Shown: piece after piece, positions 1-64,000 of the stretch
How positions within the stretch are numbered: position 1 is the first letter of the stretch
How the letters are laid out: each line of letters begins with the position of its first letter
Source of the DNA: an uncultured Pseudomonadales bacterium
GTDB lineage: Bacteria > Pseudomonadota > Gammaproteobacteria > Pseudomonadales > Porticoccaceae
NCBI GenBank assembly: GCA_943788895.1
Contig: CALSRZ010000005.1
Location: 434,001-498,000 of the forward strand
DNA: 64,000 nucleotides
Direction: 5' to 3'
Notes under the pieces: model-generated
Told to the model about the DNA's origin: nothing
The model's database searches: none
What the model saw: only the letters and a program-made list of their open reading frames with translations
Made by a program: the position numbers and the translations under genes

Positions 1-956
1 GCAAACAGGGCGCCAAAGATCAGCAGCCCGGCAACAATCAGCAGCTCAGCATTCCATCCCAGATAGAGGCCTGCGGCTATTAATGCCGGAAGCATGCAGA
101 TAGCCGCTACCCATTCAAAAGCTGTTTTCCCTGATGCCGCAGTGATTTTCGGTGCCAGAGTTTGCACAATGCCATAACCGATAATCCATGCCGCTAGCAG
201 GCTGCCGACCTGCATATAACTCCAGTTCAATTCAGTCTGCAAAAATAGTGGCAGAGCCACGACAAACCAGATATCCCTCGAGCCAAAAAGAAAGAAGCGC
301 GCGGCACTAAGGCGATTGATCGCGGCACTTTTGGAAAATAACTGGGTAAATTTACTCCGCTGTTTGGCGATTCCTGTGGTGCGATCTAACAGCGGTAGAC
401 TAAACAGCAGCACCATTGCCAGCAGCGCAGCCATTGTGCCGACAGCAGCCTGAAAGCCGATAGTGGCGAGCAGCCAACCACCGAGGAAAAAGCCAATGCC
501 CTTAAGGGCATTTTTTGAGCCGGTAAGCAGGGCAATCCAGCGGTAGAGAAGGTTTTGTTCATCGTCGGGAACCAGGGATTTAATACTGGTCTTGGCGCTC
601 ATTTTATTCAGGTCTTTGGCAATACCTGAGAGCGCCTGAGCGACCATCACATAGGCGACAGTTAACATCGAACTGTCGACCAGCAGCATACAGAGGGCGA
701 TAATCTGCAGCGCTAGACCCAGCTGCATAGTGATAGTTAAGCCTATGGCTGTGGCCAGCCAGCCACCGAGCAGATTGGTGACAACGCCAAAAAATTCATA
801 GAGTAAAAATAGACCGGCAATCTCCAGAGGGCTAAAGCCAAGCCCGTGGAAAAACAGCACCACCAGCAGTCGCAGCGCGCCATCGGTGAGTGTAAAGGCC
901 CAATAATTTAGAGTGACAATAACGTATTGGGTGGTTGCAGATTTAAGCTCAAGCAT
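1..956 (-). CDS. arsJ: ArsJ organoarsenical efflux MFS transporter (3' end cut by window)
   Basis: I translated this reading frame on the minus strand; it starts at an ATG at 954-956 and runs off the left edge (about 318 codons visible, family usually about 400 aa). The N-terminus carries the NYWAFTLTDGALRLLVVLFF stretch and later the SGIAKDLNKMSAKTSIK segment, both of which I recognise from ArsJ. It is a multi-pass inner-membrane protein of the major facilitator superfamily. ArsJ is known to export 1-arseno-3-phosphoglycerate made by a dedicated GAPDH, giving arsenate resistance. The gene lies 17 bp downstream of that GAPDH on the same strand, so the two form an operon. Confidence 0.9.
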   Translation of the reverse strand, partial: MLELKSATTQYVIVTLNYWAFTLTDGALRLLVVLFFHGLGFSPLEIAGLFLLYEFFGVVTNLLGGWLATAIGLTITMQLGLALQIIALCMLLVDSSMLTVAYVMVAQALSGIAKDLNKMSAKTSIKSLVPDDEQNLLYRWIALLTGSKNALKGIGFFLGGWLLATIGFQAAVGTMAALLAMVLLFSLPLLDRTTGIAKQRSKFTQLFSKSAAINRLSAARFFLFGSRDIWFVVALPLFLQTELNWSYMQVGSLLAAWIIGYGIVQTLAPKITAASGKTAFEWVAAICMLPALIAAGLYLGWNAELLIVAGLLIFGALF

Positions 957-973
957 TTAGCCGGCAGCCTGTT

Positions 974-1981
974 TTAGTCTTTTATAGAAGCGGCAACCTT
1001 GGCGGCCAGTTCCATCATGCGATTGACGTAGCCGACTTCATTGTCATACCAGATAAGCACTTTTACCTGAGAGTCGTTGATCACCATAGTCGAGAGGCCA
1101 TCGACAATGCCCGAGCGTTTGTCGTTGGTGTAATCCACTGATACCAGCGGCACTTCATCAAAGCCCAGAATGCCTTTTAGGCGTCCCTCTGCGGCGGTCT
1201 TTAAAGCGCCGTTTACTTCTTCAACGCTGACATTCTTTTCCAGTTCAAAAACACAGTCGGTCAAGGATGCATTGGCCAGAGGCACGCGAACCGCCAAGCC
1301 ATTTAAGCGGCCTTTTAACTCGGGAAAGATTTCTGTAATTGCCGTTGCGGAGCCTGTACTGGTGGGAATAAGCGACATGCTGCTAGCGCGTGATCGGCGT
1401 AAGTCATTGTGGTATTCGTCGAGAATACTCTGGGTGTTGGTAATGTCATGGATAGTCGTTATAGCGCCATGCTTGATACCAAAAGTTTTATGCAGCACAT
1501 CAATGACCGGTGCCAGGCAATTGGTGGTGCATGAGGCGGCGGTGACTATGGCTTGATCTTGATATTCATGATCGTTAACGCCCATCACAATATTTAGGGT
1601 GCCATCTTTTACCGGTGCCGAGACAACGACTTTTTTAACGCCCTGGTCAAAATAGGGTGCAAGGAGTTCCTGGGATTTAAACTGTCCGGTGCACTCGATA
1701 ACCATATCCACGCCGGACCAATCGGTGTCCTGGATATTTTTGTTCTGGCTGTAACTGATGCTGCGACTGCCTATCTGGATAGTCGAGCCATCGTCAGCCG
1801 CGCTGATCTCTTCGTCCCAGGTGCCGTGTACCGAGTCGTACTTTAGTAGGTGCGCTGCGCTGGCTGCGTCGCCAGCGACCTCATTGACCTGGACAATTTC
1901 AAAGTTGTCCCAGTGCCATGCGGCACGTGTGGAGAGTCTGCCCATGCGGCCAAAGCCGTTAATTCCGATTTTGATTGTCAT
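974..1981 (-). CDS. gap: Glyceraldehyde-3-phosphate dehydrogenase, ArsJ-associated type
   Basis: 335 aa, normal GAPDH length. The Rossmann start ([10 protein letters not shown], residues 7-16) and the active-site SCTTNC (Cys151) are intact, as is the C-terminal WYDNEVGY signature. It oxidises glyceraldehyde-3-phosphate with NAD and phosphate; with arsenate it forms the unstable 1-arseno-3-phosphoglycerate that ArsJ exports. The immediate arsJ neighbour makes the arsenate-detoxification paralogue more likely than the glycolytic enzyme, which should be elsewhere. No arsR or arsC is visible in the window. Degenerate PhoB half-sites lie upstream (see 2055-2083). Confidence 0.88.
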
Positions 1982-2054
1982 AGCAATATTTAATCTCTGT
2001 TGGTGTTCTTGTGTGCAGTTTTTTTATCTGACTTTCCTTTGCTAGCTTTCTTTT

Positions 2055-2083
2055 TACTACAGTTTTATGACAGAAGTATGTCT
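2055..2083 (-). promoter_or_regulatory. Candidate degenerate Pho box upstream of gap-arsJ
   Basis: On the + strand TACTACA (2055), TATGACA (2066) and TATGTCT (2077) stand in exact 11-bp phase. The middle one is a perfect reverse complement of the PhoB half-site TGTCATA; the others match at about 5 of 7 positions. The site is 74-97 bp upstream of the gap start. Otherwise the 1982-2304 interval shows nothing I can name. Weak evidence, since two half-sites are degenerate. Confidence 0.25.
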
Positions 2084-2304
2084 AGGCAAAAATTATTTAT
2101 CGACACAGCTCACAATTTTATTGCAACTGGGCGTTTGAGAACAGCTACGCATTAGAACTGCGAACAACTCGTGAGAAATTACACAATAAAACCCTTTCAA
2201 TGAACTTTCTCCAATACAGCTGGTTTAGCGAAAGGCTGTAGCCAAGGAATCAATTTTTACAAGCATTACAAATGTTACAAGGGAACAGCAAAGAGGAATC
2301 ATTG

Positions 2305-2472
2305 ATGAATTTTTTAGGAATTGCCAGTTTGTTTTTAATTGCCTGTGGTGCTCTGTTTGGAGCGTCGATTGGCATTTTCGCCTACGGCGCAGATTTTTGG
2401 ATCAGTATAGGGATGGGCTGTGGACTCGGCGCCTGTGTCGCGGTTAGCGAGTTTTCTCCCATGTTTGACTAG
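2305..2472 (+). CDS. Small hydrophobic membrane protein, unknown function
   Basis: 55 aa from the ATG at 2305, chosen over an upstream in-frame ATG at 2272 because AAGAGGAA (2291-2298) is a well-placed ribosome binding site. The product is two hydrophobic segments (about residues 3-24 and 29-46) rich in Gly and Ala with a short acidic tail ending PMFD. It looks like a small inner-membrane protein with two helices. I do not recognise a family. Its stop codon lies inside the first unit of a six-unit 13-bp tandem repeat. Confidence 0.55.
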   Translation: MNFLGIASLFLIACGALFGASIGIFAYGADFWISIGMGCGLGACVAVSEFSPMFD

Positions 2473-2541
2473 ACAGTTTGACTAGAAAGTTTGGCTAAAG
2501 AGCCAGGCCAAAGAGTTTGATTGAAGAGCTCGGCTAAGGAA
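2464..2541 (+). repeat. Six 13-bp tandem repeats starting at a stop codon
   Basis: Units: TTTGACTAGACAG, TTTGACTAGAAAG, TTTGGCTAAAGAG, CCAGGCCAAAGAG, TTTGATTGAAGAG, CTCGGCTAAGGAA. The first unit contains the gene's own last codons and TAG stop; five of six units contain a stop triplet at the same place. Because 13 is not a multiple of three, successive stops fall in different frames. Confidence 0.9.
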
Positions 2542-2598
2542 CTCTTCAACGCACAAAGCAACACACAAAGTTTAAATCGTACATCTCCTCCCATTTTA

Positions 2599-2624
2599 GG
2601 CCACCGACAGGTGGCCTTTTTTTT
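2599..2624 (+). terminator. Rho-independent terminator
   Basis: Stem GGCCACC (2599-2605), loop GACA, stem GGTGGCC (2610-2616), then eight T. It ends the transcript of the small membrane protein; on the minus strand the hairpin lacks a T-tract, so it would be only a weak terminator for the FKBP gene. Confidence 0.9.
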
Positions 2625-2639
2625 GGGAGTCCAAAAAAC

Positions 2640-3125
2640 TTAGTGCTCGTGTCCACCGGCGCCGTGGATATGGCCGTGCTCAAGTTCTTCAGCAGTGGCA
2701 TCGCGGACAACTTCAATAGTCACATCAAAGTTGAGGGCTTTGCCCGCCAGAGGATGGTTGCCATCTACGGTAACAGTCTCGTCAGTTACTGCAGTAACAG
2801 TAACAGGTACTGCGCCGCCCTGGCCGTTCTGCGCTTCAAACTGCATGCCGATTTCAATGCTCTCAACACCCTGGAAGGCACTGCGTGGCACTTCTTGAAT
2901 CAGCTCTTGCTGGACTGGGCCATAGCCCTCTTCAGCAGTAACAGCAACAGTCAGCTGGTCGCCGACAGCTTTGCCTTCGAGTGCATTTTCCAATCCCGGA
3001 ATAATATTGCCTGCGCCATGCAGATAAGCCAATGGATCCTGACCTGCAGAGCTGTCGATTGTCTTGCCGGCATCATCGGTTAATGTGTAATGAAAGCTTA
3101 CGGCGCTATTTTCTTTAATTGTCAT
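2640..3125 (-). CDS. slyD: FKBP-type peptidyl-prolyl cis-trans isomerase, SlyD-like
   Basis: 161 aa. Residues 1-70 and 120-145 give the split FKBP fold (YTLTDDAGKTIDSS, then GAGNIIPGLENALEGK), with the IF/chaperone insert between (about 70-120: GYGPVQQELIQEVPRSAF). The C-terminus is His-rich (EHGHIHGAGGHEH), a short metal-binding tail as in SlyD, where the tail binds nickel. Predicted cytoplasmic folding helper that isomerises prolyl bonds. It is a single gene between a convergent small gene and the divergent phoB. Assignment to the SlyD subfamily is firm; a nickel-delivery role is inference. Confidence 0.9.
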   Translation of the reverse strand: MTIKENSAVSFHYTLTDDAGKTIDSSAGQDPLAYLHGAGNIIPGLENALEGKAVGDQLTVAVTAEEGYGPVQQELIQEVPRSAFQGVESIEIGMQFEAQNGQGGAVPVTVTAVTDETVTVDGNHPLAGKALNFDVTIEVVRDATAEELEHGHIHGAGGHEH

Positions 3126-3260
3126 TGTCTGTTCCTGATAACTTTAAAAAGGGGTGGTTTTAAAAGTGCGTCATTATGCGCGAATAAGCCGTAAATATCG
3201 ACTGCCGTTCAGAGTGAAAACCGGGTTGAAAAAGTAAAAGATCGGCTTACACTCGTCATG

Positions 3261-3278
3261 TGTCATATTTATGTCATC
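3261..3278 (+). promoter_or_regulatory. Pho box upstream of phoB
   Basis: TGTCATA, spacer TTTA, TGTCATC: two PhoB half-sites with the canonical 4-bp spacer. A degenerate third (CGCCATT, 3283) continues the 11-bp phase. Implies phoBR autoregulation as in E. coli. Confidence 0.88.
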
Positions 3279-3327
3279 TTTTCGCCATTAAATGAGTCAT
3301 CTACAAATGAATGATAAGGTTATTACC

Positions 3328-4029
3328 ATGCCGAAGCATACGGTTTTAATCGTCGATGACGAAGCGGCGATTCGAGATATGTTGTGTATAGCACTGGAAG
3401 CGGCAGATTTTAATGTATTGGATGCAGAGAATGCGCAACAGGCTCACGCCGCGATAATTGATAAACAACCTGATCTGGTCTTGCTGGATTGGATGATGCC
3501 TGGCACCACCGGGCTGGAATTATTGCGTCGGCTTAAGCGTGATGACCTGACCGCCAAGATCCCGGTGATTATGCTTACCGCCAAAGCTGAGGAAGATAGC
3601 AAAATTTCCGGTCTTGATGCCGGCGCCGATGACTTTATTCCCAAACCCTTTTCTCCGCGCGAGTTGATTTCCCGCGTCAAGGCCGTTCTTCGACGCGTTG
3701 GCCGTGAGGAACTTCAGGAGCCTATCTCTATAGGTCAGCTGGTGTTTGACCCGATCGGACACCGGGTGAGTATTGCTGATCAGGCGATCAATCTGGGTCC
3801 CACCGAATACCGGCTTTTGCAATTCTTTCTCACCCACCAAGAGCGAGTTTACTCCCGCGATCAGATTCTCGATTATGTCTGGGGTGGCAATGTCTACCTC
3901 GACGAGCGAACGGTGGATGTTCATATTCGCCGTCTGCGTAAAGCAATTTCGGTTGCAGGACATGAAAACTATGTGCAGACTGTGCGCGGAGCAGGCTACC
4001 GTTTTTCAGCCCAGCTAAAAAATGCTTAA
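3328..4029 (+). CDS. phoB: Phosphate regulon response regulator PhoB
   Basis: 233 aa from the ATG at 3328. In-frame ATGs at 3292 and 3307 would add 12 or 7 residues but have no ribosome binding site, whereas TAAGG precedes 3328, and this start puts the phosphorylated Asp at residue 54 (LLDWMMPG) as in E. coli PhoB. Receiver domain about 1-120 with acidic pair DD at 10-11; OmpR-type winged helix about 130-230, with the ERTVDVHIRRLRKAI recognition helix. Cytoplasmic activator binding Pho boxes under phosphate starvation. phoR follows 17 bp downstream; Pho boxes occur before phoB, the porin, pstS and the TonB receptor. Confidence 0.97.
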   Translation: MPKHTVLIVDDEAAIRDMLCIALEAADFNVLDAENAQQAHAAIIDKQPDLVLLDWMMPGTTGLELLRRLKRDDLTAKIPVIMLTAKAEEDSKISGLDAGADDFIPKPFSPRELISRVKAVLRRVGREELQEPISIGQLVFDPIGHRVSIADQAINLGPTEYRLLQFFLTHQERVYSRDQILDYVWGGNVYLDERTVDVHIRRLRKAISVAGHENYVQTVRGAGYRFSAQLKNA

Positions 4030-4046
4030 TAGAGGGTGTAAATTCG

Positions 4047-5321
4047 TTGCGACCGGGAATGCATACAGAGATATGGCGTGTGGTATTGGTATGCCTGTTC
4101 TCCCTGTTATTTGGTCTGAGCCTCGGCGCTCCCTTTGAATTATTTCTCGCCGGAGTCGTTATCTACGTACTCTGGACCTTCCGCATAATCAATCTGATAT
4201 TCAGCTGGATCGATAAAGGTATGCGCGGCACTCCTCCGGACACCGACGGTGTTTGGGGCGAAATTAGCGATACGTTAAATCGCCAGCGCCGCCGCCATCG
4301 CCGCACCCAAGAAAAAATGCGCCGCACCATTAATCGAGTCACTCGGCTAACTGAAGCCCTGGGCGAAGGTATTTTGGTATTGCGCAGTGATCTGACCATA
4401 GACTGGTGGAATAGCTCTGCGGCAAAGCTCTTGGGTCTGCGCTCTGTTGATCGCGGCAGCGCAGTGACAAATTTAATTCGCGACCCGGCTTTTGTCAGTT
4501 ATATCACCCAGAAAGAATTTGTTGGCGCTCTCAAACTGAACACTTCCAGTCCCACCGGCACTATGCAGCAATTTGCCGCCTCATACTTTGGTGCCGATGA
4601 AATTGTTCTGGTGGTTACTGATATAAGCCGCCTCGACGGCCTTGAGCAGTTGCGCAAAGAATTTGTTGGCAATGTTTCCCATGAGTTGCGCACACCGCTG
4701 ACGGTGATGCGCGGTTATCTGGAAACCCTACAGCTTATGCCTTCGGACAATCCGATTTCCAGTAAGGCGTATGCCCAGATGTCTGAGCAGGTGGATCGGA
4801 TGCAATCCCTGGCTGACGATCTAATCCTGATTTCTAGGCTGGAGGCCGATGACCAGAAGCCGACTTTTGAAAAGGTAGGTCTGGCGGATCTGCTTAAAGA
4901 AATTGTCGCTGAAGCTGAATTACTAAGTAATGGTAAGCATAAAATAACCCTCAACTGCCCAGAGGCGGTTAGTGTTGAGGCGGATCAAAAGGATATCCGC
5001 AGTGTGTTGGGCAATCTGGTCTTTAATGCGGTGCGCCACAATCCGGATGGGGCATCTGTTGCGGTCACTGTGACCAGCTATGGCGGCTTTATTAATATCT
5101 CGGTCAAGGACAGTGGCAAGGGTATAGACCCGATGGAGATTCCGCGACTCACCGAACGTTTTTATCGCGGCGATAGCAGCCGTAACTCCGATACCGGTGG
5201 CACAGGTTTGGGTTTGGCAATTGTGAAGCATGCGTTGGGACGCTGCGGTGGGCAGCTGACCATCAACAGCAGGTTGGGGCAGGGTGCGGAATTTATCTGC
5301 CGGCTGCCGGTGTCTCAATAA
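4047..5321 (+). CDS. phoR: Phosphate regulon sensor histidine kinase PhoR
   Basis: 424 aa from a TTG at 4047 (AGAGGG at 4031 as ribosome binding site); an ATG at 4059 is the alternative. Two hydrophobic segments (about 10-28 and 30-52) anchor it in the inner membrane with almost no periplasmic loop, as in PhoR. Then a linker, a PAS domain (about 95-195), HisKA with VSHELRTP (His212), and HATPase_c with N box (FNAVRHNPDG), DSGKGI and GGTGLGLAI. It phosphorylates PhoB when PhoU/Pst signal low phosphate. Same operon as phoB. Confidence 0.96.
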   Translation: MRPGMHTEIWRVVLVCLFSLLFGLSLGAPFELFLAGVVIYVLWTFRIINLIFSWIDKGMRGTPPDTDGVWGEISDTLNRQRRRHRRTQEKMRRTINRVTRLTEALGEGILVLRSDLTIDWWNSSAAKLLGLRSVDRGSAVTNLIRDPAFVSYITQKEFVGALKLNTSSPTGTMQQFAASYFGADEIVLVVTDISRLDGLEQLRKEFVGNVSHELRTPLTVMRGYLETLQLMPSDNPISSKAYAQMSEQVDRMQSLADDLILISRLEADDQKPTFEKVGLADLLKEIVAEAELLSNGKHKITLNCPEAVSVEADQKDIRSVLGNLVFNAVRHNPDGASVAVTVTSYGGFINISVKDSGKGIDPMEIPRLTERFYRGDSSRNSDTGGTGLGLAIVKHALGRCGGQLTINSRLGQGAEFICRLPVSQ

Positions 5322-5369
5322 GCTAAAATAATAGACTAGACTTACAAGCTAGCAACAATTTTCAGATAT

Positions 5370-5398
5370 AAAAAAAGGGTGCCTAGGCACCCTTTTTT
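5370..5398. terminator. Bidirectional rho-independent terminator
   Basis: Perfect palindrome GGGTGCCTAGGCACCC (5377-5392) flanked by seven A on the left and six T on the right, so it can stop phoR on the + strand and the porin on the minus strand. Confidence 0.92.
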
Positions 5399-5436
5399 AC
5401 GCATTGCATTATTAATGCATTGTGAGCGCATTGAGC

Positions 5437-6390
5437 TTAGAACTTGTGTTCCATGCCCAGACCAAATGCGCTGTTTTCTGAGTCCGCAGAGCCCACTGAT
5501 GAGTCTGTGTTATCAGTGTAGAAAACATACAGCTTAGTGCTTTTAGCCAGCTTGTAGTCAGCACCCAGAGAGAAAGTTTCCTCTTCATCGCCGTCGGCAT
5601 CATCTTCAATAGAGCCAAACTGTGCTTTCAGTGTAACAGCGCTGTCGAGCTTGTAGGCTGCACTGATAAAGTAACCTGACTCATCTTTTGTGCCGCCATC
5701 ATTTTCATTTTGCTGGTACATAAAGCCTAGCTTCAGAGCGTCTACCTTGTACTGAGCAACAGCGCGCATCAGATCCTGGCCGTCAACATCCTGATCGCCA
5801 GCAAGGGCGAGGTAGAGGTCGTCTTGCTTGTAGCTTACAGAGTAAGATACGCCGTCAGCCAGACCACCGTTATCGTTTTCCGCGTCTTCGCCGGGAATCA
5901 TAGCTACAGTAGAAGAGAAGCCGTTGATTTCTGGTGAGCTGTAGGCAACGATATTGGAAACGCGATTCTCGCCTTCAAAGGTATTCTTGATATCGCCTTC
6001 AAGGTCATTGAACAGATCGATCTTGCTCTGTGCCAGTTTGGTCGGGGTGTCGTGCTTGCCGGCCCACACTGTACCGAAAGAGCCTTTGATGCCGCCCATA
6101 ATATTGCGCTGGGTAAAGGTTTGACCTTTACAGTCGCCATCGTCGACACAGATTTCAAATTCAGCCTTGTATACAAGTGTAAGGCCTTCAGCGATTTCGC
6201 TCTTTCCTTTAACGCCAAGACGAGAAGCGTTGCTGTTCAGCTTCCACTCATCGTTGCTGCCGTCGTCTGCATTTACCAGAGAGACATTTACTTTACCGTA
6301 AACAGTACCGTCGATAGGGCCGGCGGCAAAACCATGGGAAGCAAAACCCATAGTTGAAGCGATAGCGGCGCTAAGTAGTAATTTTTTCAT
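5437..6390 (-). CDS. Outer-membrane porin, phosphate-starvation regulated
   Basis: 317 aa from the ATG at 6388-6390 (MKKLLLSAA); a longer ORF start 33 bases upstream is rejected because the chosen Met begins a clean signal peptide cleaved near FAAGP. The mature protein alternates hydrophobic and polar residues as in gammaproteobacterial 16-strand trimeric porins and ends in Phe (EHKF), the outer-membrane assembly signal. It has a CVDDGDC pair that may form a loop disulfide. Five phased PhoB half-sites precede it, so its job is probably to admit phosphate, like PhoE or OprP, though sequence similarity to those is not obvious. Confidence 0.9.
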   Translation of the reverse strand: MKKLLLSAAIASTMGFASHGFAAGPIDGTVYGKVNVSLVNADDGSNDEWKLNSNASRLGVKGKSEIAEGLTLVYKAEFEICVDDGDCKGQTFTQRNIMGGIKGSFGTVWAGKHDTPTKLAQSKIDLFNDLEGDIKNTFEGENRVSNIVAYSSPEINGFSSTVAMIPGEDAENDNGGLADGVSYSVSYKQDDLYLALAGDQDVDGQDLMRAVAQYKVDALKLGFMYQQNENDGGTKDESGYFISAAYKLDSAVTLKAQFGSIEDDADGDEEETFSLGADYKLAKSTKLYVFYTDNTDSSVGSADSENSAFGLGMEHKF

Positions 6391-6450
6391 ACAAATTCCC
6401 CAAATTTTAAAGTCAGTTGACAATTATATGGTTAGAAACCAAGGCTGAAA

Positions 6451-6501
6451 TATGACAGCCACATGACAACTCTATGTATTAAATATGACATTCATATGAC
6501 A
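6451..6501 (-). promoter_or_regulatory. Tandem Pho boxes for the porin (five half-sites in 11-bp phase)
   Basis: On the + strand: TATGACA (6451), CATGACA (6462), TATGTAT (6473, degenerate), TATGACA (6484), TATGACA (6495). All spaced exactly 11 bp, reading toward the porin on the minus strand. Three are perfect complements of TGTCATA and one has a single change. Confidence 0.88.
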
Positions 6502-6561
6502 GTCATAAAATTTACATAATAGATTCATAAAAATTACATAAATTGTTATTTCAGGGCCCTC

Positions 6562-6579
6562 TGTCATATTTGTGTCATA
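6562..6579 (+). promoter_or_regulatory. Pho box for pstS
   Basis: TGTCATA, TTTG, TGTCATA: two perfect half-sites 80 bp before the pstS start. Weaker same-strand half-sites occur upstream in 11-bp phase (ATTCATA 6490, AGTCATA 6501, TTACATA 6512, ATTCATA 6523, TTACATA 6534). Confidence 0.92.
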
Positions 6580-6658
6580 TAACTTCAATATCCTCATTTG
6601 CGTCATCAAAGTTAGTTTAATCAACAGCACATTACCGTGCTTGAATGTGGAGGTTTAT

Positions 6659-7717
6659 ATGACCCAACGTACAATAATCACAGCCATCTTATTCACAGTG
6701 GCTTCAATAACAGCTACATCATCTGCAATGGCTCGTGACAGCATTGAAGTTGTAGGTTCTTCAACTGTATACCCTTTTTCAACTGTCGTTGCTGAGCGTT
6801 ACGGTCGTGCCAGTGGCAAGCCTACTCCAAAAATCGAATCTACTGGTTCTGGCGGCGGCATGAAATTATTTTGCTCCGGTGTTGGCACCAACTACCCGGA
6901 TATCACTAACTCTTCACGTCGCATGAAGGCTTCTGAGTACAAGCTGTGCCAGAGCAATGGCGTTAAAGAGATTATTGAAGTTCAGATTGGTTATGACGGT
7001 ATCGTTATTGCTAACTCTATAAAGGTAGCGCCAATGAAGCTTACCCGTAAGGATATCTTCCTTGCGCTGGCTGCTCAGGTTCCCGGCGAAAAAGAAGGCG
7101 AGCTGGTTGATAACCCATACAGCACTTGGAAGCAGGTTAATGCTTCACTGCCCAACACTGCCATTGAAGTACTTGGCCCACCGCCAACCTCTGGTACTCG
7201 CGATGCATTCGCCGAGTTGGCAATGGAAGGTGGCTGTAAGAAGATTGCCTGGATTGCTGCCCTTAAAAAGAAAGACAAGAGCGCCTACAAGGCTATCTGT
7301 CACACAGTACGTGAAGACGGTCGTTACATCGAAGCTGGTGAAAACGATAACCTGATCGTTCAGAAGCTTGAAGCAAACCCGGCTGCCCTTGGTGTATTTG
7401 GCTTTAGCTTCCTCGACCAGAATGCCGACAAGGTTCAGGGTTCACAGATTGAATCAGTTGAGCCAACCTTTGAGTCAATTGCTGATAAGTCTTACCCGGT
7501 ATCACGTCCGCTGTTCTTCTATGTTAAGAAAGCCCACGTAGGTGTTGTGCCTGGTATCCAGGGTTTCCTCAATGAGTTCGCTAGCGAGAAGGCTTGGGGC
7601 GAAGAGGGATATCTTGCTGAGAAAGGTATGATCCCGCTGCCAGATGCCGAGCGCAAGGTGATGGCTGCAAACACTAGAAATTTAGTGCCTATGACAGGCA
7701 AAGAAGCATTGAAATAA
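6659..7717 (+). CDS. pstS: Phosphate ABC transporter substrate-binding protein PstS
   Basis: 352 aa from the ATG at 6659, with GGAGG at 6649-6653; an upstream in-frame TTG/GTG extension overlaps the Pho box and is rejected. Signal peptide to about residue 26 (SAMARDS). Phosphate-binding segments: GSSTVYPFS near residue 36, STGSGGGMKLFCSG, and PPTSGTRDAFAELA. This is the GSSTVYPF (SphX-like) type of PstS seen in marine bacteria. It binds phosphate in the periplasm and delivers it to PstCA. First gene of the pst operon, with an attenuating terminator immediately after it. Confidence 0.96.
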   Translation: MTQRTIITAILFTVASITATSSAMARDSIEVVGSSTVYPFSTVVAERYGRASGKPTPKIESTGSGGGMKLFCSGVGTNYPDITNSSRRMKASEYKLCQSNGVKEIIEVQIGYDGIVIANSIKVAPMKLTRKDIFLALAAQVPGEKEGELVDNPYSTWKQVNASLPNTAIEVLGPPPTSGTRDAFAELAMEGGCKKIAWIAALKKKDKSAYKAICHTVREDGRYIEAGENDNLIVQKLEANPAALGVFGFSFLDQNADKVQGSQIESVEPTFESIADKSYPVSRPLFFYVKKAHVGVVPGIQGFLNEFASEKAWGEEGYLAEKGMIPLPDAERKVMAANTRNLVPMTGKEALK

Positions 7718-7740
7718 TGCTCAGAAGTTGTCACAGTACG

Positions 7741-7770
7741 GCCCGGCTGAATAAGCCGGGCTGTTTTTTT
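7741..7770 (+). terminator. Attenuator/terminator between pstS and pstC
   Basis: Stem GCCCGGCT (7741-7748), loop GAATA, stem AGCCGGGC (7754-7761), then TG and seven T. Located 24 bp before pstC with no separate Pho box behind it, it should let only part of the transcription continue, giving more PstS than membrane subunits. Confidence 0.9.
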
Positions 7771-7794
7771 ATCTGACGAGATTCTGCCAGCAAT

Positions 7795-9183
7795 ATGCAA
7801 GCGACAAATATTCTTTTTTTAATACTCGGATTGGGCTGTTTTGCCTTCTATCTCGGGCGTGGGCGCTCATTGGCAATTGCCAAGCCACTGGGTGGTATTC
7901 GCCATCTGCACTCCCTGCCTTCCTACTACGGATTTCACGCAGCACTCTGGTGCGCGCTTCCCTCTCTGTTTCTATTAAGCCTGTGGATGATTTTTGATGA
8001 TCTGCTGATTAACAGTATGGTGATGGATGCTCTACCTGCAGCAAGTGCTCCGGCAGATTCGGCCAGTTACAATCTGCTGCTCAACAAAATCGCCAATTTA
8101 GCCGACGGCATCTTGCCGCGCAGTGGCGAGAGCGCAGCTCTGATTACCGCTGCCGATCAAATGCTTAATTATCGGGTGGTCTCGCGCTGGTCGCTGACCG
8201 CGCTGATACTGACCCTGTCTCTGGTCGGAATGGCCTGGGGTTGGTCGCGGACCGCGCCACTGTTTAGAGCGCGTCCAGTGGTTGAAGCCGTTGCGGAAAA
8301 GATCTTACTGGCCTGCGCCTGTCTGGCGATCTTTACCACCCTCGGCATTGTACTTTCTGTACTCTTTGAGTCTATACAGTTCTTCCGCTCGGTGCCGGCC
8401 TTTGATTTTATCTTTGGTCTGGACTGGAGTCCGCAGACAGCTATTCGCGAAGACCAGGTAGGTTCCTCCGGTAGCTTTGGTGCCGTGCCACTGTTTGTCG
8501 GTACGCTGCTGGTATCCGCGGTGGCTATGGTAGTTGCCGTGCCGATCGGCTTGATGTCGGCTATCTTCCTTGCCGAATACGCGAACAAGACAGTGCGCAG
8601 TTACGCCAAGCCGGCCCTTGAAGTGCTGGCGGGTATTCCCACTGTTGTTTACGGTTTCTTCGCCGCTTTAACCGTCGCGCCGTTTTTGCGCGATCTGGGT
8701 GAAGGCTTTGGTCTATCGGTCTCCTCTGAGAGTGCCCTTGCCGCTGGTGGTGTGATGGGGGTGATGATTATTCCCTTTATCTCGTCCCTTGCCGACGATG
8801 TGATTACCGCTGTACCCCAGTCTATGCGCGATGGTTCTCTGGCTATGGGTGCCACCAAATCTGAAACTGTGCGCCGGGTGATTATCCCCGCAGCACTCCC
8901 GGGTATTGTCGGCGGTATTATGCTGGCGGTGTCCCGCGCTATTGGTGAGACCATGATTGTAGTGATGGCGGCCGGTATGGCGGCTAAGCTAACGGCCAAT
9001 CCGCTGGATTCTGTGACAACAGTAACAGTGCAAATTGTTACCCTGTTGACCGGTGACCAGGAATTTGACAGTCCAAAAACCCTGGCAGCTTTTGCTCTGG
9101 GCTTAATGCTGTTTACCGTGACCCTGTTACTAAATATTTTCGCCCTGCATATAGTTAAGAAATATCGAGAGCAGTATGAGTAA
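7795..9183 (+). CDS. pstC: Phosphate ABC transporter permease PstC (long form)
   Basis: 462 aa, longer than E. coli PstC (319 aa). The first about 170 residues hold extra membrane helices and a periplasmic stretch; the conserved permease core begins near residue 230 (GAVPLFVGTLLVSAVAMVVA) and contains the EAA-loop-like segment around ATKSETVRRVIIPAALPGI. Forms the inner-membrane channel with PstA. Overlaps pstA by 8 bp. The N-terminal extension is typical of marine gammaproteobacterial PstC in my experience, but its role is unknown. Confidence 0.95.
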   Translation: MQATNILFLILGLGCFAFYLGRGRSLAIAKPLGGIRHLHSLPSYYGFHAALWCALPSLFLLSLWMIFDDLLINSMVMDALPAASAPADSASYNLLLNKIANLADGILPRSGESAALITAADQMLNYRVVSRWSLTALILTLSLVGMAWGWSRTAPLFRARPVVEAVAEKILLACACLAIFTTLGIVLSVLFESIQFFRSVPAFDFIFGLDWSPQTAIREDQVGSSGSFGAVPLFVGTLLVSAVAMVVAVPIGLMSAIFLAEYANKTVRSYAKPALEVLAGIPTVVYGFFAALTVAPFLRDLGEGFGLSVSSESALAAGGVMGVMIIPFISSLADDVITAVPQSMRDGSLAMGATKSETVRRVIIPAALPGIVGGIMLAVSRAIGETMIVVMAAGMAAKLTANPLDSVTTVTVQIVTLLTGDQEFDSPKTLAAFALGLMLFTVTLLLNIFALHIVKKYREQYE

Positions 9184-10456
9184 GTCCGTAGATAACTTAG
9201 AAAAGATCAGGAAGTCCCTGAGTCGCCGCAACCGCGCAGAAAAGCGTTTCAGGTTTTACGGTGTTACAGCAGTATTAATCGGTTTGGCAGCGGTAATGCT
9301 GCTATTTACCGATATTGTCAGCAAAGGTCACGGCGCTTTTCGTATCGCTTATTTGCAGCTCGATATCACCTATGATCAGGATCTGATCGGTATAGATAAT
9401 CTAACTGATCCGCAGCAGTTAGCGCTGGGCAATTGGCAGGCAATGCCCAAAGTCTCTCTGCGTAATCAGTTCCCCGATGTTTCCGGTCGCAAAGATAAGC
9501 GCAGCTTATATGGCTTGGTCAGTAATGGTGCCGGCTTCGATCTTAAAGATCGTCTGTTGGAGAATCCTTTACTCCTGGGTGATAGTGAGACGCTGTGGGT
9601 ATTGGCTGACGATGATATCGATACCTATTACAAATCCTGGTTGGATGGTGAGCCCTACGATGCGCGACTGACTGCTAAGCAGGTCGCATGGATTCACGAG
9701 CTTCACGATCAGGGCAAGATACGCCTGCAGTTCAACTCTAATCTGTTTACCCGCGGTGATTCCCGAGAGCCAGAACAGGCCGGTATTCGCGGTGCCGTTA
9801 TGGGCTCGCTGCTGACATTGATCCTGACCCTGCTGCTGTCCTTCCCGATTGGTGTTTCCGCAGCTATTTATCTTGAAGAGTTTGCGCCGAAAAATGCCTG
9901 GACGGATTTTATTGAGGTCAATATTAATAATCTGGCTGCTGTGCCATCGATTATTTTTGGTCTGTTGGGTCTGGCGATCTTTATTAATTTTTTCCATGTG
10001 CCAAGGTCGGTGCCGATCGTCGGTGGTCTGGTATTAACCCTGATGACATTGCCGACGATTATTATTACCAGCCGTGCGGCAATTAAGTCAGTACCGCCGT
10101 CAATTCGCGAAGCGGCACTGGGTATGGGTGCCTCCAAGTACCAGATGGTCTTGCACCATGTGTTGCCGTTGGCACTGCCCGGTATGTTGACCGGCGCAAT
10201 TATCGGTATGGCCCAGGCGCTGGGTGAATCAGCACCGCTGCTAATGATTGGTATGGTCGCCTTTATCGTCGATATTCCCGGCGGCTTTAGCGATCCGGCA
10301 ACCGTGTTGCCGGTACAAATTTTCCTCTGGGCAGACAGTCCTGAGCGAGCCTTTATCGAAAAGACCTCCGCTGCCATTATGGTGCTGCTGAGCTTTTTAA
10401 TTATTATGAATACATCAGCCGTATGGTTGCGCAAGCGCCTCGAACGTCGTTGGTAG
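9176..10456 (+). CDS. pstA: Phosphate ABC transporter permease PstA (long form)
   Basis: 426 aa, start ATG overlapping the end of pstC (translational coupling). One N-terminal helix (about 27-46), a roughly 150-residue periplasmic insertion, then the six-helix permease core from about residue 205 ([20 protein letters not shown]). The EAA-loop region reads [23 protein letters not shown]. Partner of PstC and PstB in phosphate import. Followed after 13 bp by pstB, with AAAGGAT upstream of that start. Confidence 0.95.
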
Positions 10457-10469
10457 AAAGGATATAACT

Positions 10470-11342
10470 ATGAATCAGAATGCCTCAACTGCAGGTACAA
10501 AGCCTGCGAAGGAAGCAAAGCCTGAAGCTATGCAGACTCTCGAGTTAACCGATAATGAAGCGACGGTGGGCCAGTGTTTTACTGACAAGCCAAAGATGAG
10601 TATGCGCAACGTCAATGTTTTCTATGAAGACAAGCAGGCCATTCACGACGTGAGTGTGGATATCGCCAAGAATGAAGTGATCGCCATGATTGGCCCCTCG
10701 GGCTGTGGCAAGTCAACATTCTTGCGCTCGTTAAACCGCATGAATGACACGGTTGATGGTTGCCGGGTCGAGGGCAAAATCTGCATGGACGGTGAAGACC
10801 TCTATGCGCCAAAGCTCGATGTGGTTGAGTTGCGAGCTAGAGTGGGCATGGTGTTCCAGAAGCCAAACCCATTTCCAAAATCTATCTATGACAATGTCGC
10901 CTATGGTCCAAAGTTGCACGGACTGGCCGACAGCCGTGTGGATCTCGATGAGATCGTTGAAAAAAGCCTGCGCAAAGCCAGCCTCTGGGATGAAGTTAAA
11001 GAGCGCCTGCATCAGGCGGGTACAGGTCTCTCCGGTGGTCAGCAGCAGCGACTCTGTATTGCCAGAGCTATTGCCGTTAGCCCAGAGATGATCCTGATGG
11101 ATGAGCCCTGTTCGGCACTGGATCCAATTGCCACGGCAAAAATTGAAGAGCTGATCGAAGAACTGAGCGAGAATTTCACTATTGCCATAGTGACCCACTC
11201 GATGCAGCAGGCGGCACGAGTGTCTCATCGCACAGCCTATTTCCATCTCGGTCGTTTGATTGAAGTAAACCCAACCGAGCAGGTATTCACTATGCCTGCC
11301 CACCGGTTAACTGAAGCTTATATTACTGGTCGTTTCGGCTAG
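10470..11342 (+). CDS. pstB: Phosphate ABC transporter ATPase PstB
   Basis: 290 aa; E. coli PstB is 257, the extra residues being an N-terminal low-complexity extension of about 40. Walker [10 protein letters not shown], signature [14 protein letters not shown], Walker [13 protein letters not shown], and the H-loop THSMQQAAR are intact. The Gly-Cys-Gly Walker A and THSMQQA are characteristic of PstB. It powers phosphate import at the cytoplasmic face and, with PhoU, reports phosphate status to PhoR. Confidence 0.97.
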
Positions 11343-11372
11343 AATTAATAGACAGGAGGTAAGGGGAGCAAT

Positions 11373-12053
11373 ATGGACAAAATGAAGTTCGAAAATCATT
11401 ACATGAAGCAGTTCGACGAGGAGCTCGAAGAGATTCGCACCCGTCTAATGGAGATGGGCGGCAAAGTTGAACAGCAGCTGCAAAACGCCATTCGCGCCGT
11501 CAGTGATGCAGATAGCAAACTGGCCGAAGAGGTGATTAAGGAAGAGAAGTTCGTTGATGAGATGGAAGTCGATATCGATGAAGCCTGTATTCTTATTATT
11601 GCCCGTCGCCAGCCTGCGGCCAGCGATCTGCGTCTGGTGATGATGGTGACCAAAGCGGTAAACGATTTGGAGCGTATTGGCGACGAAGCGAAAAAGATTG
11701 CCAATCACGCGGTTATCCTCGCCGGTGAAAGCAAGACATCCGAAGGTTACACTGAGGTTCGTCACCTGGGTCAGTCAGTTGTCAGCATGCTATCCAATGC
11801 ACTGGATGCCTTTGCGCGTTTTGATGTAGATGCTGCAATGCGCACTATAGAAGAAGACAAGCAGATCGACCTCGACTACAAAACAGCCCTGCGCGAGTTA
11901 GTCACCTATATGATGGAAGATCCTCGCAGCATCAGCCGTGCGATTAATATTCTCTGGGTAGTTCGTTCTCTGGAGCGCATTGGCGATCACGCGAAAAATC
12001 TCTGCGAACAAATTGTCTTTGTTGTTAAAGGTAAAGATATCAGGCATCAGTAG
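11373..12053 (+). CDS. phoU: Phosphate transport regulator PhoU
   Basis: 226 aa; ribosome binding site AGGAGG at 11354-11359. All-helical with two PhoU repeats (about 20-115 and 120-215), each with the ERIGD(E/H)AK motif: ERIGDEAKKIANHAV in the first and ERIGDHAKNLCEQIV in the second, the metal-binding signatures of PhoU. Negative regulator linking Pst transport to PhoR. Last gene of the pst operon, in the canonical pstSCAB-phoU order. Confidence 0.97.
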   Translation: MDKMKFENHYMKQFDEELEEIRTRLMEMGGKVEQQLQNAIRAVSDADSKLAEEVIKEEKFVDEMEVDIDEACILIIARRQPAASDLRLVMMVTKAVNDLERIGDEAKKIANHAVILAGESKTSEGYTEVRHLGQSVVSMLSNALDAFARFDVDAAMRTIEEDKQIDLDYKTALRELVTYMMEDPRSISRAINILWVVRSLERIGDHAKNLCEQIVFVVKGKDIRHQ

Positions 12054-12068
12054 ATAGTCTAAAAATTA

Positions 12069-12100
12069 GCTAACCATAGAAGCCCTTTTCTGTGGTTAGC
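12069..12100 (+). terminator. Hairpin after phoU (weak terminator)
   Basis: GCTAACCA (12069-12076) pairs with TGGTTAGC (12093-12100) around a 16-base loop. No T-tract follows, so termination is plausible only by position. Confidence 0.4.
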
Positions 12101-12136
12101 TGATGCTTCTTGCGCAAGGTAAGAAGCAATTAAATC

Positions 12137-12187
12137 TGTCATATTTAAGTCATTTTTCTGTCATTAAACATTCACGCCATCGTCATT
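12137..12187 (+). promoter_or_regulatory. Extended Pho box upstream of the TonB receptor
   Basis: Half-sites in exact 11-bp phase: TGTCATA (12137), AGTCATT (12148), TGTCATT (12159), ATTCACG (12170, degenerate), CGTCATT (12181). Four good half-sites are more than the two needed for a Pho box. The TonB receptor starts 97 bp downstream. Confidence 0.87.
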
Positions 12188-12283
12188 TTTGACTGTTAAT
12201 TTGCATCCTTATTGATGCAAGGCGCATTTGTGTGCGCCTCAAATAATTGAATTTAACAGTCATGACGCGAGGTTGGGTGGAAG

Positions 12284-15200
12284 ATGGCCAGAAAATGGTT
12301 TTTTGTATTGAGTTTGGTAGCTTCATTTATAGCGCCCAAGGCGTTGGCTGAGGACCTTTTTGTCCTTGTGTTTCTTGAAGATGCACCGCTTCGACACGTC
12401 AAAGTTGCTGTCGACGGCAAGATTGTTGGCGTCACTGATGGCAAGGGTCTGATTCAGGCGTCATTGAAGCCTGGTGCCCACAAGCTCTATTTGATTGATG
12501 ACGATCTGGCGATTCCGGTTAGATTTAATATCCCCAGAAACGGCGAAGTTGAAGTCTCAGCTGTATTCAGCCGAGAGCAGGGTGTTGAGCCGGTGGTAAA
12601 AAGTCAGGCCTTTACTGCTGACAGCGATGCCTCTGGTTATATTGCCGGTGTGGTTACCTCACCTTCTGGGCTGCCGATTGTCGGTGCAACTGTTGAAGTT
12701 GTCGATATTCAATTATCCGCAGAGACAAACGCTGAAGGTGTTTACACCCTTGAGCTTCCCCGTGGTGTGCACAGTGTTGAAATCACCAGAGATGGATACA
12801 GAACTTCCAGTGTTGATGCTATTCGAGTATTTGCTGATCTGGGTGTTAATGCGCGCTTTAAGTTATTGAAAAAGCCGCCAGCGGATTCCGCGATTGCACT
12901 GCCGACACCACGTCTGGAAGAGGTGGTTACTCTGGGTGTATTTAACCCAACCGAAGGCGCTGGTGATATTCAGCGATACGCTTCGTCAATTGTCAGCGCG
13001 ATGGATGCCGATCAGATCGCCCGCTTTGGTGACAGTGATGTGGCACTGGCGATTGGCCGAATTGTTGGCCTCAGTGTCAGTGAAGGCAAGTACGCCAATG
13101 TTCGTGGTCTCGACGGCCGCTATATCGCTACCAACTTTAATGGCATTCTGATGCCGAGTACCGATCCACTGCGTCGCGATATCCAGCTCGATCTTTTCCC
13201 ATCCAATATTGTTGAATCGATTGCCGTTCAAAAATCATTTTCAGCAGATCAGCTGGCATCGACAACTGGTGGCTCGATCGCTGTAAAAACCAAAGGCCTG
13301 CCCGATGAACGCGTTGGCAGCCTGTCAGTGTCCACCGGGTTTAACAGCAGCTTTACCGGTGATGATGTGCAGGGCTATCGCGACTCAGTTACTGAGTGGG
13401 CTGGCTTTGACAGCGGCTTAAGAGATATTCACAGCGGTGTATTGGAAGCCACAAACGGCGGTACTTCACTGACTATCTGTGATCCTGATATAGCTGATAT
13501 CTGTACTCGCCCTGAAGTGGCACTTGCCTACGCGCTTACCTTTAAGCCCGACTATGATCTGGAGCCGGTTAATTCCAATCCAGATATTGGCTTTGATGCG
13601 GACTTCGGTGATCGCTTTGAGTTTGCTGAAGGCGAGCTCGGTTACTTTGTTGCCGCCTCCTATGGACGCACAACTGGCTACCGCGGCGACGCAAGCCTGA
13701 GCAACCCAATTAACCTGACCGGTATGTATAACCGCACACAGGACACAGTTTCTGTGAATGGCTACGGCGTGGTTGGCTATGAGTTTGACCGCGGTGAAAT
13801 TCTCTCCAAGACAACCCTGTTGCGCTCTACAGATGACACCTCGAGAAACACCGTTGCTGTGGATATTGAAGGCGTTAACCGCGACAAGACAATTTTAGAA
13901 TATGTGCAGCGCCAGCTGTTCTCCCAGAGCGTCAGTGGTCTCTATGATTTTTACCTGGGTGATCTGGAGAGCAAGATCGATTGGCGTGTTGGCTATTCGG
14001 AAACTGATCGTATCGAACCCGATCGTCGCCAGTACTTCCTGCAGAACGGCAGCCTGGCAACATCGTCACTTGAGCGTCGCTGGTCAGATCTAAACGAAGT
14101 CAGTAATGATATTGGTTTTGACTACACTGGCTCTTTCGAGTGGGGCGCTGAAAATTTCACCTCTCTGGTAGTTGGTGCTCTGGCTTCGGATAAACAGCGA
14201 ACAGTCGATCTCTACCGTTTCGGTATTCGACTGGGTGATGATCCAATTTCCCTGAATGTAACTGATGGCATTGAATCTCTATTGTCGGTTGAAAATTTTG
14301 CCGCCGATGCATTTAGACTGCGACCAGCGACTGGATCGACCGACTCCTACGCGTCCGCAGAAAAAGTAGAGGGCTATTACCTAAAAGCGATCAATGAATT
14401 GGGCAGCGCCTGGACAGCCGAATTGGGTGCGCGCTTTGAAAGCTTTAGTCAGGATATTAGCTACCCTAATTCCTCATCAGCTGCGGCTGGCACTCTGGAA
14501 CACGAAGCTTGGTACCCGGCATTTAACCTGTCTTGGCGCGCCACTGAGGAACTTCAGTTGCGCTTGGGCTACAGCCAGACAGTTTCATACCCCGGTCTTA
14601 TCGAGCGCTCTGCATCACAGTCCTATGACCCATCAACGGATGATCCTATTTTTGGTACACCGGAGCTGATGGTTTCCGAGATCGATAATCTCGATTTGCG
14701 CATGGAGTACTACTTTGGTGAGAGCAATAGTGTTTCGTTGGCACTCTTCAATAAGGAAATTATCAATCCTGTAGAGCGTGCAATTCCAGACGCTTCTGGT
14801 TCCGCTGCCGATGGTATTACCTTTAGAAATCAGGAAGCCGCAGAACTCGATGGCATCGAATTTGATTTCAACAGCGTGGTATTTGATCGCGATGATCACT
14901 CGGTTTTCGTCAACGGCAATATTACATTTATCGATTCTGCCGTAACTCTGGGCGCCAAGTCGCTGCAGCTTGAAGGTGCCGGTTCCAATGGCCGCCAGCT
15001 ACAGGGCCAGTCTGAATACCTGGCGAACCTGCAGATTGGTTACGACCATTATCCATCCGAGCAGAAGGTCACTCTGTTGGTTAACTATTTTGACGATCGA
15101 ATCTTCCGCACTGCGCGAGGCGCTGCACTGGGGCCGGTTGTTGAAGTTGGGCGAACCCTTGTTGATATGAATTACGAGAAGTCCTTCTCAGAACAGTGGA

Positions 15201-15322
15201 CGGTAAAACTCAAGCTTAAAAACCTAACGGATGAGCCAGTCAGCTATACGCAAAACAATAACTTAATCGAGGTTTATGAAGTCGGAACATCGATCAGTTT
15301 ATCTCTGGATTACAGACTTTAA
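12284..15322 (+). CDS. TonB-dependent outer-membrane receptor, probable Pho-regulon member
   Basis: 1012 aa. Signal peptide to about residue 22 (APKALAED). Two beta-sandwich repeats follow: about 22-110, and a CarboxypepD_reg-like domain at about 120-195 (ASGYIAGVVTSPSGLPIVGATVEV). Then a linker, a plug domain from about 210 to 340 (VAVQKSFSADQLASTTGGSI-like end), and a 22-strand barrel to a C-terminal SLDYRL. It takes an unidentified substrate across the outer membrane using TonB energy. PhoB half-sites upstream point to a phosphorus source such as a phosphorylated organic compound. The next gene, 89 bp downstream without a terminator between, encodes its likely surface partner. Confidence 0.9.
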   Translation: MARKWFFVLSLVASFIAPKALAEDLFVLVFLEDAPLRHVKVAVDGKIVGVTDGKGLIQASLKPGAHKLYLIDDDLAIPVRFNIPRNGEVEVSAVFSREQGVEPVVKSQAFTADSDASGYIAGVVTSPSGLPIVGATVEVVDIQLSAETNAEGVYTLELPRGVHSVEITRDGYRTSSVDAIRVFADLGVNARFKLLKKPPADSAIALPTPRLEEVVTLGVFNPTEGAGDIQRYASSIVSAMDADQIARFGDSDVALAIGRIVGLSVSEGKYANVRGLDGRYIATNFNGILMPSTDPLRRDIQLDLFPSNIVESIAVQKSFSADQLASTTGGSIAVKTKGLPDERVGSLSVSTGFNSSFTGDDVQGYRDSVTEWAGFDSGLRDIHSGVLEATNGGTSLTICDPDIADICTRPEVALAYALTFKPDYDLEPVNSNPDIGFDADFGDRFEFAEGELGYFVAASYGRTTGYRGDASLSNPINLTGMYNRTQDTVSVNGYGVVGYEFDRGEILSKTTLLRSTDDTSRNTVAVDIEGVNRDKTILEYVQRQLFSQSVSGLYDFYLGDLESKIDWRVGYSETDRIEPDRRQYFLQNGSLATSSLERRWSDLNEVSNDIGFDYTGSFEWGAENFTSLVVGALASDKQRTVDLYRFGIRLGDDPISLNVTDGIESLLSVENFAADAFRLRPATGSTDSYASAEKVEGYYLKAINELGSAWTAELGARFESFSQDISYPNSSSAAAGTLEHEAWYPAFNLSWRATEELQLRLGYSQTVSYPGLIERSASQSYDPSTDDPIFGTPELMVSEIDNLDLRMEYYFGESNSVSLALFNKEIINPVERAIPDASGSAADGITFRNQEAAELDGIEFDFNSVVFDRDDHSVFVNGNITFIDSAVTLGAKSLQLEGAGSNGRQLQGQSEYLANLQIGYDHYPSEQKVTLLVNYFDDRIFRTARGAALGPVVEVGRTLVDMNYEKSFSEQWTVKLKLKNLTDEPVSYTQNNNLIEVYEVGTSISLSLDYRL

Positions 15323-15411
15323 TTTTACAAATCGGTAGTAGGTAAAGCGGAATTTACCATTTGGGATATTTCGCTAAAAAATTTAAAACACATTAAATAG
15401 GAAAGCTAAAC

Positions 15412-18222
15412 ATGAGAACTAATCTATATGTAGGGTGCCTGCTAGCCTCTATGGCACTCGCAGGTTGTGATGGCAACAGCGAGAGCGCAGGTGACATTAC
15501 GGTAAACGTTGAAGGCGATGTTATTGATAACAGCGTTACAACAACAGAGACGCCAGATGTTGTAACGCCAGTTGTCACTGGTCTCTGTGCTCAGGTTGAA
15601 GAAGCAGCGTTCGTTGCTTTCAACGATGATTGCTCACAGGGCACGGTAACAGGCACTATCGACACTGATTACACATTTTTGCAAGAAGTTAACTACATCC
15701 TCAGCGGTGTTGTTCAGGTTGGTAACGGCAATGTAGCGATCGCTTCTCAGGTTGAGTACGACGCAGTTGTTGCTCAGGGTGTTGAGCTGACAGTAGAAGC
15801 TGGTTCAGATGTTAAAGCTGCCGCTGATGGCGTTCTGCTGGTAACTCGCGGTTCTCAATTGATTGCTGATGGTTCAGCAACCAGCCCAATTACATTTAGC
15901 AGCCTCGACGCTGACTATGATGGCATGGGCGAATGGGGTGGCGTAGTGGTTCAGGGCTTCGCACCACAGTATGGCCAGGGCGACACTGGCGCTTGTTTCG
16001 CCGACGGTGAAGTCTGGTGTAACGTTCAGGGCGAAGGCGGTGACTTCGTTAAAGAATACGGCGGCAATATTGCCGATGATAACAGCGGTGTTATCCGTTA
16101 TGTGCGTATTGCTGAAGGCGGCCTGATCGCTGGTCCAAACAACGAGATCAATGGTCTGACTCTGCAAGGTGTTGGTCACGGCACTGTGATTGACTACATT
16201 CAGGTTCACGGTAACCAGGATGATGGTATCGAGTGGTTCGGTGGTACAGCTAACGTTACTCACGCTGTTCTGACGGGCAATGACGATGATGATATCGACT
16301 TTGATGAAGGTTACATGGGTAACATTCAGTACGCGCTGATTATCAAAAACCAGACCCCTGGTGCTGTTCCTGTTGGTTCAAATGATCCCCGTGGTATCGA
16401 GCTGAACTCTTCTGATGCCAGCTACACACCTCAGACTGCTGGTGTAATTGCCAACGTTACTATTATCGGTGGTGATGCAGCTAACTCTAAAGGTGAGTTC
16501 GGTATGCGTCTGCGCGGTTCAGTAACGGCTGCGATCCACAACTCAGCGGTAACTGGCTACGATGTAACCTGTGCCCGTATCGATGATTCAGATAACGACG
16601 GTGATTCAAACACGCCTAAGATTGATACACCTATCACTCTGAACAACTTCCTCTGTGACACTGTAGGTGTTGCCTTTAATAAGGAAGATCCGGTAGCTGG
16701 TTCAACGGTTATTGAAGAAGGTATCAACTTTGACGACAACCTCGCCATCATCAATTCATCGGCAATGCTCGGCGCTCCAACTGAGATTGCCGCCTTTGAT
16801 AACGGTTCAGGCTTTGTATTCGACTCAACTAACTTTGTTGGTGCTGTAGATCCTTCTGCTTCAACGCCATGGTGGTCTGACTGGACAATTCCTGGCTCTG
16901 TTGGATTCCAGGAAGAAGTGCAGGAAGAGAGCTTTGCAGTATGTAACGCCTCTAAGACTGTTTGTACTATGACTGGCACTATCGACAAAGACTACACAAT
17001 GGTTGCTGGTGTTGAATACCGTTTAGAAGGTGTTGTAAAAGTGGGTAACGGCAATGTTGAGATCACGTCTGTTGAAGATTACGACGCAGTGGTTGCTCAG
17101 GGTGTAACCCTGACGATCCGCGCTGGTGTTGACGTCAACGCATTTGCTGACGGCGTTCTGCTGGTAACTCGTGGTTCCAAGCTGATTGCTAACGGTTCTG
17201 CTACAAGCCCAATTACTTTCAGCAGCCTTGATACTGGCTATGATGGTACTGGCGAGTGGGGCGGTGTAATCGTTCAGGGCTTCGCACCACAGTATGGTCA
17301 GGGCGACACTGGTGTTTGTTATGCCGACGGCGAAGCCTGGTGTAACGTACAGGGTGAAGGCGGAGACTTTGTTAAAGAGTACGGTGGCGCTATTGCCGAC
17401 GACAACAGCGGTATTATCCGTTATGTGCGTATCGCTGAAGGCGGCTTGATCGCTGGTCCAAATAACGAGATCAACGGTCTGACTCTGCAAGGTGTTGGTC
17501 ACGGTACATTGATCGACTATGTTCAGGTTCACGGTAACCAGGATGATGGTATCGAGTGGTTCGGTGGTACTGTAAATGTGACTCACGCGGTTCTTACCGA
17601 CAATGACGATGATGATATCGACTTTGACGAAGGCTATATGGGTAATATCCAGTACGCGCTGATTATTAAGAATCAAACCCCTGGTGCTGTTCCCGTTGGT
17701 TCAAACGATCCCCGCGGTATCGAGCTGAACTCTTCTGATGCCAGCTACACACCTCAGACTGCTGGTGTTATCGCCAACGTTACTATTATTGGTGGTGATG
17801 CAGCTAACTCAGCTGGTGAGTTCGGTATGCGTCTGCGCGGTTCGGTAACGGCTGCAATCCACAACTCAGCGGTAACTGGCTACGATGTAACCTGTGCCCG
17901 TATCGATGATTCAGATAACGACGGTGATGCAAACACGCCGAAGATCGATACACCTATCACTCTGAACAACTTCCTCTGTGACACTGTGGGTGTTGCCTTT
18001 AATAAGGAAGATCCAGTTGCAGGTTCAACGGTTACTGAAGAAGTGATTGTTCTCGATGCCAACTATGCCATCACTAACGACAGTGCATCTGTACCAGCTA
18101 CAGATATCACTGCCCTGGACAATGGTTCTGGCTTCGTCTTTGACTCAACTGACTTTGTTGGTGCGGTTAAAGAAGGAACTACGCCATGGTTCAGCGAGTG
18201 GGTGATTGAAGGTTCTTTGTAA
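15412..18222 (+). CDS. Duplicated repeat lipoprotein, partner of the Pho-linked TonB receptor
   Basis: 936 aa. Signal peptide with lipobox LAGC (Cys19); the +2 residue is Asp, which in E. coli would favour inner-membrane retention, though this rule may not hold here. The mature protein is two near-identical halves (about residues 75-490 and 510-935). Each begins with a TGTID-DYT segment, then short strands with Gly turns (RYVRIAEGGLIAGPNNEING, HGNQDDGIEWFGG, NDDDDIDFDEGYMGNIQYA) that look like a right-handed parallel beta-helix, with acidic clusters that could bind calcium. No catalytic motif is recognised. It probably lies in the same transcript as the TonB receptor and may capture its substrate at the surface. 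Function unknown. Confidence 0.8.
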   Translation: MRTNLYVGCLLASMALAGCDGNSESAGDITVNVEGDVIDNSVTTTETPDVVTPVVTGLCAQVEEAAFVAFNDDCSQGTVTGTIDTDYTFLQEVNYILSGVVQVGNGNVAIASQVEYDAVVAQGVELTVEAGSDVKAAADGVLLVTRGSQLIADGSATSPITFSSLDADYDGMGEWGGVVVQGFAPQYGQGDTGACFADGEVWCNVQGEGGDFVKEYGGNIADDNSGVIRYVRIAEGGLIAGPNNEINGLTLQGVGHGTVIDYIQVHGNQDDGIEWFGGTANVTHAVLTGNDDDDIDFDEGYMGNIQYALIIKNQTPGAVPVGSNDPRGIELNSSDASYTPQTAGVIANVTIIGGDAANSKGEFGMRLRGSVTAAIHNSAVTGYDVTCARIDDSDNDGDSNTPKIDTPITLNNFLCDTVGVAFNKEDPVAGSTVIEEGINFDDNLAIINSSAMLGAPTEIAAFDNGSGFVFDSTNFVGAVDPSASTPWWSDWTIPGSVGFQEEVQEESFAVCNASKTVCTMTGTIDKDYTMVAGVEYRLEGVVKVGNGNVEITSVEDYDAVVAQGVTLTIRAGVDVNAFADGVLLVTRGSKLIANGSATSPITFSSLDTGYDGTGEWGGVIVQGFAPQYGQGDTGVCYADGEAWCNVQGEGGDFVKEYGGAIADDNSGIIRYVRIAEGGLIAGPNNEINGLTLQGVGHGTLIDYVQVHGNQDDGIEWFGGTVNVTHAVLTDNDDDDIDFDEGYMGNIQYALIIKNQTPGAVPVGSNDPRGIELNSSDASYTPQTAGVIANVTIIGGDAANSAGEFGMRLRGSVTAAIHNSAVTGYDVTCARIDDSDNDGDANTPKIDTPITLNNFLCDTVGVAFNKEDPVAGSTVTEEVIVLDANYAITNDSASVPATDITALDNGSGFVFDSTDFVGAVKEGTTPWFSEWVIEGSL

Positions 18223-18568
18223 ATTAAAAATGTTTCGATAAGTTTTAAAGGCCCCGAAAGGGGCCTTTTTTTTGCCTTGAAGAAGCATCCTCTGGCCCAT
18301 GCGGTCGACATTGCAAAAGAGTTGTATTGAGCCCATCAAGCTTAGAATAACCCTTCTATTGCCCGCAGTTTCGGCGCTTTTTATTTGCATTTTGCCACTA
18401 AAACCCCATTGGTCGCATATTTTTAGCCTGTGAACGCTTAGTGGGTTGGTTTTGCGCTAAACCGGTGTAGTCTTCAAGAGAATATATAAAAAATGTTTCC
18501 CCGGGTTACTGGCTTGGGGGAAAGCTAAAAAAACGGGTAGAGACCCGAATCAATTGAGGGGAATAATT
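18223..18568. other. Intergenic region before the CBM-like lipoprotein
   Basis: After the terminator at 18250-18273 I see no gene, RNA or clear operator. ORFs called here on the minus strand run through the terminator and the downstream end of the 936-aa gene and are shadows. Confidence 0.6.
18250..18273 (+). terminator. Rho-independent terminator
   Basis: GGCCCC (18250-18255), loop GAAA, GGGGCC (18260-18265), eight T. Ends the TonB receptor-lipoprotein transcript. Confidence 0.93.
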
Positions 18569-20440
18569 TTGAAGATCAAGAGCTTAGCACCTTTATACTT
18601 ATTGGCTTTAACACTAACTTTACAGGCTTGTGGCGGAGGCGGCGCTGGAATTCTTCCAGAACCTGACACTACAGGCGGTGGTACTACTGATGGAACTACC
18701 GATGGCGGTACTACAGACGGTGGTACTACTGATGGAACTACCGATGGAACTACCGATGGAACTACCGATGGAACTACCGATGGAACTACCGATGGAACTA
18801 CCGATGGAACTACCGATGGCGGTACTACAGACGGCGGTACTACAGATGGTGGCGCTACAGATGGCGGCGCTACAGATGGCGGCGCTACAGGTACTCCTGG
18901 CGTTGAAATGATCGAAGGCTTTGGTGGTGCAGTATTTGATGAGGCTGCCTCTTCTTATACCTTCCCAGCAGGTTCAGAAGTATGGGCTGGTTTCGCTAAC
19001 CTGAATGTTGATATCTATCCCTTCACTTTTGCTAATGGCGGCTCTATCACCTTTACCGCTGCGGTTGCAGCGGGCGGCGCCGATACCAATGTTTATTTCC
19101 GGTTTGAGCGTCTGCCATTCCCGGATGTTGATCCATCCTTTGACTTAGACCCTGTTTTGATTGTCGGTGAAACTGAGCTGGAATACACAGTGACTATTCC
19201 TGCGCAAGATGCAGCGAATACCTACGAATCTTTCCTTCTATATGTAGTTGAGCAAGATCAGACGGTAATCATTAAAAATATCGTTGTAAACGATGACGGT
19301 GGAAGCTCTGATGATGCGAGTGGAACTACTGACGGTGGTTCTACTGATGGTTCTGCCGACGGCGGCACTACTGACGGATCTACTGACGGATCTACTGACG
19401 GATCTACTGACGGATCTACCGATGGCGGCACTACTGATGGATCTACTGACGGCGGCAACACAGATACTGTTGGTGTTGAAATGATTGAAGGCTTTGGTGG
19501 TGCAGTATTTGATGAAGCTGCCTCTAGCTACACTTTCCCAGCAGGTTCAGAAGTGTGGGCTGGTTTCGCTAACCTGAATGTTGATATCTATCCCTTCACT
19601 TTTGCTAATGGCGGCACGATCACCTTTACTGCAGCGGTTGCGGCGGGTGGCAGTGATACCAATGTTTACTTCAGATTTGAGCGCCTGCCTTTCCCAGATG
19701 TTGATCCATCCTTTGACTTAGACCCTGTTGTGATCAGTGGCGAAACTGAGACGCAATACAGCGTAACTATTCCTGCACAGGATGCGGCGAATACTTACGA
19801 GTCTTTCCTCTTGTATGTGGTTGAGCAAGATCAGACGGTGATCATCAAAGACATTGTTGTAACTGATGATGGTGGAAGCACTGCTGACGGCGGCACTACT
19901 GATGGTGGTACTACCGATGGCGGCGCTACTGACGGAGGCACTACCGATGGTGGAGCGACTGATGGTGGAGCGACTGATGGTTCAACCGATGGCGGTGCTC
20001 AAGAAGCTCCATTTGTTGAAATGATTGAAGGCTTTGGTGGCGCAGTATTTGATGAGGCTGCCTCTTCCTTTACTTTCCCAGCAGGTTCAGAAGTATGGGC
20101 TGGTTTCGCTAACCTGAATGTTGATATCTACCCCTTCACTTTCGCTAATGGTGGCACGATCACCTTTACGGCAGCGCTTGCAGCCGGTGGATCTGATACC
20201 AATGTTTATTTCCGCTTTGAGCGTTTGCCATTCCCGGATGTGGATCCCTCGTTTAACTTAGAAAACGTACTGATCAGCGGTGAAGCTGAGCTGGAATACA
20301 GCGTAACTATTCCTGCACAGGATGCGGCGAATACTTACGAGTCTTTCCTCTTATATGTGGTTGAGCAAGATCAGACGGTGATCATCAAAGATATTGTTGT
20401 AACCGATGATGGCGGTAGTACTGGAAATTCACCACAGTAA
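18569..20440 (+). CDS. Non-catalytic lipoprotein with three CBM-like modules
   Basis: 623 aa from a TTG at 18569 preceded by GAGGGGAAT. The alternative TTG at 18554 is rejected because the paralogue at 20679 begins identically (TTG, then KIKxLAPLYLL). Lipobox LQAC at Cys21 followed by Gly5-rich sequence. Three copies of a roughly 125-residue module (starting [10 protein letters not shown]; about 112-240, 307-435, 490-615), each with FPAGSEVWAGFANLN and FRFERLPFPDVDPSF, joined by long Thr-Asp-Gly/Ser-Asp-Gly linkers. The module is also on the GH81 protein next door, so it is probably a beta-glucan-binding beta-sandwich. No enzyme domain is visible: a surface binding protein by inference. Confidence 0.8.
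   Translation: MKIKSLAPLYLLALTLTLQACGGGGAGILPEPDTTGGGTTDGTTDGGTTDGGTTDGTTDGTTDGTTDGTTDGTTDGTTDGTTDGGTTDGGTTDGGATDGGATDGGATGTPGVEMIEGFGGAVFDEAASSYTFPAGSEVWAGFANLNVDIYPFTFANGGSITFTAAVAAGGADTNVYFRFERLPFPDVDPSFDLDPVLIVGETELEYTVTIPAQDAANTYESFLLYVVEQDQTVIIKNIVVNDDGGSSDDASGTTDGGSTDGSADGGTTDGSTDGSTDGSTDGSTDGGTTDGSTDGGNTDTVGVEMIEGFGGAVFDEAASSYTFPAGSEVWAGFANLNVDIYPFTFANGGTITFTAAVAAGGSDTNVYFRFERLPFPDVDPSFDLDPVVISGETETQYSVTIPAQDAANTYESFLLYVVEQDQTVIIKDIVVTDDGGSTADGGTTDGGTTDGGATDGGTTDGGATDGGATDGSTDGGAQEAPFVEMIEGFGGAVFDEAASSFTFPAGSEVWAGFANLNVDIYPFTFANGGTITFTAALAAGGSDTNVYFRFERLPFPDVDPSFNLENVLISGEAELEYSVTIPAQDAANTYESFLLYVVEQDQTVIIKDIVVTDDGGSTGNSPQ
18676..18894 (+). repeat. In-frame TDG linker minisatellite 1
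   Basis: 12-bp units (GATGGAACTACC and variants) encoding Thr-Asp-Gly repeats, nearly identical over 18730-18815; similar shorter arrays sit at 19313-19464 and 19876-20000 between the later modules. Unit lengths are multiples of three, so gain or loss would change linker length without frameshift. Confidence 0.9.
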
Positions 20441-20496
20441 TAAAACAGTAAGGTTCTGCCCTTTATGGGGGCAGAATGACTGACTGACCCAAAAAA

Positions 20497-20519
20497 GCCC
20501 TCTTAGGAGGGCTTTTTTT
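20497..20519 (+). terminator. Rho-independent terminator
   Basis: GCCCTC (20497-20502), loop TTAG, GAGGGC (20507-20512), seven T. It separates the CBM-like lipoprotein from the GH81 gene, which then needs its own promoter in 20520-20678. Confidence 0.92.
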
Positions 20520-20678
20520 CGTTTAGAGACCCCATTTACCGCATTAGCAAATCAACTGGTCGAAAGCTTGTATCTTTTTTTGGGGTCAAGTTCATTATAT
20601 GTTGCAGAAAAAAAGGCTATTTAGCCAAATTACAAAAATCTAAAAAAACATAATTAGAGTAATTCGAGGGAGAAAATC

Positions 20679-23600
20679 TTGAAGATTAAGAACTTAGCGC
20701 CTTTATACCTATTGCTATCGATACTGACTTTGCAAGCCTGTGGTGGCGGTGGTGGCAGTATTTATTCAGGCGAGAGCCCCCTTCCGCCAGGTAATACTGA
20801 TGGTGGGACTACTGACGGTTCTGCCGATGGTTCAACTGACGGTTCAACCGATGGTTCAACTGATGGTTCAACTGATGGTTCTACCGATGGTTCTACTGAC
20901 GGTTCTACCGATGGTTCTACTGACGGTTCTACCGATGGTTCTACTGACGGTTCTACCGATGGTTCTACTGACGGTTCTACCGATGGTTCAACCGATGGTT
21001 CTACCGATGGTTCTACTGACGGTTCTACCGATGGTGTCTCAACCCCACTTGGTGCGGTTGAAATGATCGAAGGCTTTGGTGGTGCAATTGTTGATGGTAG
21101 TAACTTTACCTATCCAGCAGGTGCAGAAGTATGGGCTGGTTTTGCTAACCTAAATACTGATATCTATCCGTTTGCCTTTGCCAATGGCGGTTCGATTACC
21201 TTTACAGCAGCAGTCGCAGCGGGCGGCAGTGATACCGGTGTCTACTTTAGATTTGAGCGTTTGCCTCATCCAGATGTCGACCCTTCCTTTAATCTCGATC
21301 CAGTAATGATCGTCGGTGAAGCTGAGCAGCAATATACAGTCGCTATTCCGCCACAGGCTTCAGCCAATACATACGCATCATTCCTGATGTATGTGGTTGA
21401 TCAAGATCAGACGGTAATGGTCAAAGATATTGTCGTGACTACACACAGTAATAATTCGGGTGGAACTGATGGTGGTTCTTCCGATGGCGGGACTACTGAT
21501 GGCGGTTCAACTGACGGTGGTTCAACTGACGGTGGTTCAACTGACGGTGGTTCTACAGACGGTAGCTCAACCGCAGTTGGTGCGGTTGAAATGATCGAAG
21601 GCTTTGGTGGTGCAGTGTATCTGGAAGCAGACTCATCCTACGGCTTCCCATCCGGCGCAGACGCATGGGCTGGCTTTGCTAACCTCAATGAAGATATCTA
21701 TCCCTTCACCTTTGCCAATGCAGGTTCGATTACCTTTACGGCAGCGGTTGCACCGGGCGGCAGTGATACCAATGTCTATTTCAGATTTGAACGTATGCCT
21801 TATCCGGATGTTCAGCCTGCCTTTGACTTGCCGCCAATTTTGATCAGCGGTGAAGCTGAGCAGGAATATACTGTGAATGTTCCATCACAGGGTGCGTCAA
21901 ATACTTACTCATCATTCCTGATGTATGTGGTTGAGCGAAATTCAACGGTTATCGTTAAAGATATCGTTGTGACGGATGATGTTGGCCAAGCAGAACCCAA
22001 TCCGGGTACGCCATTACCGCCCAGTACGACTGACTATACGGCCCTCTCCTTATGGCGCCGGTAGTGTTTCCGATACCATCAATGTTGCCAGCTACCGCTG
22101 TGCAGTTGATTACGGCAACTGGATTTACAATGCTGGTGTTACAGAGCCGGCTATTGCCGCCTGTGATGCAGAGTCAAGAATCCCTACAGGAACACCTACA
22201 AGGTTGTCTCCACAGTTGACCGGTGAAGCCCTAAATAAACCAGTGCCAACCCATAAGTGGTGGGGATCGGTTTCATTTGTTGGTGAGATGACTGTTGGTG
22301 ATGTCAGCAAAGCGGCCTATATCACACCAGATCCAATCAGAGCTCGTATCTCCAATAAAGGCGCGCGTATCAACGGTATTCCAAGTGGCTTTAAAGACTT
22401 CGGCAATAAATTCCCAAGATATGAAGGCCCAGTGCCCTTTGATGAAGTGTTTGAAGGCGTGGCAATTGCCAACTCGGCTTACAGCAATATGGATGCCTAT
22501 GTTGCGGATCACAGCGATGGCTCAGTGACCGTACAGTGGAAATCTGGTACTACCCAAGTGATGGATGCCACCTTTGTTCACGGCTCACCCTATGTCTACT
22601 TTCAAGGTTTATCAGGGTAATCCTCTGCTGCGCACACTGCGTGCAGATGGTGGAGAAAAAGGTACTTTCTACAATCAGGGTAACCACCTGGGTATCTGGA
22701 CTAATGTCTCCGGTATTCGCAATAATATTTTATTGAGTGGTGAGGGAGTAACTACCTACTCTAATATCTCGAGCAATGAGATCACCATTAACAATACCTC
22801 AAAAGAATTTACTCTGACCTATCTTCCCGAGATAGGTGGCGATTCAAGTAACAGTATGAGCAACTTCTTTGCTGCCAAAGCGCGCAACAAAGTAGCTTCC
22901 GTTGAGATTGGTTACACGGTTGATCGAAGCACCAATACAGTTACCGTTAATCACAGCTACCTAGATGCTCAGGGCAATCCAGCGGATACTATTGTTGGCC
23001 TGCACCCACTGCACTGGAAGAACTCTGACCAGGCAACCTCTGCTTACAAGATCCGCAGTGCTCGCGGTATGATCAAGTTCGCTGAGACAGATGGCTTTAG
23101 TTATGACCTGCCATTTACCGGTGTTCTGCCAACCATGCCATCAATTTCAGGATCCTATGATCAGGCTACCCTTGAAGCGCTGGTTACCTCCTTTGTAAAT
23201 GCGGGTGAGGATCCGAGTGGTATGACAGCACTGATACCTACTGGTCAGGCAAAGGCTATGGCAAGGTTGCTGAAACTGCTGCTCTGGCACAGTCCATTGG
23301 TATGGACGCTGCAGCGGGCGAGTTGATCGACTGGCTGAAAGTAGAGCTTGCCGACTGGTTTACCGCAGAGACCGATGGTGAGCTGGATATCAATAAATAC
23401 TTCGCCTATGACGAAGAGTGGGATGCCCTGTTTGGTATCGAAGAAGCTTACGGCTCACACCAGCGTATGGCTGATCACCACTTCCACTACGGCTACTTTG
23501 TGCGCGCTGCGGCTGAGATCTGTCGTGTCGATGTTGCCTGGTGTGGCGACGATCAGTACGGCCCAATGATTGAGCTGCTGATTCGTGACTATGCGGGTGA

Positions 23601-24432
23601 TGATAGCGAAGAGATGTTCCCGAAATTGCGTAACTTTGACCCGGCCAATGGTTTCTCTTGGGCTGACGGCAAAGGCGATGCAGTACAGGGCAACAACAAT
23701 GAGTCTACCTCAGAGGCAGCTAATGCCTACGGCGCTATGGTGCTCTATGGTCTGGCAGTGGGTAAGGACGATATTGTAGAGAAAGGTATGTATATGCATG
23801 CCTCCACGACTGCGGCTTTCTGGCAGTACTGGAACAATATCGACGGCTACAACAACCTCGGCGCAGATTACAATAACTTCCCTGCGGGCTATACCAAAAT
23901 CACCACCTCGATTGTCTGGGGTAGTGGTGCCGACTTCTCTACCTGGTTTAGCCCAGCTTACGCGCATATTCTCGGTATTCAGGGTCTGCCATCAAACCCA
24001 TTGATTCTCTATGTGGGTCAGTATGCAGACTATATGCAGGACTACTTCCAGCTGGGTATGACAGAATCAACCAATGGTAAGCCCTCAGGTCTTAAGGCCA
24101 ATGAGTGGACTGACCTCTGGTGGAACCTCTGGGCGATGACCGATGCTGACGCTGCTCTGGCTGACTATAACGCCACTGGAACCAACTATGGTGCTGAAGC
24201 TGGTGAGTCAAAAGCGCATACCTATCACTGGTTGCATACCTTTAAAGCACTGGGTCACTTTAAGACTGGTACTGGTGAACTGACGGCCAATGATCCAGGG
24301 GCAGTTGCGTTTGATAAAGGTGCTGTTAGAACCTATGTGGTTTATAACTTCACTGGCCAGACCAAGACTGTAACCTACAGTGATGGCAAAACCGTTAATG
24401 CTTCAGCTTACGGCTTTACCATTGAGCAGTAA
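20679..24432 (+). pseudogene. GH81 endo-beta-1,3-glucanase lipoprotein with CBM-like modules, three frameshifts
   Basis: Starts at TTG 20679 (GAGGGAGAA upstream) with lipobox LQAC. Two copies of the [10 protein letters not shown] module (about residues 127-255, 305-435) follow Ser-Asp-Gly linkers. The GH81 domain begins near 22045 (PYGAGSVSDTI, then PTHKWWGSVSF) and ends at 24432, with DHHFHYGYF and NNNESTSEAANAYG, the conserved catalytic region of GH81. The reading frame changes three times: an extra base near 22042-22044 (CCC), an extra T at 22600-22602 (reading TAC TTC AAG restores VYFKVYQGNP), and a missing base near 23218-23220 (restoring DSTDTYWSGKGYGKVAETAA). The protein is otherwise well conserved, so sequencing error is as likely as decay. 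Expected role: cutting laminarin at the cell surface. Confidence 0.88.
20803..21035 (+). repeat. In-frame SDG linker minisatellite 2
   Basis: About 18 units of GATGGTTCTACT / GACGGTTCTACC (12- or 24-bp period) encoding Ser-Thr-Asp-Gly. A second shorter array is at 21459-21570. Third positions alternate in a way that suggests expansion of a 24-bp unit. Confidence 0.9.
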
Positions 24433-24464
24433 TCGCTGTTGAGACAGAAAGTAGTTTATAAAAA

Positions 24465-24497
24465 AGCCCTGACCGGATTCCGGTCAGGGCTTTTTTT
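24465..24497 (+). terminator. Rho-independent terminator after GH81
   Basis: GCCCTGACCG (24466-24475) pairs with CGGTCAGGGC (24481-24490), followed by seven T; five A precede the stem, so it may act both ways. Confidence 0.93.
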
Positions 24498-24546
24498 ATG
24501 GGCAGGATTTTTTTGGGTCTCTTAACTAAAGGCTATTGATTAGAAG

Positions 24547-25176
24547 CTATTGGCTAATGCTGGGACGGGAACCCACTTCATCAAACCAGCGTTGCAGGTG
24601 CGTGCAGTCTTCGGGAATAGACATCTTTACCCACTTGGCAAAATCGACGGTGATATAGGCAGTGATATCCACCACAGAAAAGTAGTCGCCCATCACAAAT
24701 TGATTGTCGGCAAAGTGGGCATTCATATCAGTGTAGAAATCGCCAATACGCTTTAGGCCGCGCTCACCCAGTTCGGGAATTTGCGCATAGGCATTGGGGC
24801 CTGAAACAGCGCGATTGGCAAAGTAGGGTGAAGAGTTTCTATAGGCTTCAGTCACCGCCAAAATACCATTGTTCTGGATACTGTGATTCCAGGATTCCAC
24901 CTGGGCGCGTTCCACTGCTGTGCGGCCATAGAGTGGCGGCTCTGGATACACTTCATCCAGATAGCGGCAGATCGCATTGACCTGATTGATGCAGCTGCCG
25001 TCGTCGAGTTCCAGAGCAGGCACATCCTGCATAGGATTGATCGCGGTAAATTCAGGGGTTTTGTGCTCACCGGCGCGCAGATCAATCTGCACGGTTTCTA
25101 ACTCAATACCTTTTTCGGCTATAAATATTGTTACTCTGCGGGGGTTGGGTGCGATCGCAAAATCATAGAGTTTCAT
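24547..25176 (-). CDS. Glutathione S-transferase family protein
   Basis: 209 aa. N-terminal thioredoxin-like domain (1-80) beginning MKLYDFAIAPNPRRVTIFIAE, with the cis-Pro segment MQDVPALELDDG and the glutathione-binding acidic turn that follows; all-helical C-terminal domain (90-209). The catalytic Ser/Tyr/Cys position reads A-P-N-P, so the class is unclear. Cytoplasmic, probably conjugation or peroxide detoxification; substrate unknown. Its stop codon overlaps the start of short stop-rich repeats (24525-24556). Next gene upstream is dxs, 29 bp away on the same strand. Confidence 0.85.
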   Translation of the reverse strand: MKLYDFAIAPNPRRVTIFIAEKGIELETVQIDLRAGEHKTPEFTAINPMQDVPALELDDGSCINQVNAICRYLDEVYPEPPLYGRTAVERAQVESWNHSIQNNGILAVTEAYRNSSPYFANRAVSGPNAYAQIPELGERGLKRIGDFYTDMNAHFADNQFVMGDYFSVVDITAYITVDFAKWVKMSIPEDCTHLQRWFDEVGSRPSISQ

Positions 25177-25205
25177 AGCCAGGGTATCCTTTGTTTAAAG
25201 TCTTA

Positions 25206-27137
25206 TTATAGAGCGTTGTTTTTTCCTGTAGCCGTATTGAGCAGTTCCAGGCGTTTGCTGATAGAGGCGAAAATACCCGCGCTATCCAGACCCAGAGAAG
25301 CCAGCTGCTGTTCGTGGCTAGCGTGATCGACAAAGGTATCCGGCAGTCCAAGATGCAACACCGGCATAACAATACCCTGTTCCGAGAGGAACTCACTGAC
25401 CGCAGAACCGGCGCCACCGGCAATACTGTTTTCTTCAAGGGTCACCAGCAGTTGGTGACGATTGGCGAGATCAAGAATCATCGCCTTGTCGATAGGCTTA
25501 ACAAAGCGCATATCGGCAACACTGGCGTCGAGCTGTTCAGCGGCCTCAAGACCAGAGGCGAGCAGAGTGCCAAAATTTAGGATCGCCACACCAGAGCCTT
25601 CGCGGCGGATAACACCAACGCCGACAGGCAGTGCGGTCATCTGTTGTTCAATCACTGCGCCGGGCCCAGTACCCCGGGGATAGCGAACCGCCGCAGGGCC
25701 ACTGTGCTGATAACCGGTGTATAAAAGCTGGCGGGTTTCATTCTCATCTGAGGGCGTGATCACCAACATATTGGGAACACAGCGCAAATAACTAATATCG
25801 TAGGCACCGGCATGAGTGGCACCGTCTTCGCCCACCAGTCCAGCCCGATCCAGAGCAAACAAGACATCCAGATTTTGCAGCGCCACATCGTGAATTAACT
25901 GATCATAGGCGCGCTGTAAAAAGGTTGAGTAAATCGCCACAACCGGTTTGGAGCCCTCGCAGGCCATACCGGCTGCCAAAGTCACCGCATGCTGTTCGGC
26001 AATCGCCACATCTTCAAAGCGCTCCGGAAAACGCTCGGCAAATTCATTCATCCCCGAGCCATCACACATAGCTGGGGTAATACCCACCAGACGATTATCC
26101 TGCTCGGCCATATCGCAGAGCCAATCGCCAAACACTTTTTGATACTTTGGTTTCGGTTTTGAGGCTTGTATAGGTTGAGCAGGCGCAACGGTTGGCTTGG
26201 GCTCAATTTTATTTAACGCGTGGTAACCCACCGGATCATTTTCCGCCGGCGCAAAGCCCTTACCCTTATGGGTAATAATATGCAGTAACACCGGGCCGTT
26301 AATCTCATTGATATTAGCCAATGTCTCAATTAACAGCGGCAGATCATGACCATCAATCGGGCCGACATAATAGAAGCCCAGCTCTTCAAAGATGGTCGCC
26401 GGAGAGACCATACTTTTCATATATTCTTCCGTGCGACGCACAAAGGCGCTGGCATGAGGCATCTGTCGCAAGGCTTTCTTGCCGCGCTCGCGCAGCTGGT
26501 TGTAAAACCTGCTCGCCCAGAGCTTCGAGAAGTACGTGGACAGGCCGCCAACATTTCTCGAGATCGACATCTGGTTATCATTGAGCACAACCAACAGATT
26601 TTTATCCACATGAGCGGCGTGGTTAATCGCTTCAAAAGCCATACCCGCAGTCATTGCGCCATCGCCCATAATAGCGACAGTTTTGCGCTCCGAACCCAGC
26701 TGTGCTGAACCCATCGCCATACCCAGCGCGGCACTTATGGACGTGCTTGAATGGCCCACGCCAAAGGTGTCGTATTCGCTCTCAGAGCGTTTTGGGAAAC
26801 CAGATAAACCGTCTTTTTGGCGCATGCTGTGCATCTGCTCGCGGCGGCCAGTAAGGATTTTATGGGGATAGGTCTGGTGACCCACATCCCAGATCAGGCG
26901 GTCATCCGGTGTATTGAAGACATAGTGCAGAGCAACGGTTAATTCGGTAACACCCAGTCCGGCGCCAAAATGGCCGCCAGTTCTTCCCACAGAGTAGAGT
27001 AGAAAGTGGCGCAGCTCATCGGTCAAAATCTCTAACTGCTGAGTATTTAAGTCACGCAGGTCGGCAGGTTGGCTAATACTGTCCAATAGTGGAGTATCAG
27101 GCCGTGAGAGAGGAATGTCGTTGAATGTTTTGGGCAT
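25206..27137 (-). CDS. dxs: 1-deoxy-D-xylulose-5-phosphate synthase
   Basis: 643 aa, the usual DXS length. Thiamine-diphosphate motif [18 protein letters not shown]-terminal [20 protein letters not shown] and [15 protein letters not shown], transketolase central domain with [13 protein letters not shown], and the C-terminal [18 protein letters not shown]. It condenses pyruvate and glyceraldehyde-3-phosphate, the first step of the MEP isoprenoid pathway. It lies downstream of ispA and xseB on the same strand, the common xseB-ispA-dxs operon order. Confidence 0.97.
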
Positions 27138-27212
27138 GCTTATGTATGGCTGCGTTAGATGCTATGAAAAAGATTTTACACCAAATAGGTGCCTTGCTCG
27201 TTTATTTTTATA

Positions 27213-28100
27213 TCAGTGATTACGCTTGATAATAAAGTCGGCGATGGCGCGCAGGCTGTCAGCTTTATCGGCAAAAATATCCAGAGCTTGCATGCTCTGC
27301 TGATAGAGCGCGGCTGCTTCGCTGCGGGCCTGCTCCAGACCTAAAATAGAGGTGTAAGTCGACTTCTGGTTATTGGCATCTGAGCCCTGCTGCTTGCCGA
27401 GCTGCTCGGTAGAACTCTCGACATCGAGGATATCGTCCTGAATTTGAAATGCCAGACCAATAGCCCGAGAAAATTTCTTAAGCGCCGCCAGCTGTTCTTC
27501 AGATGCCTGAGCTGTAGCAAGAGCACCCATCACAACGCTGGCCTCAATTAAAGCGCCGGTCTTATGGGCATGCATGGTTTTTAGCTGTTGCAGGTCAAGT
27601 GCTGTTGCGGTTGCCGCCAGATCAATGGCCTGTCCGGCGACCATGCCAGAGCAGCCACCCAAGCGGGACAGTATGCCGATCAGTTCAACGGTTGTCTGCG
27701 CTGGAATATCACTTAACTCGGTAAGCTGCTCAAAGGCCAGGGACTGCAGGCCATCACCGGCTAAAATTGCCGTCGCTTCACCAAACTGGATATGACAGGT
27801 CGGCTTGCCGCGACGCAGATCATCATTATCCATTGCCGGCAGATCATCGTGAATCAATGAATAGGCGTGGATCATCTCCACGGCAGCAGCAACCTTGGCA
27901 GTATTGCTATCACTGCTTGCCACCGCTTCAGCCGCAGCAAAACACAGCGCCGGACGAACCCGCTTGCCGCCATTAAAGGTCGAATAGCGCATCGCCGAAA
28001 ATAGCTGCTCAGCAGGGCCAGATGCCGCGGGCAGAATAGCCTCTAACTGGGCATCAACCTGTGCCGTGTAGTCGCTGATAATGGAATTAAAGTTTGTCAT
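27213..28100 (-). CDS. ispA: Farnesyl diphosphate synthase (polyprenyl synthetase family)
   Basis: 295 aa. First Asp-rich motif HDDLPAMDNDDLRRGKPT (FARM, DDxxxxD type of bacterial FPPS) and second Asp-rich motif QIQDDILDVES are present; GGKRVRPAL near residue 40 binds pyrophosphate. It builds farnesyl diphosphate from IPP and DMAPP in the cytoplasm. Middle gene of xseB-ispA-dxs, 20 bp after xseB. Confidence 0.97.
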   Translation of the reverse strand: MTNFNSIISDYTAQVDAQLEAILPAASGPAEQLFSAMRYSTFNGGKRVRPALCFAAAEAVASSDSNTAKVAAAVEMIHAYSLIHDDLPAMDNDDLRRGKPTCHIQFGEATAILAGDGLQSLAFEQLTELSDIPAQTTVELIGILSRLGGCSGMVAGQAIDLAATATALDLQQLKTMHAHKTGALIEASVVMGALATAQASEEQLAALKKFSRAIGLAFQIQDDILDVESSTEQLGKQQGSDANNQKSTYTSILGLEQARSEAAALYQQSMQALDIFADKADSLRAIADFIIKRNH

Positions 28101-28120
28101 AAAAAGCCGAGTTTAAAGTT

Positions 28121-28360
28121 TTAGCTATCCGAGGGGTCAAAAGGCTGGCTGACCAGTTCATCCCCCTGGCGCATTAACAGCTCGACTTTTTGCTCAGCGG
28201 TTTTAAGCGCCTGTTGGCATTCGCGGGCAACTTTAATACCAGTCTCAAAGGACTTTAGTGAATCTTCCAGACTGAGATCGCCGCTTTCGAGAGACTCCAC
28301 CAGAGCCTCAAGGCTTTCCAGCTGCTGTTCAAAATCCACAGATTTTTTATCTTTAGTCAC
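28121..28360 (-). CDS. xseB: Exodeoxyribonuclease VII small subunit
   Basis: 79 aa, typical size. FEQQLESLEALVESLESGDLSLEDSLKSFE is the classic XseB helical hairpin. With XseA (not in the window) it degrades single-stranded DNA. First gene of the operon with ispA and dxs. The 203 bp upstream (28361-28563) show no further feature except the presumptive divergent promoters. Confidence 0.95.
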   Translation of the reverse strand: MTKDKKSVDFEQQLESLEALVESLESGDLSLEDSLKSFETGIKVARECQQALKTAEQKVELLMRQGDELVSQPFDPSDS

Positions 28361-28563
28361 GTATGGGTACCATTGTAAAAAGATTGAAATACAGGGCGAT
28401 CACCCTAACCAACAAGGGCATCGCGGTCAATTGCAAAGACTAGATAAATTGAGCCGCAGGGGGTTTGCATCGTCCTATAAGTGACTGCATAGAATATCTA
28501 TAGTATGTTTAGTGATACCAGCAGCAGATAGCTAATAATTATTAACTAAAGGTTGGCTGTAAT

Positions 28564-29118
28564 ATGAAAATACTCAGGCTAAATTTAGCCGGACAACCTA
28601 TCAACTGGCTCGACTGGGAAGAGGCGGTCTGTATGTACGCACGGGACCTGGTTATCTGGAGTATGGGTGATGTGGTGCGTCAGGTTCAGGGTGGTATCTC
28701 GCGACTATCCGGACTGCGCTCAGTGGTGGAACTGCCAAGTATGATCGCCTGTGGCGGAGAGCAGTTAGCCAGACCCAGAACCAACCCAGCGTTAAAAAAT
28801 CCCACGCTTTTTGTTCGCGATGCCCATCTATGCATGTACTGCGCACGAGAATTCACCGAAATACAGCTGACTAGAGATCATATTCAACCGACCTCAAGAG
28901 GCGGTGCTGATCGTTGGGAAAATGTAGTAGCCGCCTGCCGTCGCTGCAATCAACACAAAGCCGATCGCACCCCGGAAGAAGCCAATATGGAATTGGTTGC
29001 GCTGCCCTATAGGCCGAATAACGCCGAGTATCTGGCGCTGACTAACAGCCGCCGAATACTGGGTGATCAGATGGAATTTTTGCGCGGACAGTTTTCAAAG
29101 AACAGCCGGTTTTTATAG
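28564..29118 (+). CDS. HNH endonuclease family protein
   Basis: 184 aa. N-terminal region WLDWEEAVCMYARDLVIWSMGD is the common leader of a widespread bacterial HNH family. The HNH core sits at about residues 95-145: CMYC, then LTRDHIQPTSRGGADRWENVVAACRRCNQHKADRT, with both CxxC zinc knuckles and the DHI and N catalytic residues. Solitary gene in a housekeeping neighbourhood, so probably a conserved chromosomal HNH protein rather than a restriction enzyme; the physiological role is unknown. Confidence 0.88.
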   Translation: MKILRLNLAGQPINWLDWEEAVCMYARDLVIWSMGDVVRQVQGGISRLSGLRSVVELPSMIACGGEQLARPRTNPALKNPTLFVRDAHLCMYCAREFTEIQLTRDHIQPTSRGGADRWENVVAACRRCNQHKADRTPEEANMELVALPYRPNNAEYLALTNSRRILGDQMEFLRGQFSKNSRFL

Positions 29119-29160
29119 CTTCTTTCTTTGGTTTTTCTCTATAGCTTCTTTTTATAGTCC
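29109..29160. repeat. Degenerate stop-rich repeats between converging genes
   Basis: The two stop codons are only 33 bp apart. The interval and both gene ends consist of ATAGCTTCTTT-like units (ATAGCTTCTTTC, ATAGCTTCTTTT), reading AAGAAGCTATA on the minus strand, with TAG or TAA in most units. Confidence 0.7.
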
Positions 29161-30495
29161 CTGCGCAAACGTCAGCAAAATCAACGCCGGGCAGAAAAAC
29201 TTCACATACAGCGGCCAGATCTTCCAAAACAGACCCCGCTCAACTTCCGGACAACCCTGCCTAAGCTCCTGCAAAATACTATTGCGGTAAAAAACCCACC
29301 CGGCAAAGATACACAGCACCATACTCAACAACGGCTGGGCACGCTCAGTCGTCAGAGTAATTACAAAGCCAAACAGGCTGTCGAAGTTCAGTGAAATAGT
29401 CGCACTGATAGCAAAGATAATCAGTCCCACCAGCCAGGTCGCCTTCACTCGGTCGACCTTATGCTGTTCCACCGCATAGGAAACCGGCACCTCAAGCATG
29501 GAGATTGAAGAGGTCACCGCCGCAATAGACATCAGCACAAAGAACGCAAAGCCCACCAGTAATCCAGTAGCGCCCATGCCCTCAAATAGCGCCGGCAGTA
29601 CTTGAAAGATAAGGTCCGGCCCGGCAATAAGATTGCCGGCCTCAGTATAAATAGTCACCCCAAGATTTTGCGCCACAAAAATCGCCGGCAATACCAACAG
29701 TCCTGCCAAGAAGGCCACGGATGTGTCCGTCAATGTCACCAGAGCACCGACCACAGGCAGATTTTCATCTCTACGGATATAGGAGCCATAGATCAGCATA
29801 GTGCCAACCCCCAGGGACATAGAAAAGAACGCCTGACCCATGGCGCTAACAATCAGCTTGGGATTGGTCATCTGTGAAAAGTCCGGAACCAGATAGTGCT
29901 TAAGCCCCTCTATGGCGCCGTCCTGAGTCAGCACATAGAGAATCAGACCAAACAGCAGTGCAAACAGGGAAGGCATCAGGCGGCTCGACCACTTCTCGAT
30001 ACCCTGCTCAACGCCAGCGCTGATAATCAGCACAGTCAAAAGAATAAACAGTGCAGAAAAGCCAATATTGCGCGCCAGGCTAAAATCCGTCAGCCAGCTA
30101 CCCAGCTCAGAAAAACCAAATAGTGCAGTGACTGGCTCAAACATAAAGGCAATCATCCACCCGGCGACAATCGCGTAAAAGCATAGAATCAGAGCCGCGG
30201 TAATCATCCCGGCAATACCCACAGCTGTGCCCGCGGTCTTAGCCGCCTGCCCGGAGGAAATAGACTGCAGCGCATTAACCATATTCGAGCGTGTATGGCG
30301 GCCAATAATCAGCTCCGCCATCATCGCCGGATAGGCCAGAAGAAAGGCAAGAATAAGGTACATTAATACAAAGGCAGCACCGCCATTCTCTGCGGCATTG
30401 GTGGGGAAGCCCCAGATATTGCCAAGCCCCACAGCGGAACCGGAAGCGGCAAAAATAAATGCCAGGCGGGAAGAGAAGACACCTCGTTGCATCAC
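29152..30495 (-). CDS. Sodium-dependent transporter, SNF (NSS) family
   Basis: 447 aa, 11-12 predicted membrane helices, usual for bacterial NSS proteins such as LeuT and MhsT. The N-terminus has WGFPTNAAENGGAAFVLMYL after SGSAVGLGNIW, the unwound helix-1 sodium and substrate site. Imports an amino acid or similar solute with sodium; the substrate cannot be told from sequence. Single gene, convergent with the HNH gene. The 30496-30656 upstream region leads into ssrA on the other strand. Confidence 0.92.
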   Translation of the reverse strand: MMQRGVFSSRLAFIFAASGSAVGLGNIWGFPTNAAENGGAAFVLMYLILAFLLAYPAMMAELIIGRHTRSNMVNALQSISSGQAAKTAGTAVGIAGMITAALILCFYAIVAGWMIAFMFEPVTALFGFSELGSWLTDFSLARNIGFSALFILLTVLIISAGVEQGIEKWSSRLMPSLFALLFGLILYVLTQDGAIEGLKHYLVPDFSQMTNPKLIVSAMGQAFFSMSLGVGTMLIYGSYIRRDENLPVVGALVTLTDTSVAFLAGLLVLPAIFVAQNLGVTIYTEAGNLIAGPDLIFQVLPALFEGMGATGLLVGFAFFVLMSIAAVTSSISMLEVPVSYAVEQHKVDRVKATWLVGLIIFAISATISLNFDSLFGFVITLTTERAQPLLSMVLCIFAGWVFYRNSILQELRQGCPEVERGLFWKIWPLYVKFFCPALILLTFAQGL

Positions 30496-30656
30496 TGCAT
30501 CCTTATAATTATTTTTAAAGACTCGATTCTAGGGGATTGTCGGAATTAATTCGACTGAATAGTTTTCAGGCTTTTGACTCTTTATAGCTCTTTTAAGTCT
30601 TTTCGCTCTAAAGGTTGCCAGAGACTGTACTGCTCTGTGCTAGAATTAAACTTATC

Positions 30657-31050
30657 GGGGGCGTTCTGGATTCGACGCCGATTACAAAACTACCGGTGCA
30701 TGCCGAGATGGTGACCAATCTCGTTAATCCAAAGTCGCAAATTTATAGTTGCCAACGACGACAACTACGCACTAGCTGCTTAAACCCCAGTGTAGTGCCA
30801 TCTGACTGGAGCCGTGCTTATGCGTCCAGAGTACTCAATCCCTCGGGAAGCGGAACGCTCAGGTGTCATATTTCATAAGATCGTGGAGAAGCTTGTTCGG
30901 GGCGGATTCACTAAAACTTTTACCGAAATCGCCCAATGCGTTCCCTGACAGCCGGGTTGCAACGGGTTAAAACTAATAGGCTGATCTAAGCATGTAGAGC
31001 CGTGAGCAGCGGATTAGCGGACGCGGGTTCAATTCCCGCCGCCTCCACCA
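30657..31050 (+). ncRNA. ssrA: tmRNA (SsrA)
   Basis: 5' end GGGGGCG (30657-30663) pairs with CGCCTCC near the 3' end, followed by ACCA; TGGATTCGACG follows the 5' arm. The tag reading frame starts with GCC at 30751 and encodes ANDDNYALAA, stop TAA at 30781-30783. The TPsiC-like arm GGGTTCAATTCCCGCC is at 31024-31039. Rescues stalled ribosomes. The last 122 bases are the island attachment site; an almost identical copy lies 9979 bp downstream. Confidence 0.97.
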
Positions 31051-31051
31051 A
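30929..31051 (+). repeat. attL: 123-bp direct repeat in the ssrA 3' end
   Basis: Identical to 40908-41030 except for one base (T at 31003, A at 40982). It covers the ssrA 3' third including the TPsiC arm and CCA end plus one base. Defines the left boundary of the island. Confidence 0.95.
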
Positions 31052-31059
31052 AAATAGAT

Positions 31060-31084
31060 AACCCCTTGTCTTTAGGGGGTTTTT
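31060..31084 (+). terminator. Terminator directly after ssrA, supplied by the island
   Basis: AACCCC (31060-31065) pairs with GGGGTT (31076-31081), ending in a T run to 31084. The presumed original terminator now lies beyond attR at 41036-41065. Confidence 0.75.
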
Positions 31085-31112
31085 CTTTTAAAACTTTCAA
31101 TTGAAGTCACTT

Positions 31113-31137
31113 TGTCACACAAAGGTGTCACACAATG
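31113..31137 (+). promoter_or_regulatory. Candidate integrase arm-binding sites, left
   Basis: TGTCACACAA (31113-31122) and TGTCACACAATG (31126-31137), 13 bp apart; the second overlaps the integrase start codon. The same 12-mer is at the right end (40829-40840), followed by TGGCACACAT. Confidence 0.5.
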
Positions 31138-32436
31138 AGAAAGTTATCAGTTCCGTATACCATCAAAAGAAATGGCGTTTACTACCTTAACCTGAGGTGG
31201 AATAACCAATTCATCAGGCAGTCTCTAAGCACTAAAGACCCCATGGAAGCCTTCCAGGAAGGTGAATCAAATAGCCCCTATTTTTGCTAACGCGCATTCT
31301 TGTGAGGTAGTACTAAGGCAACAAGTATCAGATATTGTCAGTCAAAAAGGGCGCTCAGAGGCAAAGAGGCCTCAAGTTAGCCCAATCAGATGCGTCACTG
31401 ATTTTGTTATCCGAAGGGTTTTCCCTTTACAAGCGTGAGCAAACGATCGAGAACTGGGGAACCCGGACGGCCGCCCAAAATGAAGCGACCTTTAAGCAGC
31501 TTTTAGAGTTGATCGGAGACCTACCAGTCGTGGCTGTAACGAAGTCAGTTGTGCGTGACTATCGGCAGACATTACTTAGCTATCCCGCTAATCGGCACAA
31601 GGGTAACCGTAGAGAGAAAACCATAGATCAGTTGATTCAGCAGGGTTGCGATCCGATTAGTCTTGAGACTGTTAGAAACATAATCGGCCGTGTATCTTCG
31701 TTCTTCAATTGGTTGGTCAAGCAGGGGTATAAAGATGAGAACCCGTTCCTAGGAGTAGCTCCTCGGAGAGTACATTCGGCTCGTTCTGAGAGAAGCTCGT
31801 TTACCGACCATGATTTGAAATTACTCTTTGGAACCCGCCTTTATACTCATAAGGCTTACAAGACGTGAGTGGCAATATTGGCTGCCGTTACTCGGTTTAT
31901 ACACCGGAGCCAGAATCGAAGAGTTGTGCCAGCTAAAAGTTGAGGATTTTAAATTAACTGATGAGTGTCATTATCTGGATATTCATGGTGATGGGCATAG
32001 TGAAAATAGAGTCAAGACATCATGCTCGGTAAGAAAAATCCCGATTCACAGCGACCTAATTGAACTCGGGATTCTTGATCTTATCAGCAGTCGTCCAATG
32101 GGGTCGTTTTTATTTGATTTACGAAGAACTAATACTAATCTTGGCCACGAGCCTTCGAAATGGTTTGGGCGCTACAAAACGTCTGTTGGGCTCCCTAAGG
32201 GCACTAAAGTGTTTCACTCTTTTAGACATACTTTGCGGGACAAATTGACTATGTGCCGCGTGCCTAATGAGCATATTCGAGAGCTCCTTGGACATGAGCA
32301 AGTGGGAGAAACCTTTGGTCGATATGGTTCGTCCATACCAGTTTCCCTTTTAGCTGATTCTATAGACAGAGTGAATTTTGATTCTATTTTAAGTGAATTG
32401 ACTTTCACAGTTATTATCTCTTACCAAGACGACTAA
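31135..32436 (+). pseudogene. int: Phage-type tyrosine integrase, three +1 frameshifts
   Basis: Reading through the shifts gives one roughly 430-residue integrase. N-terminus MRKLSVPYTIKRNGVYYLN from ATG 31135 (frame A); an extra base near 31247-31250 leads into KVNQIAPIFANAHSCEVV; an extra A in the A5 run at 31344-31348 leads into QRQRGLKLAQSDASLI; an extra base near 31862-31866 leads into REWQYWLPLLGLYTGAR. The catalytic residues R (TGARIEEL), HxxR (HSFRHTLR), H (LLGHEQ) and Y (GRYGSS) are intact. It would integrate the island at ssrA. All three changes are single-base insertions; error or decay cannot be separated here. Confidence 0.9.
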
Positions 32437-32775
32437 AAAAGTTATGAGGTAAGAAAATGTTTAATTTCCGGCAAAAGAATTAAAAATATTTTAGTGTGTT
32501 TTGATGATGTTTCGTGCTCTTTGGTGCCAAATAGAATCGTATGGTGGCAACGAAATTTTAGAAGGAAAATTTATCGCTTGCGTGATATTTAATGGCACGG
32601 TATCTTATCTAAAGACTGCTTAAGACCCCTAATTAATTAGGTGCTGGGAAAGGTAAACCCAAGGTCGTAAATATTACCTATTGAGCATGCTCAACCACTG
32701 AATTCGTCCCTTAGTGAGTTTAATTATCCATTCCTTTTTAGGTCTGGTTTCTTAATCTTATTACGGGAGAATCTT
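32437..32775. promoter_or_regulatory. Intergenic region with operator-like palindrome before alpA-like gene
   Basis: No gene seen. TTGAGCATGCTCAA (32681-32694) is a perfect 14-bp palindrome 81 bp before the AlpA-like gene and is a reasonable operator candidate. Confidence 0.4.
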
Positions 32776-33027
32776 ATGATTCTTAAAATACCCCAAGTGC
32801 TCGCCCAAAGAGCACGCTCAAGTAGTAGTCACTATCGAGATATTCAAAATGGACTATTTACGAAGCCAGTTAACCTAGGCCAAAGAGCTGTTGGTTGGCC
32901 CATAGACGAAGTCAATATACTTACTGCAGCACAAGTAGCCGGGTTATCAGAAGACGAAATTCGTAATCTTGTGGCAGAGCTGCATCTCAAACGAAAGTCA
33001 GTCTTTTCAACGCTGATGGAGGTTTGA
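32776..33027 (+). CDS. AlpA-like phage transcriptional regulator
   Basis: 83 aa. A MerR-type helix-turn-helix of the AlpA family: MILKIPQVLAQRARSSSSHY, then DIQNGLFTKPVNLGQRAVGW and IDEVN. AlpA-like proteins activate integrase/excisionase expression in cryptic prophages and satellites. The next gene begins 1 bp after its stop, so translation is probably coupled. Confidence 0.85.
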   Translation: MILKIPQVLAQRARSSSSHYRDIQNGLFTKPVNLGQRAVGWPIDEVNILTAAQVAGLSEDEIRNLVAELHLKRKSVFSTLMEV

Positions 33028-33028
33028 G

Positions 33029-33553
33029 ATGACAACTTCATATAAATACCCTTGTCATGAAGCCTATCAGAAAGGCCTAACAGACCGACAGAAATATCCG
33101 TTTGTCTCTAGCTCTCTTTATAAAATAAGAGAATTTCAACGGCGGTTAAGGCGTCTTCCAGATAATCTCATTAATATAGGTAATTGCTCTGCCGGAAACA
33201 AAAACGCCTGCAATAGCCTTAGAGGCTGCGATTCGTACGATATAGCTATTTATGCCAAAAGAATGCCTCGTAACATTACCTATGATCTGGCATTTAAGCT
33301 CGTATCGGCATTGCCTTCATTAGAACATGAGGGTTTAGCACAAAATGATATTGATGGGATAACTGCTTATGTAAATTCCCAAATTAAGAGGTTGATTGAT
33401 CTAGCAGAACAGGCATCAAGGGAGCTTAAAAGTAATTGGAAGCAGACTGCTAGAGATCTACGTTTTGGAGAGGGTGGTGTATACGAACTTTCATTGGAAG
33501 TTTTAGCGTTATTAGATTGGGTTATGACGGAGGTGGAGCTATGCAAGCCATGA
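33029..33553 (+). CDS. Hypothetical island protein
   Basis: 174 aa, soluble, helical in the second half, with several Cys (NCSAGNKNACNSLRGCDSYD at about 51-70). No family recognised. It is tightly placed between the AlpA-like gene and the primase, overlapping the latter by 13 bp, which suggests a role in island regulation or replication. Confidence 0.7.
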   Translation: MTTSYKYPCHEAYQKGLTDRQKYPFVSSSLYKIREFQRRLRRLPDNLINIGNCSAGNKNACNSLRGCDSYDIAIYAKRMPRNITYDLAFKLVSALPSLEHEGLAQNDIDGITAYVNSQIKRLIDLAEQASRELKSNWKQTARDLRFGEGGVYELSLEVLALLDWVMTEVELCKP

Positions 33554-35496
33554 CCTTAAATATTGCCACTAGCAGCTCTCATAGCCACCCGATGCAGGCT
33601 CGATCTATAAGTTGGCCTTCTCTCTGCGAAAGACTTAAGCGTGTCATAGGAGGAGCTAAAGAAGGTCGCGGCTGGGTGGCAGCAAACATCCCAGATGGTC
33701 CTAGGGCTAATGACCGGGTAATTTCAACCTCATTATTAGTCTTCGACATCGATAATAAAGGGAGTGTTGTTACTCAGGCTGAGTTGGAAATGGCTATTAG
33801 GGATAATGGGTACAGAGCGATTCTGCACTCGACTTATAATCACACGCCAGACAATCCACGCTTTAGATTGATACTCGATATATCAGAACCAATTAAGCCA
33901 CCCGATCATAAATCTTTGTTACTCCATGTGGCCCAGAATTTAGGTATAACGGACTTTATCGATACAGCATGCATGGATATCTCTCGATACTTTTATCTGC
34001 CTAGATGCCCTACAGGGCGTATCGAGGACTATGTGTTTTTGTCGGTTGATGGGGACGCAGTAAATATTGAGGCATGCCTCGATAGGATCAAGTTTGATAG
34101 AAGATCTTTAGAGCCACAACCATCAGTAAAAATAGAGTCTGAAGTCAATGGGTGGGAAGAGAATGAATCCAATATAGCAAAGATAAAGGAGTTCCTAGGG
34201 TACTGCTCAGCCGATTGTGAATACGAGAAATGGCGTAATATTATTTGGTCTGTTACCTCGCTTGGCTGGGACATAGGAGTCGATCTTGTTAGAGACTGGA
34301 GTAAGGCGTCACTACGGCACTGGGTTAAAAGCTCTGCGCAAACCACAGATGAGGTTTTACAAGGACTAATAGAAAGTTTTGATCCTGAGAGAGATATTAC
34401 TATTGGCACTCTGATCGCTGAATCAAAAAGTAATGGATGGACTCCGGTATCACCATTTGAGCAGATCTTAGTTGTTGATCAGGAAAGTGTCCCAGAATCA
34501 CAGATGCGTAACCGTAGTTATCAAATCTACAGCAGGGAAGATCTTCGAAAGCTTCCAAAACAACAGTGGTTAATACATGGAGTATTACCTTTACAAGGAA
34601 CCGCGGCTATTTTTGGAGCGCCGGGAACGGGTAAGAGCTTTTTGGCTTTGGACTTAGCAGCGCGAATCAGTGAAGGAGTAGATCAATGGTTTGGTGTTGG
34701 CGCTAAGCAACGTGATGTAGTTTACATGGCTCTTGAAGGTGGCGGTGGAATCAGAAAGAGAATCGATGCTTGGGAAATAGAAAATAGTAAGAAGGTTGAA
34801 AACTTACAACTTGTGATTGGGGAATTTAATTTAAAGGACTCTGAACACGTAGCTGGTTTAATGCAAGACACGAAGCCGAAGCTGAATAAGGGATGGGTTA
34901 CCTTCATAGATACTCTAAATCAAGCCTCTCCCGGTTCTGATGAAAATAGCTCAGTCGATATGGGTTTACTTCTCGCCGCAGCAAAGCGAATAGCCATGGA
35001 GTCAGAAGGTATAGTTGTTCTGATCCATCATTCGGGCAAAGACGGCAGTAAAGGATTGCGTGGTCACAGTAGTATGAATGCTGCTATGGATTTAACTATT
35101 GAGGTTAAAAAAACTGCTGTTGGGCACTCATGGAGTACGCACAAAGTAAAAGATGGCGATGATGGTGTTACTAAGCATTTCACTCTAGCTATCCACACAA
35201 CATCTGGCAGTACCTTTGACGAACATGAAACCAGTTGTGCGGTAAGGCCAACTGAACCTCCCAAGCATGAGCGCACCCCGACAGGTAAATTACAAATATC
35301 CGTGTTTAACGCATTGAAAGCGAAGTATGAGGCAAATGGGCCTATCACCAAAATGGACGCCTTAGGTCTAGCTAAAGAGGTATTGGTTAATGAACCTCAA
35401 CACAGAGTTACTACTAAGGCTAAAGAAACTCTAGCGTCACTAAAAAGTGGTGAATACATTAAAGAGGATGAAAATAAATGTATTTGCCTACCATAA
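33541..35496 (+). CDS. Primase/helicase-type replication protein of the island
   Basis: 651 aa from ATG 33541, preceded by GGAGGTGGAG; a TTG 24 bases upstream is rejected for lack of such a site. N-terminal about 1-190 looks like a primase-polymerase remnant (VFDIDNKG, HSTYNHTPDNPRFRLIL). About 205-290 is a PriCT-like domain (FLGYCSADCEYEKWRNIIWS). About 330-560 is a RepA-type AAA ATPase with Walker A FGAPGTGKS, Walker B VTFIDTLNQ and IVVLIHHSGKDGS. The C-terminus is a helical wing. Such proteins start replication of satellites and plasmids. Expected to be the island's replicase. Confidence 0.85.
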   Translation: MQAMTLNIATSSSHSHPMQARSISWPSLCERLKRVIGGAKEGRGWVAANIPDGPRANDRVISTSLLVFDIDNKGSVVTQAELEMAIRDNGYRAILHSTYNHTPDNPRFRLILDISEPIKPPDHKSLLLHVAQNLGITDFIDTACMDISRYFYLPRCPTGRIEDYVFLSVDGDAVNIEACLDRIKFDRRSLEPQPSVKIESEVNGWEENESNIAKIKEFLGYCSADCEYEKWRNIIWSVTSLGWDIGVDLVRDWSKASLRHWVKSSAQTTDEVLQGLIESFDPERDITIGTLIAESKSNGWTPVSPFEQILVVDQESVPESQMRNRSYQIYSREDLRKLPKQQWLIHGVLPLQGTAAIFGAPGTGKSFLALDLAARISEGVDQWFGVGAKQRDVVYMALEGGGGIRKRIDAWEIENSKKVENLQLVIGEFNLKDSEHVAGLMQDTKPKLNKGWVTFIDTLNQASPGSDENSSVDMGLLLAAAKRIAMESEGIVVLIHHSGKDGSKGLRGHSSMNAAMDLTIEVKKTAVGHSWSTHKVKDGDDGVTKHFTLAIHTTSGSTFDEHETSCAVRPTEPPKHERTPTGKLQISVFNALKAKYEANGPITKMDALGLAKEVLVNEPQHRVTTKAKETLASLKSGEYIKEDENKCICLP

Positions 35497-35520
35497 AAAA
35501 CAACCGGATTAACCCCACCC

Positions 35521-35541
35521 AACCCCCTTATAGGGGGTTTT
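35521..35541 (+). terminator. Hairpin after the primase gene
   Basis: AACCCCC (35521-35527), loop TTATA, GGGGGTT (35533-35539), TT. Short T-tract, so moderate confidence. Confidence 0.6.
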
Positions 35542-35641
35542 GGTTCGGGGGTTATTTAATCCAAGCCAGAAGTAACCGATCCGGTCATTTAGGTTTTTCG
35601 GTTATTGATACCAGCTCCTCTCAGTTCAAGAGGTCCAGTGC

Positions 35642-35950
35642 ATGAAATCAGATCAATCGCCCTCTGACAGGGAGCAATACATGACCCTAGCATCCGGACG
35701 TATTCGGTGTGGTAGATGCCAGGCTACATCAAAACGTACAAAACTGCAGTGTGGCGCACCAGCTGTTAAGGGAAAGCGTGTCTGTAGGTTCCATGGTGGT
35801 AAATCAACTGGTCCTAAAACAGACGAAGGCCGAAAGCGTTGCGGTATAGCAAAGACTGTTCATGGGGGTGAAACTAGAGCTATTCGTGCGAAAAGGGCGC
35901 AAAAGATGGCAGAGCTTAGAGAAATGGAGAAAATAATTAAGGGTTGGTAA
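35642..35950 (+). CDS. HGG-motif protein of phage islands
   Basis: 102 aa, strongly basic. Contains CGRCQATSKRTKLQCGAPAV and CRFHGGKSTGPKTDEGRKR, the HGGxSTGP motif with a zinc-binding CxxC and Cys/His set found in many small phage and island proteins. Function is not known to me; probably DNA-associated. An in-frame ATG at 35681 is a possible alternative start. Confidence 0.75.
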   Translation: MKSDQSPSDREQYMTLASGRIRCGRCQATSKRTKLQCGAPAVKGKRVCRFHGGKSTGPKTDEGRKRCGIAKTVHGGETRAIRAKRAQKMAELREMEKIIKGW

Positions 35951-35983
35951 TTAGAGCGTTAAGTTGTCTAGATTAATTATTCA

Positions 35984-36658
35984 GTGTTTAATAAGAAGTT
36001 AAATCTAGTTTGTTTGGCTGCGGATGGTCTTCTGGGGTATGTGATGAAATTTGAGAGTAATGGTCAAAATGAGATATTTTTTGTGGACGGTGCAGAGCAT
36101 TCACTCACGCAATCCCACTTTGATGCATTTAGTTCAGCATCTGCTCATTTCCTAGAGGCGTTTAGTATAGATAATGAGGTAGACGTATACATATCTCAAA
36201 GGTCGGTGCTTCACGCAATCGGCAACAGTGCGGGGGTTCGAGCCTGGCATATGCCCCCCAGCTTTGATCGCGATAACTCAATTGTATGTGTGTATGTTGA
36301 TCCTAACTCGACTATTAAGGAAATGATAACCAGCCTGGCGCATGAGATTATTCATGCTTGGCAAGTGGATAGAGGTGATTTTGTAGGAAGCCTTTGGAAA
36401 GGTACAGATTTAACGCACTTACCTTACCGTGTACAGCCTTGGGAAATAGAGGCTCATGGCCATCAGTCTGAAATTGCTCAGTCGTTTTTCGATGGAAAGT
36501 TGCCTGCAAAGTCTCGTCTAAAAGAAATTATCTCTGATACCGATAAAGTTTTCCAGGAAATTTTAAATGATGCAAAGCTTGCTCAATCGAAAAAATCATT
36601 TATGAAGATAGCGAAAGTAGCTGGAGCAATCGGGTTAGGTGCACTAATTGGGATGTAA
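35984..36658 (+). CDS. Putative zinc metallopeptidase-like protein, membrane-anchored
   Basis: 224 aa from a GTG at 35984. SLAHEIIHAWQ near residue 114-124 is an HExxH zinc motif, and WEIEAHGHQ about 35 residues later offers the third ligand Glu, as in gluzincin or SprT-like families. A hydrophobic C-terminal helix (about 206-224, IAKVAGAIGLGALIGM) may anchor or insert in a membrane. No signal peptide. Stands at the head of the cargo cluster. Substrate and role unknown; a defence or toxin role is only a guess. Confidence 0.65.
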   Translation: MFNKKLNLVCLAADGLLGYVMKFESNGQNEIFFVDGAEHSLTQSHFDAFSSASAHFLEAFSIDNEVDVYISQRSVLHAIGNSAGVRAWHMPPSFDRDNSIVCVYVDPNSTIKEMITSLAHEIIHAWQVDRGDFVGSLWKGTDLTHLPYRVQPWEIEAHGHQSEIAQSFFDGKLPAKSRLKEIISDTDKVFQEILNDAKLAQSKKSFMKIAKVAGAIGLGALIGM

Positions 36659-36671
36659 AGGGTAAGTACTA

Positions 36672-37307
36672 ATGAATTTTGAAGAATACCATAATGGTAG
36701 AGTTGGGGACCCTGCCTTTGATTATCAAAACCCTAAGGAACAATTGAAAAAATACCATGAAGCTATGGCTCATGGTTGCGTGGTATGTGGAAATTGCTTT
36801 CCTAGTGAGTTAGAGATTTTGAAAGGGAAACTATATTGTAATTCTTGCTCAGAAGGTGGGCTACGAAAAAAAGGAACCGCAGGAAAAACTGAAGAAGACG
36901 GTAGTAAATCAACTACTAAAAATAATGCGAAAACCGTCGATAAGCCTTATTTAAATCTGCTCGAGACTGCAAAGGTTGCAAAAATAGCAGCTTCAAAATT
37001 CCCGCTTAACGAACTATTGGATATTGTAGATTTTCTGGAAGGACCATCTGAAATTGAGCATACAGTTAAGCTACTTAATGAAAAAATAAAATCAGAATAC
37101 AAAGAAAGTGTGATTAAAGCTTATCGCGAAAGAAATAGCATTTTAGATCTAAGCTCATTGGAAGCGGATATAAAAAAGTCAATGGAGTTAGGGTTAAGAT
37201 CAATATTGAAGTTGGACGAGATAGCGAATTTATTGGGTAAGGTTGATATTAAATCTCGCACCATCAATAACAGCCATTCCTGGCAGGACCTTAAAAATGA
37301 TTTCTAA
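36672..37307 (+). CDS. Unknown island protein with zinc ribbon and shared C-terminal domain
   Basis: 211 aa. Zinc ribbon near residues 36-63 (CVVCGNCF ... CNSC), a charged linker, then a helical domain (about 95-211) ending HSWQDLKNDF. That end closely matches the next protein (HSWEDLKDDF), and the preceding ADIKKSMELGLRSIL matches ADISECMKLGLKNLM there. The two genes thus share a C-terminal domain with different N-termini. Starts 13 bp after the metallopeptidase-like gene. No family recognised. A/T-rich. Confidence 0.7.
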   Translation: MNFEEYHNGRVGDPAFDYQNPKEQLKKYHEAMAHGCVVCGNCFPSELEILKGKLYCNSCSEGGLRKKGTAGKTEEDGSKSTTKNNAKTVDKPYLNLLETAKVAKIAASKFPLNELLDIVDFLEGPSEIEHTVKLLNEKIKSEYKESVIKAYRERNSILDLSSLEADIKKSMELGLRSILKLDEIANLLGKVDIKSRTINNSHSWQDLKNDF

Positions 37308-37425
37308 AGCCCCATTTTATTCTATGTCGAATAAATAATAGAAGCTGAATGCAACAGCATTATTTAGTTAGGATTTCGGTGTGAGTTAGTAAAGGCAAAG
37401 AAAGGAATGTTTGGAGAATTAGGCA

Positions 37426-38241
37426 TTGAATAATTTAATAAGATATGTAGCTAGTAATATTTTGGCTTGGTTTAATTTCATTTGGTTTTCTAGCTTTTTG
37501 ATAATTACTATTAGTCTTATTTTATTTGATTATGGTGACTTAAATTTATTGGATACAGTTTTTCCTTTAATTTTCTATTTATTCACCTTCAGACTAATTG
37601 GGTATCTTAATTTTAAACTTGTTGGAGATGCTCGACTTATACCGTGGGAAGAGTATGAAAAAGTTCATCTAAAAAATGAGCTTGCCGAAAAAGAAGCTGA
37701 AAAAAATATTATTAAGGATGGGCTTGCGAAAAAGAAAAAATTTGAAGCTGCTCAAAAAGCAAGAATAGCAAAAAAAAATCAACAGAAAAAATTAAATGAA
37801 GACAAAATAATTGCAAAACAAAAATGGAATAAAGAGATTGAAATTGCCAGTAAAAAACCCTTTTTGGGCTTAGTTGATTCAGTCATTATCGCAAAAGAAG
37901 TGATTGAGGGTATTGATTCAAGTGAAATAGAAAGTTATCGAGATTTTTTAGATTCAATTAAATTTAGAGAGTTCCTTATTTCATTTAATAATGATTTGTA
38001 TTCTCAATATGATGACTTAGTAAGGAGGTTTGTCCTCAAGAAATATTTTAAATCAACTAAAAATCTAGAGCCTCATATTCTTGATGCGCGTCTTACCGCT
38101 GATATTTCCGAGTGTATGAAGCTGGGATTAAAAAATCTAATGAAAAATTATAGTCAAGAAGATATGAATCTCCCTGTTTCTATTCCAAGAAAAAAAATAA
38201 AAAAAACTCATTCCTGGGAAGATCTAAAGGATGATTTCTAA
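37426..38241 (+). CDS. Unknown membrane protein with coiled coil and shared C-terminal domain
   Basis: 271 aa from a TTG at 37426 with GGAGAATT upstream. Two hydrophobic helices (about 8-35 and 40-65), a Lys/Glu-rich coiled coil (about 80-140: KNELAEKEAEKNIIK), then a helical domain ending HSWEDLKDDF, shared with the protein encoded just upstream. This gives a membrane-anchored and a zinc-ribbon version of one domain side by side. Very A/T-rich, unlike the flanking chromosome. No family recognised. Confidence 0.65.
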   Translation: MNNLIRYVASNILAWFNFIWFSSFLIITISLILFDYGDLNLLDTVFPLIFYLFTFRLIGYLNFKLVGDARLIPWEEYEKVHLKNELAEKEAEKNIIKDGLAKKKKFEAAQKARIAKKNQQKKLNEDKIIAKQKWNKEIEIASKKPFLGLVDSVIIAKEVIEGIDSSEIESYRDFLDSIKFREFLISFNNDLYSQYDDLVRRFVLKKYFKSTKNLEPHILDARLTADISECMKLGLKNLMKNYSQEDMNLPVSIPRKKIKKTHSWEDLKDDF

Positions 38242-38264
38242 AAAATATATATGGGCTTTAAGCA

Positions 38265-38681
38265 ATGGGGAATGTAGTAGAAGCAAAGTGCACCTGCGGT
38301 TATACCCCGGGTAAGTTATTTCTTGGTGGCGGAAAGAGTAATTTCAAGACTGACTGTAGCTTTCCCAACCTATGTCTAGAATGCAAGAACCTTTTTATAG
38401 GGAATATGAAAGTTCCTTTCGTAGTTTGCAGTCAATGTGACTCTTCTTCTGTGCTGCCATATGATGATCCTAGTCTAATTCATAATACCGGCTTGAGTGA
38501 GGATTCGTGGGTTTTCTCACAGGAGTTGTACTCCCTAGTGCCAGTTGCTCGATTTTTATTCTTTAAGCGCAAGCCAAAGTGGGAAGTTACACGAAAGTTA
38601 ATGCTTACTAATGAAAAATATCTATGTCCAAAGTGCGATAACTTTGAGCTAACATTCAAATTTTTTGGGTTATGGGATTAA
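38265..38681 (+). CDS. Unknown island protein with four zinc-binding CxxC motifs
   Basis: 138 aa. Cys pairs CTCGY, CLECK, CSQCD and CPKCD suggest two zinc ribbons around a central segment. No signal peptide. It follows 23 bp after the membrane protein, so the 35984-38681 genes read as one cluster. No family recognised. Confidence 0.6.
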   Translation: MGNVVEAKCTCGYTPGKLFLGGGKSNFKTDCSFPNLCLECKNLFIGNMKVPFVVCSQCDSSSVLPYDDPSLIHNTGLSEDSWVFSQELYSLVPVARFLFFKRKPKWEVTRKLMLTNEKYLCPKCDNFELTFKFFGLWD

Positions 38682-38745
38682 TTACTGCAATAAATGAAGC
38701 TGTAGAACTGAGTTTTAGCAGTTTTTCCTACCATAGGATGTAAAA

Positions 38746-38942
38746 ATGGAACTTAACTTAAATCAAGAAAATAAAAAATATCAGAACTCCTTGATATTTT
38801 TGGTGGCTCTCGCCAGTCTGGAATTTCCACCTCGGCACAGACCGATATTAATAATTGGTTATGTTACCAGTTTGATTTTTATTTAGAATATCTCTTTAGG
38901 GAGCATATTGTGGATTTTGACCACAATGATGATAAGTTTTAA
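38746..38942 (+). pseudogene. Possible small frameshifted gene
   Basis: ATG 38746 with AGGATG nearby encodes MELNLNQENKK; adding one A to the A6 run at 38774-38779 opens a frame that continues ISELLDIFGGSRQSGISTSA to a stop at 38940-38942 (about 65 aa). Without it the frame closes after about 46 residues. It overlaps the end of the convergent gene at 38896-39165. Tentative. Confidence 0.3.
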
Positions 38943-39165
38943 TTCTTCCATTTTTGGTTCTAAGATCTGTTCGGCAATTTTCCTCAACCACATACTTGAC
39001 AGCTCTTACGAAATTAAGGTCACGCTTTAAATCATAATAGCTCATCCCATCAATATCGGCTCTTGCCTCAGAGATAAAGCTAATTCCAGCATCATTGATA
39101 ACATCGCTAACAAAGTACCCTGCAAGAAATGCGATTGCAATTGCTGGCTTCAAATTCTTGTTCAT
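38896..39165 (-). CDS. Small secreted or membrane-anchored island protein
   Basis: 89 aa. N-terminal hydrophobic segment (PAIAIAFLAGYFVSDVI) preceded by Lys residues, consistent with a signal peptide or anchor; two Cys in the remainder (ENCRTDL, HHCGQNP) may pair. Short and on the opposite strand from the cargo cluster. No family recognised. Confidence 0.45.
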   Translation of the reverse strand: MNKNLKPAIAIAFLAGYFVSDVINDAGISFISEARADIDGMSYYDLKRDLNFVRAVKYVVEENCRTDLRTKNGRIKTYHHCGQNPQYAP

Positions 39166-39238
39166 AAAGCTACTTCCTCTCCAAATACAAATTAAGCGGA
39201 AAAATGGACTGAAACTGATATTTTCTTCAAATCCAAAT

Positions 39239-39333
39239 CATTTTCGCGTATTAGTAATACTACCTAACAGCAGGAGTCCCACCTGACAAAAGGTTGGGTA
39301 CCCCCGTAGTGGGTTCGGTGTATCTGAGAATTG
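39239..39333. repeat. 95-bp direct repeat, left copy
   Basis: About 85% identical to 40703-40797 in the same orientation (shared CGCATTAGTAATACTACCTAAC-type core, then CTGACAAAAG, TACCCCC and GGGTTCGG). The two copies flank the BamE/ClpP-like gene 39568-40626. The rest of the 39166-39567 gap holds nothing I recognise. Confidence 0.85.
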
Positions 39334-39567
39334 TGGGGTATCTAAGTAACCGAATGACACTCATCTACGAGTATACCAGTTCCGATATAGATTTACGTGA
39401 AGCAAAGGCTTAATCTGCCCATTGAAGATATTGGTTAAAAATTGTTACGGGAGTATTTGGTCTGACTATTCTTGATAAAATTTTTGATATGGCAACTGGA
39501 TCATGTTGATGCTCAGTAGGGACCTAATCGTATTCAGATTCACTTAGTAAGCATACCCAAAATATCC

Positions 39568-40626
39568 TTAAAAGTTACCATCAAATTTTGTTGCTATCCC
39601 AAACAACTCCGCAGCATCATAGCCTTTGACAACCCATCCATCTTCCGCACTGCAATAGCTCATCGTCCTATTCATCAATCGTTGACCTTCCTCTACAGAT
39701 GTCATATTTTGATAGTAAGTGAGTAGCTCCTGTGTTGCATTAGTGCCGATCTTACAGTCAGCTGTTCTCTCACCCTGTGCATTTAGGCCTGGGAGATACG
39801 GAGAGTGGAACATTATCATTGCCTGCCCTCGGATGACACGTTGCACCCCACCTAAATAAGCTACCGCACAAGCCGACGCGCAGATAGTGTCGCTGCCAAT
39901 AACAGTTTCAACATTATAGGAACGGAAGGCTTCGCCCATCATGTACCCATCTTTAAGCATGCCGCCCCCAGAATTCAATATAACACTCGTACGGCTAACG
40001 ATTTCATTGTTTTCGTCTTCGCAGTTGGGCGAGCGCTTTAATAATTTTTCAATCGCAAAACTACTGTCAGGCCCTATACTACCTTTGAGCTTAATTTGGT
40101 AAAAACCTCCGCTTACGCAATTTACACCAGTATATTGAAAATGATTAATGATCAGGCCATCAATAAAATATTCTTTGCTGATTTTCTGTCTCGCTCTAAG
40201 CGCTTGCTTTTCACTCTCTTCTGCTCGTGCTTGGCTCGCAGGATCTAAAGGAGTTCTAGACCAATCTATTCGAACATCGTTATAACAATTGGTACTATAA
40301 TCACCGTTACTATAGACACCAGTGGACCGTGTATATTCATCATGATTTTGTACCCTTTTATACATTCTATCTTTATATAGGAAAAAGCCATTAGCGTCAT
40401 CTTCAAAAATACCCCAGTAGCAATAATGTGCATACGCTAAATTTCTATCGTTCGGGTTAACAAAATATAGCTGTGGTCTTCCAAGGATGTCAGCGATTTG
40501 TTTAAGACTATATCCGACAGGGATCAAATCAGCATTTCGTGACAATGTACCCAAATCCCCCTTGATGTTAACGCAGCCACTCAAAAAAGCAGTTAGGGAA
40601 ATTATATATATGTAATGTTTATACAT
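39568..40626 (-). CDS. Lipoprotein with BamE/SmpA-like and ClpP-like (S14-like) parts
   Basis: 352 aa. Lipobox LSGC at Cys17. About 36-75 (GYSLKQIADILGRPQLYF) resembles the SmpA/OmlA (BamE) repeat. About 160-352 resembles the ClpP/crotonase-type periplasmic proteases: ILNSGGGMLKDGYMMGEAF, then ICASACAVAYLGGVQRVIRG, with Ser of ASACA as likely nucleophile and MIMFHSPY supplying the His. Eight or more Cys suggest disulfides. Single gene between two 95-bp direct repeats, opposite in strand to most of the island. A surface protease or envelope-surveillance protein is possible; the fusion is unusual. Confidence 0.65.
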   Translation of the reverse strand: MYKHYIYIISLTAFLSGCVNIKGDLGTLSRNADLIPVGYSLKQIADILGRPQLYFVNPNDRNLAYAHYCYWGIFEDDANGFFLYKDRMYKRVQNHDEYTRSTGVYSNGDYSTNCYNDVRIDWSRTPLDPASQARAEESEKQALRARQKISKEYFIDGLIINHFQYTGVNCVSGGFYQIKLKGSIGPDSSFAIEKLLKRSPNCEDENNEIVSRTSVILNSGGGMLKDGYMMGEAFRSYNVETVIGSDTICASACAVAYLGGVQRVIRGQAMIMFHSPYLPGLNAQGERTADCKIGTNATQELLTYYQNMTSVEEGQRLMNRTMSYCSAEDGWVVKGYDAAELFGIATKFDGNF

Positions 40627-40702
40627 CGCTCTTGCTCAAATTAACCAGGGTTTGTGTATTTACTATAACAACACCAAAGGTCAAAGCCGAGTAAATCTAA
40701 TT

Positions 40703-40797
40703 CATTTCCGCGCATTAGTAATACTACCTAACTTCAGGAGTCCCATCTGACAAAAGGGTGAGTACCCCCGGGGTGGGTTCGGCGTAGGTGAAAATTG
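40703..40797. repeat. 95-bp direct repeat, right copy
   Basis: Partner of 39239-39333; offset 1464 bp. Confidence 0.85.
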
Positions 40798-40828
40798 GCA
40801 CTTATTGTCCTTGAATACCACTTTTAAC

Positions 40829-40850
40829 TGTCACACAATGTGGCACACAT
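40829..40850 (+). promoter_or_regulatory. Candidate integrase arm-binding sites, right
   Basis: TGTCACACAATG (40829-40840) and TGGCACACAT (40841-40850), 12 bp apart, matching the left-end pair and 58 bp before attR. Confidence 0.5.
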
Positions 40851-40907
40851 TCTCCAATTTTGGGGATTAAGTATTGAAAGTTAGGTGCCTGCTAATAATA
40901 GCCTTTG

Positions 40908-41030
40908 TCGCCCAATGCGTTCCCTGACAGCCGGGTTGCAACGGGTTAAAACTAATAGGCTGATCTAAGCATGTAGAGCCGAGAGCAGCGGATTAGCGGA
41001 CGCGGGTTCAATTCCCGCCGCCTCCACCAA
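40908..41030 (+). repeat. attR: 123-bp ssrA 3'-end copy
   Basis: Displaced original 3' part of ssrA (one mismatch to attL). It lacks the tmRNA 5' half and is not a functional gene. Confidence 0.95.
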
Positions 41031-41367
41031 TAACAAACCTCAACCCGAAAGGGTTGGGGTTTTTTATTGGCTGAAATTGGAATGAATCAAGCACAAAGCG
41101 GGTTCACAAAACGTCAGGATAGACGTTTTGGGCGCCGAAGGCGGGCGCAAGCCCGAGGGCCAAGGATGGCCCGAGCCAATTCCCGCCGCCTCCACCAATA
41201 ACAAACCTCAACCCGAAAGGGTTGGGGTTTTTTATTGGCTGGAGCGGAGCGACAGATGCCCCGCGAAGCGGGTCCAGCCGAGCCACGCAGTGGCGAGACA
41301 ACGCGGGAGCGCAGCGACGGCGGCCCCGAAGGGGTGAGGACGAAGGACGAATAATTCCCGCCGCCTC
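41009..41367. repeat. Three nested ssrA-tail copies with hairpin-rich inserts
   Basis: The ssrA end plus terminator (41009-41073, 65 bp) recurs exactly at 41177-41241, and a third partial copy AATTCCCGCCGCCTC lies at 41353-41367. Between them are G/C-rich blocks full of short hairpins: AAAACGTC/GACGTTTT (41108-41129), GGGCGCAAGCCC, CCCCGCGAAGCGGGT, GCCACGCAGTGGC, CCCCGAAGGGG. The ORFs called here on both strands are products of these repeats. The 41368-41578 remainder shows nothing more than the next gene's presumptive promoter. Confidence 0.85.
41036..41065 (+). terminator. Displaced original ssrA terminator
   Basis: AACCTCAACCC (41036-41046), loop GAAA, GGGTTGGGGTT (41051-41061) and T run to 41065. 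It follows the attR ssrA tail and is repeated with it at 41204-41233. Confidence 0.85.
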
Positions 41368-41578
41368 ATAAAGATATAGCTTGTAGAAATAATCAAATAC
41401 CCTTTATTTAAAGCCTATCTAGTTGCCGCCATCAAAATAGCTATGCCAATGCTAATAGGGTAATCTATAGAATAATAAATAATTTAAATAAAGCCCAAAA
41501 AGCGTATTTAGGGGTAAGGCATATCCTTAAAGAATAAATCTATTTTCGGGCTTAAAAGGGTACAGGGGATTAGTTTTA

Positions 41579-44500
41579 ATGCTTAAAATCATCGGCAAAT
41601 CATTGCGAAATATTGCATCTGCAGCGGATTTATTTTCTTATTGCTCTTATAAGATTATCGTTTCTTTGGTCCTCTTGTTTTTTTCAGTAAATAGTATCGC
41701 TCTGGATGATGGCCTTTCTCCCTATAAATTATCTTCAGGTGGATCTCACAGCTGTGCTGTTGATGATTCAGGCGTAAGTTGCTGGGGATATGATGCATAT
41801 GGACAGCTCAATGTGCCTGAGCTTAATAATCCTATTCAGCTCTCATCAGGCAATTATCACACATGCGCTATAGATGAATCGGAGCTGATCTGCTGGGGCT
41901 TTAATCAGTTTGCCCAAACTGATGTACCTGGGTTAAGTAATCCAACGGAATTATCTCTTGGTGGCTATCATAGTTGTGCAATTGATGACTCGGGAGTGGT
42001 CTGCTGGGGGCATAATAATTACGGTCAGACTAACGTGCCCGCACTCATTAATCCTGTGCGCATAGAATCTGGCTTTTGGCATTCATGTGCGCTTGATGAT
42101 TCGGGTTGGGTTTGCTGGGGTAGAAATGAGTTTGGTCAAATTGATGTGCCTGCATTAACCAATCCGACTCAGCTAGATCTTGGAGGGCACCATTCCTGCG
42201 CCCTTGATGATAATGGGGTTGAATGTTGGGGCTGGAATGAATATGGGCAGGTCGATGTGCCTGCATTGAGTAATCCAAGACAGTTGTTCTTGGGAGGTGA
42301 GCACAGCTGCGCTTTAGATGATTCGGGTCTTGTTTGTTGGGGAGATAATAGAGAGGGGCAGACTGAGGTTCCAGCATTAGGTGATATTGTCCAGGTGTCT
42401 TTGGGTAACGCGCATAGCTGTGTTCTTGATGATACTGGCTTGGTCTGCTGGGGAAAAAATGATCGTGCCCAGACGGACACACCAGTCTTTTTTATTGATA
42501 CTGATGGCGATGGTGTCGGCGACAATGCTGATAGCGATTATGATGGCGATGGCATTTTAGATGCTTATAGCACTAGTAGTATTCTAATACCGCAGCACGG
42601 AGATTATATTTACCGCTCTGGTGATGATGCATTGACCAACTGCATTAAAGCCGATAATGGTGTCCACTGTTTTCTCTCTTCTCAATACACAGATTTCGGC
42701 CAGTTAAGTCCTCCGGAAAATCTGACCGATGTAATAGATATCCAATCTGGAAGCACTCACGCATGCGCACTGCATTTAAATAACACTGGTGATCCCACAG
42801 TAACCTGCTGGGGTGACAATGGTGCCGGTGAAACTGACGTTCCTTCACTCTCAGGGCCATATGCAATTAGTAGCCACAAAAAATATACCTGCGCATTGGA
42901 TAATTCCGGGGTTGTTTGCTGGGGAGTTGATTCGAGTAGTGATGTGCTAAGTGCGATACCAAGCTTTTCGTCGCCGCAACAGATTTCAGTGGGTAGTGGC
43001 CATGCCTGCGTGCTGTCAAACGATGAGGTAACCTGCTGGGGCAGAAATAATACACAGCAGCTTTCAGTTCCGTCGGGTCTTGCTAATATTCGTAAGCTCG
43101 AGAGTGCGCATCTCTCAAGCTGTGTTATAGCAAACAATGATGTTTCTTGTTGGGGGCAATTGGCCAGTGAAACTACTCCTGAGCTGAGTAATCCGCGAGA
43201 TCTCGACGTCGGTAGCGCCCATGCCTGTGCGCTAGATGATACCGGTATCGTATGTTGGGGTGATGATACTTACGGTCAATTACAGGTGCCGTCAAACCTC
43301 TCTGAGGTCGAGTCTATCTGGCTTGGTAACGAATCTAGCTGTGCAGTATCGAGTGAGGGTTTCAGTTGCTGGGGGAGAAACTCTAAGGGGCAGATTGATA
43401 TCCCTGAGGATATATTAGTTCATTCAAATAATGGCGATGGCGATGGCGATGGCGATGGTGATGGTGATGGTGATGGTGATGGTGATGGTGATGGTGATGG
43501 TGTCTTAGATATTAATGATGCATTTCCTTCGGATGCCAGCGAAACATTGGATACCGATGGCGATGGAATTGGTAACAATGCGGATACTGATGATGATAAT
43601 GATGGCGTTGAAGATTCAGTTGATGGATTTCCTTTGGATGCAAACGAAACCTTAGATACCGATGGGGATGGTATCGGCGACAATGTCGACACTGATACCG
43701 ATAACGATGGGATTCTGGATTTTCAACAGCAGGTACAACTAGTAAAAGATGGTGCGATATCCGACCTATGGAACCGTTGGTCTGGCTATGAGGAATATGA
43801 GTTGGGCGTTAGTGCCTACTGTGATCACTCGTCTGATACCAGCGAGGATATTTCTGGGAAGTGTGAAAAACTAAGCTGGAATCTTATAGATGATTCCACT
43901 TATAGCGGTAATGGACAGGTATCGACTGTCGTTGAATTAAATCAGCTTCCATATGCTGGGTTGGGCGGCTCTACCCTCAACCTCACTCGTGATTGGGATT
44001 TGGGTTCTGTAGACCTAAGTCATATGAAAGATGGCTATATTCAATTTGATCTAAAGGTTATTGAGTCGCCTGAAAATCAAAAGCTCTGGGTTGGGCTCTA
44101 CGGTGATACAGGTGTCGGATGGCTGGAATTTGATGCACCCGAAACCGGCACTTGGACAACCATAACAGTTGCTATCAAAGACCTGAATGCGCCCGGTGGA
44201 GAAGGCCCCTACGAGGGGGACTTATCTGCGATTAGGTGGCCATTTATGATAGATCAGTGGGATGGCCTTGAGAGTCCTTTAGTCTATCGCCTGAATAATA
44301 TTTCTTTGATCTCACACCACAATGGGTTTGACTCAAACGCTCAGTTAGGCGACATGTTCCCGACAGATCCTTCTGCCTCCGCTGATTTTGATGGTGATGG
44401 TTTGCCCGATGAATGGAATGAGGGGAAAGGTGAGGGTGACTCAACAACTGGATTAACCCTTGATTCTGATGATGACAATGATGGCGTATCGGATGATCTG

Positions 44501-45034
44501 GATCTGTTTCCGCTAAATCCTCTAGAAAGTATGGATAGCGATGGCGATGGTGTCGGCAACAATACCGACAGTGATGACGATAATGATGGTGTTGATGATG
44601 CTATTGACCACTTCCCATATGATGCCGATGAAACAGTAGATACTGACTCGGATGGTATAGGTAACAATGCCGACAGCGATGATGATAATGATGGTGTTGA
44701 TGATGCTATTGACCACTTCCCATACGATGCTGATGAAGCAGTAGATACTGACGCGGATGGTATAGGTAATAATGCCGACAGCGATGACGATGCAGATGGT
44801 ATTGTGGATAGTTTGGATAGATTTCCACTAACAGCCTATGATCAATCACAAAAATTACTTGATATAGACGCAAATGGGCGGGTTGATGCCTTAACCGATG
44901 GTCTGGTTATTCTTCGCTATATGTTTGGTTATAGTGGCGATGATCTTATCAATGGTGCCATAGCGGAAGATGCGTCAAGAACCACTTCAGCAGAAATTGA
45001 AGCCTATCTTGAGGCACTGATTCCAGAACTATAA
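41579..45034 (+). CDS. Secreted multidomain protein: RCC1-like repeats, thrombospondin-3 repeats, CBM-like, dockerin-like
   Basis: 1151 aa. Signal peptide to about residue 42 (FSVNSIALDD). About 45-300 and 345-620: some 14 RCC1-type repeats of about 36 residues (GGxHSCAxDDSGVxCWGxNxxGQxxVP), two propellers. About 620-720: a (Asp-Gly)n stretch and thrombospondin type-3 calcium repeats (DTDGDGIGDNVDTD). About 730-920: a beta-sandwich with CBM-like look (GGSTLNLTRDWDLGSVDLS). More type-3 repeats to about 1090, then a dockerin-type tail (DIDANGRVDALTDGLVILRY). Secreted or surface-attached by calcium-binding parts. Location at the edge of the laminarin locus suggests adhesion or substrate binding; not shown. 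Confidence 0.8.
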   Translation: MLKIIGKSLRNIASAADLFSYCSYKIIVSLVLLFFSVNSIALDDGLSPYKLSSGGSHSCAVDDSGVSCWGYDAYGQLNVPELNNPIQLSSGNYHTCAIDESELICWGFNQFAQTDVPGLSNPTELSLGGYHSCAIDDSGVVCWGHNNYGQTNVPALINPVRIESGFWHSCALDDSGWVCWGRNEFGQIDVPALTNPTQLDLGGHHSCALDDNGVECWGWNEYGQVDVPALSNPRQLFLGGEHSCALDDSGLVCWGDNREGQTEVPALGDIVQVSLGNAHSCVLDDTGLVCWGKNDRAQTDTPVFFIDTDGDGVGDNADSDYDGDGILDAYSTSSILIPQHGDYIYRSGDDALTNCIKADNGVHCFLSSQYTDFGQLSPPENLTDVIDIQSGSTHACALHLNNTGDPTVTCWGDNGAGETDVPSLSGPYAISSHKKYTCALDNSGVVCWGVDSSSDVLSAIPSFSSPQQISVGSGHACVLSNDEVTCWGRNNTQQLSVPSGLANIRKLESAHLSSCVIANNDVSCWGQLASETTPELSNPRDLDVGSAHACALDDTGIVCWGDDTYGQLQVPSNLSEVESIWLGNESSCAVSSEGFSCWGRNSKGQIDIPEDILVHSNNGDGDGDGDGDGDGDGDGDGDGDGVLDINDAFPSDASETLDTDGDGIGNNADTDDDNDGVEDSVDGFPLDANETLDTDGDGIGDNVDTDTDNDGILDFQQQVQLVKDGAISDLWNRWSGYEEYELGVSAYCDHSSDTSEDISGKCEKLSWNLIDDSTYSGNGQVSTVVELNQLPYAGLGGSTLNLTRDWDLGSVDLSHMKDGYIQFDLKVIESPENQKLWVGLYGDTGVGWLEFDAPETGTWTTITVAIKDLNAPGGEGPYEGDLSAIRWPFMIDQWDGLESPLVYRLNNISLISHHNGFDSNAQLGDMFPTDPSASADFDGDGLPDEWNEGKGEGDSTTGLTLDSDDDNDGVSDDLDLFPLNPLESMDSDGDGVGNNTDSDDDNDGVDDAIDHFPYDADETVDTDSDGIGNNADSDDDNDGVDDAIDHFPYDADEAVDTDADGIGNNADSDDDADGIVDSLDRFPLTAYDQSQKLLDIDANGRVDALTDGLVILRYMFGYSGDDLINGAIAEDASRTTSAEIEAYLEALIPEL
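43435..43502 (+). repeat. Hexanucleotide (GATGGC/T)n encoding Asp-Gly
   Basis: About 11 uninterrupted units, the first four GATGGC and the rest GATGGT, joining the second RCC1 block to the calcium repeats. In frame, so length change keeps the gene open. Confidence 0.9.
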
Positions 45035-45064
45035 AGAAGAGCTATAAAGAACAACTTGAAGTTG
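45026..45064 (+). repeat. Three 13-bp tandem repeats at the stop codon
   Basis: GAACTATAAAGAA, GAGCTATAAAGAA, CAACTTGAAGTTG. The first holds the RCC1 gene's own TAA; stops TAA, TAA, TGA lie in three different frames. Confidence 0.85.
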
Positions 45065-45065
45065 G

Positions 45066-45093
45066 AAAGGGGCTAGAAACGGCCCCTTTTTTT
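45066..45093 (+). terminator. Rho-independent terminator
   Basis: AAAGGGGC (45066-45073) pairs with GCCCCTTT (45082-45089), T run to 45093. The 45094-45408 gap holds no gene; it contains GTTCGGAT (45268-45275), discussed in the findings, and the GH30 promoter region. Confidence 0.85.
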
Positions 45094-45408
45094 CGTCAGT
45101 ATTTTTTATATCGACGAATATAGCTGGGAGATATCTGCTGGAGATTCCTCGCAGGCTCTTAACTATTTCGCTCTGTCGGGATGGCAATGGTTTATTTAAC
45201 TCTCTATGCATAACGATGCTTATCTGTGCCACTCAACCTTCAAAACACGTAATTCGTCCTAAAAAAGGTTCGGATGACCGTATTTTCACTAACCCGAACA
45301 ACTTATATTCTAATGACACTAGTATGTAGGCTAGAAAAAATGCGCGCGCTTGATTTGGCCCAAGAGAATCAAAGCCCGCTGATAATAACGAGTAATGGTG
45401 TTCATTTA

Positions 45409-46887
45409 ATGAAAAATATAAAAATAATAGGCTTAATGCTGACAGTTTTTTTAACCGGTTGTCAGGAAGGTATGAATAATTCAGAAGAAAAATCACAGCA
45501 AGCTACACAAAATAATCAAATTGATATCCAAGGGGTGACTGTTTACACCACCGCTAAGGATACCGATAAGCGCCTGACCCTTACCGATGAGCTTACTTTT
45601 GAGCTAGGCGTACAGCCATTCGAAAATGAAGTCTCGGTCTTTGTAAACCCGAATAAGCGCTACCAAAAAGTGCTTGGCTTCGGTGGTGCAATTACCGATG
45701 CCAGTTCCGAAGTATTTGCCAAGCTGCCTGCTGATAAGCAGGAAGAGCTGCTGACAGCATACTTTGATAAAGAGGACGGTATTGGTTACACCGTGGTTCG
45801 CACTTCCATTCACAGCTCGGATTTTGGCAGCGGTAGCCACACCTATATTGAAGAGGGTGATAAGTCTCTAGAGACCTTTAATATTGATAAGGACCGCGAG
45901 TTCCGAATCCCGATGATCAAGCGTGCCACAGAAGCTGCCGGCGGCGATATAACCTTCTATGCCAGCCCCTGGAGTGCTCCGGCCTTTATGAAGAGCAACA
46001 ATAATATGTTGCGCGGCGGCAAGTTGTTACCTGAGTACTACGAAACTTGGGCAATGTATTTTGCCAAGTTTATTAAAGCTTATGAGGCCGAGGGCATGCC
46101 GGTTTGGGGTGTGACTATCCAGAATGAGCCAATGGCCGTGCAGCGTTGGGAGTCGATGATTTACACCGCTGAAGAAGAGCGCGACTTTCTTAAGAATCAC
46201 CTCGGGCCTGTGCTTGAGCGTGAAGGTTTGGGCGATAAGAAAATCGTTGTCTGGGATCATAACCGCGATCTGATTACCCGTCGTGCCAATGTAATTTTCG
46301 AAGATCCTGAAGCGGCAAAATACGCTTGGGGTATAGGTTTTCACTGGTATGAAACCTGGGCCGGTGGCGAGACTATGCATGACAACCTGGCGCTGGTTCA
46401 CGAGTCTTATCCGACCAAAAATCTGCTGTTTACCGAGGGGACTAATGAAAACTTTAGTGCCGACCGCTACCAGCACTGGCCAAATGCCGAGCGCTATGGT
46501 CACTCAATGATCAACGATTTTAACCGCGGGACTGTGGGTTGGACTGATTGGAATATTTTGCTCGACCACACTGGCGGACCCAATCATGTGCAGAACTTCT
46601 GTTTTGCGCCTATTCACGCTGATACGCGAACAGGTGAGCTGATTTACACACCAACCTACTATTATTTGGGCCACTTCTCCAAATTTGTTCGCCCACAAGC
46701 CCAGCGTATGAGTACTAGCAGCAGCCGCAGCTTTTTACTGGCCACGTCGTTTATCAACGAAGATAACCAGATGGCGACTATCGTGATGAACCATACAGAT
46801 GAAGCGGTTAACTATAACTTCTTTGTTGGTGAACAGCAGACCAAGCTGACTATCCCGCCTCGCGCGATGCAGACATTGGTTTACTAG
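45409..46887 (+). CDS. GH30 family beta-glucosidase/beta-1,6-glucanase lipoprotein
   Basis: 492 aa from ATG 45409; the ORF extension to 45274 lacks a signal peptide at its start and is rejected. Lipobox LTGC. (beta/alpha)8 barrel with LGFGGAITDASSEVF, acid/base Glu240 in QNEP, nucleophile Glu343 in FTEG, and a C-terminal beta-domain. This is GH30, glucosylceramidase-like; homologues in laminarin loci remove or cut beta-1,6-linked glucose branches, which fits the neighbours here. Surface or periplasmic lipoprotein. Exact subfamily not determined. Confidence 0.9.
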   Translation: MKNIKIIGLMLTVFLTGCQEGMNNSEEKSQQATQNNQIDIQGVTVYTTAKDTDKRLTLTDELTFELGVQPFENEVSVFVNPNKRYQKVLGFGGAITDASSEVFAKLPADKQEELLTAYFDKEDGIGYTVVRTSIHSSDFGSGSHTYIEEGDKSLETFNIDKDREFRIPMIKRATEAAGGDITFYASPWSAPAFMKSNNNMLRGGKLLPEYYETWAMYFAKFIKAYEAEGMPVWGVTIQNEPMAVQRWESMIYTAEEERDFLKNHLGPVLEREGLGDKKIVVWDHNRDLITRRANVIFEDPEAAKYAWGIGFHWYETWAGGETMHDNLALVHESYPTKNLLFTEGTNENFSADRYQHWPNAERYGHSMINDFNRGTVGWTDWNILLDHTGGPNHVQNFCFAPIHADTRTGELIYTPTYYYLGHFSKFVRPQAQRMSTSSSRSFLLATSFINEDNQMATIVMNHTDEAVNYNFFVGEQQTKLTIPPRAMQTLVY

Positions 46888-46919
46888 TTCGCTACTAAAT
46901 ACTGTAGATAGATTGCACA

Positions 46920-46948
46920 AACCGGCTGCCTTGGTAGCCGGTTTTTTT
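46920..46948 (+). terminator. Rho-independent terminator after GH30
   Basis: ACCGGCT (46921-46927) pairs with AGCCGGT (46936-46942), then seven T. It separates GH30 from the convergent AraC-type gene. Confidence 0.92.
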
Positions 46949-46998
46949 ATGTATAGTATTTTTAAGAATAGCTTTTTAAGAGACTGTTTTTAAAGCTC
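46943..46998 (-). repeat. 14-bp tandem repeats at the end of the AraC-type gene
   Basis: On the minus strand: GAGCTTTAAAAACA, GTCTCTTAAAAAGC, TATTCTTAAAAATA, then CTATACATAAAAAA. Each contains TAA; the first includes the gene's own stop. Confidence 0.85.
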
Positions 46999-48195
46999 AG
47001 CGCTGTCTGATGGCTGATCTGGATTCTGGCGATACTGGGTGGGAGTTATACCCTCAATCTTCTTAAAGAAGGTATAGAAAACCGACTTGCTGTTAAAGCC
47101 GACTTCCAGATAGATATCGGTGATCGTGGTATTTTTATATTCGGCAGAAGTAAGCATTCGCTTAGCTTCTTCAATACGGTAACGGTTGATAAATTCATAG
47201 TAGTTAATGCCGAAGTGGCGGTTGATCAACATCGACAGGTCACGGGGCATAATATTTAGCGACTCTGCCAGACTGTCGAGAGTAATATCCGGCTCCATAT
47301 AGATCTTGTCCCTGCGGATTCCCTCGTCTACCTGTGCTGCCAGTTCCGGCTGTAAGAATTCTTCCTCACTGGCCTTCTGGCTGACAACCGGTTCACTAAC
47401 CTGCTCGAAGGCACCGAAGTAGCGAACAGCGGTGAACACCAGTAAATTAACCAGTGCAAAGGTAATGTAGTAACCGGTAAGTCCGATATTGCTCAGCTGT
47501 GCCTGTGCAAAACTAAAGCCGGTAAACACATTGGTGATCTTGGCGCCGATAAGAAGCATCTCTGAAACCATCACCATTAAAAAGCCGATAACTAGCGCGC
47601 GCAGCCAGGAGATATGGACTTTCTCCATATTCGAGTTGGTGTTTTGCAGCAGGCTGCTATAGCGGCTGATCAGTACGTAACAGCCAATGCCGTAGAAAAC
47701 TCTTACCCACTTGCTGAAGAACTCCATATAGACATAGTTGGCGCTGTAGACAAAGGTCTCGGAATTAATCATATCCAGACGCTGTTCCTGGGGTTGGCTA
47801 TAGAATGCCGTCCAGATAAAGGTCCCATAGATAAGCAGTGGAATCAGGTGCAGCAGATCAAATTTGGAGAGAGAAAAATCCCTAAATACCAGCGATTTAA
47901 AGCATAAAAACAGCAGCGCGCCATCGACGTAATAGGCGATGGCGGGAACGAAATACAGGCTTGGGACTTTCTCGCGGGCGATAAACTTAAAGTCTGCCCC
48001 CCACATCATCAGCTCATTGATTGGGATCAGGGCATGGGCAAATAGAAATAGGGCGAAGAAAAGTATGCTGATGTTGTTGCGAAAAGCGGTTGCAGACAGC
48101 AACAAAAAGCAAAACAGGCACTGCATCGCCGTCATCAGCAAGATTACGTCGTGGAAATTAAATAGTACCGTGTCGAATTCTAGAGTTCCCATCAA
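46990..48195 (-). CDS. Membrane-bound AraC-family transcriptional regulator
   Basis: 401 aa. About 10-250 is hydrophobic with seven or so membrane helices; about 290-395 is the AraC DNA-binding domain with two helix-turn-helix motifs (ITLDSLAESLNIMPRDLSML and TITDIYLEVGFNSKSVFYTF) and the C-terminal FKKIEGITPTQYR signature. This arrangement is common beside marine glycan-utilisation genes, where it is thought to sense oligosaccharides at the inner membrane. Divergent from the GH16-like gene, 487 bp away, so likely controls the laminarin genes. Confidence 0.9.
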   Translation of the reverse strand: MMGTLEFDTVLFNFHDVILLMTAMQCLFCFLLLSATAFRNNISILFFALFLFAHALIPINELMMWGADFKFIAREKVPSLYFVPAIAYYVDGALLFLCFKSLVFRDFSLSKFDLLHLIPLLIYGTFIWTAFYSQPQEQRLDMINSETFVYSANYVYMEFFSKWVRVFYGIGCYVLISRYSSLLQNTNSNMEKVHISWLRALVIGFLMVMVSEMLLIGAKITNVFTGFSFAQAQLSNIGLTGYYITFALVNLLVFTAVRYFGAFEQVSEPVVSQKASEEEFLQPELAAQVDEGIRRDKIYMEPDITLDSLAESLNIMPRDLSMLINRHFGINYYEFINRYRIEEAKRMLTSAEYKNTTITDIYLEVGFNSKSVFYTFFKKIEGITPTQYRQNPDQPSDSAEL

Positions 48196-48682
48196 CTGCC
48201 TCTATAAGCGGGTAATGCATCGCTATATTTTATTTTTGCAATTTATTCTAACTGCAATCGAATAACTTGAGTCTGTGTGGAATGCTTTACACAATCGTCC
48301 GGATAAACTCTGTGAGTACTAAAACACCTAAACGAACCCTTTTTACGCTGCATATTATGGCTTAGATCGTTTATTTTTGTGTGAAAAGTTATTCACTATT
48401 AAAAGTTACTTCTACCCTCTAGCGGCGTATATTTGCAGCTATCCGAACAGCTATTCCCACTAAAAAACGCTTTTTTTCCAACATTTGGTGTCCGAGTACG
48501 TTACTCGGACGATTACTACAGCTGTGATTTGTAGATTAGCGTGACAAATTTAGTTTTCGCTGCGGCAAGGCTGAATAACATAGAATCACCAGGCGCTAGA
48601 TTTCAATCCATGTAATTGATATCAGCGACCGGAAATAAGCGGCGATTGACCGCTTACATAATAAGAGAGATGGGGGAGTACC
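48196..48682. promoter_or_regulatory. Divergent promoter region with inverted repeat
   Basis: No gene. GTCCGAGTA-CGT-TACTCGGAC (48490-48510) is a perfect 9-bp inverted repeat with a 3-bp centre and no T-tract, so an operator is likelier than a terminator. ATCCGAAC (48441-48448) is the complement of GTTCGGAT ahead of GH30. GGGGGAG at 48672-48678 is the ribosome binding site of the next gene. Confidence 0.5.
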
Positions 48683-51148
48683 ATGATTGACCATAAATTC
48701 CATACCGCGCTGTATTTTTCACTGGCTGCGAGCTTGACGGCCTGCGGTGGGGGCGGCAGTGGTGGAGATGCCGATCAAAATGTTGTGCGCACTCTTTTTG
48801 CCGTTGGCGAAATTGTTGAGACGGTAGAAGATGGTGGTTCGGTAGAGGGCGATGTCAGTACCAATGATGAAGGCGGCAGCGGCCTTACCTATGCCCTTGC
48901 CTCCGGTGCCAGCATGGCTAATGGCGTACTGGAATTTAATCAGGATGGTTCTTTCATCTACAACCCCAACGAAGATTTCTTTGGCGCGGATACTGTTACC
49001 TATGTGGTGACCGACTCGGCATCAGGTGAGACTGATACGGCTACTCTGACAATTAATGTCGAGAATGATTTCGAGCAGATCGAAGAGTATGGCTGGCAAC
49101 TGGTGTGGAGCGATGACTTCAATTCCGGGGAGTTTGATGCTGCTCTGTGGACTGGTGTTAATGCCAGCGTTTCCGGCGGTAATCTGGTTATCGCTGCCCA
49201 AGAGGGGCAGGTATCCTCAGTAATTGGTGCCAACAGCCTTAAGTATGGTCGCGTTGAAGCGCTTGTCAGGGCTCCGGCAGCATTGGATGTTCTGGCTGCC
49301 TTTAAGCTTGTGCCGGTCATTGATTTATACGATGGAAAAAACGCTCTGGTCGGGGTTGAGGCTGACAGTGGTGCGGTTATTGCTGGCACTCATTACGGCT
49401 TGGGTCTGACTAGCGGCATAACCTTGAACGACGATGTGATTGAGACTCTTGCTACTGACTATCACAGCTATGCCATCGAGTGGGGCGCAGACGAGATTCG
49501 CTGGTATATCGACGGGGTGCATGTTCACACTGTAGACACATTGCATACCTGGGCTTACAACATGTCCGGCGATCAGGTTGTCGGCGACAATGCCGGGCCT
49601 TTTAATCAGGATATGCAGGTTGTTTTTGAGCTGACGGCCGGTGGTGATAATTTGCCGGCGTCGATACTGGTCGATCAGGTCAAGGTTTGGACCTGTGATC
49701 CTTCAGTCGAATTATCGGTTGAAGACTGTGCCTCTAAAGAGAAAACCAAAGTTAGCAAAATCGCTTCCGATCGCATTGAGACGGTTGGTCCGGTTGTTAC
49801 CGAAATCTACACAAATGGTTACTACGACATAGTCACTGGCGCGAAAATCTCGGATTTGCCGCCTCTAGAATGGCACTACACCGATGAAATCAAAGAGCTG
49901 ACTATTTCCAATGTAACTGCCGCTGATGTGGATTCTCTGTCCACTGAAGGTGAGCAGGGCAATGTTCTGGAGATCACTAATGACTCTGGACTGGCGAGTA
50001 TAAGCATAGCGACAGAGGCTGTTGAGTTGATCGGTTTGGGTGTTGCGCTGGACTTTGATATGTATGTCGACAGCGCCAGCACGACTGCTGAAACGATTGA
50101 AATCAGCATGCAGTCAGGGGTTGATGGCAAGGGTGTCTCATCCTGGTATCTGGCTGATCTGACTCTCGACGCATGGGCTAGCTATAGCATTCCTGTTGTT
50201 GATCTGGTCAACAACCCCGCGGTAGTGGAGGGGGTGGAAATGCCTCTGGATATTAAAGCGGTCACCTCACTTATGACTCTCGATTTCGCAGGCAGCGCGA
50301 CTATCCACTTGGATAATATTCATCTCAGCTGTATTAACTCTGAAGGCTGTGTGCAGGGCCCGCTGGGACTGCAGTCTAAAGCAGCGCCAAAAGCCGAGCC
50401 GGTTCGTTATGAGGCGGAAGCCTATTTGAGCGCCATCGGCATAGGTGTCGAGGATACGCTTGATGAGGGCGGCGGGCAGAATGTAGCCTTTGTCGGCGCC
50501 GGTGACTCCCTGGTCTTTAGTATCGACGCGCCGGGCATTGGTCCCTATAGCATCGACTATCGTGTTGCCAGTAATGGCGGCAGCGTTGGATTTGAAGTTT
50601 CTATTGACGGTGTTTTGGTTGATCAGCAGGTGATTCCAGATACCGGTGATTGGCAGAACTGGACAACCATAACCTCAGCGCCATTTGATCTGGTGGTGGG
50701 GCTCTATTCTCTGCGCATCGATTTCCTCGGTGAGGGGCAAAATTTAAACTGGTTCGAACTGTTGCCGCCGATTACTGAAATCTTTATCCAGGCGGAAGAT
50801 TTTGATGATGAGAGTGGTATCGCTCTCGAAGATACCACCGACGACGATGGTGGTCAGAATATCGGTTATATCGACGAGGGTGACTTCGTTGAGTACAGCT
50901 TTAATGTTCCCTCTTCTGGTACCTACCTGATTGAGTACCGAGTGGCCAGTGATATGGACTCCATGGGTTTTGATAACCGCATTGGTGGTGTCGTGGTGGA
51001 CACCCAGACATTGCTGGCAACCGGCGGTTGGCAGGAGTGGATAACCCAGAGTGCGGAAGTGGAATTAGTGGCAGGCGATCAAATTATGCGCTTCGACTTC
51101 CTTGGTGGGCCGATCAATATCAACTGGATTCGATTGACCAGAAAATAA
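48683..51148 (+). CDS. Surface lipoprotein with GH16-like domain lacking a catalytic motif, plus CBM6 modules
   Basis: 821 aa. Lipobox LTAC. About 30-125: cadherin-like beta-sandwich (Tandem-95/Cadherin_5 type: GDVSTNDEGGSGLTY). About 130-345: laminarinase-like jelly roll (LVWSDDFNSGEFDAALWTG, YHSYAIEWGADEIRWYIDGV). The expected ExDxxE catalytic motif is not found; the region reads IDLYDGKNALVGVEADSG. About 370-555: a second beta-sandwich. About 565-690 and 695-821: CBM6-like (VRYEAEAY, FIQAEDFDDESGI). Likely a non-catalytic glucan-binding partner of the TonB receptor 111 bp downstream. Confidence 0.8.
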   Translation: MIDHKFHTALYFSLAASLTACGGGGSGGDADQNVVRTLFAVGEIVETVEDGGSVEGDVSTNDEGGSGLTYALASGASMANGVLEFNQDGSFIYNPNEDFFGADTVTYVVTDSASGETDTATLTINVENDFEQIEEYGWQLVWSDDFNSGEFDAALWTGVNASVSGGNLVIAAQEGQVSSVIGANSLKYGRVEALVRAPAALDVLAAFKLVPVIDLYDGKNALVGVEADSGAVIAGTHYGLGLTSGITLNDDVIETLATDYHSYAIEWGADEIRWYIDGVHVHTVDTLHTWAYNMSGDQVVGDNAGPFNQDMQVVFELTAGGDNLPASILVDQVKVWTCDPSVELSVEDCASKEKTKVSKIASDRIETVGPVVTEIYTNGYYDIVTGAKISDLPPLEWHYTDEIKELTISNVTAADVDSLSTEGEQGNVLEITNDSGLASISIATEAVELIGLGVALDFDMYVDSASTTAETIEISMQSGVDGKGVSSWYLADLTLDAWASYSIPVVDLVNNPAVVEGVEMPLDIKAVTSLMTLDFAGSATIHLDNIHLSCINSEGCVQGPLGLQSKAAPKAEPVRYEAEAYLSAIGIGVEDTLDEGGGQNVAFVGAGDSLVFSIDAPGIGPYSIDYRVASNGGSVGFEVSIDGVLVDQQVIPDTGDWQNWTTITSAPFDLVVGLYSLRIDFLGEGQNLNWFELLPPITEIFIQAEDFDDESGIALEDTTDDDGGQNIGYIDEGDFVEYSFNVPSSGTYLIEYRVASDMDSMGFDNRIGGVVVDTQTLLATGGWQEWITQSAEVELVAGDQIMRFDFLGGPININWIRLTRK

Positions 51149-51165
51149 TCGAATCCATAAAAGCA

Positions 51166-51218
51166 GAACTCTAAAAAAGAGCTCTAAAAAAGAGCTCTAA
51201 AAACAGATCTGTAAAAAC
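51166..51218 (+). repeat. 13-14-bp tandem repeats after the GH16-like gene
   Basis: GAACTCTAAAAAA, GAGCTCTAAAAAA, GAGCTCTAAAAAC (13 bp), AGATCTGTAAAAAC (14 bp), each with a TAA. They begin 17 bp after the stop codon and continue more loosely to 51237. Confidence 0.9.
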
Positions 51219-51259
51219 AGAATATAACGATAAAAAAGTAGTATTAGTGGGGAAAAATT

Positions 51260-54200
51260 ATGATGCATAAAGCGCAATTCAAGCGAAAACTGCTGGCCGG
51301 GAGTATTGCCTTGGCAGTAGCCGCGAGTGTCAGTGCTCAAGAAGCTGATATAGATAACCAGAACGATTCTGATCAATTGGTAGAAGAGGTTGTGGTCACC
51401 GGTATCAGAGCGAGCTTGCAGCGTTCAATGGATATTAAGCGTGACGCCAAAGGTATTGTCGATGGTATCTCTGCGGAAGATATTGGTAAATTCCCTGACA
51501 CCAACCTGGCTGAATCCCTGCAGCGGATTACCGGTGTAGCCATCGAGCGCGATCGCGGCGAAGGCTCCAAGATCACCGTTCGAGGGTTTGGTCCGGACTT
51601 TAATATCGTTACCTTTAACAGTCGTCAGATGCCGACTACCGGCGGACGCTCCTTTGATTTCGGCAATATTGCCTCTGAGGGTATCTCTGCGGTTGAGGTG
51701 TATAAGTCTGGCCGCGCCAATGTGGCGACCGGCGGTATCGGTGCGGTGGTCAATGTTAAGACCAGCAAGCCTCTGCAAATGCCAGGCTTGCGTGCGGTAG
51801 TCAGTGCCAAGGGCGTTCATGATCCCGGCACGCGCAAAGGCAACAGTGTCAGTCCGGAATTTGCCGGCCTGTTTAGCCAGACCTTCGCCGAAGACACGGT
51901 GGGTATATCCCTGTCATTGAGCAGTCAGCAGCGCGATGGTGGTACTCAGTCGGCGACCACCGGCAGCTTTATGAGTAGAAATTTTGTTACCCTGGATGAT
52001 ATAGATAACCAGACGAAAGATGCTGAATGGGGCTCGATCCCAGTCGGTGATCCATCAGCGGTTAACTTCCCGGATCAGGTCTCTGAGGGTATCTATGCAA
52101 TCCCTACCAATATTCAGTACAACCTCGATGATTTCCATCGTGAACGTGTCAACGGCCAGTTGACCTTCCAGTGGCGACCCATAGAAACACTGACCGGAAC
52201 TCTGGATTACACCTATGCTGAGAACCAGATTAATACCCAGCATCAGGATTTGTCGGCCTGGTTTGATCCCGGCTGTGCCACCCGAGAGAGCGAGTGGATT
52301 CAAGAGGGCAATATCTGGTCGCCTACCAGCTATACACAGGTTGGCTGTGCGGCAGATAACCTGCAGGGCGTGGGTATCTTTGCCTCAATTGATGAAAATA
52401 AATCTGCCGGTTTTAACCTCGAATGGCAGGCTAGCGATAACCTCACCCTGAACCTCGACTACCATAAGTCGAGCGGTGAATCGCGCCCCAACAGCAAGCA
52501 TGGTTCCGGCGGTTCTATGGCCGTTGCTTCCCTGAACCGTATTACCACCTCGGGTTATTTTAGTGCCACGGGTATGCCGGTTCTGGAAGTCCAGCTGGGT
52601 GAGCGAAACTCCTATAACCAGATCTCGCGAATTGATCAGGTAAATGCCAATGATATGCAGCTTTCGGGCAGTTCATTTGGTAGCTTTAACAACCGTATGG
52701 ACGTTGAACAGCTCCAATTTGACGGTGAATATATCTTCGATCAGGGACACAGTATTAACTTTGGTATTGCCAGCGTTGAAGTGACCAACCGCGGGCAATC
52801 CACAGGCGTTTCCCGTGATTCCTGGAGTGGTGTTGGTACCCCGGGAGATATCGCCAGTCTGTTGAGCGTTGATACTATCGACGGCGTCTTTGATGGTATC
52901 GAGGGCAGTGATGATCCGCGTCAGGTAAGACGAGTTCTTCACCTGGGATTTCCAGGCACTGATCGATAGCGCCGAGCAGTTATTGCGCGATGGCGCCCAC
53001 GGCGATGTGGTTGGTGATGGTGGACCCTGTCTCACGGGATTCTGTCCTACCTACGACTTTGATCTCGATGAGATCACCGTCGAGACCTCCAACTCAATGT
53101 ATCTCCAGGCCCATTGGGTCGGCGATGTGATGGATCGACCGGTGAATGTATTCTACGGTCTGCGCTACGAAGAGACCGAGGTTCATTCTGAAGCACTGGT
53201 GCCGCTCTATGATCGCATTGAGTGGAGCATTGTCGACAACCGCTTTAACCTCTATAAGCAGAAGGATGAGCTGGGTAATACGATTCAGGGCTTCTCTGAA
53301 ATCGACGGTGCCTACAGCATGATCTTGCCGAGCTTTGATTTTGATATCGAGCTTATCGATGACCTGATCTTACGTGCCTCTTACAGTTTATCTGTCACCC
53401 GACCCGTCTATAACGATCTTAAGGGCGCGTTGATTATTGACTATCTCGGCGCAGATGGTGGCGGTGGCCGCAGAGGTAATCCGCAATTATTGCCGATGGA
53501 GTCTTCCAATATCGATGTCTCTCTGGAGTGGTACTACGATGAAGGCAGCTATATTTCGGCGGGTTTTTGGGCCAAGGATGTAGATAACTTTATTGTCAGC
53601 AACACCTTTGAAAACCAGCCGCTGTTCAGCGACCTTTTCACCCCGATTGAAAGTGATATTTTCAATCAAGCGGTTCAGGAGCTGACCGGAGGAGATCCGC
53701 GCTTTGATTTTGATCTCGGCGATCTCAACGAGTACTACGCGGAAAATTATTCCTCTCAACCGGGCGTTGTAGTGACCGGTGAAGGCGAGGATCTCGAAGT
53801 TAAAGTCACCGGTTTGGAAGGTGATCCGGTGGCTATCTTCGATATCACTATTCCGATAAACCAGCGCGAGACCAAGGTGCAGGGCCTGGAGTTAATGGCT
53901 CAGCATACCTTTGGTGAAAGCGGTTTTGGTTTTCAGGCCAACTACACCATTGTTGATGGTGACCTTGAATACGATATCAATCTCAATGAAGAGCAGTGGG
54001 TTGTTCCCGGTATGAGTAATACCGCTAACCTGGTTGCGTTCTACGATAAAAACGGTCTGCAGGCGAGAATCGCCCTGAACTGGCGAGAGCAGTTCCTCTC
54101 CTCAGCGGCGCGCGATCCAAGGTTTGTCGAAGAGTATTACCAACTGGATATGAATATTAGCTATGAAGTCAGCGAGCAGTTTTCGGTGTTTGTCGAAGGT

Positions 54201-54311
54201 ATTAATTTAACCTCAGAAGATCAGCGTGTACACGGCCGCTCTACCTATCAGTTACGAGAATATGCTGTCGGTCATGCACGCTATAACGTTGGTTTGCGCT
54301 ACTCATTTTAG
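51260..54311 (+). pseudogene. TonB-dependent receptor of the laminarin locus, one frameshift
   Basis: About 1015 residues once one extra base in GTTCTTC (52935-52941) is removed, giving VFTWDFQALIDSAEQLLRDG across the join. Signal peptide to about residue 26 (ASVSAQEAD), TonB box (VEEVVVTGIRASLQRSMDIK), plug domain with ITVRGFGPDFNIVTFNSRQM, and a barrel ending in Phe (VGLRYSF). Homologous to receptors beside glycan enzymes in Xanthomonas and Cellvibrionales. Imports laminarin oligosaccharides across the outer membrane, by context. Whether the shift is real or an error is open. Confidence 0.88.
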
Positions 54312-54396
54312 AGCGCGCGCACGAGATTAAAAAAATTAAAGCCCTAGGGCTGAGATGGCCAGCAAAAGGCCACAAATACATTTTGGGGGAATATTA

Positions 54397-57300
54397 ATGC
54401 TAGACAATCACACTAAACCTGGCGCTTTTGGGCTCGGTACCATCCTCAGGAATTCCCTGTTAGCCGTTGGCATACTGGCGTTGGCTGGCTGTGACACAGG
54501 CGTTAAAAACAACAATGAATTTTTGGAGATGCCTGAAAATATCGTTGATACCAGCGCTGAACCTAACGATGGCCCTCTAGGTGAAATTGTTGACCTGACA
54601 TTGGATGATGTCACTGTCCGCGGTCGTCCGCATATCGACAAGTCGCTGGGTTACAACGTGATCCGTACAGACCTGAATACCGCCCTGCGCGGTGTTAGTC
54701 TGTCCTTTGATGGCGGTGACCCCTACGGCAGTATTGCGGCCAAAATGCCGACAGCTGCGCAGATGGAATCACTGGTTGTAGACTACGGCTTTAATACAGT
54801 TCACGTCTATCTCGAGGGTGATGCCGGCCAGAACCCAGATCCTGTGGGTACCAATGAAGCGCTTGGCGATGAGCTGGTGCGATTGACCCGCGACGCCAAA
54901 ATGTACCTGATTATTACCATGGGTAATAACGGTGAGAACGGCGCTATTCACAGCATGGAAAAGACCCTCGGATTCTGGGAATTCTACGGCGCAAAATATG
55001 CTGACGAGACTCATGTAATCTTTGAGGCTCACAATGAGCCGGTCCTGGGTGTTAACGGTAACTATAATTCTGAGGACTGGCAAAGACAGGCGGATATGTA
55101 CCGAACTATTCGCACTGTGGCACCGGATACCATGGTCCTGCTGGGATCCTTTATGTCGTTCTTTGGCGGCTCACAGGCGATCAATGGCGCCGACGGCCTA
55201 GCTGAGGAATTTCCCGGTATTTGGGAAAATGCTGGCTTTGCTTTCCACGCCTATTGGAACCTGCCTGAGGTTGAGAGCACTATCGCAGCCTTTGAAACCA
55301 GCACAAAATACCCAGCACTGATGTGTACCGAGTTCCATCCGGGCGACACCAAAAATGGTTATAACGAAGTTTTTGAAAGCCATCATATTGGCTGGACACA
55401 GTTTGAATGGCTGGGTGCCAACGATCTCGAACTGGAGCGTTTCAAAGGCTATCTGGATAGCTATGGCACTACCTGGCGTCCGGAAAATCCCACCACTACC
55501 TGGCCGGCCAATGGCTCACCGACCATCGCCTTTGATCAGACAATCGGTCTTTACAGTCGTGCTGATGAGGCATTCCTGAGACTGGATGAATTCCTTCAGG
55601 TGATTGCCGATGACCGTAACTACGATGGTCTTGGCGGTGATGAATTTGTGGTTATCGATGCCGGTGATGATGGCTCTGTGGCACTGCGCGCTTCAAATGG
55701 CAAGTACCTCACTGTCAGCGGCAACGGTGAGCCGCTTAAGGCGACAGCCTTTAAAATTGGCAAAAATCAAAAATTCCAATGGCTTGAGTTGCCCACCGGT
55801 GATATCGCACTGCGCCCCTGGGGTGGTTCAGCGCACCTTGTCGGAACCCTGCCTTCAGGGGATGGTGAAAACTTTGGTATGACTGGTGTGATAGGTGAAG
55901 GTGTAGAGCGCAATGGCGCCAATACCTACCGAGTAGCCAGCAGCTATACCAGCTCAATCGCGCCGCTGGAAGATCTTGCGGAAATTCCGCCGGGACCCTT
56001 CCATGGCAGCCCAATGCCAGTGCCGACCAATGGTGAAGGCGAGCATGCACTGGATAGCCTGGCACCCAATGGCCGTCTCTGGGCTTCGGACTATGACTAT
56101 GGTGGTGAGGGCGTCGCCTATCACGACAACGGTGCCAGAAACCTCGGTGAAGCTTACCGTGCAGACGAGGCAGTTGATGTTCAGTCGACCAGCGAAGGCT
56201 ACACAGCGGTAGGCTTCTTTGAAACCGATGAGTGGCTCGAGTACAGCATTGATGTCGCCACCGCCGGTAACTATCAGATTACATTGCGCACGGCCTCGGG
56301 CAGTGGTGTTGGTGGCTCTATCTCTGTGGAATCTGACTGTGTAAAACTCACCGGCGATCTCGCAACACCAAATACCAATGGCTGGGATACCTGGCAAGAT
56401 ATGACAGTTGATGTCACCCTCAAAGCCGGCGTGCAAAAATTGCGTGTGGTCAGTGGCGGCAATATGAACCTGATGAATATGGATATTCAGCCGGGTGGTA
56501 TAGGTGCAAGTGATTACGGCGCGGGTTGTGAGTGGATCCCACCGGAACCCGATGATATTTATGTTGAAGCGGAAGAGTGGACCGATGTGATTGGATCGCC
56601 CGATGGCACGGTCAGTATTGGTGCCACCACAGACAGCGATCTCAGTGACTTTGTCGGCAACTTCGATGAGGATGACTTTATTGAGTATGCCATCAATGTT
56701 CCAGCCGATGCCTGTTACATCGCAGAGTACCGCGTTGCCAGCGAGAGCGGCAGCCCGGGTTTTGAGTTGAGTTTTGACGGCGAAGTGAAAGACAGCTTTA
56801 CTGTGCCGCGGACCGGAGGCTGGACAAGTTGGGTTACCTTTCAGCGTGGTATTGAGCTCAGCGAAGGTGCTCAAACCATGCGTCTTGAAGCGCTGGGTGA
56901 CTCCTTCAATATCAACTGGTTTAAGTTTAACCAGGCAGATCCCGAGAAATGTCTCAATGACGGCGCACTTACCATTGAAGCCGAGGGATATAACAATTCA
57001 ATCCAATTGCCCGAAGGAGAAATTGGTACTCAGGGTGCAGAGGATGAAGGCGGCGGTTTAAATGTCGGCTGGATCGATGCCGGTGATTGGATGGAATATG
57101 CTTTCACTGTAGCGCAGGACGGCAATTACCAACTTTCCTTTAGAGCCGCCAGTCAATCTGGCAGTAACCCGGGTATCAATTTCTATCTTGATGGCAGCTT
57201 GCTCGTCACTGCAGCGGTGCCGAGTACTGGCGGCTGGCAGACGTGGCAAACCACTACTGGCGCGGTTGTTAGTTTAGTTGCCGGTGAGTATGTTCTGCGT

Positions 57301-60291
57301 CTTGAAACGCCATCGGGCGGCTTTAACCTCAACTGGTTTAAGTTCACGCCGACAGATGAGCCCGCTGGACCAGCGCCAGTAGCGCCAGAACCGCCTACGC
57401 CGCCCGTGCCAGATGGAACATTCTCAATGTACTCCATAGAGAATGACGGCATGCTCGAAGCCAGAGCCACTGATATTAACAGCACCCCGGGGCTAGCCGA
57501 TGGCATTGCCAGTCCGGCTACTGGCAGCTCGCTGGCATTCCACGGTGACAACCTCTCAGGTAACGAAGCCTGGAAGCTAAATATCGGTGAATGGTATGGC
57601 GGCGCCAGCGGAAATTACGGGATGACCCTGGGCATGATGGTCTTCCAGATCCCCAACTTTGGTGATGTCAGCAATCCATTCCTGAGTGCCGAATTTGAGG
57701 TGCTTTTGGACCAGAAGGGCGATGCTCTCGACTTTACCGCTGACCTCTGGGCGGTGCGTTCATCCGCTAGTCCTGACTTACTGCTGAGTGATTGGTATGT
57801 AGGTCCTGATACGGGTGTTGCCGCAGCGGGAAGCTTGATTCAGAGCAGCTACCTTACCCCTGACACTGAGTTGGGAATGGTCACCTCATCAGCGGGTGCC
57901 AACCAGCCGTTGATCGACTACCTGAATGCTCGCTATGACGGTGGCAACGGTGTGGGCGAATATGTCTTTTTCCGGGTTAACAAAGGTGATGAAAATGCCT
58001 TTGTTAATGGCTGGAATGCCTATGTCTTAAAGTCCTCGCAAACTGAGGCAGGCGTCGATGAGGCACCGGAAATCAGGTACACCTCGACGGTTGATCCTAT
58101 AGTGTCGCCCGGAACTGATCCTACGCCAGTTGAGCCCACCCCAGAATCCGCTGTTTCTTATACGGTAACTGCAGCAGGCGCTACTTCAGTGTCAATGCAC
58201 TCAAGTGGATTTGATTGGAACTTGGCCAATGCCTTAGCCGCCGTTGATAACGCTGATGGCACCTGGACAGCAACCATTGATCCAGGCCTTGCACAGGGCA
58301 TGGAGTACAAGTGGATAGTTGACGGTACTGAAGAAGATCTTGCGACACCTTACCGTGCTGGTGAGTGTTCATCAGACAACGTTGCTGGTTACAGTGACAC
58401 CTGGTTTAACCGAACCTGGGCTTATGGCGCAGGCAATGTGACTGGTGATATTGCAGGTACCTGTAGTGGAACTGGTACCGGTGATATAGGTACTGGTAGC
58501 GATGCAGTGCTAAATATTGACGAGACAATCAGTTTCAATGATCAGCTCGTAGACTATGCTCTGGTTGATTCTGGTGACAACACAAGCCAGATAACCGCCG
58601 ATCCTCAAGAGGCGGGCAACTCAGTTGTCTTATCGTCAAAAGTGAGTGATCTCAATGCGGGCACAACTCTGGCTAGTGGCACAATTACTTACCCTCTGAC
58701 GGATACATTAACGCGTCTTTCGATGCGAGTTTACTCGCCATTGGTTGGGGTTCCTGTGCGTATCAAGCTCGAAGAGTCTGGTAATGCTTCTAACAGCGTT
58801 GAAGCAGAAATGCTCACTACGGTTGCTAATCAATGGGAAGTGATTATCTTCGACTTTAGTAACCAGGTCGCCGGAACCACAGCCTTGGATGCCAGCTACA
58901 GCTATGACAGCTTATCGGTCTACTTTGACTATGGTTCGGCGGGCAATGGTGAAACCTATTACTGGGATGATGTGACTTTCCTTGACGAGCCGGTATTTAC
59001 GCCGCCAAATCCAGAGGGAACATTCTCAATGTACTCCATAGAGAATGACGGCATGCTCGAAGCCAGAGCCACTGATATTAACAGCACCCCGGGGCTAGCC
59101 GATGGCATTGCCAATCCGGCTACTGGCAGCTCGCTGGCATTCCATGGCGACAACCTCTCAGGTAACGAAGCCTGGAAGCTGAATATCGGTGAGTGGTATG
59201 GCGGCGCCAGCGGAAATTACGGGATGACTCTGGGCATGATGGTCTTCCAGATCCCCAACTTTGGTGATGTCAGCAATCCATTCCTGAGTGCCGAATTTGA
59301 GGTGCTTTTGGACCAGAAGGGCGATGCTCTCGACTTTACCGCTGACCTCTGGGCGGTGCGTTCATCCGCTAGTCCTGACTTACTGCTGAGCGATTGGTAT
59401 GTAGGTCCTGATACGGGTGTTGCCGCAGCGGGAAGCTTGATTCAGAGCAGCTACCTTACCCCTGAAACTGAGCTGGGAATGGTCACCTCATCAGCAGATG
59501 CTAACCAGCCGTTGATCGACTATCTGAATGCTCGCTACGACGGTGGTAATGGCGTAGGCGAATATGTCTTCTTCCGTATTAACAAAGGTGATGAGAATGC
59601 CTTTGTCGATGGCTGGAATGCCTATGTCTTAAAGTCCTCACAAACTGAGGCAGGCGAGGCTGAGTCTCCGGAAATCAGATACACCTCGACGGTTGATCCT
59701 ATGGCGATGCCTGTGATTAATCCTCCCGAGGAGCCGCCAGAAGAGCCACCAGAAGAACCACCGGTGACCACTGGGGATAATCTGCTTGTCTACGGCGATT
59801 TGGATGATGCTACTGGCTGGACGATGATCAATCACTATGAAGCCGGCAATACCATGGGCGGTGTGAATTTTGTCAATGGTGCGGCAATGCTGGTTGAAAC
59901 AGAGACATATGTTCCGGGTAATTGGAAGCATATAGGTCTCTATACCTCAGTATATTTACAGCCAGGTACCTATCAGTTCGATATGTCTGTGGTCTATGCC
60001 AATTCCAGTGATATCTGGGGTGAGGTTTATATTGGGTCTTCTGAGCCGATTGCCGGCAGCGAATACAGTGGTGACCAGCAGGTGATAAAAGTCTTTAATA
60101 CCTGGGACTGTGCTGGCAAGGTCACCTATTCTGGACTTGCTACGGCATCGGGTTGTGATGCGTCTGCAAATCCCGGGCAGTTCGACATTACCACTGCCGG
60201 AACCTACTACCTGTTGTTTAGAGCTGGTGGTGCTTCCTATGGTACGTTTGGAATTGTGACGGATAACTACTCGATCAAAGCCGTGGAATAG
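54397..60291 (+). CDS. Large modular lipoprotein: GH5-type glucanase, fascin-like, CBM6 and duplicated modules
   Basis: 1964 aa from ATG 54397 (GGGGGA ribosome binding site). Lipobox LAGC; +2 Asp. About 85-365: GH5-type barrel with acid/base Glu214 (AHNEP) and nucleophile Glu312 (CTEFHP). About 405-515: fascin/ricin-like beta-trefoil part. About 540-700, 715-845, 850-985: CBM6-type modules (EAEEW, EAEGY). About 1005-1235 and 1540-1770: two almost identical modules (FSMYSIENDGMLEARATDIN); between them a starch-binding-like and a CBM-like domain. About 1795-1964: CBM4-like end (GDNLLVYGDLDDATGW). Surface enzyme for beta-glucan; specificity not determined. Confidence 0.88.
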   Translation: MLDNHTKPGAFGLGTILRNSLLAVGILALAGCDTGVKNNNEFLEMPENIVDTSAEPNDGPLGEIVDLTLDDVTVRGRPHIDKSLGYNVIRTDLNTALRGVSLSFDGGDPYGSIAAKMPTAAQMESLVVDYGFNTVHVYLEGDAGQNPDPVGTNEALGDELVRLTRDAKMYLIITMGNNGENGAIHSMEKTLGFWEFYGAKYADETHVIFEAHNEPVLGVNGNYNSEDWQRQADMYRTIRTVAPDTMVLLGSFMSFFGGSQAINGADGLAEEFPGIWENAGFAFHAYWNLPEVESTIAAFETSTKYPALMCTEFHPGDTKNGYNEVFESHHIGWTQFEWLGANDLELERFKGYLDSYGTTWRPENPTTTWPANGSPTIAFDQTIGLYSRADEAFLRLDEFLQVIADDRNYDGLGGDEFVVIDAGDDGSVALRASNGKYLTVSGNGEPLKATAFKIGKNQKFQWLELPTGDIALRPWGGSAHLVGTLPSGDGENFGMTGVIGEGVERNGANTYRVASSYTSSIAPLEDLAEIPPGPFHGSPMPVPTNGEGEHALDSLAPNGRLWASDYDYGGEGVAYHDNGARNLGEAYRADEAVDVQSTSEGYTAVGFFETDEWLEYSIDVATAGNYQITLRTASGSGVGGSISVESDCVKLTGDLATPNTNGWDTWQDMTVDVTLKAGVQKLRVVSGGNMNLMNMDIQPGGIGASDYGAGCEWIPPEPDDIYVEAEEWTDVIGSPDGTVSIGATTDSDLSDFVGNFDEDDFIEYAINVPADACYIAEYRVASESGSPGFELSFDGEVKDSFTVPRTGGWTSWVTFQRGIELSEGAQTMRLEALGDSFNINWFKFNQADPEKCLNDGALTIEAEGYNNSIQLPEGEIGTQGAEDEGGGLNVGWIDAGDWMEYAFTVAQDGNYQLSFRAASQSGSNPGINFYLDGSLLVTAAVPSTGGWQTWQTTTGAVVSLVAGEYVLRLETPSGGFNLNWFKFTPTDEPAGPAPVAPEPPTPPVPDGTFSMYSIENDGMLEARATDINSTPGLADGIASPATGSSLAFHGDNLSGNEAWKLNIGEWYGGASGNYGMTLGMMVFQIPNFGDVSNPFLSAEFEVLLDQKGDALDFTADLWAVRSSASPDLLLSDWYVGPDTGVAAAGSLIQSSYLTPDTELGMVTSSAGANQPLIDYLNARYDGGNGVGEYVFFRVNKGDENAFVNGWNAYVLKSSQTEAGVDEAPEIRYTSTVDPIVSPGTDPTPVEPTPESAVSYTVTAAGATSVSMHSSGFDWNLANALAAVDNADGTWTATIDPGLAQGMEYKWIVDGTEEDLATPYRAGECSSDNVAGYSDTWFNRTWAYGAGNVTGDIAGTCSGTGTGDIGTGSDAVLNIDETISFNDQLVDYALVDSGDNTSQITADPQEAGNSVVLSSKVSDLNAGTTLASGTITYPLTDTLTRLSMRVYSPLVGVPVRIKLEESGNASNSVEAEMLTTVANQWEVIIFDFSNQVAGTTALDASYSYDSLSVYFDYGSAGNGETYYWDDVTFLDEPVFTPPNPEGTFSMYSIENDGMLEARATDINSTPGLADGIANPATGSSLAFHGDNLSGNEAWKLNIGEWYGGASGNYGMTLGMMVFQIPNFGDVSNPFLSAEFEVLLDQKGDALDFTADLWAVRSSASPDLLLSDWYVGPDTGVAAAGSLIQSSYLTPETELGMVTSSADANQPLIDYLNARYDGGNGVGEYVFFRINKGDENAFVDGWNAYVLKSSQTEAGEAESPEIRYTSTVDPMAMPVINPPEEPPEEPPEEPPVTTGDNLLVYGDLDDATGWTMINHYEAGNTMGGVNFVNGAAMLVETETYVPGNWKHIGLYTSVYLQPGTYQFDMSVVYANSSDIWGEVYIGSSEPIAGSEYSGDQQVIKVFNTWDCAGKVTYSGLATASGCDASANPGQFDITTAGTYYLLFRAGGASYGTFGIVTDNYSIKAVE
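57415..58100 (+). repeat. 686-bp internal duplication, copy 1
   Basis: Near-identical to 59017-59702 (offset 1602 bp), with only scattered base changes. Encodes the FSMYSIENDG module. Confidence 0.95.
59017..59702 (+). repeat. 686-bp internal duplication, copy 2
   Basis: Second copy of the module at 57415-58100; few substitutions, so a recent or gene-converted duplication. Confidence 0.95.
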
Positions 60292-60301
60292 TGATAGCAG
60301 C

Positions 60302-60339
60302 CTCTGTTTAGCTGGTTTTTATCAACCAGCTAAACAGAG
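60302..60339. terminator. Long hairpin between GH5 and GH17 genes
   Basis: CTCTGTTTAGCTGGTT (60302-60317) is fully complementary to AACCAGCTAAACAGAG (60324-60339), 6-base loop. Followed by TACTTTATT rather than a clean T run. Probable terminator for the GH5 gene. Confidence 0.7.
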
Positions 60340-60356
60340 TACTTTATTCGTTTTGA

Positions 60357-60412
60357 GAAGTGCTTTGTAGAAAAGAGCTTGTAGAAAAAAGCTTGTAGAA
60401 AATAGCCTAGAG
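60357..60412 (-). repeat. Four 14-bp tandem repeats at the end of a GH17 gene
   Basis: On the minus strand: CTCTAGGCTATTTT (with the stop TAG), CTACAAGCTTTTTT, CTACAAGCTCTTTT, CTACAAAGCACTTC. Here the later units keep stops (TAG) only on the opposite strand. Confidence 0.88.
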
Positions 60413-61318
60413 CATCAGAGCCAGCTTTGGTGTTCTGTCTGCTTTATACAGACCCCAGTGCTTTTCTGGTTCCAGGGGATCATCTGAACCCTTCCAGTTT
60501 TCATCGAAAGCTTCGAAGAAATAAACCAACACCTGCTCCCGTTCAGCCCACTCCATCAGCTCCTGATAATACTGCTCCTGAAATGTTTCATTAACATTGT
60601 GCGGCTCGATACCGCGGCCATTGGTATTGGTCGCCCAGCCAGCTTCAGTGATAATAATCTGCTTGTCAGGGTAGGCTTCGGCAACAGCACTGTAGTTTTC
60701 AATCGTGAAGGCCAGGCCCTCTTCAATACTCTTGTACTCCCACACCGGGTAGGTATGGATCGCAATAACATCCAGCTCCTCAGCCAGAGGTTTTAGCTTG
60801 TCCAGCCAGGGCACATAGTTTTCACAGAAAGTTACCGGTTGGGATACACCCTGCTTTAACAGCCTTGCATACCTGACCAGACTTTCAGTGGTTACCATAT
60901 GATCAGTCCAGCTGACCGAGGCTTCATTGCCGAGTGATACAGAGCTAACAATATCCTCATAGGCATTGGTCAATTCGATCAGTCGAGTGATCTGCACTCG
61001 GTTATCTTCTTTGTTGGCCAGCAACTGCTCCGGAGAGTAGGTACCGCCCCAGGGGCATTCTTCATTGTTGACTTCTGCAGTGATATAGGCGCCCAACATA
61101 ACGTCGAAAGACATCTGCTCATTGCGAATCACTGCGAGTACGGTTTCCGAATGCGCATCGCTGGCATAAAGACGCAGAGACTGCCATTCACCTTGTAATA
61201 TATGCAGATCCTGTTTGACCTGCTCATAGGTAGGGATCTCTCCCGACCCCGGGCTCTGCCCATCGCGGTAGCCGGAGTAGCAAATAGCTTTACAGTAGGG
61301 CAGCGGTTGATTGTTCAT
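60407..61318 (-). CDS. GH17 family beta-1,3-glucanase, cytoplasmic
   Basis: 303 aa, a compact (beta/alpha)8 barrel. No signal peptide (starts MNNQPLPYCKAICYSGYRDG). Probable acid/base Glu132 in SLGNEASV and nucleophile Glu225 in ITEAGW, with HTYPVWEY between and FFEAFDENWK near the end. GH17 enzymes act on beta-1,3-glucans; those in marine laminarin loci can be exo-acting. Its start overlaps the stop of the other GH17 by 4 bp, so the pair is translationally coupled. Confidence 0.92.
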   Translation of the reverse strand: MNNQPLPYCKAICYSGYRDGQSPGSGEIPTYEQVKQDLHILQGEWQSLRLYASDAHSETVLAVIRNEQMSFDVMLGAYITAEVNNEECPWGGTYSPEQLLANKEDNRVQITRLIELTNAYEDIVSSVSLGNEASVSWTDHMVTTESLVRYARLLKQGVSQPVTFCENYVPWLDKLKPLAEELDVIAIHTYPVWEYKSIEEGLAFTIENYSAVAEAYPDKQIIITEAGWATNTNGRGIEPHNVNETFQEQYYQELMEWAEREQVLVYFFEAFDENWKGSDDPLEPEKHWGLYKADRTPKLALML

Positions 61319-62214
61319 GATAGTTGTACCGAATATTTAAGTTGTTCGTCTTTATCCCAGAGACCCCAGAACGCGCCGACATCGCCTTCGGCGCCGACTT
61401 TCCAGGATTCATCGAATGACGAGAAATAGAAGATATCAATATTGTCCGCCTGACCCCATTGCTGGGTGTTGAGGAAGTAGCGAATAGCGTTTTCCTGAGA
61501 GGGTTCCGCGCCGTGGAATTTCTCGCCCTGATTGGGCCAGCCGGTTTCAGTGATAATGACTTTTTTACCCGCGGCAACCTTTTGCGTTCTGCGGAACATA
61601 TCCTTCATATACAGCAGCGAGTACTCAATGGCACAGCCTTCCCAGAAGGGATAGCAGTTGGCCAGAATCACATCGCAGATCTCAGTGATCGCCGGGCGAT
61701 CTTCAAATTCGTAATAGGCATCGACATAGCCGACAGGTACGCCGGGCACAGCGTCTTTAACTCGCTGGATATAGCCGAGCAGCTGCTCTTCGGTAAGGTC
61801 CTTGCGGTACATTACCTCATTGCCAACCGCAGCAATATCCACATAACCCTCTTTAGCCAGCTTGATCAGGCCTTCAACTTCCTGCTCATTCTTTTCCAAA
61901 TCATCACCCAGCCAGGCGCCGACCAGAGTTTTTATGCCCATCTGCTTGGCCACGGTGGGGATCAGCTCATTGCCCTGCAGGCATGAAAAGGATCGCACCC
62001 ACTTGATGCTCGGCTCAAGTATCGCCATTCGGCGCTGCACCTGTTCAAGGCTTAGCTCATCACCAGGCTTTTGGCCCTCTTCATAGGCGCTAAAGCCAAT
62101 ACCGTGCATGCCCTGTTTTAAATAGGCATTAAAATATTTGTGTAATTGCAGGCTGCTAACGTTGGTAGGGTCCATCCCCGCAAGGGATAAAATTTTATCT
62201 TCGCGCTTTGACAT
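61315..62214 (-). CDS. GH17 family beta-1,3-glucanase, second copy, cytoplasmic
   Basis: 299 aa, no signal peptide. Probable acid/base Glu133 in AAVGNEVMY and nucleophile Glu223 in ITETGWPNQG; NCYPFWEGC and FYFSSFDESWK match the first GH17. It differs much from its neighbour outside the motifs, so the two probably differ in specificity (chain length or end). First gene of the two-gene operon, divergent from the phosphorylase gene. Confidence 0.92.
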   Translation of the reverse strand: MSKREDKILSLAGMDPTNVSSLQLHKYFNAYLKQGMHGIGFSAYEEGQKPGDELSLEQVQRRMAILEPSIKWVRSFSCLQGNELIPTVAKQMGIKTLVGAWLGDDLEKNEQEVEGLIKLAKEGYVDIAAVGNEVMYRKDLTEEQLLGYIQRVKDAVPGVPVGYVDAYYEFEDRPAITEICDVILANCYPFWEGCAIEYSLLYMKDMFRRTQKVAAGKKVIITETGWPNQGEKFHGAEPSQENAIRYFLNTQQWGQADNIDIFYFSSFDESWKVGAEGDVGAFWGLWDKDEQLKYSVQLS

Positions 62215-62674
62215 TCGCTGACAGAGTCCTTTTGATATTAATTAGAGTGCTTCTAGTAATTAAGGGTCGTTATTTATAGTTATTAGCAGCTTTTTGAAAG
62301 CGCTTTTTATACATATTTTTATAGAGAAATAAAGGCTTGCAGAGGCAGACTGAGATATTGAATTGCAGTTTGACCAGAGCTTTACCTAGTAATGTTGCAA
62401 ATTTTACTTGAGGCAAAATCAACTTACAATCGCGAATCTGTTCAATTTATGCACATATAACAGCCTAAAAGCTGATTATTTGGGCTCTAGAGTTGCGAAA
62501 TTGCTGGTGTAACCTTAGGATACTGCCCGACAATTTATGGACAGCGTCGCTACTAGCCCCTCAGAACTTAAAAGGTCTGAAAAAAGGGCAGCATGGAAAG
62601 AGACTGAATAAATATTCTCCGTTGTGGAATTTTCACGGCGGGGATAACAAAAAAACACATGATTTAGGGTACCC
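62215..62674. promoter_or_regulatory. Divergent promoter region with LacI-type palindrome
   Basis: No gene. AAAGCGCTTT (62297-62306) is a perfect palindrome like LacI/GalR-family operators and stands 83 bp before the GH17 start. An in-frame ORF at 62493 has no supporting features. Confidence 0.4.
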
Positions 62675-64000
62675 ATGACTCAACGACAAATCCATATAGG
62701 TAAACAACTTCTGCAACAGAATAAGACAGAAGTCAGTGGACAGTATGTAAAGATAGAGGGCGAAGACTTCTATCAAATCGCTAACTATGACCAGATGAAA
62801 GATTTCTTTATCAGTGTCGTCAGCGATTCCAATCACTGGATGTTTATCTCTACTCGCGGTGGACTTACAGCCGGCCGAATTAATGCGCAGAGTGCGTTAT
62901 TCCCCTACTACACCGATGACAAGATCAGCGATGGATCACCGTTCACTGGCAGTCGCACCATTGCTATGGTCACTGCTGGCGATAAGACCTCGCTCTGGGA
63001 GCCATTGTCTGAGCAGCATGCAGGTGCCTACAAGCTTACCCGTAACCTTTATAAGAATGTCTACGGCGACAAGTTGATCTTTGAAGAGATCAATCACGAT
63101 CTCGGTCTGACCTTTAGCTACGCATGGCGAACTTCCGATAAGTTTGGTTTTGTTAAAACCTCCAAGCTTGTCAATAACAGCGATCAGGCTGTCTCCGTTG
63201 AGATTCTCGACGGTATTGAAAACCTAATTCCCTACGGTGTTGAATCCGATGTGCAGAACTCCTTGAGCTGCCTGGTCGATGCCTACAAGAAAAATGAACT
63301 GCAGGCAGATTCCGGTGTTGGTCTCTACAGCATGAGCTCAATTCTGGTTGACCGTGCAGAACCCAGCGAAGCACTTTCTACAACCGCTGTCTGGTCTGTA
63401 GGTCTGCCTAACTCTAAGAAGCTGGTTTCTTCAATTCAGCTGGATGAGTTTCGTCAAGGTTCAAATATTGAACAAGAAACAGATGTTCGCGGCCGTCGCG
63501 GCGCCTATTTCGTCAATGACACAGTTAACCTTGCTGCACAGGCTGCAGAGAGCTGGAGCATTGTTGCCGACCTCAATCAGGGTCCTGCAGATGTTAGAGA
63601 GCTTATTGCATTCCTTAACAGCAACAATGATATTGCCGAGCAGATCGAAAGCGATATTGCTCTGGGTTCATTAAATCTTGCGCGAATCGTTGGTACCTCA
63701 GACGGTTTGCAGGTCACTGAAGATCGACTCAGTGCCAATCACCATTTTGCCAACGTGCTGTTTAATGTGATGCGCGGTGGTCTGTTTGTCGACAACTACG
63801 CCGTCGATAAGCAGGATCTAATTGGTTTTGTAAAAGGCTTTAACCGTGGCGAGTTTGAAAAGTTTGCCGGTTTCTTTGCCGAGCTGGATGACAGCTTCCA
63901 CTACAGCGATTTAATTGCAGCCGCCGAAAAGCAGGGCGAAGCCAGCTTGCAGCGTCTGTGTATGGAATATCTGCCACTCTCCTTTAGCCGTCGTCACGGT
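62675..64000 (+). CDS. GH149-like beta-1,3-glucan phosphorylase (3' end outside window)
   Basis: 442 codons visible from ATG 62675, open to the right edge. No signal peptide. Large N-terminal beta-sandwich (FISVVSDSNHWMFISTRGGL, FPYYTDDKISDGSPFTGSR) typical of the GH94/GH149/GH161 phosphorylases, and LPLSFSRRHG at the edge, which I associate with GH149. Such enzymes split beta-1,3-oligoglucans with phosphate into glucose-1-phosphate in the cytoplasm. The start is a weak ribosome binding site (GGGTACCC). The GH149 call rests on memory of the family and on context. Confidence 0.65.
   Translation, partial: MTQRQIHIGKQLLQQNKTEVSGQYVKIEGEDFYQIANYDQMKDFFISVVSDSNHWMFISTRGGLTAGRINAQSALFPYYTDDKISDGSPFTGSRTIAMVTAGDKTSLWEPLSEQHAGAYKLTRNLYKNVYGDKLIFEEINHDLGLTFSYAWRTSDKFGFVKTSKLVNNSDQAVSVEILDGIENLIPYGVESDVQNSLSCLVDAYKKNELQADSGVGLYSMSSILVDRAEPSEALSTTAVWSVGLPNSKKLVSSIQLDEFRQGSNIEQETDVRGRRGAYFVNDTVNLAAQAAESWSIVADLNQGPADVRELIAFLNSNNDIAEQIESDIALGSLNLARIVGTSDGLQVTEDRLSANHHFANVLFNVMRGGLFVDNYAVDKQDLIGFVKGFNRGEFEKFAGFFAELDDSFHYSDLIAAAEKQGEASLQRLCMEYLPLSFSRRHG

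Follow-up and report, generated by a model that had tools for sequence, protein, structure and literature searches.

A predicted Pho-controlled TonB-dependent receptor and its ElpS-family lipoprotein partner encoded behind phoU

Gene arrangement and predicted PhoB operator

The window, that is, the whole stretch of DNA analyzed here, comprises 64,000 nucleotides from an uncultured member of the Porticoccaceae. Next to its phosphate-uptake genes lie a gene for a TonB-dependent receptor (TBDR) and a gene for an acidic lipoprotein, arranged as follows.

3292..5321, plus strand: phoB (3292-4029) and phoR (4047-5321), identified as a response regulator with Trans_reg_C and by PF11808, respectively, with a Pho box at 3261
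6441..6590, no strand assigned: divergent Pho boxes between a porin gene (5437-6423, minus strand) and pstS (6572-7717, plus strand)
11373..12053, plus strand: phoU (Pfam), last gene of pstSCAB-phoU (6572-12053) and upstream neighbor of the TBDR gene
12136..12186, plus strand: predicted PhoB operator, with half-sites at 12136, 12147, 12158, and 12180 in 11-bp phase
12284..15322, plus strand: TBDR of 1012 aa (ORF, Pfam domains)
15412..18222, plus strand: acidic tandem-repeat lipoprotein of 936 aa (ORF, lipobox, ElpS-family match)
18247..18268, plus strand: intrinsic-terminator-like site downstream of the lipoprotein gene (9-pair stem with 6 G-C pairs, T-run)

Pfam matches supported the assignment of the neighboring genes as phoR, a PhoB-type response regulator, pstC/A/B-type transporter parts, a pstS-type binding protein, and phoU. 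The intergenic gaps measured 230 bp between phoU and the TBDR gene and 89 bp between the TBDR and lipoprotein genes. The terminator scan, which overall was no richer than shuffled sequences (14 sites versus 13.1), detected no terminator-like site in the 89-bp gap and two weaker plus-strand matches inside the receptor gene (12349 and 13617). The ORFs, Pfam matches, and terminator scan bore out the first-pass annotation, which had placed the pair directly after phoU with the lipoprotein gene following without a terminator, and the two genes are predicted to be co-transcribed as one operon.

The consensus of the PhoB half-site is CTGTCAT. The half-sites of the predicted operator read CTGTCAT (12136), AAGTCAT (12147), CTGTCAT (12158), and TCGTCAT (12180), and position 12169 is a poor half-site. 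The four good half-sites in 11-bp phase that had been claimed are thus present, albeit spread over five positions, with the fourth lying 22 bp past the third. A pattern of three half-sites (triple pattern) matched the window twice, with 0 mismatches upstream of the receptor gene and 3 mismatches at pstS, and was absent from 100 shuffles of the window. The receptor-upstream site was the only 0-mismatch match in the genome (six contigs, 93.1% complete), in which allowing up to 3 mismatches yielded 11 matches compared with 2 for the reversed control. A two-half-site pattern with up to 3 mismatches was uninformative genome-wide; because its 160 matches barely exceeded the 143 of the reversed control, only the triple pattern was used for the genome. 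The Pho boxes support Pho regulation of the pair as a prediction.

Domain structure and predicted fold of the two proteins

The TBDR consists of two N-terminal beta-rich domains (about residues 24-111, and CarboxypepD_reg at 120-194), a plug, and a barrel. The plug (PF07715) and barrel (PF00593) matches were above cut-off, and the structure model agreed with them. Searches with phmmer returned no solved relative of the TBDR by sequence. Among the best 50 of 803 matches in a Foldseek search, the model resembled TBDRs for diverse substrates, with receptors for iron carriers in the majority; these fold matches were generic, and the nearest solved TBDR was uninformative regarding the substrate.

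The lipoprotein carries the lipobox LAGC at residues 16-19 and two tandem ElpS-family domains (about residues 54-504 and 499-936). Its calculated pI of 4.05 and the 82% identity of its two halves over 437 columns agreed with the description of an acidic repeat lipoprotein of 936 aa in the first-pass annotation. Neither Pfam nor NCBIfam provided a name for the protein, as weak sub-cut-off matches went to unrelated families, and no credible solved sequence relative was found (one search was empty, and another gave three chance-level matches with E-values of 3 to 6.5). Of the 155 homologs, 140 carried a loose lipobox pattern within their first 75 residues; the same pattern occurred in 36/155 homologs at residues 200-270 and in 5/140 TBDR N-termini. 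The lipobox Cys is followed at position +2 by Asp, as in 10 of the 140 lipobox-bearing homologs. Under the E. coli rule, Asp at this position signals retention in the inner membrane (PMC2996285) and speaks against outer-membrane sorting.

Structural prediction of the second lipoprotein domain alone yielded a right-handed beta-helix (pLDDT 90.5, pTM 0.93), and the beta-helix guess made earlier holds for this modeled half. Solved beta-helices matched it at the superfamily level (best E-value 1.2e-3, none at or below 0.001), with TM-scores of at most 0.35 among the best 50 of 199 matches. Among the matches listed, the best structural neighbors were the alginate epimerase AlgG, a GH87 glucanase, and pectate lyases; since the similarity is confined to the superfamily level, no enzyme activity can be read from the fold. 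Ten Asp/Glu positions, six of them at 213-239, were shared by 90% or more of 81 sequences. The 80 named loci used for these comparisons were collected through the pattern DDG[IVF]ExFGG, and conservation of the DDG motif in them is therefore biased; the same ten positions were kept in at least 90% of 42 rows found independently of the pattern scan, in agreement with the larger set. Each half of the lipoprotein is predicted to form a right-handed beta-helix with conserved carboxylates.

These carboxylates and the acidic pI, together with the predominance of iron-carrier receptors among the closest solved TBDRs (best 50 of 803), would also suit import of a metal or chelate that Pho enzymes need, such as Ca or Fe in the case of PhoX-type phosphatases; the lipoprotein would then be the metal-binding partner. 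We regard this as very improbable, given that PhoX and PhoD were not found in the genome (93.1% complete) and that the TBDR fold matches are generic.

The comparison of the pair with SusCD in the first-pass annotation stood for layout and failed for family membership. As in PusCD/SusCD of Bacteroidota, a TBDR is combined with a surface lipoprotein for a nutrient. The window lipoprotein, however, is a predicted beta-helix, no SusD match was obtained in Pfam or NCBIfam, and the TBDR scored 21.2 bits against the SusC family TIGR04056, far under the cut-off of 368.25 bits; SusCD membership was therefore rejected. In TbpA-TbpB, too, a TBDR works with a surface lipoprotein presenting the substrate, there iron from transferrin, and TbpA was among the Foldseek matches of the TBDR model.

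The ElpS family and its genomic contexts

The first-pass annotation could not match the pair to a described system. We found that it matches ElpS/CC0171 of Caulobacter (PMC2996285) and the FI/FII lipoproteins with their TBDTs of Flavobacterium (PMC8115612). Caulobacter ElpS (CC0170), in which this widespread family was first recognized, adjoins the TBDR CC0171 (PMC2996285). For sequence comparison, the ElpS-like protein L241 (genome G499) stood in for ElpS of Caulobacter NA1000. It was chosen among 29 loci of the family of Brevundimonas because, numbered from a GTG start, it has LAGC at residues 17-20 and Asn38, which are features published for ElpS (PMC2996285). The L241 locus has the order lipoprotein-TBDR-gspC, as published, followed by gspD-E-F. 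The window lipoprotein showed 29-30% identity to L241 over 442-511 columns (pairwise BLAST E-value 4e-33) and belongs to the ElpS (CC0170) family.

The window pair and ElpS/CC0171 share a homologous lipoprotein, an adjacent TBDR, and a phosphate-starvation response, predicted in the case of the window pair, and T2SS-linked relatives were recovered in the published order. They differ in that the window pair is receptor-first, its TBDR has an extra N-terminal domain and CarboxypepD_reg, and its lipoprotein is doubled; moreover, it stands behind phoU and has Pho boxes of its own. A cc0170-T2SS arrangement was described in 2010 for the gammaproteobacterium Xanthomonas, with homologs in Shewanella and Bacteroides (PMC2996285). 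No T2SS genes were seen beside the window pair on reading the ORFs, and gspC, the T2SS gene found in this genome, is some 400 kb distant on the same contig (G000:C5:43119). T2SS genes occurred near the pair in 28/80 named and 24/58 phylum-sample loci, so that the T2SS link of the ElpS family is not general. In Flavobacterium, Fjoh_3856/3857 and Fjoh_0546/0545 each combine a TBDT with a hypothetical FI/FII lipoprotein, one pair lies in the phoBR cluster, and the pairs are strongly induced by phosphate depletion (PMC8115612). These lipoproteins show 31-36% identity to the Caulobacter lipoprotein at 50-54% coverage (PMC8115612); as they come from Bacteroidota, their link to the window lipoprotein runs through this published similarity and is hence indirect.

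A search for both proteins across genomes, as the first-pass annotation had suggested, found their genes in the same locus in 134/138 cases (78/80 named and 56/58 phylum-sample loci). Occurrence in the same locus is looser than adjacency: for 15 of the 155 lipoprotein ORFs, no TBDR lay on the same strand within 800 bp, and contig ends or broken ORFs account for some of these. Gene labels in the loci are our own ORF calls with BLAST or HMM labels; the named and earlier locus sets share some genomes (e.g., L105/L132, L079/L172, and L120/L158), related genera were left uncollapsed, and four of the 21 plasmid records found were examined. Labels for phoB/phoR/pst/phoU were present in 10/80 named and 9/58 phylum-sample loci and absent from 119/138 in the stretches read; 59/138 loci bore no Pho, T2SS, or TonB-system label in these stretches. 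In Alteromonadaceae and relatives, DUF3450-ExbB-ExbB-ExbD-TonB genes are located downstream of the pair. In some members of the genus to which the window belongs, the same site behind phoU is occupied by a second, different version of both genes.

The first-pass annotation would have been contradicted by homologs standing consistently beside non-phosphorus genes without Pho boxes, which was not the case despite the 59 label-free loci. Under a strict consensus (two half-sites scoring at least 11 of 14), Pho boxes preceded 70/135 pairs, after omission of 5/140 whose upstream region was incomplete, versus 94/1901 other upstream regions, a background that includes true Pho genes; the remaining 65 pairs had no strong Pho box. 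The count depended on spacing, with 70 pairs at 11 bp, 50 at 22 bp, and 4-19 at other spacings from 8 to 25 bp. Among 100 permuted motifs, the top value, 41, belonged to a one-base shift of the true motif, and no other exceeded 12. Across alpha- and gammaproteobacteria, upstream regions of the pair are thus strongly enriched in Pho boxes.

The novelty of the window locus is that of a variant: the receptor comes first and has an extended N-terminus, the pair is positioned after phoU, and a swapped version exists in part of the genus. The phoU-linked, receptor-first form was undescribed in the literature searched, which covered few subscription journals.

Possible role in phosphorus acquisition

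We consider it probable that the pair is a gammaproteobacterial variant of ElpS/CC0171 in which a PhoB-induced surface beta-helix protein serves its receptor by binding, or possibly cleaving, a substrate that contains phosphorus. The conserved pairing, the Pho-box enrichment, the ElpS-family assignment, the pho/pst labels in some loci, the TonB-system genes behind the pair in others, the predicted fold with its carboxylates, and the second Pho-box set with a phytase in the same genome (below) support the earlier proposal of a receptor with a surface lipoprotein for phosphorus acquisition as a reading of the sequence. At low phosphate, phosphorylated PhoB would bind the boxes at 12136-12186 and transcribe both genes as one unit. 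By analogy with ElpS, the lipoprotein would be lipidated and shown on the cell surface. Its two beta-helix domains could use a carboxylate-lined face there to hold the substrate, most probably a polymer or a phospho-conjugate, and might also hydrolyze it. The adjacent TBDR, judging from its family and conserved pairing, would use TonB energy to carry the bound substrate, or a product of it, through the outer membrane, and phosphate uptake would then fall to periplasmic phosphatases and PstSCAB. Several observations weigh against this reading: in Caulobacter, deleting elpS left phosphatase activity unchanged, and CC0171 was reported to be expressed in rich and poor media alike (PMC2996285); 65 of 135 pairs have no strong Pho box under the strict consensus, and 119/138 loci bear no pho/pst label in the stretches read; and the +2 Asp points away from outer-membrane sorting by the E. 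coli rule.

Alternatively, the lipoprotein could be an ElpS-type accessory or activator of a secreted phosphatase, and the TBDR a separate co-regulated importer or sensor. ElpS overexpression raised extracellular alkaline phosphatase activity, although ElpS itself had none (PMC2996285). The window genome has a gene for a PhoA-type phosphatase, near which, however, no Pho box of this kind was detected. Because the two genes occur together in 134/138 loci and are jointly swapped at one site within one genus, a physical partnership fits better than independent roles, and we regard the activator explanation as unlikely.

A PhoB-controlled system for glycans, in which the beta-helix would bind polysaccharides or act on them as an enzyme and sugar or sugar-phosphate is obtained from algal or plant polymers, would be in line with the AlgG, GH87, and pectate lyase neighbors listed, with the modeling of FI/FII as polygalacturonase-like (PMC8115612), and with a GH81 gene downstream in several genomes. 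In G004, however, GH81 follows phoU without the pair, which demonstrates that the two are separable, and strong Pho boxes are located at the pair; this explanation thus appears quite unlikely.

Far more tentatively than the phosphorus-acquisition role itself, ElpS-type lipoproteins and their receptors may represent a general Pho-controlled counterpart of SusCD with an unrelated lipoprotein, common to Pseudomonadota and Bacteroidota. The beta-helix might then be a surface enzyme that opens a phosphorus-rich polymer at a carboxylate active site on neighboring coils, with the pair swapped behind phoU as a specificity cassette; we view this extension as doubtful.

Phosphorus is growth-limiting across much of the ocean, and the cargo of Pho-regulon TonB receptors is largely obscure. 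The present comparison joins the Caulobacter ElpS and Flavobacterium FI/FII findings as one conserved receptor-lipoprotein system and supplies a fold prediction as well as conserved residues. Should the lipoprotein capture its substrate or act on it as an enzyme, that substrate would point to an as yet unrecognized phosphorus source for which bacteria compete.

The comparison also names a compact genome in which the pair coexists with a second Pho-box receptor set. At G000:C1:86233-89907, Pho boxes and a TBDR gene are followed by a gene for a phytase (PF02333), the N-terminus of which carries LGGC. The upstream segment (C1:86155-86193) is the only place outside the pho cluster with two neighboring triple-pattern matches, each with 3 mismatches. 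This locus shares with the window pair the succession of Pho boxes, TBDR, and lipobox protein, and differs in encoding a known enzyme family, the fold of which we take to be of the beta-propeller type, in place of the predicted beta-helix.

The receptor–lipoprotein pair behind phoU and its Pho boxes

The gene for the TonB-dependent receptor (TBDR) begins 230 bp behind phoU and is separated by 89 bp from the lipoprotein gene. The features of the locus, in window positions, are as follows.

6572–12053: pstS-pstC-pstA-pstB-phoU (Pfam)
12136, 12147, 12158 and 12180: PhoB half-sites upstream of the TBDR, with a weak position at 12169
12284–15322: TBDR, 1012 aa, with CarboxypepD_reg, Plug and barrel domains (Pfam)
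15412–18222: lipoprotein, 936 aa, an ORF with a LAGC lipobox
18247–18268: terminator-like site (sequence scan)

The first-pass annotation had described a receptor with a carboxypeptidase-regulatory-like domain directly behind phoU, preceded by four good PhoB half-sites and followed without a terminator by an acidic repeat lipoprotein, and our analyses agreed on each point: Pfam identified CarboxypepD_reg, the scan found no terminator-like site in the TBDR–lipoprotein gap, and the lipoprotein was acidic (calculated pI 4.05), its two halves aligning over 437 columns at 82% identity. Searches of Pfam and NCBIfam assigned the lipoprotein to no family.

The triple pattern of three half-sites at 11-bp spacing was matched upstream of the TBDR with 0 mismatches, and every other match in the genome had at least two. 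Two others had exactly two, one upstream of phoB and one in the porin–pstS intergenic region. The pattern gave 11 matches genome-wide vs 2 for the reversed control, and none in shuffles of the window. In the minus-strand stretch 5437–6501, the porin is divergent from pstS, has several overlapping Pho-box matches upstream, and is likely a phosphate-starvation porin. A two-half-site Pho-like match (2056–2073, minus strand, 2 mismatches) was located upstream of the glyceraldehyde-3-phosphate dehydrogenase gene (974–1981); the two-half-site pattern is near chance genome-wide.

Beyond the pho cluster, three triple-pattern positions with 3 mismatches each (86155, 86166 and 93443) were found on contig C1 of the same genome (G000), in the locus designated L038.

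G000:C1:86155–89907 (L038:6155–9907): second set, tandem Pho-box-like sites, TBDR and phytase, outside the window
G000:C1:93443–93470 (L038:13443–13470), minus strand: third Pho-like triple site, outside the window

The sites at 86155 and 86166 lie upstream of a TBDR (L038:6233–8731), behind which lies the gene for a phytase (PF02333, E 2e-53) with LGGC in its translated N-terminus. This motif and the Pho-like sites upstream of the TBDR suggest that the genome carries two Pho box–TBDR–lipoprotein sets, one putative lipoprotein belonging to a known phosphorus-enzyme family. The third site precedes an acyltransferase–PAP2–glycosyltransferase gene group by approximately 50 bp; such a group would fit a possible role in phosphate-starvation lipid remodelling. 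The genome also encodes a PhoA-type phosphatase; PhoX and PhoD were looked for in it and not found.

Relationship to ElpS and conservation of the pair

The pair, which the first-pass annotation had been unable to match to a described system, does have described counterparts. ElpS (CC0170) of Caulobacter is a phosphate-starvation lipoprotein of the outer membrane, surface-exposed and released, whose gene adjoins TBDR CC0171 and type II secretion system (T2SS) genes (PMC2996285). Among 29 loci from the family of genome G154, we picked the lipoprotein of L241 (genome G499) by its LAGC at 17–20 and Asn38, numbered from a GTG start, both being published features of ElpS (PMC2996285); the gene order there is lipoprotein-TBDR-gspC-D-E-F. 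The window lipoprotein was 29–30% identical to that of L241 (pairwise E 4e-33). The finding is real and meaningful, and the pair represents a variation on a system that is already described but little understood, not an undescribed one. The cc0170–T2SS arrangement has been named in Xanthomonas campestris, Sphingomonas alaskensis and Hyphomonas neptunium (PMC2996285), and our T2SS-linked named loci include Xanthomonas (L128, L179), Sphingomonas (L137, L146), Sphingopyxis (L142) and Hyphomonas (L203). The Caulobacter PhoB regulon is described as including T2SS and various TBDRs (PMC11208175). The Flavobacterium lipoproteins FI, FII and FIII are reported as 31–36% identical to the Caulobacter protein at 50–54% coverage, FI and FII adjoining TBDTs induced by phosphate depletion (PMC8115612).

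In a lipoprotein-domain profile search (E <=1e-10), the family was detected in 57 of the 397 genomes that made up a sample of the phylum. A cross-genome search, proposed in the first-pass annotation, bore out the pairing and, for about half of the pairs, the Pho boxes. Within the stretches read, a TBDR shared the locus in 56/58 phylum-sample loci and in 78/80 named loci, the latter being the best 80 from a separate scan. Under strict pairing (same strand, within 800 bp), 155 lipoprotein ORFs, those of relatives counted, gave 140 pairs, of which 127 are lipoprotein-first and 13 receptor-first. A full upstream region was available for 135 pairs; it contained two half-sites scoring at least 11 of 14 in 70 of them vs 94 of 1901 other upstream regions (named set 32/70, phylum sample 28/53, relatives 10/12), and three half-sites (15 of 21) in 51 vs 78. 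The enrichment depended on the motif and on a spacing of 11 bp, with 22 bp next, and from it we predict PhoB regulation for a good part of the lipoprotein–TBDR family; since the consensus was fixed and E. coli-like, the 65 pairs under the threshold may still be PhoB-regulated.

T2SS labels occurred in 24/58 phylum-sample and 28/80 named loci and ExbD/TonB labels in 12/58 and 6/80, and 59/138 loci had no Pho, T2SS or ExbD/TonB label. Downstream of the pair, Alteromonadaceae and relatives carry genes for DUF3450, two ExbB, ExbD, TonB and a TPR protein, a set resembling the Vibrio TonB2 operon, described with ttpB (DUF3450) first and ttpD last (PMC6957404). A plasmid search returned 21 records; in all four examined (Alteromonas macleodii, Pseudoalteromonas, and the Bacteroidota Hymenobacter and Aureibacter), a TBDR was annotated beside the match. 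On the A. macleodii plasmid (L238), the pair sits behind phoR and a phosphate-binding protein, with DUF3450–ExbB genes downstream, and the lipoprotein is near 1357 aa. A 1357-aa lipoprotein with three tandem domains was also observed at locus L088.

We infer as the best reading a display-to-import chain, in which PhoB would induce a surface lipoprotein that would bind a phosphorus-containing substrate, and perhaps open it, for the receptor paired with it. The main doubts that weaken this mechanism are the slight deletion phenotype reported for elpS in Caulobacter, the Asp at +2 after the lipobox Cys, and the large number of loci that lack a Pho signal as judged by the fixed E. coli-like consensus.

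Receptor N-terminus, doubled domain and predicted folds

The window receptor stands out from the described system by its greater length and by an additional N-terminal domain ahead of CarboxypepD_reg. Among ten receptors searched with Pfam, CarboxypepD_reg was present in the window receptor, L027, L195, L202 and L086 and not found in L028, L029, L032, L079 and L241. In a FastTree phylogeny of 136 receptors, the window receptor clustered with those of G016, G018, G019, G025, G035 and G156, all receptor-first, the placement of G035 and G156 being unsure owing to long branches. The model of the receptor (pLDDT 83.6, pTM 0.73), less confident towards the N-terminus, comprised two N-terminal beta-rich domains, a plug and a barrel, resembling TBDRs in general.

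With truncated proteins taken as they stand, 49 of 136 lipoproteins had two domains and 3 had three. The two halves were nearest sisters in 9/49. In the window and G016 proteins, first halves paired across species and second halves likewise, and the doubling in the window group therefore predates the split of these two. Over 305 codons, 66 synonymous and 23 amino-acid changes separate the two halves of the window protein.

The suggestion of a beta-helix-like lipoprotein was consistent with the model of its second domain (81 homologous sequences; pLDDT 90.5, pTM 0.93), for which Foldseek placed alginate epimerase AlgG, GH87 glucanase and pectate lyases, all known right-handed beta-helices, as the closest solved neighbours. 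The best E was 1.2e-3, with none <=0.001, and TM was at most 0.35 among the best 50 of 199, values that point to a relationship at superfamily level. Ten carboxylates (E151, D166, E188, D213, D214, E217, D235, D236, D239 and E273) reached at least 90% conservation, both across all 81 rows and across the 42 found without the DDG pattern. The spacing of 22 residues between D213/D214 and D235/D236 corresponds to about one coil. Neighbouring coils likewise carry a carboxylate cluster in GH28 and GH87 enzymes; the modelled cluster could represent a similar arrangement and could equally bind calcium.

The variable slot behind phoU

The site behind phoU acts as a variable slot, its contents differing among 23 genomes of the genus, own genome included. 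The same pair lies behind pst-phoU in six (G000, G013, G016, G017, G018 and G019; phoU uncalled in G013), and a different, lipoprotein-first pair occupies the slot in five (G001, G002, G007, G011 and G022). The alternative lipoprotein is a single-domain protein of 547 aa, 32–37% identical to the window protein over the aligned part; four of the five alternative receptors were in the tree, within the clade holding Alteromonadaceae receptors, a placement subject to a long-branch warning. Any pair present had both genes of one version, with no mixed pair among the eleven pair-bearing genomes. G014 has a 46%-identical receptor directly behind phoU, and G008 has a receptor fragment there plus a 48%-identical receptor and a lipoprotein fragment on another contig. 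The slot holds an M20-peptidase-type protein in G003 and G006 and a GH81 gene in G004, and is empty in G012 and G021. Contigs stop near phoU in G005, G009 and G010, and searches of G015 and G020 yielded no phoU.

In G017 (L024:11208–14247), G013 (L036:2317–5273) and G007 (L034:11255–14091), the TBDR gene of the pair is broken into two ORFs, possibly by sequencing error, decay or switching.

Immediately past the terminator-like site of the pair in the window, two lipoprotein-like ORFs (18554–22064) contain repeated 'EMIEGFGG' domains along with long TDG-rich stretches of low complexity. The window GH81 (laminarinase-type) gene (20679–24432) consists of several overlapping ORFs vs one long ORF in relatives, possibly through frameshifts or decay. 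A glycan cluster (48683–60291) encodes proteins of GH16 and GH5 type that bear CBM6/CBM35 domains and includes a TBDR plug ORF (51260–52969), of which a second ORF may be the continuation.
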